Of a stretch of 48,567 bases of DNA, positions 1 through 48,567 are shown piece by piece. The stretch's first letter is position 1, and each line of letters begins with the position of its first letter. Position numbers and translations under genes: made by a program. The DNA lies in NCBI GenBank assembly GCA_005881275.1, contig VBEF01000054.1:1-48567 (forward strand). The letters run 5' to 3'. Under the pieces are notes generated by a model. That model was not told the origin of the DNA and did not search any database. It saw only the letters and a list, made by a program, of their open reading frames with translations. The stretch is from Chloroflexota bacterium. Its GTDB lineage: Bacteria > Chloroflexota > Dormibacteria > Dormibacterales > Dormibacteraceae.

Positions 1-410
1 TTGCTCAGGTTCAAGCTGCCGCCGTCATCGACGATGAGGAATCGGAACTTGTTCGTTCCCCCCCGGGTGATGGTCGCCCCGTTGCCCACCACGGTGACGG
101 TGCCTTGGATGTCAGGGAACGCGTTGTCTCCATCTGTCGTGTTGTCCTTCACGGTCATCGTGTACGTGCAGCCTGCCGTCAGCGTGACGGTGCCGCTCTG
201 ACCCGTACCGGATACCGCGGCGAGGGCCGTGACGAGGTCGGCCGCGTTGCACGGAACATCGGCTGCCCCGGCCACCACCGGAGTTGCGACCACGCTGGCC
301 AAGGCGATGAGGCAGCCGAGGACCCCGATCGTCGCGGTCTTCTTTATGCGCAGGAATGAGGAAGCCAGGGACCGGCGCGAACCGTCGGCAGATGTTGTTT
401 TGCTAGCCAT
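1..410 (-). CDS. Secreted beta-helix-like protein, N-terminal part (cut by window edge)
   Basis: This reading frame starts at the ATG at 410 and runs off the left edge, so only about 136 residues are visible. The N-terminus is basic (SFLRIKK), followed by a hydrophobic stretch (IGVLGCLIALASVVATPVV) and an Ala-rich cleavage region, a clear Sec-type signal peptide. The mature start (VPCNAADLVTALAAV, then GTVTLTAGCTYTMT and VVGNGATITRGG) resembles the first coils of right-handed parallel beta-helix or polymorphic-outer-membrane-type secreted proteins. An AAGG-type ribosome site lies just upstream, and a promoter with operator-like boxes lies at 453-536. The function cannot be given from this fragment. 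The family call is inference; signal peptide and frame are seen directly. Confidence 0.75.
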   Translation of the reverse strand, partial: MASKTTSADGSRRSLASSFLRIKKTATIGVLGCLIALASVVATPVVAGAADVPCNAADLVTALAAVSGTGQSGTVTLTAGCTYTMTVKDNTTDGDNAFPDIQGTVTVVGNGATITRGGTNKFRFLIVDDGGSLNLS

Positions 411-452
411 GGCCTACCTTTCTGACTGCGGTTGCTGGGGGCACTGCGAGCG

Positions 453-482
453 ACCGTAAAGTCGTCGTTAACCCGCCGTCAA
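453..482 (-). promoter_or_regulatory. Predicted promoter of the beta-helix-like gene
   Basis: On the minus strand TTGACG (482-477) is followed after 18 bases by TACGGT (458-453), about 43 bases before the ATG at 410. The same -35 and -10 sequences recur upstream of the gene at 708-1334, which supports a real promoter. Confidence 0.5.
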
Positions 483-484
483 TC

Positions 485-536
485 GGTACATATGTCCCGC
501 GCCAGCTAAGCGCTTGACCCGGCCGGGACATCCGAC
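485..536. promoter_or_regulatory. Operator-like boxes upstream of the promoter
   Basis: GGTACATATGTCCC at 485-498 abuts the -35 and has a palindromic ACATATGT core. A second box, GCCGGGACATCCGAC, lies at 522-536. TGTCCCG (493-499) and CGGGACA (524-530) form an inverted pair with centres 31 bases apart, close to three helical turns. Close versions of both boxes recur at 1431-1473. Confidence 0.45.
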
Positions 537-707
537 CTACACCCGTCGGGCTCGCCGTATGAGCCAAACGGCGCCGCCGACTCGAACATGGTCGAGCCGT
601 CGAGGCGCTTCGTCATGCGCCGGTTGTTGAGCGACCCCAGGTGAAGGGTCGGCTGTAGCACCACCCGGCTCTAGGACAACAAGGATGCCTCTGGGCGCCC
701 GTCCCAC

Positions 708-1334
708 TCACACAGCCGGAGTGGATCGGAAGTCGATGGCGAGCCGAACAGGGCTGTCCAGAAAGGCCATGCGGTAACAGGGAACGCCCGCCAGACCGAT
801 CGCCCACTGCACCGTTCCTTTGTAGTCCTGGACCTTGCGCACCTCGACCACCAGCGGATACCCGGTTTTGAGGTCATCCGGTCCGCTGTAACGGCTGTGG
901 CCGTCAGCCCCTGGGACAGTGACCAGGGCGCCGTTCCGGCCTTTGAGCGTGACGGGCTTCCCGCTGGGTTTTTGAGGGAACGTGGCACCGAGCTGAGTGG
1001 TGAGCTGGGCTTGAGCCGGGCCGCCGCCGGCGAACTGGATGACGACCCGGTCGTAGCCGGTTTGGGTGGCGGCCCCGACGCCTTCGATCAACGCGAGGGA
1101 GCGCGTCGGAGCAAGACCAAGGCCGGCGCTGCCCAGGCAGTTGAATGGAAGGGCGGCAAACCAGTCCGGTGCCGACCGATCGATGCTTGAAGACGGCGAG
1201 GCGCTGCGCCCTGGGTTGGGACCGCTGTTCGTTCTGATCGCCACGATGACGCCCAGGACGATGGCGGCAATCAGCACCAGCGCGATCGGAGCCATCGAGT
1301 ACCGGTCCCAGACGTAGCGCGTTGTCGGGCGCAT
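708..1334 (-). CDS. Membrane-anchored protein with AMIN-like extracytoplasmic domain
   Basis: A short cytoplasmic start (MRPTTRYVWDRYS) is followed by one membrane helix (MAPIALVLIAAIVLGVIVA), a Ser/Pro linker and a domain of about 120 residues. That domain contains GYDRVVIQFAGGGP, KGRNGALVTVPGAD and CYRMAFLDSPVRLAIDF, and is clearly paralogous to the extracytoplasmic domain of the protein at 42800-43540. This layout matches AMIN-like domains of Gram-positive-type surface proteins. The frame is open to a TTG at 1385, but a predicted promoter at 1402-1430 would leave almost no leader, so the ATG at 1334 is preferred. No ribosome site is obvious for either start. Unlike the paralog, no sigma factor is next to it. 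The role is unknown; a sensor or cell-surface binding function is plausible. Confidence 0.7.
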   Translation of the reverse strand: MRPTTRYVWDRYSMAPIALVLIAAIVLGVIVAIRTNSGPNPGRSASPSSSIDRSAPDWFAALPFNCLGSAGLGLAPTRSLALIEGVGAATQTGYDRVVIQFAGGGPAQAQLTTQLGATFPQKPSGKPVTLKGRNGALVTVPGADGHSRYSGPDDLKTGYPLVVEVRKVQDYKGTVQWAIGLAGVPCYRMAFLDSPVRLAIDFRSTPAV

Positions 1335-1401
1335 GGCAGATCGCGGCGCCGTTACGGCACGAGCAGCGGCGGGCGGGAATTTCAATCGGTGTTACAGGGC
1401 G

Positions 1402-1430
1402 ACCGTAGAGGCCCCCCGAACCACCGTCAA
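1402..1430 (-). promoter_or_regulatory. Predicted promoter of the AMIN-like gene
   Basis: TTGACG (1430-1425) and TACGGT (1407-1402) are separated by 17 bases on the minus strand. The hexamers and the following GGTCGC match those at 453-482. Expected transcription start is about 1395. Confidence 0.5.
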
Positions 1431-1473
1431 GATGTACATCTGTCCTCTCCTCTGAATAGCCGGGACATTCGAC
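1431..1473. promoter_or_regulatory. Operator-like boxes, second copy
   Basis: GATGTACATCTGTCC (1431-1445) directly upstream of the -35 and GCCGGGACATTCGAC (1459-1473) match the two boxes at 485-536. The gap between the -35 and the distal box is about one helical turn shorter here, which keeps the two boxes on the same face of the helix. Confidence 0.45.
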
Positions 1474-1748
1474 CCACGGCGCTCACCGGCTTCGAGCCAT
1501 TGCCCGCGATGCGACTGGGACGCGCGCCCAGACCTTCCTTCCTGGCCCATTGGCAGCCACGCCCGCGCGGAGCAGGATCGGCTACAGGGAGCGGCAGGCC
1601 GGGATGGGGCAATCCGACATGGCGGGAGGCTCGACCCGTCTGGGTCTAGGCAGCTCTGTCGCTCCCGCCATTGCATCCAGCAACCGCGACCACTGTTGCC
1701 CGTTCTCTATCCATGGGAGTTGCGACAGAGCTAATGTTGCGGTTGACC

Positions 1749-2216
1749 ATGCAGACCCAGCTCGCGCGCTCCAGCCGGAGCTTGCGGCGGGGTTCGACCG
1801 CCGGCTGGCGCTGGGGCCGGACGAGCGGCGAGCGCAGCCTGAGGCTCTATCGCCGGGTGGTCAAGGCCTGTGTGGGCGCTGAGAATCGCCGGCCCGTCCG
1901 GATTGTCATGAGGGTGGTTCCTCGCGCCGGCAAGGCGAAGGCAGCCGGCACTGTATTTGCTCCCGGCGAGAAGAGCACGCTGGAGCTGGGTTCGTGCATC
2001 GTCCTGAGCGCCCTTGGCCTCGGCATGCAGTTCGGCCGCTGGCCCGTGTGGTCGGCTCTGGTCGCCGTGGGCGGCTACCTGACGTGGGTCGTCATCTACT
2101 CCGAGGCGACGGTTCAGGCCAGGCGGCGTCGGGCCCTTCCCCGCCACCCGGCCTCCGCCGCCCTGGGCTCAGAAGAGACGGCCTCTTCGCCACCACAGGA
2201 ACAGATACCCACCTAG
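1749..2216 (+). CDS. Small two-helix membrane protein of unknown function
   Basis: The frame has the high third-position GC of its neighbours from about 1749 onward. The frame is open back to a TTG at 1671, but the codons before 1749 look less coding-like. A very basic N-terminal half (RSSRSLRRG, RLYRRVVK) is followed by two hydrophobic segments, around LELGSCIVLSALGLGM and VWSALVAVGGYLTWVVIY, and a short polar tail. I recognise no family. Its 3' end overlaps the end of the convergent phosphoesterase gene by 48 bases. No ribosome site is visible, so the start is uncertain. Confidence 0.4.
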   Translation: MQTQLARSSRSLRRGSTAGWRWGRTSGERSLRLYRRVVKACVGAENRRPVRIVMRVVPRAGKAKAAGTVFAPGEKSTLELGSCIVLSALGLGMQFGRWPVWSALVAVGGYLTWVVIYSEATVQARRRRALPRHPASAALGSEETASSPPQEQIPT

Positions 2217-5200
2217 CCCGCTGGCCACGACCGATCCGAGCAGGGTCCCCATCAGTGCCGTGTTGCGGTCGGACCCGGATCCCGCCAAGTCGGCTGCCGG
2301 TTGCACCGCCCTGGCCGACCGCGAGGCCGGCGAAGACGGGGACGGCTCGGCTGACGGTGACGGTTGCTGCGGCGCCAGAGAGGCCGCTGCCGGTGGAGGT
2401 CCGCCCGGCATCCTGTCGGATCCGGCGCCCTTGCCGGGGTTCGATGCGCCGGGGGGAGCCGGTGCGGGCGGCGGCGCTTTGGCCGAGATTTTCGCCACGA
2501 CTCCCGTCCACGTTCCGCCGGCGGAGTCATGCACCGTCAGCGTTGGATGGAATTCTCCGGCGCCGTAGGAGTGCGTTGCCGATGAGCCGGCCGCCGTGGC
2601 GGTGTCGCCAAAGCCCCACGTGTAGCTGTACGGGGCCAGTCCGCCGCTTGCGGACGCGGTGAAGCCGACCAGAAGAGGCGCCTCACCTGCGGCAGGCATG
2701 GCGGTCGTCGAGATGCTGAGCGCGGGATAGACGGTCAGCTGAACACTGGCCTGCGAGGTCACCCCGTGACTGTCGGTGACCGTCAGGCGCGCGCTGTAAC
2801 TGCCGGCCGAGGTGTAGGTGTGGTTGACCGAGCTCTGGCTCGATGTGGTCCCATCACCAAGGTTCCAGGCGAAGGTGTACGGCGGCGTGCCGCCGGTCAA
2901 GGAACCGCTGAGGGCCGCCGCCATGGGCGCATCACCGCTCGACGTGGCCGACGCGGCGGACGCCACGAGCGGTCCCGCCGCCACGTTGACGGTCAGCGGC
3001 GCGACCGGAACGACGGAGCCGTTGGCGTCGGTGACCATGAGCGAAACGGTGAACGTTCCAGGTACGCCGTACGAGTGAGCCGGGTTCTGGCTGATCGATG
3101 TGGCGCCGTCGCCGAAGGCCCATCTGTAGCTGAAGGGGGCCTTGCCGCCCGACGTGTTGGCGGTGAAAGCGACGGGAAGCGGAGCCGTGCCGCTGCCAGG
3201 CGAAACCGAATCCGAGGCGGTCAGCGTGGGCGACACGTCCACCGTGGCCTGTGCAGCCGCGGAGTGGTTCTGCGCGTCCGTCACCGTCAGCGTGGCCGTG
3301 TACGTGCCGGCCGTGACGTAGAGGTGACTTGGATTCTGGGCGTTCGAGGTGGTGCCGTCGCCCAACGACCATGTAAAGGAGTAGGGAAGCGTCCCGCCGC
3401 TGGCGGAACCGAAGAAGGCGGCCGTCACGGGCGCGTCCCCCGCGGTCGGCGCGGCGCCTGCCCTCGCAGAGAGCGGGCCGGACACCGAGATGGGTCCGAC
3501 GTTCGCCTGGACCTTGCCTCCGACGGCATCCGTGACGGTCAGCGTGGCGGTGAAGATGCCGGCGGACACATAGGTGTGACTCGGGTTCTGGGTGTTGCCG
3601 GTCGCACCGTCAGCAAAGGTCCACTGGTAGCCATACGGCGCGACGCCGCCCGACACTGACGCTGTGAAGTTGACCGCGACCGGCGCGCTCCCGGAGATGG
3701 GCGATGCGTTTGCGGTCGCGACCGGGCCTGTATGCACCGTGATGACGACGTTCGCCGATGCGCTCTGTCCGGATGCGTCGGTTGCCGTGAAGACGGCCGT
3801 GTATGTGCCGGCTGCACCGTAGAGGTGGCTCGGATTCTGCACGCCGTGAGAGGTCGCTCCGTCGCCGAAGCTCCACGCGTATGTGTACGTTGGCGTCCCG
3901 CTCGAGGCGAGGCCACTGAGGTTGATGGTCAGAGGAGCATCACCTGTAGTGATGTTTGAGGAGGCGGTTGCGGATGGCGGCGGATTGACCGTGACGGCGA
4001 GGCTCGCATTCGCCATGTGTCCCACGCCGTCGAGGACGGTCAGCTGCACCGTGAAGACGCCTGTCGAGGCGTAGCTGTGCGTTGGATTCAGGTTTCGCGA
4101 CGTGCTTCCATCGCCAAAGTCCCATGTGTAGCCGAAAGGTGACGTCCCACCGGCGAGCGTCGACGTGAACGCGATGTTCGTGTGGACGTCAGCCGCCGAA
4201 GGATTTGCCGCAACAATCAATGTGGGCTCGGGGGCAACCGCTACGTTGACGGACGACTTCGCCGTCACCCCGGCGGAGTCCGTGACTGTCACGGTCGGGG
4301 TATAGCTGCCCGCCGCCGCGTACACGTGATTCGGATTCTGAGTGGTGCTGGTTGCACCATCCCCGAAGGCCCAGCTGTAGGTGTATGAGCCTGCGCCACC
4401 AGTCGCCGAGCTGTTGAAGCTCACCGTGACGGGCACATCGCCCGATGTCGGCGAGCCGCTTGTCGACGCGACAAGGGTGGACCTCACTGTTATGGCAGCC
4501 GTGGACGCCGAGGCCTGTACTCCGCGCGCGTCAGTGACCACAACTGTCGCCGTGTAAGTGCCGGCGCCGGTGTATGTGTGGCTGGGATTCCGGCTGGTCG
4601 ACGTGCCTCCGTCGTTGAAGTTCCAAGCGAATGAGTAAGGCGCGAGGCCGCCGCTACCGCTGCCGGTGAAGCTGACGGCCAGAGGCGCGCTGCCAGATGT
4701 CGGACTCGCTGCTCCACTCGCGCTCAACGGCGTCGTCGGAGTGGATGAAGGCGAGGGTGAAGGTGTGGACGTAGGCGAGGGAGTTGGCGTCGGCGAAGGT
4801 GACGGCGAGGGCGAGCCCGAACCGTTGATCGATTGCGAGTTGATCGACTGCACCGCTGCAACGTTGCCCGGCTGGTTGATCATCTGCGCTCCGAGGTAAT
4901 CCCACGCGTACACCCAGTAGCCGATCGCGCCCTGGTTCTTCCAGTGATCGAACTGAGCCTGGATCTCCGTCGGCGTCGGCCAGCGCCACGGACTTGCGCT
5001 GAAGTCCTGGATGATGAACTCCCAGTTCGTCAGGCCGGCAGCGTGGATCTGCTGCACGGCGCTGTCGATCGCCGAGTAATCGCACGGTCCGCTCTCGCAT
5101 GGATACACATCGAATGCGAGGATGTCGACCGTTCCCTTCATCGTTACGCCGTTTCTCACTGGGTTACCGACCTGAAACTGGTCATCGGCGACCCAGGTTT

Positions 5201-6608
5201 TCGCCGCCGGGTCGGCGCCATGCACCGCTTGCGTGATGGATGCATAGACCGCGGCTGCATTGCAGCCGAATGCAGTCGGCTCGTCGCCGATCTCATAGCG
5301 AAGGCCGCTATAGCCGGCGCTGACGTTGGCCTGCACCATGGCGGCGACGGCCGCGTTGCTCAGCGTCTGAGCACATGTGTTGTTGTCATACGCGGGGACC
5401 CAGACCATGCCCTTGATTCCGTTCGCCGCCTGCGCGGCGGCGCCGTCCTGGACTCCTCCGTCAGTTGAAGCGTTGAATCCCGCCGCATGCATCGCCGCGT
5501 AGTCCGTCGAGGTGTAGCGGAAGATGCCGCGCGTGCCGGCCGAAGGAGCGGGCACCGGGCTCGGTGATGGACCTGGTGATGTGGAAGGGCTCGGTGACGG
5601 CAACGCGGTCGGCGTCGGCGTCGGAGAAGGACTCGGTGAGGGCGAGGGGCTCGGTGGAGGCGGTGGTGGGGGCGCAGCCCCGGCGAGAAGCGGGAGGATG
5701 TCTCCCACGCTGGTGCTGGCCGAGCTGCCGAGCAGCGGCACGCCGTAGGCCTCTTCTAGGCCGCGCAGCGTTCCGTACTCGTTGCCGCCGTTAGCGGCTG
5801 TCCCGTGGGCCGAGCCGATGACCAGGGTCAGGACCTGTTCGGTCGACGCGCCCTCGTCCCAGGTGATGACGATCCGGCTGCCTGGCGTCCCGGTCCACCA
5901 GCTCGAGGCTTTGACCTGATTGACCAGACCCTGCAGAAAAGCGTCGCCCTGGGCGGGCGTGCCGTTGTGCATGTCGTTGATGATGTTTGGCGAGACCCAT
6001 ATGAAGGGCGGCGCGGTGCCGGCGTTCAAGTCGGCGGTCAGCTGCGGGTACGGGACGTCGCGGTTGCACTGCGCCGGGTTGTTGCGCACCGAGTTGAAGT
6101 ACATGAACGGGTTGTGGTTGACGTCGTAGTTGGCCGGGCCAAACTGATCTGTCAGGTCACATGCGACCGGCATGTCCTCCATGTAGGCCTTCCATGCGAT
6201 GCCCGCGGACGCGAGCGAGTCGGTGAACTGCGGGCCGGCGTACGTCCCATCCTGAGGCGTCGTATCCGGCGGGTTGTTCTGGATCGAGCCGGAGACAAGG
6301 CCAAGATAGTTCGGCAGGCTCGGATGGCTCAGATCCGTCGTGCTCACAGATCCGTTCGCGGCCACCTGTGCGTTGACGAAAGGCATCGATGCATTGCCAA
6401 CAATCTGTTCGTAGCTGGTGTTTTCCATCAACACCATCAATACGTGGGGCTGTATGGCTGCTACGAGGGGCGGTTTGGCTGCGGCCTGCGCCCCAAGCCC
6501 GAATGGCATGAGGAGCAAACCCAGGAGCGCCGCGGCTCCGATGACGGCAAAGACTCGAAGGCTCGCCGGCGTTTTTGCTACCGCGCTCACGTGAGCATGG
6601 CTCCGCAA
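2169..6608 (-). CDS. Secreted phosphoesterase with GH-like domain, nine PKD domains and C-terminal membrane anchor
   Basis: A signal peptide (hydrophobic stretch near residues 19-40) is followed by a phosphoesterase domain of the acid phosphatase/phospholipase C superfamily at about 50-310. Its landmarks are MENTSYEQIVG, HPSLPNYLGLVSGS, YDVNHNPFMYF and ITWDEG. A Pro/Ser/Thr linker leads to a 230-residue barrel-like domain with GDEP and FDVYPC motifs. A second linker and nine PKD repeats of about 83 residues follow (YxWxFGDG, NPSHTY, GTYTATLTVTD). The C-terminus has a Pro-rich spacer and one helix ending in WWRRGR, which suggests anchoring at the outer face of the membrane. Paralogs of the first domain lie at 18128 and 24118. 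The start is TTG at 6608; a GTG at 6590 with GCGGAG upstream is an alternative. Substrate unknown. Confidence 0.85.
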   Translation of the reverse strand: MRSHAHVSAVAKTPASLRVFAVIGAAALLGLLLMPFGLGAQAAAKPPLVAAIQPHVLMVLMENTSYEQIVGNASMPFVNAQVAANGSVSTTDLSHPSLPNYLGLVSGSIQNNPPDTTPQDGTYAGPQFTDSLASAGIAWKAYMEDMPVACDLTDQFGPANYDVNHNPFMYFNSVRNNPAQCNRDVPYPQLTADLNAGTAPPFIWVSPNIINDMHNGTPAQGDAFLQGLVNQVKASSWWTGTPGSRIVITWDEGASTEQVLTLVIGSAHGTAANGGNEYGTLRGLEEAYGVPLLGSSASTSVGDILPLLAGAAPPPPPPPSPSPSPSPSPTPTPTALPSPSPSTSPGPSPSPVPAPSAGTRGIFRYTSTDYAAMHAAGFNASTDGGVQDGAAAQAANGIKGMVWVPAYDNNTCAQTLSNAAVAAMVQANVSAGYSGLRYEIGDEPTAFGCNAAAVYASITQAVHGADPAAKTWVADDQFQVGNPVRNGVTMKGTVDILAFDVYPCESGPCDYSAIDSAVQQIHAAGLTNWEFIIQDFSASPWRWPTPTEIQAQFDHWKNQGAIGYWVYAWDYLGAQMINQPGNVAAVQSINSQSINGSGSPSPSPSPTPTPSPTSTPSPSPSSTPTTPLSASGAASPTSGSAPLAVSFTGSGSGGLAPYSFAWNFNDGGTSTSRNPSHTYTGAGTYTATVVVTDARGVQASASTAAITVRSTLVASTSGSPTSGDVPVTVSFNSSATGGAGSYTYSWAFGDGATSTTQNPNHVYAAAGSYTPTVTVTDSAGVTAKSSVNVAVAPEPTLIVAANPSAADVHTNIAFTSTLAGGTSPFGYTWDFGDGSTSRNLNPTHSYASTGVFTVQLTVLDGVGHMANASLAVTVNPPPSATASSNITTGDAPLTINLSGLASSGTPTYTYAWSFGDGATSHGVQNPSHLYGAAGTYTAVFTATDASGQSASANVVITVHTGPVATANASPISGSAPVAVNFTASVSGGVAPYGYQWTFADGATGNTQNPSHTYVSAGIFTATLTVTDAVGGKVQANVGPISVSGPLSARAGAAPTAGDAPVTAAFFGSASGGTLPYSFTWSLGDGTTSNAQNPSHLYVTAGTYTATLTVTDAQNHSAAAQATVDVSPTLTASDSVSPGSGTAPLPVAFTANTSGGKAPFSYRWAFGDGATSISQNPAHSYGVPGTFTVSLMVTDANGSVVPVAPLTVNVAAGPLVASAASATSSGDAPMAAALSGSLTGGTPPYTFAWNLGDGTTSSQSSVNHTYTSAGSYSARLTVTDSHGVTSQASVQLTVYPALSISTTAMPAAGEAPLLVGFTASASGGLAPYSYTWGFGDTATAAGSSATHSYGAGEFHPTLTVHDSAGGTWTGVVAKISAKAPPPAPAPPGASNPGKGAGSDRMPGGPPPAAASLAPQQPSPSAEPSPSSPASRSARAVQPAADLAGSGSDRNTALMGTLLGSVVASGLGGYLFLWWRRGRLF
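2480..4730 (-). repeat. Array of nine PKD-domain-coding repeats
   Basis: Nine units of roughly 250 bases code for successive PKD domains. Each has an F/L-G/A-DG turn and a closing VTD strand. The units have diverged at DNA level, so the array is old rather than a recent tandem expansion. Ser/Pro/Thr linker repeats flank the adjacent barrel domain at about 4735-4825 and 5540-5685. Confidence 0.85.
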
Positions 6609-7058
6609 TGCTCGAATGGAAATTCGCGCATGTCGATCTACCCCCGGAACGCCGACGTCGGTCAGCGCTTGATCGCTTGGAGCTCCTCTCGCTGATCTCC
6701 AACTTCTTGAACGACCGAAGTTCGTCGTTCTTGCGTTATCTACTCTCCGTCCCCGGCGAGTAAATACCCTTTGGCCCGCAAGGCCATCTGCAGTTCTAAC
6801 CCATTTGGGGCCTAGTGCGCAAGTCCTGGACCTGATCTTTTTTACTCAGGGCAACATGCAGAGGCATATGGGACGACTGACCTAGAGACATCGGGAAGCT
6901 CCATTCCATCGTCCCGATTGCGTCTGGGACAGGGCTCAACGCGATGCCCTTCTTCCCTAATGGAATCTCGATCGACTTCGCATACGCTCGTCGAGTTCCA
7001 CATGAATCGTCTTCTTCACGTTCCCCAATCGATGCAGCAAAGAGAGCGCAGATAACAG
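6609..7058. promoter_or_regulatory. Divergent intergenic region before the polysaccharide operon
   Basis: These 450 bases separate the leftward phosphoesterase gene from the rightward 19 kb operon and probably hold both promoters. I see no credible gene. An inverted repeat GAACGAC/GTCGTTC lies near 6708-6729. CCCATTTGGGGCCTAGT (6800-6816) closely matches a site at 40590-40604 between regulator genes. GGGAC motifs occur at about 6870 and 6927. No confident -35/-10 pair could be assigned. Confidence 0.4.
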
Positions 7059-8402
7059 ATGGCACTGCAGGAAGTCGCACGTCGCGTGTTGCTCGGCCAC
7101 TGGATGGTCATCGCCAGCCTGGTCATCGCATGCATGGCCGGCGTGACGGTGATTCATCTCCGCGAAGCGCCGACCTATACCGCGTCCACTCGCCTGGTGC
7201 TCGACGCCCCCGCACCCACTTCGCTGACGGAGGCAACCGCCATCGCCGACGGAGCGAAGGCCATCGTGACCAGCCCATCACACGTCAGCACCGCGCTGAA
7301 GAACGCCGGCGTGGTGCGCGATCCGGTTGCAGTCATTCGCAACATCACCCTGGCCCCGGGAGGCACATCAGGTGTGCTTCAGCTCTCGTACCAGGACTTG
7401 AATCCCGAGGCTGCGGCAGCGATCGTGAACGCTCTCGCCGACGACCTGATCCAGACACGGCTTGCGGTCAGCCCAGCCGCGCAGCGTGCCGCGCTCGACG
7501 ACCGGATCAGTGTGGCAATCGACCAGATCACCAAACTCGATCAGAAGATCGCCTCGCTGAACGATCAGCTTCAGGCGCTGCAGGTCGATCCCGCCAACGC
7601 GCAGACCGTCGCCGTTCGCGCGCAGATTCTCGCCTACCAGATCAGCGCGGACAGCAACCAGCGCGCCGCGCTGACACAGCAAGAGGTCCAGCTCGAGTCG
7701 GAACGCAACAGCCTCGTTGAGAGAGGCTCGGTTCCCAATCCATCGGTGATCGACAAGGCCTTCCCTCCATCCCATCCCGATCCGTCGCGCCTGCCCATCG
7801 ACCTCGGACTGGCGCTTGTGATCGGCGTGATCCTCGGCGTCGCGGTGTCCTCCGTGCTCGAGATCTTCGGACCGACTCTCGCGAGCGCCGAAGCCATCTC
7901 AGCTGCTCTGGAGACGCCTCTGCTGGGCTGGCTGTCGGAACCGACGGAAACCCTGCGCGACCGGCTTGCGCTGGCAGCGAGCGCAGCCGATGTGGGCGCC
8001 GTCGAGCTGCTTGGCGTCGGCAACATTCCGAGTCTCAGCGCGCTCGCGCGGAGCATGGAAGTGCCCGGTCCGGCTGAGGGCAAGGGACTTGCGATCTTCT
8101 CCGCCGAAGACGCGCCCCCCGCCTATCGCAACGGTTCCGCGTCACCGTCTTCCGGTTTTGTTCTGGTGACGCCAGAGCGAATCCGCAAGGCTGCGCTGGC
8201 CCCCGCACGGAATCTCCTCGCCATCAGCGGGCGCCCGCTTCTCGGCGTCATCGTCCACATGCCAGACCGACCGGCCGAGCCGACGGACCTGCCCAAGCCG
8301 CCGCGCAAAGCGTCGCCCCGCCTGGCGGTCGTCGACCGCGATGGCGATCCGCTGCAGGGCATGAGCCGCGAGATCGCGTCCGATCTGTGGGGTGGCCGTT
8401 GA
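7059..8402 (+). CDS. Wzz-like chain-length determinant with degenerate kinase-like tail
   Basis: This is a polysaccharide co-polymerase-type protein. Helix 1 lies at about residues 14-34 and helix 2 at about 246-266 (LGLALVIGVILGVAVSS). Between them is an extracytoplasmic region with coiled-coil character (IDQITKLDQKIASLNDQLQAL). After helix 2 a roughly 180-residue cytoplasmic region has the outline of a BY-kinase domain (opening PLLGWLSEP, closing GVIVHM) but no Walker A, A' or B motif, so it looks catalytically dead. As first gene of the operon it probably controls export or chain length. A second Wzz-like protein with a separate kinase-like partner lies at 27525-29292. The Wzz assignment is from topology and context. 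Confidence 0.75.
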   Translation: MALQEVARRVLLGHWMVIASLVIACMAGVTVIHLREAPTYTASTRLVLDAPAPTSLTEATAIADGAKAIVTSPSHVSTALKNAGVVRDPVAVIRNITLAPGGTSGVLQLSYQDLNPEAAAAIVNALADDLIQTRLAVSPAAQRAALDDRISVAIDQITKLDQKIASLNDQLQALQVDPANAQTVAVRAQILAYQISADSNQRAALTQQEVQLESERNSLVERGSVPNPSVIDKAFPPSHPDPSRLPIDLGLALVIGVILGVAVSSVLEIFGPTLASAEAISAALETPLLGWLSEPTETLRDRLALAASAADVGAVELLGVGNIPSLSALARSMEVPGPAEGKGLAIFSAEDAPPAYRNGSASPSSGFVLVTPERIRKAALAPARNLLAISGRPLLGVIVHMPDRPAEPTDLPKPPRKASPRLAVVDRDGDPLQGMSREIASDLWGGR

Positions 8403-9622
8403 AGCTGGTCCAACCCGAGTCCAGCTCTCAGCCTCGGATTCCATTTGCCAAGGCTGAGATAAGCGCCGAGGCGCAGGCCGCGTCGGCCCGGGTGCTTGCC
8501 TCCGGCTGGATCACCACCGGCCCCGAGGTCGTCGAGTTCGAGCGCGACTTCGCGGCGTTGGTCGGCGCCGAGCACGCGATCGCCGTCTCATCGTGCACCG
8601 CGGCGATTGAAATCGCGCTGCGCGCCCTGCGCCTTCCGCGCGGCGCCAAGGTCCTCACCTCGGTGATGACCTTCTGCGGCGCGGTGCACGCAATCGTGCA
8701 TGCCGGGCTGGAACCGGTTCTCGTCGACATCAATGCAGGAACGTTGATGCCCGACGCAGACACTGTCGCGGACGCGGTCCGCCGTGTCGGACCCGTGGAC
8801 GCGATGGTCGTCATCCACTTCGCGGGTTTTCCGGCCCCGGTCGAGGAGATGGCGGCCGCGGCCGGTCTTCCCCTTTCACGAGTGGTGGAAGACGCCGCGC
8901 ATGCAGTTGGGACCAAGGTCGGAACCGACTGGGTCGGCACGCTGAGCGCGGCGACGTGCTTCAGCTTCTACGCCACGAAGAACCTGCCGATCGGCGAGGG
9001 CGGAATGATCACGACCGACGACAGCGATGTGGCCGCATACGCGCGGCAGGTTCGCATCCACGGCATGAGCCACGACGCGTGGAAGCGATACCTCCCGGGC
9101 GCCGGCTGGCGATACGGAGTGGAGGTTGCGGGCATCAAGGCGAACATGACCGATGTCCAGGCGGCGATCGGGCGGGGGCAACTGCAGCACTTTCTCGACT
9201 GGCAAGATCGCCGCCAGGGACTTGCCGAAGCCTTCGACCGGCGGCTCTCACGAATCGCAGGATTGACAGGGCCGCAGTGGCCGGACCAGGGGCTGCACGC
9301 GTGGCACCTGTACGTGGTTCAGGTCATGCCTGAGTTTGGGATCGGCCGCGATGAGTTCATCAGCCGCCTGGCCGAGCGCGGCGTCGACTGCTCAGTGCAT
9401 TTCATCCCACTCCACCATCAGCCATATTTCGAGCAGCTTCTGGCGACCCAGGCCCCGCAGAGCTTTCCGGTCGCCGACGCAGTCTTTCCCAGGATCGTGT
9501 CGCTTCCTTTCTATCCCGGCTTGACCGACGACATGGTCGATCGTCTCTGGGAAGAGATCGACGGGCTGCGCGAGTCAGCAGCGCGAGAACCGCGGCTGGC
9601 GCAGCTTCGGGTGACGGCCTGA
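8399..9622 (+). CDS. DegT/DnrJ/EryC1/StrS family sugar aminotransferase
   Basis: This is a PLP-dependent aminotransferase that normally converts a 4-keto (or 3-keto) NDP-sugar into the amino sugar. Visible motifs are the substrate loop SGWITTGPEVVEFE, SSCTAAIEIAL, the PLP-binding EDAAHAVG, the catalytic lysine in FYATKNLPIGEGG, and C-terminal HFIPLHHQPYF. Length (about 407 residues) is typical. The TTG at 8399 overlaps the previous stop as TTGA and has GGGGTGG a few bases upstream; a GTG at 8387 is the alternative. The next gene is a CapD/PglF-like dehydratase, so the pair could act in sequence to make a UDP-4-amino-4,6-dideoxy-hexose. No acetyltransferase is seen nearby. Confidence 0.9.
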   Translation: MKLVQPESSSQPRIPFAKAEISAEAQAASARVLASGWITTGPEVVEFERDFAALVGAEHAIAVSSCTAAIEIALRALRLPRGAKVLTSVMTFCGAVHAIVHAGLEPVLVDINAGTLMPDADTVADAVRRVGPVDAMVVIHFAGFPAPVEEMAAAAGLPLSRVVEDAAHAVGTKVGTDWVGTLSAATCFSFYATKNLPIGEGGMITTDDSDVAAYARQVRIHGMSHDAWKRYLPGAGWRYGVEVAGIKANMTDVQAAIGRGQLQHFLDWQDRRQGLAEAFDRRLSRIAGLTGPQWPDQGLHAWHLYVVQVMPEFGIGRDEFISRLAERGVDCSVHFIPLHHQPYFEQLLATQAPQSFPVADAVFPRIVSLPFYPGLTDDMVDRLWEEIDGLRESAAREPRLAQLRVTA

Positions 9623-11139
9623 TGGCGCTCGAAATCGCGGCCAGCGTCTTCGAGCAAAACGACGCGCCGGCGCCGCGTCGCGCGAGGCGAGTCGGCGCCC
9701 TTCGCACGATCATCATCGGCGCCGGCGAGGCCGGCAAGACGCTGGCTCGCGACCTTCGGCGCACGCCTGAGTACGGGCTTCTGCCTCTCGGATTTCTCGA
9801 CGACAATCCTTCCGCGAAGGGACCCGCCGGAATCCCGATCTTGGGAACCACGTTGGAGCTCGAGTCGATCGCAGCTGCGTTCGATGTCGATGTAGCGGTG
9901 GTCGCCATTCCGTCGCTGAGCCCTCAAAACATTCGAAGACTCGCGCAGTCGGCGAGCGCTGCGGGGGTGAGCGTCCGCTACCTGCCATCTTTCGGCGCGG
10001 CTCTCGAACGCGACGCGCGCATCAGCGACCTGCGCCGGCTCAGAGTCGATCGGCTTCTCGGGCGGCAGGAAGTGCACGTCGTGCGCACCGCGTCACGCGC
10101 CGTGGTCGAGGGGAAGCGCGTCCTCGTGACCGGCGCAGGCGGCTCGATCGGAAGCGAGCTGTGTCGGCAGATCAGGTCATTCCGACCGGCGGCCCTGTAT
10201 CTCCTCGACCACGACGAGTCAAACCTGCACCGGCTTCAGATGGAGCTCGACGGCCAGGCCCTGCTCGACAGCGATGAGCTGTTGATCGCGGACATCAGGG
10301 ACAGCCACCGGATCAAGCAGCTCTTCGAGGACCTGAGGTTCGAGGTCGTGTTCCACGCGGCCGCACACAAGCACCTCCCGCTTCTGGAGCGCAACCCATG
10401 TGAGGGAATCAAGTCCAACGTCATGGGCACCAGGCACCTGGTGGAGGCCGCGGTCGACACGGGGGTCGAGCGATTCATCCTGATCTCGACGGACAAGGCC
10501 GCAGATCCGATATCGATCCTTGGCGCGTCGAAGCGAGTGGCCGAGATGATCGTGCAGGCGCACGCCGGCGGGTTCACGAGATTTGCGTCGGTGCGCTTTG
10601 GCAATGTCCTCGGCAGTCGCGGCTCATTCCTGTCGGTGCTGTCGGAGCAGATCGAAAAAGGCGAAGCCGTGACCGTCACACATCCCGACGTGACGCGATT
10701 CTTCATGACTGTCGAAGAGGCCGTGGGGTTGGTCATCGAATCCGCCAGCATGGCGGAGCTCGGCGAGACCTTCGTGCTCGACATGGGAGAGCCGGTGCGC
10801 ATCGTCGACCTGGTCCACAACTACGCGGCGCAGTTCAACCTCCATGAAGGCGACTTCGTGATCAGCTACACCGGACTGCGCGGGGGCGAGAAGCTCAACG
10901 AAGCTCTCTTCAGCGAGAGCGAGCAGCGCCTGCGCACCGAGCATCCGCGGATCTGGGCTGCCATGCCCGCCGCGCCAACGGCTGATCTCGATGTGGTCAT
11001 CGATCGCCTCATCGAGGCCGCGTCCTTCAACCGCAGCGCGGTCGTGCGCCAGCACCTTGCCGAGCTCCTACCCGCGTTCAGTCGCACGCCCACCGCCGCA
11101 GCACCGGCGCTCGCCGCTCCGTATCCGGACGGATTCTGA
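9622..11139 (+). CDS. CapD/PglF-like NDP-sugar 4,6-dehydratase, soluble form
   Basis: There are two Rossmann regions. The first starts at IIIGAGEAGKTLA (about residues 30-42), the domain that usually follows the membrane part in FlaA1/PglF/WbpM proteins. The second starts at VTGAGGSIGSEL (169-180) and is the SDR dehydratase. Further motifs are HAAAHKHLPLLE, the active-site STDKAADP, GASKRVAE and RFGNVLGS. The N-terminal membrane helices of long PglF/WbpM proteins are absent, so the protein should be cytosolic. It likely dehydrates a UDP-HexNAc to the 4-keto-6-deoxy form. The ATG overlaps the preceding stop by one base (TGATG), suggesting coupled translation with the aminotransferase. Confidence 0.9.
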   Translation: MALEIAASVFEQNDAPAPRRARRVGALRTIIIGAGEAGKTLARDLRRTPEYGLLPLGFLDDNPSAKGPAGIPILGTTLELESIAAAFDVDVAVVAIPSLSPQNIRRLAQSASAAGVSVRYLPSFGAALERDARISDLRRLRVDRLLGRQEVHVVRTASRAVVEGKRVLVTGAGGSIGSELCRQIRSFRPAALYLLDHDESNLHRLQMELDGQALLDSDELLIADIRDSHRIKQLFEDLRFEVVFHAAAHKHLPLLERNPCEGIKSNVMGTRHLVEAAVDTGVERFILISTDKAADPISILGASKRVAEMIVQAHAGGFTRFASVRFGNVLGSRGSFLSVLSEQIEKGEAVTVTHPDVTRFFMTVEEAVGLVIESASMAELGETFVLDMGEPVRIVDLVHNYAAQFNLHEGDFVISYTGLRGGEKLNEALFSESEQRLRTEHPRIWAAMPAAPTADLDVVIDRLIEAASFNRSAVVRQHLAELLPAFSRTPTAAAPALAAPYPDGF

Positions 11140-12314
11140 TGCTCCGCGTCGCACAGGTGATTACCCGATTCATCGCGGGCGCTGGCGGGGTGGCCTTGCG
11201 AGGCGCCGTAGCGCTCGACCCCGACAGGTATTCGGTCACGGTTCTGTCCGCGCCCGGCGGTCCGCTTCTTGCCGAGGCGGAAAGGGCCGGCATCGAGGTC
11301 GTCCGGCTCGCCCACATGCGCCATGAGATCAATCCGCTCGAGGACTACAGGGCGCTTGCAGAGCTGACGCGAGAGCTGCGGGCGCGAAATTTCGACGTCG
11401 TGCACACACACAGCAGCAAGGCCGGCGCTCTGGGACGAATCGCGGCGCGCCGCGCTGGCGTGCCGGCGATCGTCCACACCTTTCACGGCTTCCCCTTTCA
11501 CAACCGTCAGGCGTGGCCTCTTCGCGCGACCTACATCCAGGTCGAGCGAAGACTTGGCCGCATCACCGATCGATTCCTCGCGGTCGGCGGCGCCGTAGCG
11601 GCCGAAGCCATTCGCCTCAAGATCGCGCCGGCGGAACGGGTTCGCGCCATCGCCAGCGCGATCGATCTCGACATTCCAAAGGCGACGCAGAGCAGCCGCG
11701 CGTTGGCTCGCCGCCGCCTCGGACTGTCGGATGACTCGCTGGTCGTCGGAACCGTGGGCAGGCTCGCCCCGCAGAAGGCGCCCGCCGACATGGTCGCGGC
11801 CGTCGAAGCGCTTGGTCGCAGGGACGTCGCCTTCATATGGATCGGCGATGGACCGCTGGCGGAGGCGACACGGGCTTTGGTCGCCCGCAAAGGAATGGAG
11901 GATCGGTTCGTCCTGCTGGGCGAGCGAGACGATGTTGCGACGCTGCTGCCTGCGCTGGACGTCTTCGCGCTCGCGAGTCACTACGAAGGCCTGCCGTGCT
12001 CGGTCGTCGAGGCCATGACTTGCGGGATACCCGTTGTCGCGACCGCGGTCAACGCAGTCCCCGAAGTCGTGGTCCCCGGCCGGACCGGCTTGCTCGTGCC
12101 GCCCGGCGAGCCCGCGCTGCTCGGCAAGGCGGTCGGCTATCTGCTCGATCACCCGAACGAGGCCATGCGCATGGCGCAGGCCGCCCGCACGCAGCTCGGC
12201 GATCGCTTTCACCCGGCCGTGCTCGGCCGCGACCTGGAGGAGACGTACGAGCTGGCGCTCAACGGCTCGTCGCCGGCGATGACGCCGCCGCTGGGCATGG
12301 TGGCCCATGCGTAA
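11139..12314 (+). CDS. GT4 family glycosyltransferase
   Basis: A GT-B fold glycosyltransferase of about 391 residues. The N-terminal acceptor domain has VHTHSSKAGALGR and TFHGFPFH. The C-terminal donor domain has VGTVGRLAPQKAP, WIGDGPL, and the family signature YEGLPCSVVEAMTCG with its two glutamates, followed by VPEVV. It is probably retaining and uses an NDP-sugar to extend the lipid-linked repeat unit on the cytosolic side. It starts at an ATG overlapping the previous stop by one base and ends 8 bases inside the next gene. It is the only stand-alone glycosyltransferase in the operon, so the repeat unit is short or other transferases lie elsewhere. Donor and acceptor cannot be read from sequence. 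Confidence 0.9.
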   Translation: MLRVAQVITRFIAGAGGVALRGAVALDPDRYSVTVLSAPGGPLLAEAERAGIEVVRLAHMRHEINPLEDYRALAELTRELRARNFDVVHTHSSKAGALGRIAARRAGVPAIVHTFHGFPFHNRQAWPLRATYIQVERRLGRITDRFLAVGGAVAAEAIRLKIAPAERVRAIASAIDLDIPKATQSSRALARRRLGLSDDSLVVGTVGRLAPQKAPADMVAAVEALGRRDVAFIWIGDGPLAEATRALVARKGMEDRFVLLGERDDVATLLPALDVFALASHYEGLPCSVVEAMTCGIPVVATAVNAVPEVVVPGRTGLLVPPGEPALLGKAVGYLLDHPNEAMRMAQAARTQLGDRFHPAVLGRDLEETYELALNGSSPAMTPPLGMVAHA

Positions 12315-13284
12315 GCAGATGCTGACCACCGCGGGCGAGCGCATCGCGATCGACTGCGACCTGCCGTGGGTCGATGAGCTGATCAACGAGGCTACGGCCG
12401 GCGAACGCCGCGACGCCGACGCCGAGCGGGCAACGCTGGCCGTGCGCGTCGAGTCCTCGAGCCGGCCCTTCCACACGACTGCCTGGGAGCCGGTGACGCG
12501 CGGCGCATGGAGGCGGGCGAAAGAGGTGGTGCTGGAAGACGTCTGCGGGTCAGGTTTTGACCTGCGGCTCGCAAGCGGCGCGGAGCGCATGGACTTCACC
12601 TATCGCTGGCGGCCCAAGCTGCGCGGCCAGGTCGTCGCGCGCCTCCTCCCCTCTCGCTTCATCCTGCTTGCCCGGGCGGCGCTCCTTCAGTATCCCGCCA
12701 TGTGGCGCGCGAGCCTGCGCGACCGCGCTCCTCTTCACGCATCGGTCTGCACCGCAGGCGACCTGCGGCCGCTCCTGGCCGGTCCCGGAGGGGTTGGCAA
12801 GTCGACCCTCCTGATGCAGGAGATCGCGGACGGTGGAGTCGCCATCTGCGACAACATCTGCGTCAGCGACGGAAGCACAGCCTGGGGCCTGGTCGAGCCG
12901 GTGCGCGTCGAAGGCGGGTCAGGGCGTGCGATGCCCCACGGACGTGTCGAGCGACAGCTGGCGAGACGCGTCCCGGCGCTTGTGCCCGACATCATCGTTT
13001 CGCTGCGCCGGAGCGAGGACAGCGTCGCGGTTGTGAAGCCGTGCGACCCTGCCACCGCGGCCCGTTCGCTGATCACCGGGACATTCATCGCGGGTGAGCT
13101 TCGCCGTTACTGGAGCTTCGCGGCCACGCTGACAGCCGCGACCGGGTTGGGACCCGCGCAGGCGCCGGTCGAGGAGATCGCGGAACATCTGGCGGCTCGG
13201 CTGCCGGCAGTTGAGATCGTGCTTCCGAACCGGCCGGGTCTCCGCCTCTCGGAGCTTCTCAACCGCGTGGAGGCGATCGCGTGA
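12307..13284 (+). CDS. HPr-kinase-like P-loop protein in glycan operon
   Basis: A 325-residue soluble protein with a P-loop at residues 159-167 (GPGGVGKST), followed by a second acidic strand (VAICDNICVSDG) that resembles the HPrK/P fold. The N-terminal 140 residues lack a recognised domain. HPrK-related kinases in other genomes sit beside asparagine-synthase-like, PqqD-like or polysaccharide genes and are not true HPr kinases; no HPr or phosphotransferase-system gene is seen here. The gene overlaps the glycosyltransferase by 8 bases and the following RtcB-like gene by 4 (GTGA), so it should be co-translated with both. Substrate unknown. An alternative reading is a generic AAA-type ATPase, but the loop spacing favours the HPrK-like group. 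Confidence 0.65.
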   Translation: MRKQMLTTAGERIAIDCDLPWVDELINEATAGERRDADAERATLAVRVESSSRPFHTTAWEPVTRGAWRRAKEVVLEDVCGSGFDLRLASGAERMDFTYRWRPKLRGQVVARLLPSRFILLARAALLQYPAMWRASLRDRAPLHASVCTAGDLRPLLAGPGGVGKSTLLMQEIADGGVAICDNICVSDGSTAWGLVEPVRVEGGSGRAMPHGRVERQLARRVPALVPDIIVSLRRSEDSVAVVKPCDPATAARSLITGTFIAGELRRYWSFAATLTAATGLGPAQAPVEEIAEHLAARLPAVEIVLPNRPGLRLSELLNRVEAIA

Positions 13285-14732
13285 GCAGCGAGCTGCTTAC
13301 CGAAGACTGGCAGCTCGAGTCAGAGGAAGCTGAGTTTCAGCCCCGCATCTTCGACAGCCGGGATCATCCGGTTCGCGCGGACTCGCTCGCGCTGCTGAGG
13401 AGCGGCATCACGGACATCGACCTGGCAGCACCGCCGGCGGTTCTGCCCGACTTCTATCACAAGGCCCTGATGGAGATGCCTTCGAGCATCGCCGTGGCGA
13501 CGCGCGAGACCATCCGGCCGATCTTCACGAGCGCCGCGCTGAACTGCGGCATGGCGCTTGCCGCCCTGGACATCGACAGGCCTGACGAGGCCGCGATCAG
13601 CGAGTTCTACGACGGCATTCGCTCCATACACCCATATCCGCCCAGCTACAAGCCGGTGCTGTCCGCCCGCGAGGTCATCCGCTGCGCCGTCGAGGGTGCC
13701 CGTTTTGCCGTTGACCGCTACGACCTCGACCCCTCCGAGCTGGACAGGATCGAGGAAGGAGGCCGCCTCGACGTCGAGCCATTCGGCGGCGAGCCGCGAG
13801 TCCGCAGCGAGCTTTCCTGGATGGCCACACAGCTGTCGCGCATTCGGTTCGGCACCGTCGGGCCGAGCACCCACTTCGTGGAGCTGCAGCAGGTCGAAGA
13901 GGTTCTGGATCAGGAAGCTGCGCGCAAGCTCGGACTTCACCTCGGCCAGATCACGATGCAGTACCACGGCGGCGACGGCGTGCTCAACATCCAGATGGGC
14001 CAGCGATTTGGACGCCGCCTGGCCGGCTCGAGGGCCCTCCGCGTCGTGATGGGCGTCCAGAAGCCGATGTACCAGCTCGCTTCGGTTCGCTCGCGCCGCC
14101 AGCTGAAGGAGCGAATGTCACTTTACTTCTCGAAGGGCTGCCCGCCCGTCCCGCGCGATAGTGAAGAGGGCGAGCGCCTGATGCTCGCGAATGCCGTCGC
14201 GATGAACTACGGCTTTGCCTACCGCCAGGCGACCTACTCCACCCTGCGCTCCACGGCGCAACGCGCCTTCGGGGCCAGGATGAATTTGATCGTCGACTCT
14301 CCTCACAACACGATCTACGACGAGACGATCCGGGGAGAGGCCGCCGTGGTCCACCGCCACAACAGCGCGCGGGCCTTTCCCGCGTCGAGGATGCAAGGCC
14401 ACCCCGTGTTCGGGGAGACCGGGATGCCGCTCTTGCTGCCGGGCACCAACCGCACCTCGTCCTTTCTATGTGTGGCCGCCGAGGGCGCGCATCAGTCCCT
14501 GTACTCGGCGTCGCACGGGACGGGGAGCATCATCACCGACTTCGCGCGGCGCGGCCTCTCGGGGCCCGATCCACTCGGCCACACGACGCTGCGTTTCCGC
14601 TACCAGGACCGAACCGCCACCGTCGTTCCGCACCTGGACGACAACGGCGTCACGGAAGGCCTCCGGATTCTCGTGGCCAGCGACCTCGTCAGACCTGTGG
14701 CTCGCCTCCGGCCATTCGCGGTCCTGAACTAA
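13281..14732 (+). CDS. Divergent RtcB-like protein embedded in polysaccharide operon
   Basis: The whole RtcB motif series can be followed in order: LPDFYHKAL (compare PDxHxGxG), TSAALNCGMAL (compare YDINCGM), FGTVGPSTHFVELQ (compare GTLGSGNHFxE), MQYHGGDG (compare IHSGSRG), ANAVAMNYGFAYRQ, VDSPHN (compare DVAHN), VVHRHNSARAFPA (compare VHRKGATRAFP), LLPGTNRTSSF and SASHGTGS (compare APHGAGR). The predicted metal ligands C89, H198, H229 and H342 and the guanylylated H412 are kept. The aspartate normally three residues before the cysteine is Ala86, the Asn before H198 is Thr197, and the arginines four residues after H229 and H412 are Gly and Ser. Known RtcB joins 3'-phosphate and 5'-OH RNA ends; with these changes the substrate may differ. 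Start is GTG after GGAGG, overlapping the kinase stop. Confidence 0.8.
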   Translation: MSSELLTEDWQLESEEAEFQPRIFDSRDHPVRADSLALLRSGITDIDLAAPPAVLPDFYHKALMEMPSSIAVATRETIRPIFTSAALNCGMALAALDIDRPDEAAISEFYDGIRSIHPYPPSYKPVLSAREVIRCAVEGARFAVDRYDLDPSELDRIEEGGRLDVEPFGGEPRVRSELSWMATQLSRIRFGTVGPSTHFVELQQVEEVLDQEAARKLGLHLGQITMQYHGGDGVLNIQMGQRFGRRLAGSRALRVVMGVQKPMYQLASVRSRRQLKERMSLYFSKGCPPVPRDSEEGERLMLANAVAMNYGFAYRQATYSTLRSTAQRAFGARMNLIVDSPHNTIYDETIRGEAAVVHRHNSARAFPASRMQGHPVFGETGMPLLLPGTNRTSSFLCVAAEGAHQSLYSASHGTGSIITDFARRGLSGPDPLGHTTLRFRYQDRTATVVPHLDDNGVTEGLRILVASDLVRPVARLRPFAVLN

Positions 14733-14734
14733 CC

Positions 14735-14905
14735 GTGAGCGCGTCTCGCAGCACGGACAGCCTGGAATTCCGGCTGCACAAGATCCATCAGCGGCACCGC
14801 CGAGAATTCATCCGGCAGCTCGTGACCATGGCGTTCTGGAGCGTCGGCCTGCTCGCCATGCTCGCCTTTGTCGTGGCGCTTGCGATCGGTACCGTTTCGA
14901 GATGA
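14735..14905 (+). CDS. Small single-helix membrane peptide (56 residues)
   Basis: A GTG at 14735, two bases after the RtcB-like stop, opens a frame that ends at 14905 and overlaps the next ATG as ATGA. The product has a charged N-terminal half (SLEFRLHKIHQRHRREFIRQ) and one hydrophobic helix (WSVGLLAMLAFVVALAIGTV). No ribosome site is strong, but its exact fit between two coupled genes supports expression. Function unknown; the basic amphipathic half followed by a helix would suit an adaptor anchoring a cytosolic partner to the membrane. Confidence 0.6.
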   Translation: MSASRSTDSLEFRLHKIHQRHRREFIRQLVTMAFWSVGLLAMLAFVVALAIGTVSR

Positions 14906-16182
14906 TCGCGTCCTGGGCTCGTGCCGGCCTCGGGCCGACCCCAGTCCGCACGGCGATGGGAATCCGAGTCCCGCGGTGGGTGCTGGTGCCTGTCGTTCTT
15001 GGCGTGGCAGCTCTTCCCCTGCTCAAGCCGTCCGGGCCGGGCAACTCTTCTCCGGTGGACATCTATTTCGCGATCAGCATCGGCGTGGCGATCCTGTGGG
15101 CAGGCCTGGCGGCGCAGGACCTGCGCCTGCCGTACGCGCTGGCGACGGGAATTTTCATGGTCGGCGGCGCGATTGGCTCGCTCGCGGGCCCGTATCCCCG
15201 CGAGGGCCTGCTGGCGCTCGTCCAGGACCTCGTCCTGCTGCTGTGGTGCGGCGTCCTCGTCAACACGGCTCGCTCCCCGACCGCTTTCAAGTGGATCGTC
15301 CGGGCCTGGGCGTGGAGCTCGGTCGCCTGGGCTTTGCTCCTGTTCGCCGGCGTCGCCACCGGCAACGCTGCAATCGCCGGCGTATCTGATCGCACCGGGG
15401 TTCGCGCGTCGCTGACGTTTGGGGATCCAAACTACGCCGCCAACTACTTCTTCCTGTCCTTCATGGTGGTGATGGCCACCCGCACGCCACGCAACCGGCT
15501 GCTTCGCCTTGCCTGCTGCGGCGCGCTGCTCGGTGCTCTCGCGCTCACCGGCTCCAACGGTGGGCTGCTTTCGTGCGCGGTGGGAGTCAGCGTGGTCGTC
15601 CTCTTTTATGTGGCGCGACGGTGGGGCACGCTTCCGCTGGTCGCCACAGCGAGCTTCGCCCTCGTGGCCGCGCTCATCGTCCTGGCCATGGCGCAAGCGC
15701 TGCCGATCGAAGCGATCGCCAAGGACAGCGGCATTCCCCTGCTCCGGGATTCGATCGGCCGCAGCTCACAGAGCGCCCAGGAGCGCCAGTGGTTGATCAC
15801 GGAGACGATCGATCTCTACAAGCAAGGCGTGCCTTGGGGCCTCGGACCAGGCTCGACCAAACCGCTGCTCCAGACCCAGCTGGCGCCCTACGCCTTCCAA
15901 ACGCATGACGACTACATCGAATCGATCGTCGAGCGCGGGCTGATCGGCGCCTTTGGCCTGCTGGTGCTCATCGGATCGGTGGGCTGGCGGACATGGTCCG
16001 TGGCCGCCAAACCGCTGAGCGCGGAATTCGCAGCGATCTTTCCTCGCACCTCCCCGCTCGCCGGGGCTGTCGCTGGGCTTGCCGTGTCGGCCTCGTACTA
16101 CCAGATTCTTCATTTCCGCCACGTCTGGACGTTGCTCGCCATCATCGCCGCTCTATTCGTCTGGGGCAGACGGCGGCCTTGA
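14902..16182 (+). CDS. O-antigen ligase/polymerase-like membrane protein
   Basis: A 426-residue protein with around ten to eleven hydrophobic segments. Typical for the O-antigen ligase (Wzy_C) family are a large extracytoplasmic loop near residues 265-335 (SIGRSSQSAQERQWLITETIDLY, then WGLGPGSTKPLLQ and THDDYIESIVERGLIGAFGLL) and FGDPNYAANYFFLSF in the middle. Members either polymerise repeat units or ligate finished chains to an acceptor. With a Wzx-like domain directly downstream and two Wzz-like proteins in the window, a Wzy-type polymerase is the simpler reading. It overlaps the preceding small gene by 4 bases and the next gene by 1. Confidence 0.8.
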   Translation: MIASWARAGLGPTPVRTAMGIRVPRWVLVPVVLGVAALPLLKPSGPGNSSPVDIYFAISIGVAILWAGLAAQDLRLPYALATGIFMVGGAIGSLAGPYPREGLLALVQDLVLLLWCGVLVNTARSPTAFKWIVRAWAWSSVAWALLLFAGVATGNAAIAGVSDRTGVRASLTFGDPNYAANYFFLSFMVVMATRTPRNRLLRLACCGALLGALALTGSNGGLLSCAVGVSVVVLFYVARRWGTLPLVATASFALVAALIVLAMAQALPIEAIAKDSGIPLLRDSIGRSSQSAQERQWLITETIDLYKQGVPWGLGPGSTKPLLQTQLAPYAFQTHDDYIESIVERGLIGAFGLLVLIGSVGWRTWSVAAKPLSAEFAAIFPRTSPLAGAVAGLAVSASYYQILHFRHVWTLLAIIAALFVWGRRRP

Positions 16183-18131
16183 TGAGGCAGCTCCTGCGGG
16201 CCGATCGGCGGCCGTTCGTCGAAAACATCGTCGCCCTCTTGGGCTCCATGGCCGCGCTCGGCATCGCAACGCTGTGGGTTGCCCGGGCAGGCGGACCCGA
16301 TGCTGTCGGCTCTTACGCGCTGCTGCGCATCCTGCCGTGGCTGCTGGCCGTGGTCGTCTCGGGTGGTCTCGCGGGCTCGCTCGCGTACTTCCTCTCAGGC
16401 CCCACTCGTGACGACCCTCAGGTGCGGCCAACGGTCGTCGCCATGGCGCTGGCCGGCGCGGTGGCCGGGTCGGCGCTCTGGCTGATAGGAACGCCTCTGC
16501 TGCAGCTGGTGTTCTTCCGGCACGTTTCCGTCGGCCTCGTCGCGGCGGTGGCGATCCTTGTTGCGCTGCGCCTCTTCGTCATCACCGGCAAGGCGGCCGC
16601 CCAGGGATCGGGAGATCTGAGCGGAAGCAACCTGACGATCTTCCTCGAGGAGCTCATGTTCCTTCCCGCCTTCGGCCTCATGCAGGCGGTCGGCATCGGC
16701 GGCGACAGCGCTCTGGTCGGCGCCCTGATCCTTGCCGACGTCGCAACGGGGGCGATCGCGTGGAGGAGGTTGCTGCGCGGTGGTTTCCTGGCCGGGGCAG
16801 GCCGACCCTCGCTCACCATGGCGCGGCAGATCTACACGTTCGGCACGCGTGGCCAGCTCGGCACCCTGATGCAGCTGCTGAACCTTCGCTTCAATTTCAT
16901 CTTGCTCGGCGGTCTCGCCGGGCCTGCCGCCCTCGGCATCTACGCGGTCGCGGCCAAGTACGCCGAATTCCTTCGCCTGCTGCCCATCGCGGCCAACTGG
17001 GTGCTCTATCCGCAGTTCGCGCGGTCGGAAGCAGCGCACGCCAAGAAGACATCCCGCAGCCTGATCCTTCGTGCCGGAGCGATCACGGCGGTGGCCTCGA
17101 TCCCGCTGGCTGTGGGGGCGAGTTTCGTCATCCCAATACTTTTCGGCCAGGTGTTCACGGGCGCGGTTCTACCGGCGCGCATCCTTTTGATCGGCCTGGC
17201 CGCCGAAGGGGTGGGAGGCGTGGTCACGGCTTTCCTCTTTGGACGAGGACGGCCGGGCCTGAACTCGCTCGCGGCCGGCGCCGGAGTGCTTGTCACCCTG
17301 GGCCTGGACCTGATCCTGATCCCGCGCTACGGCGCCGTCGGAGCGGCCGTCGCCTCGAGCGCGGCTTATCTGACCACGACGGCGACGCTCGTCGGCTGGT
17401 ACTGGCACACGACGCGCAGGATCGATCGGCACGCGCCGCCGCCCGTCTTCGAGGGCCTTGCCAGCGTGCCTCCAAGCCGATGGCGGCGCATCCTCGATGT
17501 GGCCGTTTCGCTGATCGTGCTGGCCGTCTTCTGGCCGGTCCTGCTCGTCCTGCTTGCCGCGGCACGGATCAGCACGAATGCTTCGGCGATCTACCGGCAG
17601 GTGCGCGTGGGCCAGGGAGGCGTGCCCTTCACGATGTACAAGATCCGCAGCATGCGCCCGGGGCAGGGCGGTCCCGAGATCACCGGGCCCGGCGATCGCC
17701 GCGTGACAAGGCTCGGCGCCCTGATGCGGCTGACCAGTCTCGACGAGCTGCCCCAGCTGCTGAACGTGCTTCGCGGTGAGATGACGTTGGTCGGGCCGCG
17801 GCCTGAGACGCTGGCCCTGGCCGTGCGCTATCCGAGCGACATGCAGCGCGTCTTCGCCTATCGCCCCGGATTGACTGGCCCTGTGCAGGTGCGGCTTCGC
17901 GATGTCGTTCCGAGCGACGTGGAGGACGTGGAGGCCTTCTACATCAGCGAACTGCTCCCCCATCGCACGGAGCTCGACCTCGCCTACCTGAGCGACCCGT
18001 CGCTCATCGCAACCATCAGCCTCATCGGCGAGACGGCCAAGCACGTCGTCTCCCGCGGTGTGACCAAGCTCGTGGCCAGGTCGCGTCGCCGGGCGGGGTT
18101 CGTGGGCGAGCTGAAGGAGCGCACGACTTGA
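16182..18131 (+). CDS. Wzx-like flippase fused to bacterial sugar transferase (initiating phosphoglycosyl transferase)
   Basis: One continuous frame of 649 residues. Residues 1 to about 430 are a polytopic polysaccharide-export domain of the MOP/Wzx type (many helices, for example [41 protein letters not shown]). From about 432 a complete bacterial sugar transferase follows: [20 protein letters not shown] membrane hairpin, [44 protein letters not shown] with the catalytic Asp-Glu pair, and LVGPRPE. The transferase half should move a sugar-1-phosphate onto undecaprenyl phosphate; the flippase half should translocate the finished lipid-linked unit. The two are normally separate proteins. The ATG at 16182 overlaps the preceding stop (TGATG); an in-frame start at 15993 would lie inside the upstream gene and is rejected. 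Confidence 0.85.
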
Positions 18132-19573
18132 GAGTTCCCGAGGGCCTGGTGACGGCGCACGCGCCGCCTGGACCCCCGCGACAGGTACGCGCGGTGCGTT
18201 GGTCTCCGGCCGCTCGCGCGCTGCTCGGTGGAATGGCGCTGCTGGCGATGATCCTGGTGCCGGTAGGACACATCACAGGCGACGCCAGCAGCAGCCCCCC
18301 GCACATCCTGATGACGGTGTTCGAAAACACGAGCTACTCGACTGTCGTGGGTAACCCATCCATGCCTTACCTCAACGGACTGCTCGCGGCCAACGGTTCG
18401 ACCAGCACCACCGATCTCAGTCATCCCAGCCTGCCCAACTATCTCGGCCTGACCTCCGGCTCCATCTACGACAACCCACGGGACACCACCCCACAGGCAT
18501 CGACTTATCCGGGCCCGCAGTTCACCGACGAGCTGGCGACCGCCGGCATCGGGTGGAAGGCGTACATCGAGGACATGTCGATCGCCTGCGACCTGACGGA
18601 TACGTTCGGCCCGAACCAGTACGACGTGAATCACAACCCGTTCATGTACTACACCTCGGTCCGCAGCAATCCAACCGAGTGCAATCAGGTCGTCCCTTTC
18701 ACGCAGCTCACGGCCGATCTGAACGCGGGAGGCGCACCGCCTTTCGTCTGGGTGACCCCAGACAACGCGAACGACGGACACGACGGCTCGCTCTCGACGG
18801 CTGACGCTTTCCTCCAGGGCCTTGTCACCCAGGTGCAGGCGTCGAGCTGGTGGACGCCCGGGAGCCGGATCATCGTCACCTGGGACGAAGGTGCTGGATC
18901 CGAGCAGGTGCTGACGCTGGTGGTCGGCTCCAAGTCGGGCACTCCGGTGGTCAGCGGCAATCATTACGGCACCCTCCGTGGTCTGGAGGAGGCCTACGGC
19001 GTCGGGCTTTTGGGGCACTCGGCCGACGCCAATGTGGGAGACCTGCTTCCTCTGCTCTCCGACTCCGCCACCCCTGCGCCGACCCCCACTCCTTCGCCGA
19101 GCGCCTCCCCTTTCCCCACCCCGTCCCCGCCGCCGGCGCTTACGCGTACAGCGACCGCCGTCACCTCCACCCCCTCTTCGCAGGGCTACCAGCGTCCCGC
19201 TCAGGACAAGGTCGCTTACCTCCACGATGGATCGCTCCTGATCGGACTTTTTGATGGAAGCAAGGGAGTCATCGACCAGGTGCGAAACCCTGCCTCGAGC
19301 TCGCAGTCGCTCGCCATGGTCCAGACCATCTCCGGCGACGAGGTGACCCTTTACACGCTGCCGGGCGCGACGAGCACCGACATCTGGATCCAGGCCGGCG
19401 CCGAGATCATCGGTTCCGCTCCGCTGGAACAGATCCGGCACGGCACATATAACGGCACCACCTTCACCTGGGACTCGGCGACTGTGATTCCCGGGACTGT
19501 TTCACCCGGCCGTCAGGATCCTTCAGTCACCTGGACCGGAAAGTGGCTGATCGCGCGACCGCGATCCTCATGA
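18128..19573 (+). CDS. Secreted phosphoesterase paralog 2, 5' part of a frameshifted gene
   Basis: The TTG at 18128 overlaps the previous stop (TTGA) with GAAGGAG eight bases upstream. A signal anchor (ALLGGMALLAMILVPVG) leads into a phosphoesterase domain very like those at 2169 and 24118: FENTSYSTVVGNPSMPYLNGL, HPSLPNYLGLTSGS, YDVNHNPFMYY, VTWDEGAGSEQVLTLVVGS. A Pro/Ser/Thr linker is followed by a beta-propeller-like start (QDPSVTWTGKWLIA), and the frame then stops after RPRSS. The rest continues in the -1 frame from 19543, which is open back to 19453. One missing base near 19558-19562 would join the two as KWLIARP-AILMTTT. So this is either an interrupted gene, a sequencing error or a programmed shift. 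Confidence 0.75.
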   Translation: MRVPEGLVTAHAPPGPPRQVRAVRWSPAARALLGGMALLAMILVPVGHITGDASSSPPHILMTVFENTSYSTVVGNPSMPYLNGLLAANGSTSTTDLSHPSLPNYLGLTSGSIYDNPRDTTPQASTYPGPQFTDELATAGIGWKAYIEDMSIACDLTDTFGPNQYDVNHNPFMYYTSVRSNPTECNQVVPFTQLTADLNAGGAPPFVWVTPDNANDGHDGSLSTADAFLQGLVTQVQASSWWTPGSRIIVTWDEGAGSEQVLTLVVGSKSGTPVVSGNHYGTLRGLEEAYGVGLLGHSADANVGDLLPLLSDSATPAPTPTPSPSASPFPTPSPPPALTRTATAVTSTPSSQGYQRPAQDKVAYLHDGSLLIGLFDGSKGVIDQVRNPASSSQSLAMVQTISGDEVTLYTLPGATSTDIWIQAGAEIIGSAPLEQIRHGTYNGTTFTWDSATVIPGTVSPGRQDPSVTWTGKWLIARPRSS

Positions 19574-22272
19574 CCACGACCAACACGAACATCACCCAGC
19601 CCAACATTCGGCATTCGGCGAAGCTCGGGGCGACCGTGCTCGTGTACGGGACCCACTACCGCGATTTCTATCGGGTTCTGCTCGACGGCCGGACTGATCC
19701 CAGCCTCGGCAACTGGAGCGCGGAGTCGCTCATCGACAGCGGCTACGACGACTCAGAGGCCGGCTATGGGGGTCCGCAGGTCGCGATCGACGAGACAACC
19801 GGCAACATCCACGTCTTTCGCGCTGTGCTCAACGCCGGGGGCCCCACATGGCACGGAGTCACCTACTGGCTGGGCAGACCTGGAGCGGTCCCGATGACGT
19901 CCGGCGCTGTGGCGTGGAACTCACGCCTCATCATCGACGGCGCGGCGTCGACAGATCCGGTCGATATCGCGGGCGCTATCGATGCTTCGGGCAAGGTCTT
20001 TGTCTTCTGGGTGACGAGCGCAAGCTCCGGATCGTTGAAGTACGCGACCCTGGTCAGTCCCTACACCACGGCCTCATCCGTCACGACGATGTCGACTGTT
20101 GGATCCCAGCCGCGCTATCCCCACGTCCCGGCGCAATCGGCGCTCAACCGCGGCTACGTTCCGCTGTTCTATCAGTCGAGCATCGGAAGCCCGTACAGCA
20201 TCGTCCTCGACACCACGCTCACCGCGACGGGCGGAGACACTTCGCCGCCCACCGTTCCAACCGGACTCGTCGCGAACGCAAGCACGTCAGCACCCCAGGT
20301 GAATCTCTCGTGGAACGCCTCGACAGACAACGTCGCGGTCAGCGGCTACACGATCTATCGCGGCGGCTCTGCGCTCGGCACGGTTTCGGGCTCCACGCCG
20401 GCCTACACGGATAACAGCGTCGCGAGCCTGACCACCTACAGCTACGCGGTCGACGCGTTCGACGCCGCGGGCAACCACTCCGCCAAATCGATTGCCGCGA
20501 GCGTGACCACGCCGGACTGGATAGCGCCAAGCGTGCCGGCCGGCGCCACGGCCAGCGCGAAATCCCCGACCGAGATCGACCTGACCTGGAATCCTTCGAC
20601 CGACAACGTCGGCGTTACCGGGTACACCGTGTACCGCAATGGATCCCCACTGGCGACGACAGCAGGCACCGTGACCACGTTCGCGGACACAACCGTCGTG
20701 GCGTCGACCACATACAGCTACACGATCGACGCCTTCGATGCAGCAAGCAACCACTCCGCTCGCTCCACAGCCGCGACCGCAACCACGCCGGCAGTCCCTG
20801 ACACCCTCGCGCCATCGGTGCCGACCGGTGTGGCGGCCGCGGCCGGTCCACCAGGGGAGGTCGATGTTCAGTGGAGCGCATCCACCGATAACGTCGCCGT
20901 CACCGGGTACACCGTCTACCGTGACGGCGCCGTGCTAGGCACGGTGCCGGCTGCGGCGCTCACCTACGCCGACAAGACCGCGAGCGGCATCACTTCCTAC
21001 AGCTACACGGTCGATGCGTTCGATGCCGCGGGCAACCACTCGAATCAGTCGGCGGCGGCGGTCATCACGACGCCCGACTGGACGCCACCCACGACGCCGA
21101 CCGGTCTCGCGGCCAATGTCGCGACCAGCAGCGAGATCGATCTCACCTGGAACACGTCGACGGACAACGTCGCCGTGACGGGTTACACCGTGTATCGCAA
21201 CGGCGCCGCGGTCGGGACGACCGCAGGCCTCACCTACGCAGACACCGGACTCGGCCACGGCTTCACGTACACGTACGCGGTGGACGCCTTCGATGCCGGG
21301 GGCAACCATTCGGTCAAATCGGCCTCGGCATCCGGGACGACTTCAGACGATATCGCGCCGACGGTGCCCGGCAACCTTGTTGGCTCGGCCGCGTCGAACA
21401 CGAGCGTGGCGCTCTCGTGGAACGCGGCAACCGACAACGTCGGAGTCGCCGGCTACGACGTCTATCGCGACACCCTCCTGCTCGCCACCCGCGGGCCGTC
21501 TCCGCTGAGCTTCACCGACACCGTCCTAGCCGGCAGCACGCACACCTACACGGTCGACGCCTTCGACGCCGCCGGGAATCACTCAGCTCAGTCTTCGGGC
21601 GTGACCGTCACCACGCCGAGCACGCCTCCATCCGCTCCGAAGTTCGTGCAGGCCAACGTCGTGACGGGAGGCAGCCGTGTGACGACCATGACTGTCACGC
21701 TCGGGCCGATCGCCAAAGGTGACCTGATCGTCGGAATGTTCGGCCAGTACGACGCGAACGGTCAGGTCGGCGTGACGGACAACGTGAATGGCGCGTGGAC
21801 ACGCTCGGTCTCGACGACATGGCGAGGCTCGGCCGGCACTGCCGGCGACATCGCGCTCTACTACTTCGCCAACTCCGCCGCGGCGCCGGCTGGGCTGACG
21901 ATCACAATTTCGGCCCCCACAGCCACATACCTGCAGGGGTCGGCCGGCGAGTACTCGGGGGTCGCGGCGCTCAATCCACTCGACCAGGCGGTGATGGGCA
22001 ATGGCACAAGCACAACCGCTGATTCCGGCCTCACGCCGGCGGTCGCGGCAGGCGAGCTCATCTATGGCGGAATGGTGGCAACCAACGGCGCCGGCACGCT
22101 TACGCCAGGCGCGAGCCAGGCTGTGACGTTCGTCGAGCGGGGACAGTCTTCCAGCGGCACCCAGGGCGAGGAAGACATCGCCGGCGGGGCGGCGGGACAG
22201 CAGCACGCAGGGTTCACGTTCACCGCGTCGGTGCGGTGGTTCATGGTCTCCGCCGCTTTCAGGGCCGGTTAG
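19543..22272 (+). CDS. 3' part of the frameshifted phosphoesterase: propeller-like region, five FN3 domains, C-terminal beta domain
   Basis: The frame has no signal peptide and begins inside a domain, so it is best read as the continuation of 18128-19573. The first 230 residues carry repeated strands typical of a beta-propeller (IDETTGNIHVFRAV, IAGAIDASGKVFVFWVT). Five fibronectin type III domains of about 90 residues follow, each with LSWNASTDNVAVSGYTIYR-like and YSYAVDAFDAAGNHS-like segments. The last 210 residues form a beta-rich domain (KGDLIVGMFGQYDANG, GSAGEYSGV, ending WFMVSAAFRAG). No C-terminal helix is present, so unlike its two paralogs the joined protein would be released. GTG at 19543 is the first in-frame start but has no convincing ribosome site. 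It abuts glmS directly (TAGATG). Confidence 0.7.
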   Translation: MADRATAILMTTTNTNITQPNIRHSAKLGATVLVYGTHYRDFYRVLLDGRTDPSLGNWSAESLIDSGYDDSEAGYGGPQVAIDETTGNIHVFRAVLNAGGPTWHGVTYWLGRPGAVPMTSGAVAWNSRLIIDGAASTDPVDIAGAIDASGKVFVFWVTSASSGSLKYATLVSPYTTASSVTTMSTVGSQPRYPHVPAQSALNRGYVPLFYQSSIGSPYSIVLDTTLTATGGDTSPPTVPTGLVANASTSAPQVNLSWNASTDNVAVSGYTIYRGGSALGTVSGSTPAYTDNSVASLTTYSYAVDAFDAAGNHSAKSIAASVTTPDWIAPSVPAGATASAKSPTEIDLTWNPSTDNVGVTGYTVYRNGSPLATTAGTVTTFADTTVVASTTYSYTIDAFDAASNHSARSTAATATTPAVPDTLAPSVPTGVAAAAGPPGEVDVQWSASTDNVAVTGYTVYRDGAVLGTVPAAALTYADKTASGITSYSYTVDAFDAAGNHSNQSAAAVITTPDWTPPTTPTGLAANVATSSEIDLTWNTSTDNVAVTGYTVYRNGAAVGTTAGLTYADTGLGHGFTYTYAVDAFDAGGNHSVKSASASGTTSDDIAPTVPGNLVGSAASNTSVALSWNAATDNVGVAGYDVYRDTLLLATRGPSPLSFTDTVLAGSTHTYTVDAFDAAGNHSAQSSGVTVTTPSTPPSAPKFVQANVVTGGSRVTTMTVTLGPIAKGDLIVGMFGQYDANGQVGVTDNVNGAWTRSVSTTWRGSAGTAGDIALYYFANSAAAPAGLTITISAPTATYLQGSAGEYSGVAALNPLDQAVMGNGTSTTADSGLTPAVAAGELIYGGMVATNGAGTLTPGASQAVTFVERGQSSSGTQGEEDIAGGAAGQQHAGFTFTASVRWFMVSAAFRAG

Positions 22273-24105
22273 ATGTGCGGGATCATCGGTTATCTCGGGA
22301 ACCATGAGGCGACCCCTCTTCTCCTCGACGGTCTGAAGAGCCTCGAGTACCGCGGTTACGATTCGGCAGGCATTGCCGTGCTCGACCGCACCTCAGGGTT
22401 GACGAGCACAACCAAGAGCGAGAGCAAGGTCGCGCTGCTCACCGCCCGGCTGCAGGACTGCATGCCCAAGGGGCGCCTCGGCATCGGCCACACACGCTGG
22501 GCGACTCACGGCAAGCCAAGCCTTGTCAACGCACATCCCCACACCGACTGCGGCGGCAGGATCGTCGTCGTCCACAACGGCATCATCGAAAACTTCAGAG
22601 AGCTCCGCGACGAGCTCGTGTCCCGCGGTCACATCTTCGTGTCCGAGACTGACAGCGAGGTCATCCCCCACCTGATCGAGGACGCGTCGGGTGAAGATCT
22701 TCTGACCGCCGTGCGCGGCGCCCTGAAGCGAATCACGGGTGCGTACGCGCTGGGGATCATGTCGCGAGACGAGCCGGACCTTCTGATCGGCGCGCGAATG
22801 AACGCGCCGCTGGTGCTCGGCATGTGCCAGGACGAGTTCTTCCTCGCCTCGGACATCACGGCCGTGATCCCGCACACCAAGAAGGTGCTGATCCTCGGCG
22901 AGGGTGAGATCGTGGCGGTGACTCCGATGGGACCGGAGGTCACGACGCTTGACGGAGCTCCGGTCGCGCCCAAGATCATCCACGTCGACTGGGACGTGAG
23001 CCAGGCCCAGAAGGGCGGCTTCAGCCACTTCATGCTCAAAGAGATCCACGAAGCACCCGACGCCGTCGCGAACGCGCTACGCGGCCGGCTGCTCCCCGAT
23101 GGAAACGTCAACCTCCAGGGCTGCGACCTGACGGACGCGGACCTCCGCGGTTTTCAAAACGTGCTGCTCCTCGGCATGGGCACCTCGATGCATGCGGCGT
23201 TGGTCGGCGAGCATGTGATCGAGGACTGGGCCGGGATTCCAGCGCAGGCCGCGGATGCATCTGAGTTTAGATACCGCCGGCCGACCATCGGTCCCGAGAC
23301 ATTGACGGTCGTTCTCACTCAGTCCGGCGAGACCGCCGACACGATCGTCGGCCTGCGCCAGGCCAAGGCGCTCGGCTCCTACACGATGGCCGTGACGAAC
23401 GTCGTGGCCAGCACGGCGGCCCGGGACAGCGACGCTGCGCTGTACCTGAATGCGGGTCCCGAGATCGGCGTCGCGTCATCGAAGACTTTCGTGAGCCACG
23501 TCGTGAACCTGTACCTGCTCGCGGCCCGCCTGGCGAGCGCTCACGGCAGGATGCCAATCGAGCGAAAGCAGGAGCTCTCACAGGCGCTGCGCGAACTTCC
23601 TGAAGGATTGCGTGCCGTGCTGGGACGTGAGGCAGAGATCGCAGATCTCGCGCGGCGCTACGCGCGATTCCGGAACTTCCTGTTTGTCGGGCGCGGGATC
23701 AACCATGCCATCGCTCTCGAGGGCGCGCTCAAGCTGAAGGAGATCTCGTACGTGCACGCGGAGGGCACCTCCGCCGGCGCGCTCAAGCACGGTCCCATCG
23801 CGCTGTTGGACCAGGACTTCCCGGTAGTCGCCATCTGCACCGACGGGGCCACCCGCGACAAGATGGCGAGCAACGTGCACGAGGTCGCCGCGCGTGGCGC
23901 TCCCGTGCTCGCCCTTGTCACACAAGGCGAGCATCACCTGGACGACGTCACCACGGATCGAATCGAGATTCCCGCCTGCGACGAAGCCGCCGTAGCGATT
24001 CTCAACACTGTGGTGTTGCAGCTGTTCGCGTACCATGTCGCGGTCGAGCTGGGCCGAGACGTCGACCAGCCGAGGAACCTGGCCAAAAGCGTAACTGTCG
24101 AGTAA
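22273..24105 (+). CDS. glmS: Glutamine--fructose-6-phosphate aminotransferase (isomerizing)
   Basis: This 610-residue enzyme makes glucosamine-6-phosphate from fructose-6-phosphate and glutamine, the first step toward UDP-GlcNAc. The N-terminal nucleophile is Cys2 (MCGIIGYLG), with GHTRWATHG and HNGIIENF of the glutaminase domain. Two SIS domains follow (TLTVVLTQSGETADT; GRGINHAIALEGALKLKEISY), then AEGTSAGALKHGP and the conserved C-terminus NLAKSVTVE. Length equals the family norm. Its start is contiguous with the upstream stop (TAGATG), so translation is probably coupled. Its position inside the glycan operon suggests a supply of amino-sugar precursor for the polysaccharide. No glmS ribozyme can be present in the zero-length leader. 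Confidence 0.97.
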   Translation: MCGIIGYLGNHEATPLLLDGLKSLEYRGYDSAGIAVLDRTSGLTSTTKSESKVALLTARLQDCMPKGRLGIGHTRWATHGKPSLVNAHPHTDCGGRIVVVHNGIIENFRELRDELVSRGHIFVSETDSEVIPHLIEDASGEDLLTAVRGALKRITGAYALGIMSRDEPDLLIGARMNAPLVLGMCQDEFFLASDITAVIPHTKKVLILGEGEIVAVTPMGPEVTTLDGAPVAPKIIHVDWDVSQAQKGGFSHFMLKEIHEAPDAVANALRGRLLPDGNVNLQGCDLTDADLRGFQNVLLLGMGTSMHAALVGEHVIEDWAGIPAQAADASEFRYRRPTIGPETLTVVLTQSGETADTIVGLRQAKALGSYTMAVTNVVASTAARDSDAALYLNAGPEIGVASSKTFVSHVVNLYLLAARLASAHGRMPIERKQELSQALRELPEGLRAVLGREAEIADLARRYARFRNFLFVGRGINHAIALEGALKLKEISYVHAEGTSAGALKHGPIALLDQDFPVVAICTDGATRDKMASNVHEVAARGAPVLALVTQGEHHLDDVTTDRIEIPACDEAAVAILNTVVLQLFAYHVAVELGRDVDQPRNLAKSVTVE

Positions 24106-24117
24106 TGGGCGGTTCTC

Positions 24118-26154
24118 ATGAGCACCCGACGTCCGATATGGACACGCGTCCGAGAAGCTAGCAGCAGCGCCCTGCTCAGAGCAGGCAGCGTTGGGCTCCC
24201 GATCGTGATCGCTCTGTCGTGGCTTCTTGTGCCCGCCGGCCAGGGCGCCCAGGCGGCGGGAAGCCCGCCGCACATCATGGTCGTCATGATGGAGAACACC
24301 AGCTACGAGGCGGTCGTCGGCAATCCCGCGATGCCCTTCCTCAATGGCCTCGTCGCCAGCAACGGATCTGTCAGCACCACCGACCTGAGCCATCCCAGCC
24401 TGCCCAACTACCTCGGCCTGATCTCGGGATCGATCCAGAACAATCCACCGGACACAACGCCGCAAGACGGGACGTACGCGGGCCCGCAGCTGACCGATGA
24501 GCTGGCGGCAGCCGGCATCAGCTGGAAGGCCTACATGGAGGACATGCCGATACCGTGCGACCTGACCGATCAGTTCGGCCCGGGTCAATACGACGTCAAC
24601 CACAACCCGTTCATGTATTTCGATTCAGTCCGCAAGAACCCGGCCCAGTGCAGCCGCGATGTGCCTTATCCGCAGCTGGCCGCCGACCTCGCCGCGGGGA
24701 CCGCCCCCGCCTTTGCATTTGTATCTCCGAACACGATCAACGACATGCACGACGGGAGCGCTGCGCAGGGCGACCAGTTCCTCAAGGGCCTGGTCGGCCA
24801 GGTCAGGGCCTCGAGCTGGTGGACCGCGGCGAGCCGGATGATCATCACCTGGGACGAGGGAGCGGGGTCGGAGCAGGTGCTGACGCTCGTCGTGGGTTCG
24901 GCGCATGGCACGGCGGTTCGCGCCGGCAACGAGTACGGGACCCTGCGGGGCATCGAGGAGGCCTACGGCGTCGGACTGCTCGGCCACTCCGCCGACGGCA
25001 ACGTCGGTGACCTGCTCCCTCTCCTGACGGGAAGAGCGGCCGCGCCGCCGCCCCCGGCTCGTGCGCCCAACCCAGCGCCGCCACCGGTCCCGTCCCCACA
25101 GCCCGCTCCCCCACCCGACCGAAGCCGGGCGGAGGGCTCGCTTCCCGATTCGTATGTCCGCGGCGTCTACGGCAAGGATTCCAGCCCAACGGGTTTCACC
25201 GAGATCGCCTCGCTCGGATTCAACACCGTGATGACCGATCCCTACAAGGAGCGCCTCGACCCGTTGAGCGCCGCGGGATTGAAGGGCATCGTCTGGCTGG
25301 GCGCGTGGCACAACGCTCCAGCCTGCAAGTTCGAAAGTGACGACGCCACGATCAGGTCGCAGGTGAGCCCGATCGCCGGCCACAAAGCCATCCTTGCGTA
25401 CTACCTCGGGGACGAGCCGAAAGTGAGCGAATGCCGGAACGCACCCGCGCTTTTCAAGCAGCGGAGCGCCCTCGTTCACTCGCTGGATCCCACCGGCCAG
25501 ACGTTCACCGTCCTCCAGGCGTTCGAGAACGGAATCGCCAACGACTACGCGCCATGGGCAGGAACGGTCGACCTCCTCGGCTTCGACGTCTACCCATGCG
25601 CCAGGGCCGCTTCGTCCTGCGAGCCCACCAACATCGACACGGCCATCGCCGCGATCCACAAGGCGAAGATCACTCGCTACCTGGCGGTCGTACAGGATTT
25701 CCAGGACTGCTACTACCGTCTGCCTACCGCGCCCGAGCTGGCGAGCCAGTTCAACCACTGGGCTGACTCAAACATGTCCGGCTACCTGGTCTTCTCGTGG
25801 AACTATCAGTCCGCGAACGCAGCTTGCGCCGGTACGAACCTCCACGACCATCCGGCCAACCTCGCGCAGCTGAAGTACGAAAACTCACAGATCTTCTTGC
25901 CTGCAAAACCGACTGCATCGACCGGTCCCGCGGGAAGGGGTTCGCTGTTGACCGCAGGACGAGAGGTGGTCGGAGTTGCCCTGCCGATCGCCGCGATCAT
26001 CGCGGCCCTGGGTGCGTACGTATTTCTCGTCCTGGTACGTGCGAAACGGCGCCGCCTCAGGGCTCTAAGCCGACAGCCGGTCGAACAGCCTCCAGTGCGA
26101 CCGAGCGAACTCGATGTGGTCAGCGGTCGCGGCGACGTCGACGAGCCCCGCTAG
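24118..26154 (+). CDS. Secreted phosphoesterase paralog 3 with GH-like domain and C-terminal anchor
   Basis: A signal peptide (LPIVIALSWLLVPAGQGAQA) leads to a phosphoesterase domain with MMENTSYEAVVGNPAMPFLN, HPSLPNYLGLISGS, YDVNHNPFMYF and ITWDEGAGSEQ. A short Pro-rich linker leads to a barrel-like domain homologous to that of the 1479-residue paralog (YYLGDEPKVSEC, LLGFDVYPC, LVFSWNY). There are no PKD or FN3 repeats. A C-terminal helix (GVALPIAAIIAALGAYVFLVLV) is followed by a basic tail (RAKRRRLR), the usual pattern for a cell-surface-anchored protein. It is the last gene of the operon, 12 bases after glmS. Its 3' end overlaps the convergent kinase gene by 90 bases. Possible roles are removal of phosphate substituents or trimming of surface glycans; this is inference. 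Confidence 0.85.
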   Translation: MSTRRPIWTRVREASSSALLRAGSVGLPIVIALSWLLVPAGQGAQAAGSPPHIMVVMMENTSYEAVVGNPAMPFLNGLVASNGSVSTTDLSHPSLPNYLGLISGSIQNNPPDTTPQDGTYAGPQLTDELAAAGISWKAYMEDMPIPCDLTDQFGPGQYDVNHNPFMYFDSVRKNPAQCSRDVPYPQLAADLAAGTAPAFAFVSPNTINDMHDGSAAQGDQFLKGLVGQVRASSWWTAASRMIITWDEGAGSEQVLTLVVGSAHGTAVRAGNEYGTLRGIEEAYGVGLLGHSADGNVGDLLPLLTGRAAAPPPPARAPNPAPPPVPSPQPAPPPDRSRAEGSLPDSYVRGVYGKDSSPTGFTEIASLGFNTVMTDPYKERLDPLSAAGLKGIVWLGAWHNAPACKFESDDATIRSQVSPIAGHKAILAYYLGDEPKVSECRNAPALFKQRSALVHSLDPTGQTFTVLQAFENGIANDYAPWAGTVDLLGFDVYPCARAASSCEPTNIDTAIAAIHKAKITRYLAVVQDFQDCYYRLPTAPELASQFNHWADSNMSGYLVFSWNYQSANAACAGTNLHDHPANLAQLKYENSQIFLPAKPTASTGPAGRGSLLTAGREVVGVALPIAAIIAALGAYVFLVLVRAKRRRLRALSRQPVEQPPVRPSELDVVSGRGDVDEPR

Positions 26155-27444
26155 AACCGCGTCCCGCCAGCGCTCGGGATCCGCGCCAAGCCGGACGAGG
26201 CCGTTCTGAAGAAAGCTGCGAAAGAGGTCTGGAAACCACCCTTCGCCCCCGATGGCGTATTCGATCCCCGCGCCCCAGTTTCCCGCAGTGAGCCCGCTGT
26301 GCCCGGCGACCGCCCGGCCCGGGCGCGTGTGGCGGTCGAGGTAGAGCGCATACGACAGGGCGAATCGAGCGAGGTCCCGCACCGGGTCTCCGGCGACCAT
26401 GCCGGCTTCCCAATCGACGACCCCGGTGATCTCGTCGCCCCCCAGCAGCAGGTTGCCAAACCAGAAGTCACCGTGCACGGGTGTGCGGGGCGAGCGCTGA
26501 GCCCCAAGTCGCTTCTGGATGGCGATAAGCCGGTCCATCACTGGTGGAAATCGATCCTCGGCGCCGAAGCGCTGGAAGAGAATGTCAGCCGCGTGATTGT
26601 GTAGCTCGATCGGGTTCCGCTCGCCGCTCACCGAGGCCTGGAACTTCGCCAGCCAGCGCTCCGCCATCGCGAAGTCCTGTCGCACCGCTGCCGGGCTGGC
26701 GACGTGGTGCCAGGAGTGATAGCGGACCGTCATCGGAGTTCCCTGGAGCGCGGTCGTGACCAGGGCAAGATGCTCCGGCGCATGCGGCAGCTCGCTCACC
26801 GCTGGAATCGTCGCCAGCACGTCCCCGGGCAGCGCAGACCGCAGCTCGACGAGCACGCGACGTTCCGCCGCGAGGCTCGCCTGCGCTGACTCTGTCGTCG
26901 CCACCTTCATCGCCAGCTCGGGCTCCGAGCTGCCGCTCGGGATGAACAGAACCGTGACTTTTGCGTTCGGGTCCTTGGACAGCGCGAGCACCACGGAATG
27001 CATCCCGGCCATGGCGATGAGGTCGCTGCTTTGCGTCGCGGCTCCAGGTTCGGCATCGCCTGGCGCTGTCAACCCCAATGCGATCCGGGTCGGAACCACG
27101 GCGCCAAGAAAGTTCCGCGGCCAGGAGAAACGCGCAGCCGCTCTCGCGCCTGCGAGCACCGCCGATGCGGCCATGCCTCCCCGGGGGAGGGCCAGCACAT
27201 GGGACACGAAGTACCGAACGGCCTCAGGTGTGTCCTCCACGTAGCAGGTCGGTGAGGCGGCGGCTGGAATCCCGAGATACTCGCGCGACACGGTGATCCC
27301 GGCGCTCTTCGCGAATCGACGAAGCAGGCCGCGAGATCCGACTCCGCCCGAGATCAGAATGACCGATGTCGCCGCAGGCAAGGCCCGGATCTGTTCCAGC
27401 AGCGTGCGCCGTGCGGCACGTGTTCCGGGAACATCGAGCTCCAT
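26065..27444 (-). CDS. APH/choline-kinase-like phosphotransferase with extra N-terminal domain
   Basis: The C-terminal half holds the aminoglycoside-phosphotransferase signature: VHGDFWFGNLLL (catalytic Asp in the HGD motif and Asn five residues later) and GVVDWEAGMVAGDPVRDLARFA (metal-binding Asp). The N-terminal 200 residues (for example SVILISGGVGSRGLLRRFAK, YFVSHVLALPRGG, VLFIPSGSSEPELAMKV) include the ATP-binding lobe plus an extra segment I do not recognise. At 459 residues it is longer than typical APH enzymes. The frame is open to 27546, but the added 34 residues are low-complexity and overlap the upstream gene, so the ATG at 27444 is preferred. Beside glycan genes, a sugar or lipid-linked substrate is more likely than an antibiotic. 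Confidence 0.75.
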   Translation of the reverse strand: MELDVPGTRAARRTLLEQIRALPAATSVILISGGVGSRGLLRRFAKSAGITVSREYLGIPAAASPTCYVEDTPEAVRYFVSHVLALPRGGMAASAVLAGARAAARFSWPRNFLGAVVPTRIALGLTAPGDAEPGAATQSSDLIAMAGMHSVVLALSKDPNAKVTVLFIPSGSSEPELAMKVATTESAQASLAAERRVLVELRSALPGDVLATIPAVSELPHAPEHLALVTTALQGTPMTVRYHSWHHVASPAAVRQDFAMAERWLAKFQASVSGERNPIELHNHAADILFQRFGAEDRFPPVMDRLIAIQKRLGAQRSPRTPVHGDFWFGNLLLGGDEITGVVDWEAGMVAGDPVRDLARFALSYALYLDRHTRPGRAVAGHSGLTAGNWGAGIEYAIGGEGWFPDLFRSFLQNGLVRLGADPERWRDAVLAGLVDVAATADHIEFARSHWRLFDRLSA

Positions 27445-27524
27445 CGTGTTCGGGCTAACCAGGGGCCGCCAGGGCGGCGGCGGATCCGGAGCCGAGATGG
27501 ATTGCCCCGGCGGGCGAGACCGGG

Positions 27525-28346
27525 TTACAACAGCGGCCGGAGCCATGCGGGCGTTCGTTCGTCCGTCCCGTTGAGGACGATCCCATTCACGCGTTTCTTG
27601 CCGATCGATTTGATGGACCTCTCCAGGTCGTCGGTGAGCGTGACGCCGCTGCGTGCCACGATCAGGAGCCGATCGGCCAGCCCGAAAGCCAGCGAACCGT
27701 ATGAGATGTTCAGCGTGGGAGGCAGGTCCATGACCACGTTGGCAAACGTCTCTCGAAGGCCGAGCATCACCTCACGGTCGACGAGCTGGTAGAAGAACCG
27801 GGCGGGCTCGCTCTGCGGTGTGCCGGCCGGAATCATGAACACGTTGGGCACGAGCGCCGCGCCGCGAACAACGCGAAGACGGGAATCGCCGTCCAGCCAC
27901 TCGCTCAGCCCCCGACCCTGGTCCAGGCCGAGAAACTTGTGCAGCGAGGGAGCCGCGAAGTCGCATTCGACAAGCAGCGTCGGCTTCTTCGTATCGATGG
28001 CCATCGCCGTCGCGATGCCGATCGCGACCGCCGTCTTGCCCTCGCCGTAGGCGGTGCTTGTCACACCCAGCACGCGGCACTCCGCCGCCGCGTCAAAGGC
28101 AACCGACAGATAGGCTCGCCTGCAGCGGTCGACGAACCAGGATGGCAGCTCAACCCCGCTGGCTCGCTCAATCCGAGGGTCCGCGAACCCCGGCAGAGTC
28201 TGACGCGGGCTCAGCGCCTCGGTGATCGACTCCCGGAATTCCGTGGCGACCGCGTTGCCCTGCTTGACGTCATCCTCAGCCGCCATCTCCTCGGGGGCCC
28301 GGGGGTCACGCGGGCCTTCCTTCTCGCTGACGACGCTAGAAGCCAC
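27525..28346 (-). CDS. BY-kinase/CpsD-like P-loop ATPase without tyrosine tail
   Basis: This is the cytoplasmic ATPase that pairs with a Wzz-like membrane protein to control capsule or EPS export. Walker A is STAYGEGKTAVAIG, Walker A' LLVECDFAAPSLHKFLG, Walker B VVMDLPPT, and the closing strand is NGIVLNGT. The C-terminus ends in WLRPLL with no tyrosine cluster, so the autophosphorylation seen in CpsD/Wzc-type kinases is doubtful. The start is GTG at 28346 with GGTGAG upstream; it overlaps the wzz-like stop by 11 bases. The N-terminal 75 residues are charged and probably flexible. Confidence 0.8.
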   Translation of the reverse strand: MASSVVSEKEGPRDPRAPEEMAAEDDVKQGNAVATEFRESITEALSPRQTLPGFADPRIERASGVELPSWFVDRCRRAYLSVAFDAAAECRVLGVTSTAYGEGKTAVAIGIATAMAIDTKKPTLLVECDFAAPSLHKFLGLDQGRGLSEWLDGDSRLRVVRGAALVPNVFMIPAGTPQSEPARFFYQLVDREVMLGLRETFANVVMDLPPTLNISYGSLAFGLADRLLIVARSGVTLTDDLERSIKSIGKKRVNGIVLNGTDERTPAWLRPLL

Positions 28347-29292
28347 GTGAGCTCACCAGCTTGGGGATGGTTGCCACCACTGGCACGCCAAGGCGATGCT
28401 CCAGGGCCCGCGGGTCTCTCGCCGTCTTGTCGACCCAGGTGAGGGCGACCAGGTACGCCAGACCCAACGCCAGCCCAAGCGCCAGGACCAGGGCGGCGAA
28501 CTTCGCACTCGATCCATCGCCGGCCAAGCTCGTGGTGGCCAGCTCGGGCGCGGTCACGACGGAGGTTCCGATCTCCATCAACCGCGCTGATGCGCTGCTC
28601 GTGTATTGCGCCAGGCTGAGGTTGTCGCGTGCTTCGACGACCTTCGCCTGCCACTGCTTGACGCGGTCCAGGAGCAACACGACGCGCGAGTCTGTGGAGG
28701 TGGAGTCGACCGTCATCCCACGGTTGGCTGCGGCGAACTTCTGCAGGTCGGCCTGAGCCGACGTGAGGTTGGTCTGCGAATCCTGCAGCTGGGCTGTCCA
28801 GAAGGCGGTGGTCGCCTCCGCCTGATTCCGCTCTGACTGGATGAGCTGCTGATGGAGAGCGGTCACCGTCGCGCTCAGGACTTGCACGCAAACTGCAGCG
28901 GTGTGGCACGTGTAGCTGAGCGTCACCAGGTGCGAGCCGCTCACTCCGATCTTCAAGTTCGATCCAATCGAGGTGACGGCCTGCTGCACGTTCGCCGAGC
29001 CCAGGCTTGGGCTCGAGCTGGACAACCCGTCGGACAGCGCTTGCGAGAAGGCTGGAGTCTTGACCACCAGGGCTGCCGCGTCCGCCACGTTTTGCGCGGG
29101 CGTCGCATTTGCGCTCCACCCCACGGGCACGAACGTCGCACCGAACGACGAGGGGTCCGCGACGCTCAGGCTAGCCGTCGCCCGGTAGGAAGCGAGACCG
29201 ACCGCAATGCCCGCCGCAAGGGCGACCGGGATGAGAAAAAGACTCGTGAACCGGATCCGGTGGCGAAACAGAACCTCGGCGTAGCGCGCCAT
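28336..29292 (-). CDS. Wzz-like polysaccharide co-polymerase (second copy)
   Basis: A 318-residue protein with two membrane helices, near residues 15-35 (FTSLFLIPVALAAGIAVGL) and 267-288 (FAALVLALGLALGLAYLVAL). They enclose an extracytoplasmic domain with a long helical part (residues about 150-235, ERNQAEATTAFWTAQLQDSQ and following). A short cytosolic tail ends AREPRALEHRLG-like (DPRALEHRLGVPVVATIP), the usual link to a BY-kinase. Its cognate kinase-like gene overlaps immediately downstream. Together they are a two-protein version of the system whose fused, decayed form lies at 7059-8402. Confidence 0.8.
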   Translation of the reverse strand: MARYAEVLFRHRIRFTSLFLIPVALAAGIAVGLASYRATASLSVADPSSFGATFVPVGWSANATPAQNVADAAALVVKTPAFSQALSDGLSSSSPSLGSANVQQAVTSIGSNLKIGVSGSHLVTLSYTCHTAAVCVQVLSATVTALHQQLIQSERNQAEATTAFWTAQLQDSQTNLTSAQADLQKFAAANRGMTVDSTSTDSRVVLLLDRVKQWQAKVVEARDNLSLAQYTSSASARLMEIGTSVVTAPELATTSLAGDGSSAKFAALVLALGLALGLAYLVALTWVDKTARDPRALEHRLGVPVVATIPKLVSSRGF

Positions 29293-29416
29293 CAGATGCG
29301 TCTACGGGCGTGGTCAGGCCGATGTGCGCGCGAGAGCCTGAGAGCTGAGAGTTCCAACTCGACAATCGTATGGGTGGGCGGACCGGCAGTCATGAGGCGG
29401 CGGTCCCACCGGCTCT

Positions 29417-29484
29417 GGGACAAAGCGGCCCTCCAGCCCAGATGGCTTGGGCTTGGGACATTCGCCTAGCCCTAACCGGGACAT
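29417..29484 (+). promoter_or_regulatory. Three GGGACA boxes upstream of pilT
   Basis: GGGACA occurs at 29417, 29455 and 29478 in the 261-base divergent region between the wzz-like gene and pilT. The segment 29463-29483 (CGCCTAG followed by AACCGGGACA) matches 18 of 21 positions of a segment upstream of pilB at 38311-38331, a likely shared operator. Confidence 0.45.
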
Positions 29485-29553
29485 GGGTGGACCGCCGCCG
29501 AGCGAGCCGATACCTTGCCGGCAAGACGGTCGGTTGAAATAGAGGGTGGCCCT

Positions 29554-30615
29554 ATGCAGCATCTGATGACCATCGACAGCGCCCTCCAGGAGCTGCTCGA
29601 TGCGGGGGGCTCCGATATCGTGATCAGCGCCGGGAGCCGGCAGCGGATGCGCAAGGACGGGAGGCTGACCCCGCTGGACCCAAACTCCAGGGTCATGTCG
29701 CCGATAGACACCGAGCGCATCGTGCGCGAGGTCCTCAACAGCCACCAGTGGGAGGAGCTCGGCCGGCTGCGCCACGTCGACTTCGCCTTCACCTGGCGCG
29801 AGAACGCGCGCATCAGGGGCAACGCGTACTACCAGCGCGGTACGCTGGCCGTGGCGTTTCGGCTGCTGCCGCTCGCGATTCCCACCTTTGAGCAGCTCGG
29901 CCTTCCGGAGGTCGTCCACAAGCTCCTGGCCCGGCGGCAGGGCCTGGTCCTCGTGACCGGCCCAACGGGGTCAGGCAAGTCGACGACGCAGGCGGCGATG
30001 ATCGACTTCCTCAACCAGACCCGGCCGTACCACATCATCACGATCGAAGACCCGATCGAGTACGTGCATCGCCATCAGATGTCGATCGTCGACCAGCGGG
30101 AGGTTGGGGTCGACACTCCCACTTTCGCCGAGGGCTTGCGGGCGGCGTTTCGGGAAGACCCGGACGTCCTCTTGATCGGTGAGATGCGAGACCTCGAGAC
30201 GATCTCGGCCGCGCTGACGGTGGCCGAAACCGGCCACCTCGTGCTGGCCACCCTGCACACCAACGACGCGCCTCAGGCCGTCGACCGGATCGTCGACTCG
30301 TTCAGCGGTGCGCAGCAGCAGCAGGTCCGGGTCCAGCTTGGAGCTTGCCTCGCCGGGGTCATCTACCAGCAGCTCATGCCGGCCCAGGGCGGCGGGCGCG
30401 TGGCGGCGTTCGAGATTCTCATGGCCAACGTGGCGGTGCGGGCGATGATCAAGGACCGCAAGACGGACCAGCTGAGGAGCGTGCTGCAGACCGGGGTTCG
30501 TGAGGGCTCGCAGACCCTGGAGCGGTCCCTGGCCCACCTCATGAGGTCCGGCCTGGTGAACGAGCGCGATGCCCGCGCCCACTCGCTCTACCCGGAAGAG
30601 ATCCGCCCTCTCTAG
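29554..30615 (+). CDS. pilT: Type IV pilus retraction ATPase PilT
   Basis: A hexameric secretion ATPase that depolymerises the pilus. Motifs: N-terminal GGSDIVISAGS (compare SDLHLxxG), Walker A VTGPTGSGKSTT, Asp box TIEDPIEYVHRH, Walker B DVLLIGEMRDLETI, and His box ETGHLVLATLHTNDAPQA. The C-terminal AFEILMAN is the usual PilT end. The ATG at 29554 follows GAGGGTGG with good spacing, so the upstream in-frame start at 29515 is not needed. It lies on the opposite strand from the other pil genes and ends with a 4-base convergent overlap with the truncated prepilin peptidase. PilT/PilU/PilB-like roles cannot be separated fully, but length and N-terminus fit PilT. Confidence 0.92.
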   Translation: MQHLMTIDSALQELLDAGGSDIVISAGSRQRMRKDGRLTPLDPNSRVMSPIDTERIVREVLNSHQWEELGRLRHVDFAFTWRENARIRGNAYYQRGTLAVAFRLLPLAIPTFEQLGLPEVVHKLLARRQGLVLVTGPTGSGKSTTQAAMIDFLNQTRPYHIITIEDPIEYVHRHQMSIVDQREVGVDTPTFAEGLRAAFREDPDVLLIGEMRDLETISAALTVAETGHLVLATLHTNDAPQAVDRIVDSFSGAQQQQVRVQLGACLAGVIYQQLMPAQGGGRVAAFEILMANVAVRAMIKDRKTDQLRSVLQTGVREGSQTLERSLAHLMRSGLVNERDARAHSLYPEEIRPL

Positions 30616-30995
30616 ACCTCGGCGGCCCGGCGGCTCTTCGCAACGTTGACCCGAACGACCGCCGCCCCGATCCCGGCGATGAGCAGTGAGCCGACGGCGA
30701 AGCCCATCCAGGGCCCCAGCCAGACCAGGGCCGCCGCCATGCATCCTCCGCAAATCGCCTCGATCAGAGGAGAGGCGCCGCCGATCGGCACCCGGCAGGT
30801 GGCGCAGCGCCCGCCCCGGATCATGTACCCCGCGACCGGGATCAGGTCGACGGCGTTGAGGACCCGGCCGCACGAGCGGCAGTGCGAACGAGGCCGCAGC
30901 AGCGACTCGCCTCGCGGCACCCGATCGGCGGCAAGGTTGATGAAGCTGCCCACGAGCAGCGCCACCAGGACCAGGTACGCCTCTATCGCCGCCAA
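30612..30995 (-). CDS. Truncated prepilin peptidase: N-terminal Cys domain only
   Basis: The 127 residues match the start of PilD/GspO: one helix (AYLVLVALLVGSFINLAADRVP), then the four-cysteine DiS-P-DiS domain (HCRSCGRVLNAVDLIPVAGY and GGRCATCRVPIG), then two more hydrophobic segments. The part carrying the two catalytic aspartates of the A24 peptidase family is missing and the frame ends with VNVAKSRRAAEV. Hence it cannot cleave prepilins by itself. The tetracysteine region is associated with the methyltransferase activity in full-length enzymes. A complete enzyme may be encoded elsewhere. It follows the pilA terminator. Confidence 0.75.
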   Translation of the reverse strand: MAAIEAYLVLVALLVGSFINLAADRVPRGESLLRPRSHCRSCGRVLNAVDLIPVAGYMIRGGRCATCRVPIGGASPLIEAICGGCMAAALVWLGPWMGFAVGSLLIAGIGAAVVRVNVAKSRRAAEV

Positions 30996-31018
30996 TTACC
31001 GACTCACTCCCAAAATGA

Positions 31019-31040
31019 AGGGGCGCCGCGTGGCGCCCCT
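31019..31040 (-). terminator. Hairpin terminator after pilA
   Basis: AGGGGCGCC and GGCGCCCCT form a perfect 9-bp stem with a 4-base loop. On the minus strand it is followed by TCATTTT and lies 28 bases after the pilin stop. It would end pilA transcription and separate it from the peptidase fragment. Confidence 0.65.
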
Positions 31041-31068
31041 CTACCCCCAACCTCTGACGTTGGCGCGG

Positions 31069-31494
31069 CTATACCCCGGAGGGCACGCATCCCGCTGGTT
31101 TTGCCGGACCGCCTGATGAGGCGGTGATGTCCGTGATGCGGCCGTTGGCGTCCCACGTGTACGTGTAGACCGTAGGGGAGTTGCGGACGAAGGTGGGTGC
31201 CCCGCCGGCGTTGTAGAGCAAGACCGGATTCGCCATGTTGTTGGTCGAGGCGGTAGGCACCGTCGTCAGGTCGTGATAAGCCATGTAGGCGTCCAGGCCC
31301 GCTTGCACAGTCTTGTATTCCTGCAGGCACGCCTGCTTTTCGGCGTTCGTCGTGATGCCCACCAGGCTGAGCGTGACGATGGCGGCCAGCACGCCCAGGA
31401 TCGTCACCACGACCAGGAGCTCGATCAGCGTGAACCCTGACTGGCCCTTGCGGCCTCGAAGGTTCTTGCTGAAGTAGCCGTAAAGAGCTTGCAT
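31069..31494 (-). CDS. pilA: Major type IV pilin-like protein
   Basis: A 141-residue class III signal protein. The leader MQALYGYFSKNLRGRKGQSG ends before the conserved FTLIELLVVVTILGVLAA, with Phe at +1 and Glu at +5 of the mature protein. The globular part has two cysteines (ACLQEYKTV near the middle, AGCVPSG near the end) that could form the usual C-terminal disulfide loop. The ATG at 31494 has AAGGAG eight bases upstream; an earlier in-frame start at 31581 is not supported. It has its own upstream region with an inverted repeat and its own terminator, which suits a highly expressed structural subunit. Confidence 0.9.
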   Translation of the reverse strand: MQALYGYFSKNLRGRKGQSGFTLIELLVVVTILGVLAAIVTLSLVGITTNAEKQACLQEYKTVQAGLDAYMAYHDLTTVPTASTNNMANPVLLYNAGGAPTFVRNSPTVYTYTWDANGRITDITASSGGPAKPAGCVPSGV

Positions 31495-31571
31495 AAACCC
31501 CACTCCTTGAGAGTCGTCAATCCGTAGAGGCAGCCCGCTGGGGCCCCCGATTTCCTTGGTTGTCGGCTTCA

Positions 31572-31604
31572 CTCTATTCACCCGGGCCCGAAACCTGAAT
31601 AGAG
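31572..31604. promoter_or_regulatory. Perfect 9-bp inverted repeat upstream of pilA
   Basis: CTCTATTCA (31572-31580) and TGAATAGAG (31596-31604) are separated by 15 GC-rich bases containing CCCGGGCCC. It lies between the end of the pil operon and pilA. It may be an operator for pilA or a hairpin limiting read-through. Confidence 0.45.
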
Positions 31605-31662
31605 GGTTTGACCCACGCTCATGGGCGCATGTCCGGGGCCGCGTGGGCGCCCCATGGCCCCA

Positions 31663-31851
31663 TCACAGGTGCGTCCCCACGAGGGCGATCCCGAGCGCCG
31701 CAAGAGCCACCCCGATCCCGACCACGGGCAGCAAGCAGCCTCGCCGGGCCGGCGCCGCCTTGGCTCGAGACTCGCTCGAGAGAAGGTTGAGCTCGGCCAG
31801 CTTTCTCCGCCGCTCGGAGCCCTTCTCGCGCCCCGTCCCCTTCGCCTTCAC
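31663..31851 (-). CDS. Small PilN-like single-helix protein (62 residues)
   Basis: The GTG at 31851 overlaps the pilM-like stop as GTGA. The product has a charged cytoplasmic start with KLAELNLLSSES, which resembles the INLLP region PilN uses to contact PilM. It then has a basic spacer and one helix (LLPVVGIGVALAALGIALVGT), ending two residues later. The periplasmic coiled-coil and ferredoxin-like parts of normal PilN (about 180 residues) are absent. Position directly after pilM supports the assignment; length is far below the family norm. Confidence 0.55.
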   Translation of the reverse strand: MKAKGTGREKGSERRRKLAELNLLSSESRAKAAPARRGCLLPVVGIGVALAALGIALVGTHL

Positions 31852-32702
31852 CGCCGTCGCATGATCAAGCCCAGGCATGCCATGTACGGCCCGTAGCGGA
31901 TCTCGGGCGAAATCCGCGGAGGGGCAGGCAGCGCCTGAATTGGGTGCCCGATCGTGGCCTGGACCGCCGACACCAGCAGCGGCGACGGAGACCCCTCGCC
32001 ACTGATGAACACGGGTGCGTCGGCCGGGTAGTCGCTTCCTCCAGGCAGCCGCTTGTAGAAGCTGAGCACCGCCCGCGCGCCGCCCGCCAGCTGCTGGCCG
32101 AGCTCGGCGCCGTTCGATAGGTCGACCTTGAATGTGTGCCACAAACGAGGAAGCGAGCCGTCGACCAGAAAGACCTCGGCCGGGGACACCGTGACGTCCA
32201 GGACCACGCAAGATGGCACCGGCGCAACCCGGGCGACGCAAAGGGATTTCAGCTCCACGACCGAGGGCTCGAGCCCGGCAAGCCGAACCGCGGCGGCCAG
32301 CCCTTGCACCTTGAGGCGGTCGAACGCCACGGCGTAGACGGTCCGTTCCGGACCGTTCGCTGCGATCTCGACGCGCTGCATACCCATCCGGTTTCCGTCG
32401 AGCGGAAGCTGCGCACGAACCAACGACTCGACCTTCGCGTCGGTCGCGTCCCTGGCGACGTTGATGATGCGAAAGCTCGCCAGTGAATCGCTGGCCGCGA
32501 TCACCGCCTTGCCTTCCTTTCCGTCGACCTCGGCTGCCAGCTCTTTGATGATCGGCGCAAGCGAGGCGCTGTTGAGCACAAGGCCATCGCTCATCACACT
32601 CGCGGGCACCTTTGCTTCCGCGGCCTTCATCCGACCGCCGACGCTCCCGGCGAGCATCCGGACCGTGTTCCCCGAGAGGTCGATGGCGAGGCGGCTGATC
32701 AT
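31848..32702 (-). CDS. pilM: PilM-like actin-fold pilus assembly protein
   Basis: A 284-residue cytosolic protein with the ASKHA layout of PilM: N-terminal LAIDLSGNTVRMLAGSVGG (phosphate-1 loop), VIAASDSLASFRIINVA, a central LEPSVVELKSLCVARVAP, then VVLDVTVSPAEVFLVDG (phosphate-2-like) and FISGEGSPSPLLVSAV (adenosine loop-like). PilM links the PilN tail to the cytosolic ATPase platform. The ATG at 32702 overlaps the upstream stop as ATGA. The longer frame to 33110 lies inside the preceding gene and is rejected. It is shorter than classical PilM (about 350 residues). Confidence 0.7.
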   Translation of the reverse strand: MISRLAIDLSGNTVRMLAGSVGGRMKAAEAKVPASVMSDGLVLNSASLAPIIKELAAEVDGKEGKAVIAASDSLASFRIINVARDATDAKVESLVRAQLPLDGNRMGMQRVEIAANGPERTVYAVAFDRLKVQGLAAAVRLAGLEPSVVELKSLCVARVAPVPSCVVLDVTVSPAEVFLVDGSLPRLWHTFKVDLSNGAELGQQLAGGARAVLSFYKRLPGGSDYPADAPVFISGEGSPSPLLVSAVQATIGHPIQALPAPPRISPEIRYGPYMACLGLIMRRR

Positions 32703-34402
32703 GACGTGAAGTACGTCCAGCCGATGACCTGAACGCCGTGGCCCTGGACGTAGGTGGGATCTCCCACTTCGACCCGCGCCCAGAGTCGAGACTTGCCGGG
32801 GCACGGGCCACCTGCATCGGAGGCCAGGCGGGCACAAAGGTCCATGACCCGAATGTCCCCGATCTGGGCGAAGTAGCTGCCGCCGCTCCCCATGCCGAAG
32901 TAGATGCAAACCCGTCTCCCGCACCCGGCGACGCTCGGCGATGCATGCACCTGGCCGCCGGGGCCAAAACGGGCCGCCATGAACATCACAGCCCCACTGG
33001 CGGGGGGCTCGACGTCGTACACGAAGCCGTCGTCCGCGCCGAAGTACCACGTGCCGGACGAGTCCGGCGCCGGGGTCGTGTTGATAGGCGAAGACCCGTC
33101 GTAGTGCCATCGAGTGGCCAAGTTGTTGTTGGCGTCGAGGACATAGAGATGACCATTTGTGTTGGCTGCTCCGATCTCGTCCAAGGACACGCCACCTTGA
33201 AGGACGTGGCGCCAGTAAGGCGGCCGCTGAAAGCTTCCACCCAGCGAGACTGCCTGTCCGACCGGCGAGATCGTGTAAGTCCAGCCGGACTGCCTGTTCC
33301 GCGCCGTGATCTGCGCCAGCGCGACCTGGCCGGAGGTCGAGGTGATCGCCATGCGGATCGACTGACGGTCGATTGGTGTCGTGCCTGCGAACGCGACGCC
33401 TGATGCAACCGCGAAAGGCAGGGACACCGAATCGACTGGTGTGAGCACGCTGGAGTTCTGAGCGCCTCGGGTCTCCTGGTAGCTGAAATGGACGAGGTGA
33501 CTCGAGCCGCCGCCGTTGACGATCGCGAACAGCTCAACCGTTGTCGTGGTCGACCTTTCATTACCCTCGCCGCCCCCGTTGCTCGTGGTCACTGTTCCTG
33601 TCAGCACCAGCGGACCACCGACCACCGACCCGGCGGTTGACACAAACGCCATCTGAGTGCAGGTGCGGCCGTTGAAGGCCTGCGCGTACAAGCCAGTGGT
33701 ATCGCCGAAGAACGCGTAACTCGGGAAGTACGCTGGTTGCCCCGAAGGCGGATTCTCCAACCCTGGCCGTGAGGTGACCGGGCCGGCTGCGTGCATGGTG
33801 CACTGCAACGACGGCGCGCGATCGTCGACGTATGCGACCCCACTGCCGACTGGGACGAGAGTCGTGGCACCGGATTGACCGACCGGTCCGGTGATGCCGC
33901 TTCCTGCACGGACTGACCAGCGGGGTGTTGTCTGGCCAACGGTATAGGCGAAAAGAACGCCATTGGACGCTGCAGCAAGATAGGTGGCGCCGCCATTGAC
34001 CGTCGCGAGCGTGCCATCGACCAAGTACGTGCCGGTCGCGAGCTGCGATACCACGTCCGGCACGATCGCCAGACAGCTCGGGAGCGGGCTGACGGTCGCG
34101 GATTGGCCGTTCAGGGTGACGGCCGGCACCGGCGTGGCTCGGTCGGTCGAGCAGCGCGACGGAACTGTGGCATTCGACACCCTGAGCTGCAGATCGCCGA
34201 TCGCGGTCTCGACGCTCGAGTTGACCGTCGCCTCGGTGGCGATCCGATTCGCCAGCGTCTTGGTCAGAAGGAACTGGCCCGATATCTCGTTGAGCAGCGC
34301 GCCTCCGAGGATGGAGAGAAACACCACGACGATCAGGAGGGCGCTGAGTATGCTGCCCTGTTGACCTCGAGCCTGGAGGTGGCGCCGAGCCCTCCTCAAC
34401 AC
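32699..34402 (-). CDS. PilX-type minor pilin start fused to a large beta-propeller-like domain
   Basis: About 567 residues. The N-terminus (RRARRHLQARGQQGSILSALLIVVVFLSILGGALL) looks like a PilX-type leader and helix, with basic residues, QQGS and a long hydrophobic stretch. It lacks the usual Glu at +5. The rest is an extracytoplasmic beta-rich region with repeated strands such as GTYLVDGTLATVNGGATYLAAAS, GHLYVLDANNNLATRWHYDG and GTWYFGADDGFVYDVEPPAS, resembling PQQ-type or PilY1-like propellers. The protein may combine the jobs of PilX and the tip adhesin PilY1. GTG at 34402 overlaps the previous stop by 7 bases. Propeller call is inference from strand repeats. Confidence 0.65.
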   Translation of the reverse strand: MLRRARRHLQARGQQGSILSALLIVVVFLSILGGALLNEISGQFLLTKTLANRIATEATVNSSVETAIGDLQLRVSNATVPSRCSTDRATPVPAVTLNGQSATVSPLPSCLAIVPDVVSQLATGTYLVDGTLATVNGGATYLAAASNGVLFAYTVGQTTPRWSVRAGSGITGPVGQSGATTLVPVGSGVAYVDDRAPSLQCTMHAAGPVTSRPGLENPPSGQPAYFPSYAFFGDTTGLYAQAFNGRTCTQMAFVSTAGSVVGGPLVLTGTVTTSNGGGEGNERSTTTTVELFAIVNGGGSSHLVHFSYQETRGAQNSSVLTPVDSVSLPFAVASGVAFAGTTPIDRQSIRMAITSTSGQVALAQITARNRQSGWTYTISPVGQAVSLGGSFQRPPYWRHVLQGGVSLDEIGAANTNGHLYVLDANNNLATRWHYDGSSPINTTPAPDSSGTWYFGADDGFVYDVEPPASGAVMFMAARFGPGGQVHASPSVAGCGRRVCIYFGMGSGGSYFAQIGDIRVMDLCARLASDAGGPCPGKSRLWARVEVGDPTYVQGHGVQVIGWTYFTS

Positions 34403-34953
34403 GGCAACGTCACGTACGCCGGAGCCTGGGCAACAATGCGAGGGTAGAAGCGCATCGTCTGCGACTGGCTGATGGCGCGCACCTTGACGGTCAGGCTGAC
34501 CACCACCGTCTGGCCGTCGAGATACCACGCGAACGCGGTCACATTGCTCGCGGCTGGGTTGACCGTCGCGGAACCCACCTTCCGGTCGACCACACCGGAG
34601 CCGGTGCTCCACGCGTAGGAGACATTGCGCTGTTGTGGCCTGCCGGCGCTGTTCAACGCGCAGCCCCGCAGCTGAATCGGGTCCAGGGTGCACGGCTGCG
34701 TGCTGGTGCCGCATCCACCGGGCGCCGCGGGAAGGGTGCTCGAGGCGAAGTCGTCATAGGCCGTCTGCTGAAAGCTGCGGATTTGCCCTGACGCTTCGAC
34801 CCGGCTGGTGGCGGCCTGGTTGGCCTGGTATGTGGTCAGAACGACTGAGGTGAGAGCAGTCATGACAAGGATGCCCAGGGCGGACGCGATCAGCAGCTCG
34901 ATCAGCGTGAAGCCTGCCTGTCCGCGGAGGCGCGGCGAGTGAGCCTCGCTCAC
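34396..34953 (-). CDS. PilW-like minor pilin
   Basis: Class III leader MSEAHSPRLRGQAG followed by FTLIELLIASALGILVMTALTSVV gives a standard prepilin cleavage site with Glu at +5. The mature part is about 170 residues and has cysteines in PGGCGTSTQPCTLDP and at the C-terminus (TLPC). The N-terminal LIELLIASALGILV pattern is typical of PilW. It overlaps the preceding minor pilin by 4 bases and the following propeller-type protein by 7. Minor pilins of this kind prime assembly. Confidence 0.8.
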   Translation of the reverse strand: MSEAHSPRLRGQAGFTLIELLIASALGILVMTALTSVVLTTYQANQAATSRVEASGQIRSFQQTAYDDFASSTLPAAPGGCGTSTQPCTLDPIQLRGCALNSAGRPQQRNVSYAWSTGSGVVDRKVGSATVNPAASNVTAFAWYLDGQTVVVSLTVKVRAISQSQTMRFYPRIVAQAPAYVTLPC

Positions 34954-35378
34954 CGGTTAACCCTGAAGGTGGAGACCGGGTTGCCGATCGGTCCCCCGGC
35001 CGCCCCGTTGACCACGATCGTCCACTGCTGCAGGTTGCCCTGGATCTGACGCACGGAGACGTCCGCCCGGATCTTTGATGCGCCGGGGCACGTTCCCTGA
35101 TAGGCGACCACCGCCGTTGAGCTGATGCCGTCCGAGGCGAAGCATTCAGAGTAGGAGGTCGGGCTCGAGCTGTACTGCGCGGCCCCGACCTTCTCCAGCT
35201 CGTACGCGGTGGCCGCCTGCGCCGCCGCGTCGCGGTTGGCCAGCACCGATTGGACGGCTCCGGTGCTGAACAAGCCGACCAGCATGACCACGGCCAGCCC
35301 CATGATCAGGGTGGCCACGAGGAGCTCGATCAAGGTGGTGCCGGACTGTCCCCGGTGCCTGGCGGCGCGGCCGGCCAC
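34950..35378 (-). CDS. PilV/GspI-like minor pilin
   Basis: A 142-residue prepilin-like protein: short basic leader (MAGRAARHRGQSG) then TTLIELLVATLIMGLAVVMLVGLF, with Thr at +1 and Glu at +5. Two cysteines (SECFASDG and GTCPGASK) lie in the small globular domain. GTG at 35378 overlaps the pilC stop (TAGTG). Together with the next two genes it forms a minor-pilin trio, the usual order after the assembly ATPase and platform protein in monoderm-type pil operons. Confidence 0.75.
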   Translation of the reverse strand: MAGRAARHRGQSGTTLIELLVATLIMGLAVVMLVGLFSTGAVQSVLANRDAAAQAATAYELEKVGAAQYSSSPTSYSECFASDGISSTAVVAYQGTCPGASKIRADVSVRQIQGNLQQWTIVVNGAAGGPIGNPVSTFRVNR

Positions 35379-36592
35379 TACTTCACCGACTGGAGCAGAC
35401 CGTACATCGGCATGATCACCGAGATCGCGACGAAGCCGACGGCGGCCCCGACCGCGATGATCAGCGCCGGCTCCATCAGCGCGATCATGTTGCGGACCTT
35501 GTAGTCCATCTCTTCGGTCAGAAAGTCCGCGATCTGTTCCAGGCTGTTGTCAAGGGTGCCGGTCTCCTCACCGACCCGAACCATGCGGATCATCATCGGA
35601 GCAAACAGGCCGGTCGCCTCCAGCGGCTCCGAGAAACCGTCGCCCGTGACCATTCGCTTGCGCACCGCTTCGAGGCCCCGTCGATATCTGACGTTGCCCG
35701 CCGACGCGATGGCAACGTCGAATGTCTGGCTGATCGGAATTCCCGCGTTCAACATCGTTGCCAACGTGCGCATGAAGCGCTCGATGATCGAGTACTGCGC
35801 GATGCTGCCGATCACCGGCAGACGGAGTACTGCGTGGTCCCAGAAAACCCGACCCGGCTTGCTCTGGAAGAAGAAGAAGGCGCCCGCCACGGTGATCACC
35901 AGAGCTCCGACGATCTCGAGTCGGTAGGCCTGAGAAAACGCCCCGATAGAGATGAGGATCAACGTCGGGAGCGGAAGGTTGGCCCTGTATTCCTTGAACA
36001 GAGCCACGAAATTGGGCAGCACGACCACAACGAGCACGACGCAGACAGCGAACGCCAGGGTCATGATGACCGCCGGGTAGATCATCGCGCTCCGCAGCTT
36101 CTTGACCGCGCTGTCCTGGCGTTGAAGATACGTCGCCACCTGGACCAGCACCTTGTCAAGGCTGCCGCTGTATTCGGCGGCACGGATCATGTCGACGTAG
36201 AGCTGGTTGAAGACGGTTGGGTGATGCGAGATGGCGGCGGAGAAGGATTCGCCGTCGTCCAGGTCGTCGTTGATGTCGTCCAGGGCAGCTTTGAAGGGTC
36301 CCGACTTCGTGCCGTCGCGAAGCAGCTTGATCGCGTCTGTGATAGGGACGCCAACGCGCAAGAAGGTGGCCAGCTGGCGCGAGAAGAGCACTATGTCGGA
36401 GGTATTGACTCGGAAGAACGTGGGCATCTGACGGTAGAGCCAGCGCCAGCCTGACTTCGCAGGCCGCAGCGCCACCACCCGATAGCCTCGCTCGAGCAAA
36501 TCCCGATTGATGAGGCCGGCGGTGTCTCCGGAGACAACGCGCTCCTCAAGGCTTCCCCGCGGCGAATAGGCGCGGACCACAAACTTTGCCAT
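35378..36592 (-). CDS. pilC: Type IV pilus inner-membrane platform protein PilC
   Basis: A 404-residue GspF/PilC family protein. It has two repeated cytosolic domains (first DIVLFSRQLATFLRVGVPITDAI, second YSIIERFMRTLATMLNAGIPI) and three membrane segments, including VIMTLAFAVCVVLVVVVLPNFVALF and IIAVGAAVGFVAISVIMPMYGL at the end. The conserved MIRVGEETGTLD-type motif is present (MVRVGEETGTLDNSLEQIADF). PilC couples the motor ATPases to pilin extraction from the membrane. The ATG at 36592 follows pilB by 12 bases; a TTG two codons earlier is possible. Confidence 0.93.
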   Translation of the reverse strand: MAKFVVRAYSPRGSLEERVVSGDTAGLINRDLLERGYRVVALRPAKSGWRWLYRQMPTFFRVNTSDIVLFSRQLATFLRVGVPITDAIKLLRDGTKSGPFKAALDDINDDLDDGESFSAAISHHPTVFNQLYVDMIRAAEYSGSLDKVLVQVATYLQRQDSAVKKLRSAMIYPAVIMTLAFAVCVVLVVVVLPNFVALFKEYRANLPLPTLILISIGAFSQAYRLEIVGALVITVAGAFFFFQSKPGRVFWDHAVLRLPVIGSIAQYSIIERFMRTLATMLNAGIPISQTFDVAIASAGNVRYRRGLEAVRKRMVTGDGFSEPLEATGLFAPMMIRMVRVGEETGTLDNSLEQIADFLTEEMDYKVRNMIALMEPALIIAVGAAVGFVAISVIMPMYGLLQSVK

Positions 36593-36604
36593 CGTCAACC
36601 CCAG

Positions 36605-38245
36605 CTAGATGATGTAGACGCTTCGCAAGACTTCAGGCACGGTGGTCACTCCAGCCGTGATCCGATCCCATGCGTCCATCCGGACGGGCACCATGCCTCC
36701 CTTTGTCGCAACTTCAACCAGCTCTCGGTGGCTCGCCCGCGCGATCACCAGCCTCTTCAGCTCATCGGACATGGTCAACACCTCGAAGACACCGATGCGG
36801 TCGTAGTAGCCGGTCATGTTGCACCGGCTGCATCCGCGGCCCCGATACAGCTGCTTCGGGATCGTGCCTCCGACCGACCGGCCGAAATCGATGTCCTCAG
36901 CCGTCGGCTCGTAGGCGACCTTGCATCCGTCGCACACCTTGCGGACCAGGCGTTGAGCCACGATCGCAATCACCGATGACGCGATGAGGAAACCGTCGAT
37001 GCCCATGTCCACTGCGATCTCGGCGGTCTCTCTATCGCGGATCTCGCCGACGAGAATGATGTCGGGGTCCTGGCGGAGGATGGCACGCAGACCGTTGGCG
37101 AAGCTGATGTCGGCCAGCTTGTTGATCTGGCTCTGGTTGATGTTGTCGAACATGTACTCGACCGGGTCTTCGATCGTCATGATGTTGCGGACCTGCTGGT
37201 CGAGCTCGTTGATCGATGCGTAAAGCGTCGTCGTCTTACCGCTTCCGGTCGGACCGGAGACGATGATCATCCCGTAGGGCGAGTGCAGCATCCGGTGATA
37301 AACCTGATAGGCGCCGTGCGAGAAGCCAAGCTGCGGCAACGTGATCAGGGAGCGGCTGCGATCGAGCAGCCGCAGCACGATCTTCTCGCCCCAGATCGTC
37401 TCGAGCGTTGCGACCCGGATGTCGAGCTCGCGACCGTCCACCGTCATGCTGATCTGACCGTCCTGCGCCCGACGGCGCTCGACGATGTTCATGTCCGCAA
37501 GCACCTTGATGCGAGAGGCAAGCGCCGCTCCAGTGGTGGAGGGCAGGTGCGCGATGTCGCGCAGCACACCGTCGATCCTGAATCGGATGCGGAGGTGCTC
37601 CTTTTGAGGTTCCATGTGGAGATCGGACGCGCGGTCCCGGACTCCCTGCATGATCAGCAGGTTCACGATCTCGACCGCCGGCGAGGAGGCGGTAATCGCG
37701 GACAGGTCCAGCGAGGCGGACCGATCGACCCGCAGCTGAGGCCTCGACTCCTGCAGCGATTTTGCCGCCTCATTGATGCGCGGGCGCATGCTGTGGATGC
37801 GACTGAGGTTGGCCAGGATGTCGGATCGCGTCGCGAGGTGCGGCTCGATGGGAAGTCCTGTGATCAGGCGGAGGTCGTTCAGCAGCAGGAGATTGGTCGG
37901 ATCGACCATCGCGACAGCGAGGTGGCCGTTGTCGCGGCCGATCGGCAGGAGCACGTTGCGCCGGGCGAATTCCTCGGGAACGAGCCGGACCACTTCGTGA
38001 TCGACCGTCATCGTGCGTAGGTCGGCCACGGGCATGTCCAGGTGGGCCCCGAGTTCCACCGTGATGGTGTCCTCGTCCAGAAGCCCGAGGCCGAGCATGA
38101 CGAAGCCCAGCGGATAACCGCTGAGGCGCTGTGCATCGAGCGCTCGGTTGAGCTGAATCTCGTCGATCAGCCCTTCTGCGAGCAGGCGTTCACCGAACCG
38201 GGTTGCCTGCGCGGCCACGGGGCTGCCGGCCGGCGGGGTTGGCAT
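36605..38245 (-). CDS. pilB: PilB-type assembly ATPase lacking the His-box segment
   Basis: The T2SSE N-terminal domain (FGERLLAEGLIDEIQLNRAL and VDLRTM-like region) precedes the ATPase core with RASDLHMEP, Walker A VSGPTGSGKTTT, Asp box TIEDPVEYMFD, and Walker B IILVGEIRDRETAEIAV. Directly after AEIAV the sequence continues as DMGIDGFLIASS. The roughly 26 residues that normally follow (alanine/leucine, TGHLVLSTLHTND, AITRLV) are missing in frame, around 37005-37012. The zinc tetracysteine pair (CDGC, CSRC) and the C-terminus are intact. The His box is needed for ATPase activity in characterised PilB proteins. The frame is open to a GTG at 38341, but an operator-like element at 38311-38331 suggests a start near the ATG at 38245. 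Confidence 0.9.
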   Translation of the reverse strand: MPTPPAGSPVAAQATRFGERLLAEGLIDEIQLNRALDAQRLSGYPLGFVMLGLGLLDEDTITVELGAHLDMPVADLRTMTVDHEVVRLVPEEFARRNVLLPIGRDNGHLAVAMVDPTNLLLLNDLRLITGLPIEPHLATRSDILANLSRIHSMRPRINEAAKSLQESRPQLRVDRSASLDLSAITASSPAVEIVNLLIMQGVRDRASDLHMEPQKEHLRIRFRIDGVLRDIAHLPSTTGAALASRIKVLADMNIVERRRAQDGQISMTVDGRELDIRVATLETIWGEKIVLRLLDRSRSLITLPQLGFSHGAYQVYHRMLHSPYGMIIVSGPTGSGKTTTLYASINELDQQVRNIMTIEDPVEYMFDNINQSQINKLADISFANGLRAILRQDPDIILVGEIRDRETAEIAVDMGIDGFLIASSVIAIVAQRLVRKVCDGCKVAYEPTAEDIDFGRSVGGTIPKQLYRGRGCSRCNMTGYYDRIGVFEVLTMSDELKRLVIARASHRELVEVATKGGMVPVRMDAWDRITAGVTTVPEVLRSVYII

Positions 38246-38310
38246 CGCCGTGATGTTGCCCAGGGTCGGTGTCTTTTGGGAATGGGAATCGCCCGACCCA
38301 CCGGGTAATT

Positions 38311-38331
38311 TGTCCCGGTTCCGCCTAGGCG
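38311..38331 (-). promoter_or_regulatory. Operator-like element upstream of pilB
   Basis: On the minus strand CGCCTAG is followed by four bases and AACCGGGACA. 18 of 21 positions equal 29463-29483 upstream of pilT. It lies between the regulator stop at 38352 and the preferred pilB start at 38245, so it is probably part of a pil promoter. Confidence 0.45.
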
Positions 38332-38351
38332 AGCGCTTCACGTAGGACCGC

Positions 38352-39068
38352 TCAGGTAGAGGTCAGGCCCATTCGAGCTGCGAAAAGCATCGCCTCGGTG
38401 CGGCTTCGCAGCTCGAGCTTGCGATAGATGTTGGCCAGGTGGTTGCGAACGGTCTTGTGGCTGATTCCGCGTATGGCCGCGATGGCCTGAACGGATTGCG
38501 CCTGGCCGATCATCTTGAGGATGTCGAGCTCGGTCGCCGACAGGTGCATTTGATTTCGTCTCGCTACGGGCGACTGGTCAGCAAGCTGGGTCAGGAGCCT
38601 GCTCATCAGCTTTGCCCCGACGGCCCGGTGGCCGGCCAGCACCGCATTGACGCCCACGAGAAACTCGTCGAGGGCGGCGTCCTTGGTGAACAGGCCGGCG
38701 ATGCTGCTCTGCATCGCGGCGCCAAGCAATTCATCATCCGAATCGCCCAGAACGATCACAGGAACCTTTGGCGTCAGCGTGTTCAGCCGCTCGGCCAGCT
38801 GGAGCGCCGAGACCGGCTCGGCCCTCAACTCGCAGAAGACCAGGTCGACCCCTCCCTGCTCGATTATCTGCATCCCAGCGTCGCAATCGCGAGCGAAACG
38901 CAAACGCGCGTTCACCGGTGGCGAGGTGAGTAGCGTGCCCAGGGCCGCCACGAAAAGCGGCTGACGATCGATGACGAGAACTGTCGGCCCCTGGCCTGCC
39001 TCTCCGTTCTGATGGGCGATCTGCGGCACACCATCGCCCTCGACCTTATGGCCAGGAACCACAACCAC
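38352..39068 (-). CDS. LuxR-family regulator with non-phosphorylatable receiver domain
   Basis: The N-terminal receiver fold (VLVIDRQPLFVAAL to FTKDAALDEFLVGV) is followed by a LuxR/NarL HTH (LSATELDILKMI, HKTVRNHLANIYRKLELRSRTEA). In the receiver the second residue of the acidic pair is Arg (DR instead of DD), the phospho-acceptor is Glu (VFCELRAEP instead of LMDLxMP), and the switch Thr/Ser position is Gly (VIVLGDSDD); the Lys is kept. It is therefore an atypical response regulator that probably works without phosphorylation, perhaps locked in an active-like state. It stands directly upstream of pilB on the same strand, the best candidate for local pil control. The start (GTG at 39068) is uncertain; about 28 residues precede the receiver. 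Confidence 0.85.
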   Translation of the reverse strand: MVVVPGHKVEGDGVPQIAHQNGEAGQGPTVLVIDRQPLFVAALGTLLTSPPVNARLRFARDCDAGMQIIEQGGVDLVFCELRAEPVSALQLAERLNTLTPKVPVIVLGDSDDELLGAAMQSSIAGLFTKDAALDEFLVGVNAVLAGHRAVGAKLMSRLLTQLADQSPVARRNQMHLSATELDILKMIGQAQSVQAIAAIRGISHKTVRNHLANIYRKLELRSRTEAMLFAARMGLTST

Positions 39069-39114
39069 AGCACGAATGTATGGGGCGCGAAGGCATTCCC
39101 GTAATGGGATGCTC

Positions 39115-39157
39115 GTCCTAGGCGATCACCTAGGGATGGGCCCAGCGTCCCGGGACA
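39115..39157. promoter_or_regulatory. CCTAG and CGGGACA boxes between two regulator genes
   Basis: CCTAGG occurs at 39117-39122 and 39129-39134, and the palindrome GTCCCGGGAC at 39147-39156, followed by A. The spacing between the CCTAG of 39129 and CCGGGACA is about ten bases longer than in the pilT and pilB elements, one helical turn. It is probably the control region of the regulator gene starting at 39068. Confidence 0.35.
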
Positions 39158-39163
39158 GATACG

Positions 39164-39847
39164 TCAGATTTCTACGAGACCCTTGCGCACGGCGTACAGG
39201 ACCGCCTGAGACCTGTCGAAGATGTTGAGCTTCTCGTACATGTTGCTGACGTGGTTGCGAACGGTCTTGTCGCTGATCTTGAGCTTGAAGGCGATCTGCT
39301 TGTTCGCCATGCCGGTGGCAAGCATCTTCAAGATCTCGACCTCGCGAGCCGTCAGACCGTCGTAGAACTCCTTAGGAGTCGTCGTTCCCGTCAACATCTC
39401 GAGCACGCGGTTCGCGACGGCGCTTGCCATGACCCGCTCGCCCGCGACCACGGCAAGAAGGCTCGACACGATCGCTCCAGCCTGCGAGTCCTTGAGGACG
39501 TAGCCGCTGGCGCCGGCCTTCAACGCCTGAATCACGTGGTTGTCTGCCTCGAAGGTCGTCAGCATCAGAACCTTGATCTTCGGGTTCTCGGTGATGATTC
39601 GCCGGGCGGCCTCTATACCGTCCAGGTTTGGCATCTTGACGTCCATCAACACGACGTCGGGCTTCAATGCGAGCGCGATCTTGACGGCCTCGAGACCATC
39701 GGTCGCCTGGCCGACGACGGTGACCCGCTCGTCCATGTCAAGCAACCTGGCGAGGCCAGACCTGAACAGGGTCTGGTCGTCGGCGATCACGACCCGTGCC
39801 GGACGGACAGGCGCCTGCACGTCGGCGGGCGGGGTGGCAATACTCAC
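39164..39847 (-). CDS. NarL/LuxR-type response regulator
   Basis: Canonical receiver: acidic pair VVIADDQTLF, phospho-acceptor Asp in VVLMDVKMPNLDG, switch residue in VLMLTTFEA, and Lys in YVLKDSQAG. The LuxR HTH follows (LTAREVEILKMLATGMANKQIA, DKTVRNHVSNMYEKL). The GTG at 39847 overlaps the kinase stop (GTGA) and has AAGGAGGAG upstream, so kinase and regulator are co-translated as a pair. Regulated genes are unknown; the repeated boxes in nearby pil and secreted-protein promoters are candidate targets. Confidence 0.93.
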   Translation of the reverse strand: MSIATPPADVQAPVRPARVVIADDQTLFRSGLARLLDMDERVTVVGQATDGLEAVKIALALKPDVVLMDVKMPNLDGIEAARRIITENPKIKVLMLTTFEADNHVIQALKAGASGYVLKDSQAGAIVSSLLAVVAGERVMASAVANRVLEMLTGTTTPKEFYDGLTAREVEILKMLATGMANKQIAFKLKISDKTVRNHVSNMYEKLNIFDRSQAVLYAVRKGLVEI

Positions 39848-40512
39848 GCTAGCTCCTCCTTGGGAAAAACCGCACGGACTGAAGTGCCCCCGCCGGCTGC
39901 GGCTTGAACTTCAAGCCGGCCGCCGAGGATGACTGCGCGCTCTCGCATGCCGAGCATGCCCAGGCCGGGAGTCTTGGAGGCGACGTCGCTTTCGCCGCCA
40001 CGCCCGTTGTCCCTGACCTCGACCACGACCGAACCGTCTATGGCCGGCCCCAGAACGACCTCGACCAGGCTCCCCCCGCTGTGAAGCCGGACGTTCGTGA
40101 GGGCTTCTTCGATGATCCTCAGCAGCTGAAGCGCAGCCGTCGTGCCGAGTCGGGCCGGCCATGAGGGCGCGACCGACAGGATCGCTTTCATGTGGGTTTT
40201 CTCCTGGAACGCGACCAGAAGAGCCCGAACCGCGTCTACGAATCGCTCGTTGGACTCCTCGCTGCCGCGCAGGTCGTACAGGACCCGGCGGAGGTTGTTG
40301 AGAACCTCGCGCGTCGACTCTTGAAGGCCGATGACCTCTTTGACGACGGTGTGGTTGCCGTTTTGATCCAGCTTGAAGTTCTCGAGCTCGATCAACATCG
40401 AAGTCAAAGTTTGGGCGACGCGATCATGGAGCTCCCGGGCCAGCATGCGACGGATTTCGTCCTCAGTTGATTCGTGCGAGCGCCCACTACGGGTCCGCAA
40501 CGAAGATGACAA
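39844..40512 (-). CDS. Soluble NarX/DesK-type histidine kinase
   Basis: HisKA_3 dimerisation domain with the phospho-acceptor in LARELHDRVAQTLTSMLIELE, then an HATPase domain with an N box (IIEEALTNVRLHS) and G boxes (DNGRG, GLGMLGMRERAVILGG). No membrane helix or sensory domain is present, so input must come from a partner. The frame is open to a TTG at 40527, but that codon lies within the GGAGGGAGGGG ribosome site, so the TTG at 40512 is preferred. It overlaps its cognate regulator by 4 bases. Confidence 0.88.
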   Translation of the reverse strand: MSSSLRTRSGRSHESTEDEIRRMLARELHDRVAQTLTSMLIELENFKLDQNGNHTVVKEVIGLQESTREVLNNLRRVLYDLRGSEESNERFVDAVRALLVAFQEKTHMKAILSVAPSWPARLGTTAALQLLRIIEEALTNVRLHSGGSLVEVVLGPAIDGSVVVEVRDNGRGGESDVASKTPGLGMLGMRERAVILGGRLEVQAAAGGGTSVRAVFPKEELA

Positions 40513-40913
40513 GGCCCCTCCCTCCAAGTAAAACGAGTTCTGAATCCCTGCGGCATCCGAAAAGCCAAGGGCTCTGGGTAGTCCGATGGCCCATTTGGGC
40601 TAGTCAGATTCCGTAAGTGAACTTAAACCCGTCTAGAAATACCAAGTCAATGGGCAGAACTGACCATTTTGTTGTCGTTGATAAAGTGACATGACACCGA
40701 AGGCCGGGACTAAGACCCATTTGACGCCACGCGTCAGACGCGTTTTGTCACGCTCAAATGTCCTCTTCGCTAGCTCGGATCACGAGGTTGCAGCGCCACG
40801 GACGCCGGCGGCAATGTCCCGAAACGCCCAGCCGCCGGGACAATCGTCTTATTGGAATCTCGCGCCGACCCGTGCAACGCTTCAACCCTCAATCAAGAAC
40901 AAAGGGGGGTTAG
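40513..40913. promoter_or_regulatory. Divergent intergenic region between kinase and small membrane gene
   Basis: Four hundred bases without a credible gene. CCCATTTGGGCTAGT lies at 40590-40604 and matches 6800-6816. TGTCCCG (40815-40821) and CGGGACA (40836-40842) form an inverted pair with centres 21 bases apart, two helical turns. The stretch 40620-40690 is the most AT-rich part and may hold the kinase or small-gene promoter. A strong ribosome site (AAAGGGGGG) ends the region. Confidence 0.45.
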
Positions 40914-41264
40914 ATGGCAAGGAGCCCATCTGATAAGTTCTTCTACGCGTTCGTTCTACCGGTCGCCGTAAGCGCAAATGTGGTTCTCGGGGTCTTGATC
41001 CTCGTGGGTCTCGAGCCGCGTGGATGGTTAGGCTGGCTGCAGGTCGCAACTGGGGCGTTCTGCTGCATCGTGGCGGGATGGCTTGCCGCGGCGTCCTGGT
41101 CGAAGTCCTACTGGGGCAACGCTATGGCGCGGCAGGTGGCGATTTGGCGCAAGATCGCTGACACGATCTTTGCCTGGCTGGAAGAGGCTCCGCTACCTGC
41201 TGATGCGCTTCACCGCTTGAACAGGTCTCTCGACGAGGTCGTTCCCAAGGCCGATCGAGCTTAG
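40914..41264 (+). CDS. Small two-helix membrane protein between two histidine kinases
   Basis: 116 residues: two hydrophobic helices (FVLPVAVSANVVLGVLILVGL and WLQVATGAFCCIVAGWLAAAS) joined by a very short loop, then a soluble amphipathic tail (MARQVAIWRKIADTIFAWLEEA, LHRLNRSLDEVV). The ribosome site AAAGGGGGG is strong. I recognise no family. It lies between two soluble histidine kinases that lack sensors, on the opposite strand from both, and its last 4 bases overlap the second kinase gene. The cytosolic helical tail could contact a kinase; this is inference. Confidence 0.75.
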   Translation: MARSPSDKFFYAFVLPVAVSANVVLGVLILVGLEPRGWLGWLQVATGAFCCIVAGWLAAASWSKSYWGNAMARQVAIWRKIADTIFAWLEEAPLPADALHRLNRSLDEVVPKADRA

Positions 41265-41971
41265 CCGCCGGGTTTCGGCGCGCCAACCGCGGGCGCCGGC
41301 ACGGTGACTTGAACCCTGGTTCCCCGCCCGCCTGGAGCGGCCGCAAGGCTGACCTGGCCACCCAGCAGGCCTGCTCGCTCCTGCATGCCCACGATCCCGA
41401 AACCAGGTCGGTCGGCGGAGTGCCGCGCCTCCATGCCGGTTCCATCGTCCGTGATGGTTACCACGGCCATATCGGACCCGGGTTCGAGGCACATGGCGAC
41501 CTGCACTTTCCTGGCCCCGCCGTGATGGACGGCGTTGTCGATCGCTTCTGAGACGATCAGGTGAAGCTCGATCGCAGTTTTGGCGGACATCCGCTCCGGC
41601 CATTCCCGCGCGACCTGAAGCTCGAACTCAACCGAGGTCCCACGCCCTTTCCGTTCCAGCATTCCTCGCCGGATCAGCGAGATGACGTCCTCCTCGTGTT
41701 GGCGCCGTAGGCGGAGCTCGACCAACAGCGCGCGCAGGTCCGCAAGGGCTTTTCGGGTCGATTGCTCCAGCAGATCGATCTGCCTGAGCGCGCCGAGTCG
41801 CCCGTGCTGCTCGATGCGGAAGCTTTCGAGCTCGAGCAGCATCGTGGCGAGCGTTTGAGCAACGGTGTCGTGCAGCTCCCGCGCGAGGAACTTACCGAGC
41901 TCTTCCGAAGTGACCTCCGGAACGTGCTTGGCTGTCGTTGGGCTGCTTTGGACACGCCTACGGGGTGACAT
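41261..41971 (-). CDS. Second soluble NarX/DesK-type histidine kinase
   Basis: Phospho-acceptor histidine in LARELHDTVAQTLATMLLELESF, N box SEAIDNAVHHGG, G1 ITDDGTGME, and G2 GFGIVGMQERAGLLGG. Like its paralog at 39844 it has no membrane or sensor domain. The ATG at 41971 is followed by a basic linker (SPRRRVQSS). Its likely partner is the response regulator at 42058, 86 bases upstream in transcription order. Sequence similarity to the other kinase suggests duplication and possible cross-talk. Confidence 0.9.
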   Translation of the reverse strand: MSPRRRVQSSPTTAKHVPEVTSEELGKFLARELHDTVAQTLATMLLELESFRIEQHGRLGALRQIDLLEQSTRKALADLRALLVELRLRRQHEEDVISLIRRGMLERKGRGTSVEFELQVAREWPERMSAKTAIELHLIVSEAIDNAVHHGGARKVQVAMCLEPGSDMAVVTITDDGTGMEARHSADRPGFGIVGMQERAGLLGGQVSLAAAPGGRGTRVQVTVPAPAVGAPKPGG

Positions 41972-42057
41972 GCAGAAGTGGGGCCTCGAAATTTATCACC
42001 TGGCAAGCATTAATACTTAACTGATCGAAAGTAATTAGCTTCGGTGCCAGGTCCGGG

Positions 42058-42723
42058 CTACGGGCGCCGTTGGTCGGTCGTCATGAACGGACGGCCGCTG
42101 ACGTGCGCATCCATGGCGACCACGGCTTGCGCGCGCGTCCGGACATGAAGCTTCTTCAGCACCTGCTGGACGTGTTTGTTGATCGTGGTGATCGAAACCC
42201 CAAGGCGGGCTGCGATCTCCTTGTTGGTCTTGCCTCTCCTGAGCTCGCCCAGAACCTGCTGCTCCCGTCGGGTCAGAACCTTGGCCAGCGAAGTCTGCGT
42301 GAGGCGGCGTCCTGGTCCGTTGCTGAGGAGATCGCTAAACCCAAGCTTGCCAAAAGTTGGCGAAGACAGGCCCCGAATCGCCGCCATCATGTCCACGACC
42401 GGGAGGTCCTTCGGCAGGTAGCCGTTGGCTCCGGCTGCTCGAGAGGCGGCCGCCCACTCGAAGTCGAGCGAACCGGAAACGATGATCACGCGGACAGCTT
42501 CGGACTCTTCCCTGATCTTCCGGGTTGCCGCCAGCGCATCCTGGTCCGGACCCAGGTTTAGATCCATCAGGATCACGTCGACCGGGCTCTTGTCGAGCAT
42601 TTCGCCGAGCTCGTCGAGCGAACCGATGTCCCACAAGGTGACGAGATCAGGCTCACGCTCGAAGAGCCGAATCAAACCCAGTCGGAACACTGGGTGGTCA
42701 TCGACGATGCCTAGACGGATCAG
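42058..42723 (-). CDS. LuxR-type response regulator with probable CTG start
   Basis: The receiver carries Asp in VILMDLNLGPDQ, switch Ser in VIIVSGSLD and Lys in YLPKDLP. The HTH is LTRREQQVLGELRRGKTNKEIA with TTINKHVQQVLKKLHVRTRAQA. The first ATG/GTG/TTG in frame (GTG, 42690) would cut off the first strand and the acidic pair. Upstream, in frame and without a stop, the codons encode LIRLGIVDDHPVF, which restores the canonical start. No usual start codon exists between the stop at 42787-42789 and 42690. GGGAGGAG lies six bases before a CTG at 42723, so CTG is the likely start; ATC at 42720 is less likely. Confidence 0.85.
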   Translation of the reverse strand: MIRLGIVDDHPVFRLGLIRLFEREPDLVTLWDIGSLDELGEMLDKSPVDVILMDLNLGPDQDALAATRKIREESEAVRVIIVSGSLDFEWAAASRAAGANGYLPKDLPVVDMMAAIRGLSSPTFGKLGFSDLLSNGPGRRLTQTSLAKVLTRREQQVLGELRRGKTNKEIAARLGVSITTINKHVQQVLKKLHVRTRAQAVVAMDAHVSGRPFMTTDQRRP

Positions 42724-42799
42724 GCGGGGCTCCTCCCAGTTCGGTCCGAGAACGCGCTCGGGGGTCTCGTTGCACGATACACCGGACTAGACCTTCCGC

Positions 42800-43540
42800 T
42801 TACTGATTACCCGCCTCTACATCGATCACAAGCCGGTCTGGATTGCTCAGCCAGAACGCCCGGTAGCAGCCGGTCCCGTTGATGCCGAGGCCGAGCTGAA
42901 CCACTCCCTCGAAATCCTCAACGCGCTTGACCTCGACCAGGGTCGCGTAGCCCGTCACGATGTCGACCGATCCGTTGTACGCGCTGTGCAGGTCGGCCCC
43001 GTGGATCACGACGAGGATGCCGCTGCGGCCCTTGGTCGTCACCGACATTCCGCTGGGTGATTGCGTGAACGTGGTTCCGCTCTGGGGCTTGAGCTCGACG
43101 GCGCCGCTCGGGCCTCCATTGCTGAAGTCGATCGTCAGACGGTCGTAACCGGCGTGCGTCCCGCTCCGCAGGTCGCTCACGAAGGCGACCGGCTCGCTTG
43201 ACGGATGCTGTCCAGCCACGCTCGACGCGCAAACAAATGCAGGCAGCTGCGGCTCGGGAGAGGTGGACGGGCTGGGGCTTGGCGTCGCGCTTGGGCTCGC
43301 GGTCGGCACGCCGGGGCCCACGCTCGAGCTCGGGCGCCGCAACGGGTTGGCCACGAACAGCACGCCCACGAGGAGCACGGCGATGACGCACGCCGCCACG
43401 GTCGCGATCCAGAAAGGACCCCGAGCCTCCGGCGCCTGCGCGATCCCCGATCGGACGCGGTCCCGGAGCCCCGGGCTGGGCGACCCGCTCACCTGGTCGA
43501 AAGTGCTGTTCAGCTCGCGGCGGAAATCGTCATTGCTCAC
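42800..43540 (-). CDS. Probable membrane anti-sigma factor with AMIN-like extracytoplasmic domain
   Basis: The GTG at 43540 lies one base after the sigma-factor stop, with GAGGAGG upstream. A cytosolic N-terminus of about 70 residues (SNDDFRRELNSTFDQVSG and following) precedes one helix (FWIATVAACVIAVLLVGVLFVA), a Ser/Pro linker and a domain of about 120 residues: GYDRLTIDFSNGGP, KGRSGILVVIHGAD, CYRAFWLSNPDRLVIDV. The outer domain is paralogous to that at 708-1334. Gene order and topology fit an anti-sigma factor, though no zinc-binding HxxxCxxC motif is visible in the cytosolic part. The frame open to 43651 overlaps the sigma gene and is rejected. Confidence 0.75.
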   Translation of the reverse strand: MSNDDFRRELNSTFDQVSGSPSPGLRDRVRSGIAQAPEARGPFWIATVAACVIAVLLVGVLFVANPLRRPSSSVGPGVPTASPSATPSPSPSTSPEPQLPAFVCASSVAGQHPSSEPVAFVSDLRSGTHAGYDRLTIDFSNGGPSGAVELKPQSGTTFTQSPSGMSVTTKGRSGILVVIHGADLHSAYNGSVDIVTGYATLVEVKRVEDFEGVVQLGLGINGTGCYRAFWLSNPDRLVIDVEAGNQ

Positions 43541-43541
43541 G

Positions 43542-44075
43542 TCAGAAAACCTCCTCGATCGTGAGGTCGGCCCGCAGCCGCTTGGCGGCGCGGTAGATGC
43601 GTGACTTGGCGGCGGACGGCGACACGCGCAGCGTCCTTGCCACCTCGTCAAGTGGAAGGTCGAGGTAGAAGTGGAGAACCAGGGGGAGACGCTCGTCTGG
43701 CGTCAGCCGCATGAGCGCGCGGCGCAGGTCGGAGTGGCTTTCGCGATCGTCGGGCGCCTGCGCGGGAACGTCCGCAACCCTGATCACCGAGAACCAGCGT
43801 GTGCGGCGCGCCATGCGACATTCATTGGCCACGATCGAGAGGAACCACGCCCTGAGCGACTGGGCGTCGCCCCGAAGCTGGCGGAGCTTTCGCCACGCCT
43901 TGATCGAGGCCTCCTGGACCGCGTCCTCCGCCGCGCTTCGGTCGCCCAGCATCACCGCAGCCAGCCGGTAGGCCGGGTCGAGGAGGGGATCGATCAGCTG
44001 AGAAAAGGAGTCCAGGTCACCCTGAGCCGCCCGGGCCAGGATCTGGGGTCGTTGCTCCAACACCGCGGCAGACAT
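43542..44075 (-). CDS. ECF-type RNA polymerase sigma factor
   Basis: A 177-residue sigma-70 family protein with region 2 (FSQLIDPLLDPAYRLAAVMLGD, AEDAVQEASIKAWRKL, LRAWFLSIVANECR) and region 4 (LTPDERLPLVLHFYLDLPLDEVARTL, SPSAAKSRIYRAAKRLR). No region 3 and no C-terminal extension are present, so it is a minimal ECF factor. It is co-transcribed with the downstream membrane protein, its presumed anti-sigma factor. Promoters it recognises are unknown. Confidence 0.93.
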   Translation of the reverse strand: MSAAVLEQRPQILARAAQGDLDSFSQLIDPLLDPAYRLAAVMLGDRSAAEDAVQEASIKAWRKLRQLRGDAQSLRAWFLSIVANECRMARRTRWFSVIRVADVPAQAPDDRESHSDLRRALMRLTPDERLPLVLHFYLDLPLDEVARTLRVSPSAAKSRIYRAAKRLRADLTIEEVF

Positions 44076-44133
44076 ATTGCTGCTTGTTGGATGCGGGAAA
44101 TGGCCTGGCGGTTGCAGCCCGGGCGGCTCTGCT

Positions 44134-44652
44134 TCAGCTCCTCCGCCGCAAGGTTGGCGCTTCTGGAACAGGTTCGGGTGCCGAGGGACCCGCTTCCGGC
44201 GGCCGGTCGCTCAGGCCGCCCGGCGGCTCGGGGGGTCCTTCCCCTTCGTCCCGTCGCCTCCAGCGAAGCTTGGGAGGCCGGTCGCGACGGTACTCGCGAG
44301 CCCGTTCCGCAGCGATCTCGAAGTTCTCGCAGAACTTCTCGTTGCCGGTTTGAGACCGAAGCGACACGACGTCCTCGCGCAGCTCGTCCCAGTAGAGGTC
44401 GAAGGCGAACGCATCGAACAGCAGTGCCTCGGGGATGAGGCGGTGCAGGATCAGCACGCTGATCTCTTCGAACACGTGGGCCAGCAGGATGTAGTCTTCC
44501 GCCCCGAGCCTCTTTTTGAGGAGACGGCCGAAGGCGCTGGCGGTCGGCTCGCTGTGCAGCGTACCCATGATGCCGATGAAGATCTGGGCGTGCTCGGCGG
44601 AGACGCGACCGAAGTCGGGAGCAGGCGGGCGGGGATCGGTCGGGCTTCGCAT
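44134..44652 (-). CDS. Hypothetical soluble protein with Pro-rich tail
   Basis: 172 residues, starting at ATG 44652. The first 120 are predicted mostly helical (EHAQIFIGIMGTLHSE, RLLKKRLGAEDYILLAHVFEE, LILHRLIPEALLFDAFAFDLYWDEL). The last 50 are rich in Pro, Glu and Arg. The pattern faintly resembles DUF4760-like proteins, but I would not assign a family. It sits upstream of the sigma factor on the same strand with a 58-base gap. Base composition is like its neighbours. Confidence 0.6.
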   Translation of the reverse strand: MRSPTDPRPPAPDFGRVSAEHAQIFIGIMGTLHSEPTASAFGRLLKKRLGAEDYILLAHVFEEISVLILHRLIPEALLFDAFAFDLYWDELREDVVSLRSQTGNEKFCENFEIAAERAREYRRDRPPKLRWRRRDEGEGPPEPPGGLSDRPPEAGPSAPEPVPEAPTLRRRS

Positions 44653-44768
44653 CTGGCCTTAGGCCTTCACCCTAAACCAAGGGCTCGGCCCTGGGGCTGG
44701 TCCCCCATCCGCCGGGCCTGTGCACGATGTCTTGCAACAGGTGTCCTCGATGTCCTGAGACATGACAT

Positions 44769-44860
44769 TGGCGGACGGGGTGGGATTCGAACCCACGAGG
44801 CCCTTGCGGGCCTACGGCATTTCCAGTGCCGCGCCCTCGACCGAGCTAGGCGACCCGTCC
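44769..44860 (-). tRNA. tRNA-Ser (anticodon GGA)
   Basis: The minus strand folds into a full cloverleaf of about 92 bases. The acceptor stem is GGACGGG/CCCGTCC with discriminator G and an encoded CCA at 44771-44769. The anticodon stem CGGCA/TGCCG encloses the loop CTGGAAA, giving anticodon GGA. A long variable arm (GGCCCGCAAGGGCC) is diagnostic for a class II tRNA. The T arm is GTGGG-TTCGAAT-CCCAC. Confidence 0.95.
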
Positions 44861-45004
44861 GCGACCATTCTGCCAAGTACCAAGAACGCCTAGCTCGGTC
44901 GACCGCCGCAGTCCTATCGTGGAGCGCCGATCAGCGGTGCAGCGGCGGGCTCGACCGTGCGACCCGTCCGACGAGGCCCATTGTGCCAACACCCGATACC
45001 TCGC

Positions 45005-45709
45005 TCAGGCTGTGCGAGCGGTCCCGGATGGCCGGCCGATGGCCTTTGGGCCCTCCGGTCCCGCAACTATCACCGTGTCCGTCATGTCCACGAACAACCC
45101 GTGCTCCACGACGCCCGTCACCTTCTTCAGCTCGAAGCCGAAATCGGCGGGATTCTTGATCCCTCCGTCGACCGTCACGTCGAGGATCAGGTTGCCGTTG
45201 TCGGTGACGTAGGGCACCTCTTCTCCACCTCGCAAGACCAGGCTCACTCCCAGCGCAGTCAATCGTTCAGCGGTCGAGCGCCACAGGAACGGCAGCACCT
45301 CGACGGGCAGGACGCCGGCGCCCAGCTGCTTGACGAGCTTCGAGTCGTCGACCACGACCACGAACCGCTTCGACGCGGCGGCGACGAGCTTCTCGCGGGA
45401 AAGGGCGCCGCCCCGGCCCTTGATCAGGTTGAGCGCTGGATCGACCTCATCGGCCCCATCAACAGACAGGTCGATCTGGCCGACCAGCTCCGTGAGGATC
45501 GGAATGCCCAGCCCCGCCGCCAGCTCCGCGGTCGCTCGCGACGTGGGCACCCCGCGCACCTTCATCCCCTTGGCGACCCGGCGGCCCAAGCCCTCGGTGA
45601 AGAAACGGGCCGTCGTCCCGCTGCCAAGGCCGACCAGCATCCCGTCCTGGACCAGGTCGAGCGCCTTTTCCGCGGCTGCCTTCTTGTATCCGTCAGTCAA
45701 GGGCTTCAT
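45005..45709 (-). CDS. rpiA: Ribose-5-phosphate isomerase A
   Basis: 234 residues. RpiA signatures: VGLGSGTTARFF near the N-terminus, IDLSVDGADEVDPALNLIKGRGGALSREK with the catalytic Asp-Gly-Ala-Asp-Glu segment, VDDSKLVKQLG, LPVEVLPF and TDNGNLILDV. It interconverts ribose-5-phosphate and ribulose-5-phosphate in the non-oxidative pentose phosphate pathway. It overlaps rpe by 17 bases, so the two are coupled. The C-terminus (EGPKAIGRPSGTARTA) extends slightly beyond the usual end. Confidence 0.95.
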   Translation of the reverse strand: MKPLTDGYKKAAAEKALDLVQDGMLVGLGSGTTARFFTEGLGRRVAKGMKVRGVPTSRATAELAAGLGIPILTELVGQIDLSVDGADEVDPALNLIKGRGGALSREKLVAAASKRFVVVVDDSKLVKQLGAGVLPVEVLPFLWRSTAERLTALGVSLVLRGGEEVPYVTDNGNLILDVTVDGGIKNPADFGFELKKVTGVVEHGLFVDMTDTVIVAGPEGPKAIGRPSGTARTA

Positions 45710-46343
45710 GGATCGCCTTGATGCCGGCGGCCACCCCGCCCTTGTAGCCGTAAACCGAGCTGCCCGCGACGAGCACGCTCGCGCCCGCGGCCACGACCAG
45801 CGGCGCGGACCTGGCGTCGATGCCGCCGTCGACCTCGATCTCGATCTCTTGTGACAAGGCGCGCAGCCGCCGGATCTTTTCGGGGCTCCGCGGGATGAAT
45901 TTCTGGCCGCCGAATCCCGGCTCGACCGTCATCACGTTGACCAGGTCGATGTAGGGCAGGATCTCGCGCAGGTCCTCGATGGGGGTGGCGGGGTTGATCG
46001 CGACACCCGCCTTGGCGCCCAGCTCCTTGATCCTCTGGACCGTCCGGAAAAGGGAGCTGGTTGCCTCCACCTGGACCTCGATCAAAGTTGCGCCGGCCTT
46101 CGCGAACGCCTCGAGGAACAGCTCGGGTCGCTCGATCATCAGGTGCGCTTCGATGGGAAGCTTGGTCGCCCGGCGCACGGCCTCGACCACCAGCGGTCCG
46201 AAGGTGAGGTTCGGGACGAAGTGACCGTCCATCACGTCGACCTGGATGCGATCGGCGTCGGCCTCCTCTGCCTCCTTGACCTGCTCCGCCAGTCGACCGA
46301 CGTCGGCGGAGAGGATGGAAGGGACAATCTCAATCCGAGGCAT
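45693..46343 (-). CDS. rpe: Ribulose-phosphate 3-epimerase
   Basis: 216-residue TIM barrel with IVPSILSADVGRL, VDVMDGHFVPNLTFGP (metal-binding Asp and His), AHLMIERPE, VAINPATPIEDL, VNVMTVEPGFGGQKFIP (catalytic Asp replaced in context by the usual MTVEPG strand) and IEVDGGIDARSAP. The His usual in the VHxEA strand is Gln here (IEVQVEA). It epimerises ribulose-5-phosphate to xylulose-5-phosphate. ATG at 46343; a perfect hairpin lies just upstream. Confidence 0.95.
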   Translation of the reverse strand: MPRIEIVPSILSADVGRLAEQVKEAEEADADRIQVDVMDGHFVPNLTFGPLVVEAVRRATKLPIEAHLMIERPELFLEAFAKAGATLIEVQVEATSSLFRTVQRIKELGAKAGVAINPATPIEDLREILPYIDLVNVMTVEPGFGGQKFIPRSPEKIRRLRALSQEIEIEVDGGIDARSAPLVVAAGASVLVAGSSVYGYKGGVAAGIKAIHEALD

Positions 46344-46353
46344 CAGTCACTCC

Positions 46354-46373
46354 GCCATTCGGGCACGAATGGC
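46354..46373. repeat. Perfect hairpin upstream of rpe
   Basis: GCCATTCG (46354-46361) and CGAATGGC (46366-46373) form an 8-bp stem with a GGCA loop, 11 bases before the rpe start. A partial second copy (CGCCATTCGAGCC) lies near 46396. It may terminate pgl transcription or affect rpe translation. Confidence 0.4.
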
Positions 46374-46448
46374 CAGGTCCGGGGCCGCGGATTGCGCCAT
46401 TCGAGCCCAATTGGTCGATTAGATCGGGAATCAGTGACCCCTTTGATC

Positions 46449-47093
46449 TCATTGACCCGCGGCGGCTCGGTCGATCAGCCATCGTGCGTTCGGAATCATC
46501 CCGGATGGGGATTCGCCTCGCCGGGCAAGCGCCACCGCTTCGGCCTTGCCCTTCCCGGTCGCCAGGATCAGCACCCGCCCCGCATCGCGAAACGCTTCGA
46601 GCGTGAGGGTCACCCGCTGGGGCGGCGGCTTGGGCGAGTCGTGGATGCCAACGGTCAGGCCGTCGGAGTGCAGCGCCGGGTGACCGGGGAACAGCGACCC
46701 GATGTGCCCGTCCTCCCCCACCCCCTGCAGCACGAAGTCCAGAGGCGCAGCGTTGGCCACCACCTCCGCATACTCGTCCGCGCCCTCGTCCGGCCCGAGC
46801 TCGGCGGGGATGCGATAGACCGTCGCCGGCAGCACCCGGTCCAGCAGCGTCTCTTTCGCCATGCGGTAGTTGCTGTCCGGGTGGTCTGGCGGCACGCAGC
46901 GCTCGTCGCCGAAAAGGACGGCGACCCTGCCCCACTCCACGTCAAGCTCGGTCAGCAGCTCGTAGCAGCGCTTGGGCGTCGTGCCCCCCGCGAGGACGAG
47001 CGAGCGGGCTCCACCGCGCAGCGCCTCGGCGATCTCCGCCGCCGCGGCTTCCGCAACGTCCTCCGCGGTGGCGAGAACTATGAAGTCGCTCAA
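46449..47093 (-). CDS. pgl: 6-phosphogluconolactonase
   Basis: 214 residues of the DevB/NagB-related family: LVLAGGTTPKRCYELL, VLFGDERCVPPDHPDSNYRMAKE, LDFVLQGVGEDGHIGSLFPG with the expected GEDGHIASLFPG-type motif, and late VTLTLEAFRDAGRVLILATGKGKAEAV. It hydrolyses 6-phosphogluconolactone in the oxidative pentose phosphate pathway. The start is TTG at 47093 with GGGAGGG five bases upstream. It follows opcA by 82 bases. Confidence 0.95.
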   Translation of the reverse strand: MSDFIVLATAEDVAEAAAAEIAEALRGGARSLVLAGGTTPKRCYELLTELDVEWGRVAVLFGDERCVPPDHPDSNYRMAKETLLDRVLPATVYRIPAELGPDEGADEYAEVVANAAPLDFVLQGVGEDGHIGSLFPGHPALHSDGLTVGIHDSPKPPPQRVTLTLEAFRDAGRVLILATGKGKAEAVALARRGESPSGMIPNARWLIDRAAAGQ

Positions 47094-47175
47094 AGTCGCC
47101 CTCCCACCCTACCCTAGCCCGTGATGGAGGCACCATGAGCCGGCCGTGTGCCGAGATCGAGAGTCTGCTGCTACC

Positions 47176-48549
47176 TCAGAACCTTTCCACGAGCTCGGCG
47201 GCCGACGCCAGGGACCGGTTGTAGACCTCGTCGTGCGTTCCGGTCGACAGCAGGTCGAGGAGAAGAGAAGGCACGTCTTCCGCGTCGAGCTGCTGCACGT
47301 GCCGGAGAGGCGTGCCCTCTCCGACCTCGATGATCGTCAGGAGCACGCGGGTCGAGTCTGAGCGGCGGCGCTCGAATGTGAACACGGTCGACGGCCGCGG
47401 TCGGTTCTCGCCCGGCGCCTCACCGGTCGCCGTGTGATGCAGCGAATCCATGTTCTCGTGCAGCACGTCGCGATGCCATTCCGCGCGCCGTTCTGCAAGC
47501 TCGACGCCCGCGTCGTCCTCGCCGCCGCTCGTGTGCAGTGTTCGATACGAAGGCTCCTGCACGGTGCGCCCGCGCTCGGGATCGTGCTGCACCGACAATC
47601 GGAAGGTCGTCCCGCGCGCGACCCCGGCGATCCGGACCGCGCTGATCTCGCCGGCCGCGAGGTGCTGCTTCTGCACCGACCGGAACGCCACCTCGATCGG
47701 CCGCCCACCCGCCTCGTAGTGAGCCACCACCACGCCGCCGGTTCCTGCCGCCGCACGCTTGAGCGTCCAGCCCAGCGCGGACGCCATCCACCCGGTCATC
47801 AGGGATGCCGCGATCCGGTTGCCCCGCCCTTCGCCTTCGTAGTCGACCCCCACCTCGGAGATGCCGCTGAGGAAGGCGCGACGGTCGCGCGGGGTGAAGA
47901 ACTGCGCGATGCTCTCGCGCCAGGGCTTGAGCCGCGCCCACTGCATGTCGCCGAGGCCCATGCGGCGGTGAGCCACCTTCAGCAGTTCAGAGAGACCGCG
48001 AAAAGTGTGATACGGGCGCTCGAACTGCGCCGAGTCGACAACGAGGCCGTCGCATATCCGCAGCGCTTCGAGCAGCTCGCGCTTGTCGAAGGGCGGTGTT
48101 CCCATCCACCAGAGATACGTCGGCACCCCGCTGACGAGCAAGGGATCGACAAGCGCGTCGAGGTGATCCGCGGCCGCTCCGCGGACATGTAGGGTGACGA
48201 TCTCGCACTCCGTCGCGCAGGCCACCTCGGACCTCTGGACCTCGGTGGTGATCCACGCCTCGAGGTGACCGCTATGCAGTTCCGCGTCCTCGCGAATGAC
48301 AATCGACTGCGCCGGATGCTGGGCGCTGATCGCGCGGGACGTGCCTACCGCCAGGTGCTCCTGCGAGGAGCTGGACACCGCGCTGATCAGCGTCATCACG
48401 CAGCTCCGCGGATGCGGATGCTCGTCGTCGCCGGCCTCCGTGCGAGAGAACTTGTCCCGGATCTGGGTCAGTGCCTCGAGCACGTCGCGAATCGTCACGT
48501 CCTCCCCGTGCCACTCCGGGCTGACCTCAGGTTCGATCGTCGTGCTCAT
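47176..48549 (-). CDS. opcA: Glucose-6-phosphate dehydrogenase assembly protein OpcA
   Basis: About 457 residues with OpcA landmarks: VLEALTQIRDKFSRTEAGDD, HPRSCVMTLISAVS, VTLHVRGAAADHLDALVDPLLVSGVPTYLWWMGTPPF, GLVVDSAQFERPYHTFRGLSELL, DMQWARLKPWRESIAQFF and C-terminal LLLDLLSTGTHDEVYNRSL. OpcA promotes assembly and redox control of glucose-6-phosphate dehydrogenase in cyanobacteria and actinobacteria. zwf is expected just beyond the right edge of the window. The ATG at 48549 has GGGAG 11 bases upstream; a GTG at 48561 overlaps that site and is less likely. Confidence 0.93.
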   Translation of the reverse strand: MSTTIEPEVSPEWHGEDVTIRDVLEALTQIRDKFSRTEAGDDEHPHPRSCVMTLISAVSSSSQEHLAVGTSRAISAQHPAQSIVIREDAELHSGHLEAWITTEVQRSEVACATECEIVTLHVRGAAADHLDALVDPLLVSGVPTYLWWMGTPPFDKRELLEALRICDGLVVDSAQFERPYHTFRGLSELLKVAHRRMGLGDMQWARLKPWRESIAQFFTPRDRRAFLSGISEVGVDYEGEGRGNRIAASLMTGWMASALGWTLKRAAAGTGGVVVAHYEAGGRPIEVAFRSVQKQHLAAGEISAVRIAGVARGTTFRLSVQHDPERGRTVQEPSYRTLHTSGGEDDAGVELAERRAEWHRDVLHENMDSLHHTATGEAPGENRPRPSTVFTFERRRSDSTRVLLTIIEVGEGTPLRHVQQLDAEDVPSLLLDLLSTGTHDEVYNRSLASAAELVERF

Positions 48550-48567
48550 GGCCTGTGCCACTCCCTG

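Follow-up and report, generated by a model that had tools for sequence, protein, structure and literature searches.

What does a relative of RtcB, an enzyme known to us only as a nucleic-acid ligase, do among genes for polysaccharide assembly? The question is raised by a 48,567-nucleotide stretch of DNA (the window; contig C122 of genome G000) from the MAG of a soil bacterium of the Dormibacterota (Chloroflexota); among named genomes its closest relatives are Candidatus Dormibacteraeota and Dormiibacter MAGs. An original prediction, made from the letters of the window, had placed an RtcB-like protein at 13281-14732 (+) inside a polysaccharide operon, and both parts of this assignment were borne out. 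The open reading frame starts with GTG, overlaps the stop of an HPrK-like gene by 4 nt (GTGA) and encodes 483 aa, of which residues 53-481 match PF01139 (RtcB) with E = 2e-40 and 139.8 bits (cut-off 27 bits). The protein remains below the curated cut-offs of the NCBIfam RtcB models, and comparison with solved chains identified it as RtcB (E = 1e-26). Structure prediction, which had been proposed as a check, gave an AlphaFold model with pLDDT 82 and pTM 0.86. A Foldseek search with this model returned RtcB for all of the top 16 matches (E ~1e-23, TM 0.64-0.69) and, without exception, for every match at E < 0.001; these TM values and an rmsd near 6 A support the fold but not the fine geometry. 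The product is an RtcB-fold protein of the RtcB superfamily: the superfamily is known, the member is divergent and its setting is new.

Searches of whole genomes and named genomes found homologs of this divergent type in 14 genomes: nine Dormibacteria (including that of the window), four members of another Chloroflexota class and one Gemmatimonadetes-labelled MAG. Those compared were 34-79% identical to the window protein. In a maximum-likelihood tree of 53 rows the 11 near-complete members split off with support 100/100 on a branch of 1.25 changes per column; long branches meet at this split, and shared substitutions and gene order concur with it. Judged by these sequences, the homologs form a separate and strongly supported clade. 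The clade is rare and patchy: 5 of 331 genomes of a phylum-wide draw have a member, and within the window's genus it was absent from the other 16 genomes (0/16). Two borderline Chloroflexota matches, G497 and G561, were rejected as members, being ordinary RtcBs that adjoin archease. The viral and plasmid collections held ordinary RtcBs only, among the matches listed, and no relative of the HPrK-like kinase was found in plasmids. There is a single carrier in Gemmatimonadota (1/151 in its order, 1/240 in the phylum), so that transfer or mis-binning is possible. The contig concerned (L028, QHTZ01000100.1) holds a Dormibacteria-type operon with the RtcB-like and HPrK-like genes.

The window's operon is of the Wzx/Wzy type, and most of its genes overlap. 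A chain-length determinant-like gene with weak Wzz/GNVR matches (7059..8402, +) is followed by genes for a DegT/DnrJ/EryC1 aminotransferase (8387..9622, +), a WbpM/CapD-like polysaccharide nucleotide-sugar dehydratase (PF02719; 9622..11139, +) and a family 4 glycosyltransferase (11139..12314, +), which has an 8-bp overlap with the start of the HPrK-like gene. Downstream of the RtcB-like gene lie a member of the O-antigen ligase/polymerase family (Wzy_C; 14902..16182, +) and a Wzx-type flippase fused to a PglC-type initiating sugar transferase (16179..18131, +; the frame is listed from 15993, and the ATG at 16179 overlaps the Wzy stop). The gene thus stands between glycosyltransferase and polymerase genes, as had been predicted. 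Between the RtcB-like gene and the Wzy gene there is a short ORF (14735-14905, +) that probably has one membrane segment and overlaps the start of the Wzy gene. Related loci carry glycosyltransferases and/or a Wzx flippase, a polymerase or sugar-nucleotide enzymes. In the second Chloroflexota class the neighbours of the pair include a Wzx flippase gene immediately downstream and genes for GT2, radical-SAM, epimerase and UbiA-type prenyltransferase proteins; the G620 locus also has a PPDK-like protein. A ~140-aa protein and an APH-type phosphotransferase are encoded directly downstream of the RtcB-like gene in five loci of the Dormibacteria type (L028, L060, L061, L062 and L039); in the window the two are fused (26065..27546, -). 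PADLOC gave no match to known anti-phage defence proteins. Taken by gene content, these settings point to glycan or lipid-carrier assembly.

The gene directly upstream (12307..13284, +; 325 aa) encodes a putative HPrK-like P-loop kinase. The overlap of the two genes that the original prediction described was seen (4 bp), and the kinase assignment is a remote HMM match. On its own the window's kinase gave a weak match to ScmC (0.005); because distant members of its family match HprK_rel_A at 2e-11, kinship with HPrK is suggested for it too. The family conserves the motifs G-x-x-G-x-G-K-S, DN, EP and HGR. Its distant members share the P-loop and DN region with HprK-related kinases A and B (TIGR04352 and TIGR04355, 2e-11 and 6e-10), from which they differ in lying far under the 200-bit cut-off (best 43 bits) and in being paired with an RtcB-like protein. 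Six sequences were tried for structure prediction, and the model was poor (pLDDT 59) with no significant Foldseek match.

In a profile search the HPrK-like gene stood directly upstream of the RtcB-like gene in 14/14 loci. Among 110 genomes of the Dormibacteria class both genes occurred in the same nine, a coincidence whose chance would be 2e-13 under independence of the genomes, an assumption that does not hold. In the second class (298 genomes) all four carriers of the RtcB-like gene also have the kinase; a fifth kinase gene, in the same cluster in G571, is cut at the contig end where the RtcB-like gene would come, and one more kinase match is weak and partial. Substituted homologs scattered among ordinary RtcBs away from glycan genes, which the original prediction had named as counting against it, are therefore not what the search returned: they form one clade (100/100), accompanied by the kinase in 14/14 cases and set in glycan loci.

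Alignment with Pyrococcus RtcB agreed with the predicted residue map. C89, H198, H229, H342 and H412 correspond to C98, H203, H234, H329 and H404, the last being the guanylylated histidine (H412 codon 14514..14516, +), and A86, T197, G233 and S416 replace D95, N202, R238 and R408. In addition, H360 takes the place of the Lys of VHRKG and N483 that of K480. The four substitutions do not all define the clade. Loss of D95 and R238 is clade-wide, but T197 is local, being common to the window protein, G029 and G419 only while the remaining members have Asn, and Arg408 is retained in a single member, L057. Clade-wide changes that had not been predicted are VHRKG to VHRHN, PGSMGT to PGxxRT and loss of the YKD loop; K480 is changed to Asn in the Dormibacteria part, and Lys is retained in the other Chloroflexota members. 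Ser or Ala occupies the D95 position in 13/13 readable clade members and Asp in 42/42 comparison RtcBs (15 cellular or plasmid and 27 mostly viral), a separation that Fisher's test describes with 7e-13, relatedness being ignored. R238 to Gly and VHRKG to VHRHN were likewise found in the 13 readable members. D95, the VHRKG Lys, R408 and the YK of YKD are kept in 42/42 comparison RtcBs and altered throughout the clade or nearly so.

The covalent-catalysis centre is preserved. The nucleophile His404 and the metal-A ligands Cys98, His234 and His329 are invariant in all readable members and, with H203, E206, S385 and D65, remain so in the clade down to ~35% identity; on the GMP side of the RtcB-like protein, E201 and S394 are invariant. 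Nine chosen catalytic positions all fall within the 67 of 483 positions that are invariant (p ~1e-8). No clade member retains the guanine-side loop (YKD, Glu). In human RTCB, metal A is bound by Cys122, His259 and His353 and metal B by Asp119, Cys122 and His227; the GMP phosphate is contacted by Asn226 and His428 and held by metal A, and the guanine base contacts Glu230, Ser409 and Lys504 (PMC8668186). Mapped from these residues, the window protein has retained the two Cys/His sets together with the nucleophile, Glu and Ser; the metal-B Asp, the Asn (Thr in its place) and the Lys (Asn in its place) are missing. The conversion from human to Pyrococcus numbering was made by alignment and is in part presumed. 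With guanine-contact residues lost, use of GTP by the protein is not certain. Since the missing residues would be expected to bind RNA, metal B and part of the guanine, the acceptor, and perhaps the nucleotide, would seem to have changed.

Ordinary RtcBs of these phyla adjoin archease (L063, L064, L123-L126, L128), and archease is absent from the loci of the clade. As predicted, the window itself has no archease ORF, and neither RtcA nor RtcR was found among the ORFs scanned. A full-length ordinary RtcB is also present in 5 of the 14 clade-bearing genomes. The window's genome has an ordinary remnant only, of 120 aa and N-terminal, and no other RtcB was seen in G024 and G025 (92% completeness). 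These genomes, with the RtcB fold and the nucleophile retained, would suit a protein that is still an RNA (or tRNA) ligase and whose gene lies in a glycan operon by chance. We regard this as very unlikely, since residues kept in every comparison RtcB are changed, archease is lacking, the clade was never seen outside the kinase/glycan setting and the gene is missing from other genomes of the genus. The remnant (L026:5776-6138, contig C111 of G000) stops soon after its DISCG motif, and G013 has a related ordinary RtcB (L024:7719-8762) that is also short.

RtcB chemistry activates a phosphomonoester with GMP carried on His and then joins it to a hydroxyl. Since the putative kinase would make phosphomonoesters and RtcB chemistry starts from one, phosphorylation followed by nucleotidyl activation is the simplest joint reading of the two genes. 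We tentatively favour, at somewhat less than even confidence, a pair of HPrK-like kinase and covalent nucleotidyl-transferase acting on a phosphorylated substrate of the polysaccharide pathway (glycan, lipid). In its favour are the invariant catalytic positions, the constant kinase partner, the glycan loci, the separate clade, the coexistence of full-length ordinary RtcB beside archease in five of the genomes and the way in which human RTCB holds the GMP phosphate. For this reading we infer catalytic activity, nucleotide, substrate and order of steps as follows. The two proteins would act sequentially on a sugar, a polyprenyl-linked glycan or similar: the kinase would phosphorylate a hydroxyl, the RtcB-like enzyme would form a covalent nucleotidyl-histidine at H412 with metal A held by C89/H229/H342, and the NMP would be moved to the kinase-made phosphate, giving an activated pyrophosphate. 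This could be the final NDP-linked donor, or an intermediate then joined to a hydroxyl as a phosphodiester. Against this reading, D95, the guanine-side loop and, in the Dormibacteria part, K480 are lost, so that the enzyme may use something other than GTP or may fail to be loaded; moreover, Thr replaces Asn202 in the window protein, and the HPrK assignment is a remote HMM match with a poor model. The original prediction of a re-purposed nucleotidyl-transfer enzyme is borne out in part: the retained nucleophile and metal-A site fit nucleotidyl transfer, and use of GTP is in doubt at the guanine site.

The same pattern of loss and retention bears on two other accounts. The protein could have kept hydrolysis of cyclic phosphodiesters, the first and metal-dependent half of what RtcB catalyses, and as a phosphohydrolase or phosphodiesterase remove or rearrange a kinase-added phosphate, so that the pair would tune glycan export; the kept metal-A ligands, the lost RNA- and guanine-side residues and the constant kinase partner agree with this, but a hydrolase would not need the invariant nucleophile H412 or the GMP-side E201 and S394, and we hold it to be unlikely. 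Also unlikely is a catalytically silent or regulatory role, in which the metal protein would bind or activate the kinase and the two would form a protein switch controlling the polysaccharide machinery. Such a partner would fit the strict pairing and the loss of D95, R238 and, for the most part, R408 and K480, yet all five metal or nucleophile side chains are present in every readable member.

Compared with RtcB RNA ligase (P. horikoshii, human RTCB; PF01139), the protein shares the fold, the Cys/His metal-A ligands, His203, the nucleophile His and the Glu and Ser of the GMP pocket. It differs in overall sequence (~21-29% identical), in insertions that follow the H229 motif and lie close to residues 268-290, in loss of the metal-B Asp, Arg238, the VHRK lysine and the guanine-side loop, in the change of the base-contact Lys480 of the C-terminal LKG to Asn in the window protein, and in its setting, a glycan operon with an HPrK-like kinase and no archease. 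RtcB2-PrfH (PRK09588/TIGR03073) is similarly an RtcB paralog in a two-gene unit, but the window protein scores 63 and 34 bits against cut-offs of 407 and 272, and the partner of RtcB2 is a release factor instead of a kinase. Galactose-1-phosphate uridylyltransferase (GalT) works via uridyl-His, and FKP is a kinase plus pyrophosphorylase pair. The likeness to both lies in the proposed principle only (phosphorylation, then NMP transfer, through a nucleotidyl-His in GalT); the folds are unrelated and the activity of the RtcB-like protein is putative. In open-access papers we found no link of RtcB to glycans or HPr-type kinases. It is possible, though on balance doubtful, that the RtcB fold was recruited from RNA repair to surface-glycan assembly, where with a dedicated kinase it would provide nucleotidyl-activated or phosphodiester-linked glycan parts via nucleotidyl-histidine. 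If true, RtcB would have a role that does not involve nucleic acids. In this clade the covalent-catalysis centre is kept, residues typical of RNA ligases are gone and one kinase is a constant companion in glycan loci; together these features make a concrete case that the fold supports a second chemistry. The two genes serve as a marker for what may be a new phosphate modification of glycans.

Three PF04185 phosphoesterase genes flank the operon (2169-6608, -; 18128-19573, +; 24118-26154, +), and part of the last matches a lipoprotein-like gene directly 3' of the RtcB-like gene in L019 and L020. Further along the window, a type IV pilus / type II secretion cluster (31848-38341, -; PilM-like, T2SSF, T2SSE and N-methylation prepilins) adjoins two-component regulators. 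In the second class, a ~490-aa family that has no Pfam match recurs beside the pair (L057:11760-13247, L040:12098-13576, L059:1739-3286 and 3283-4752).
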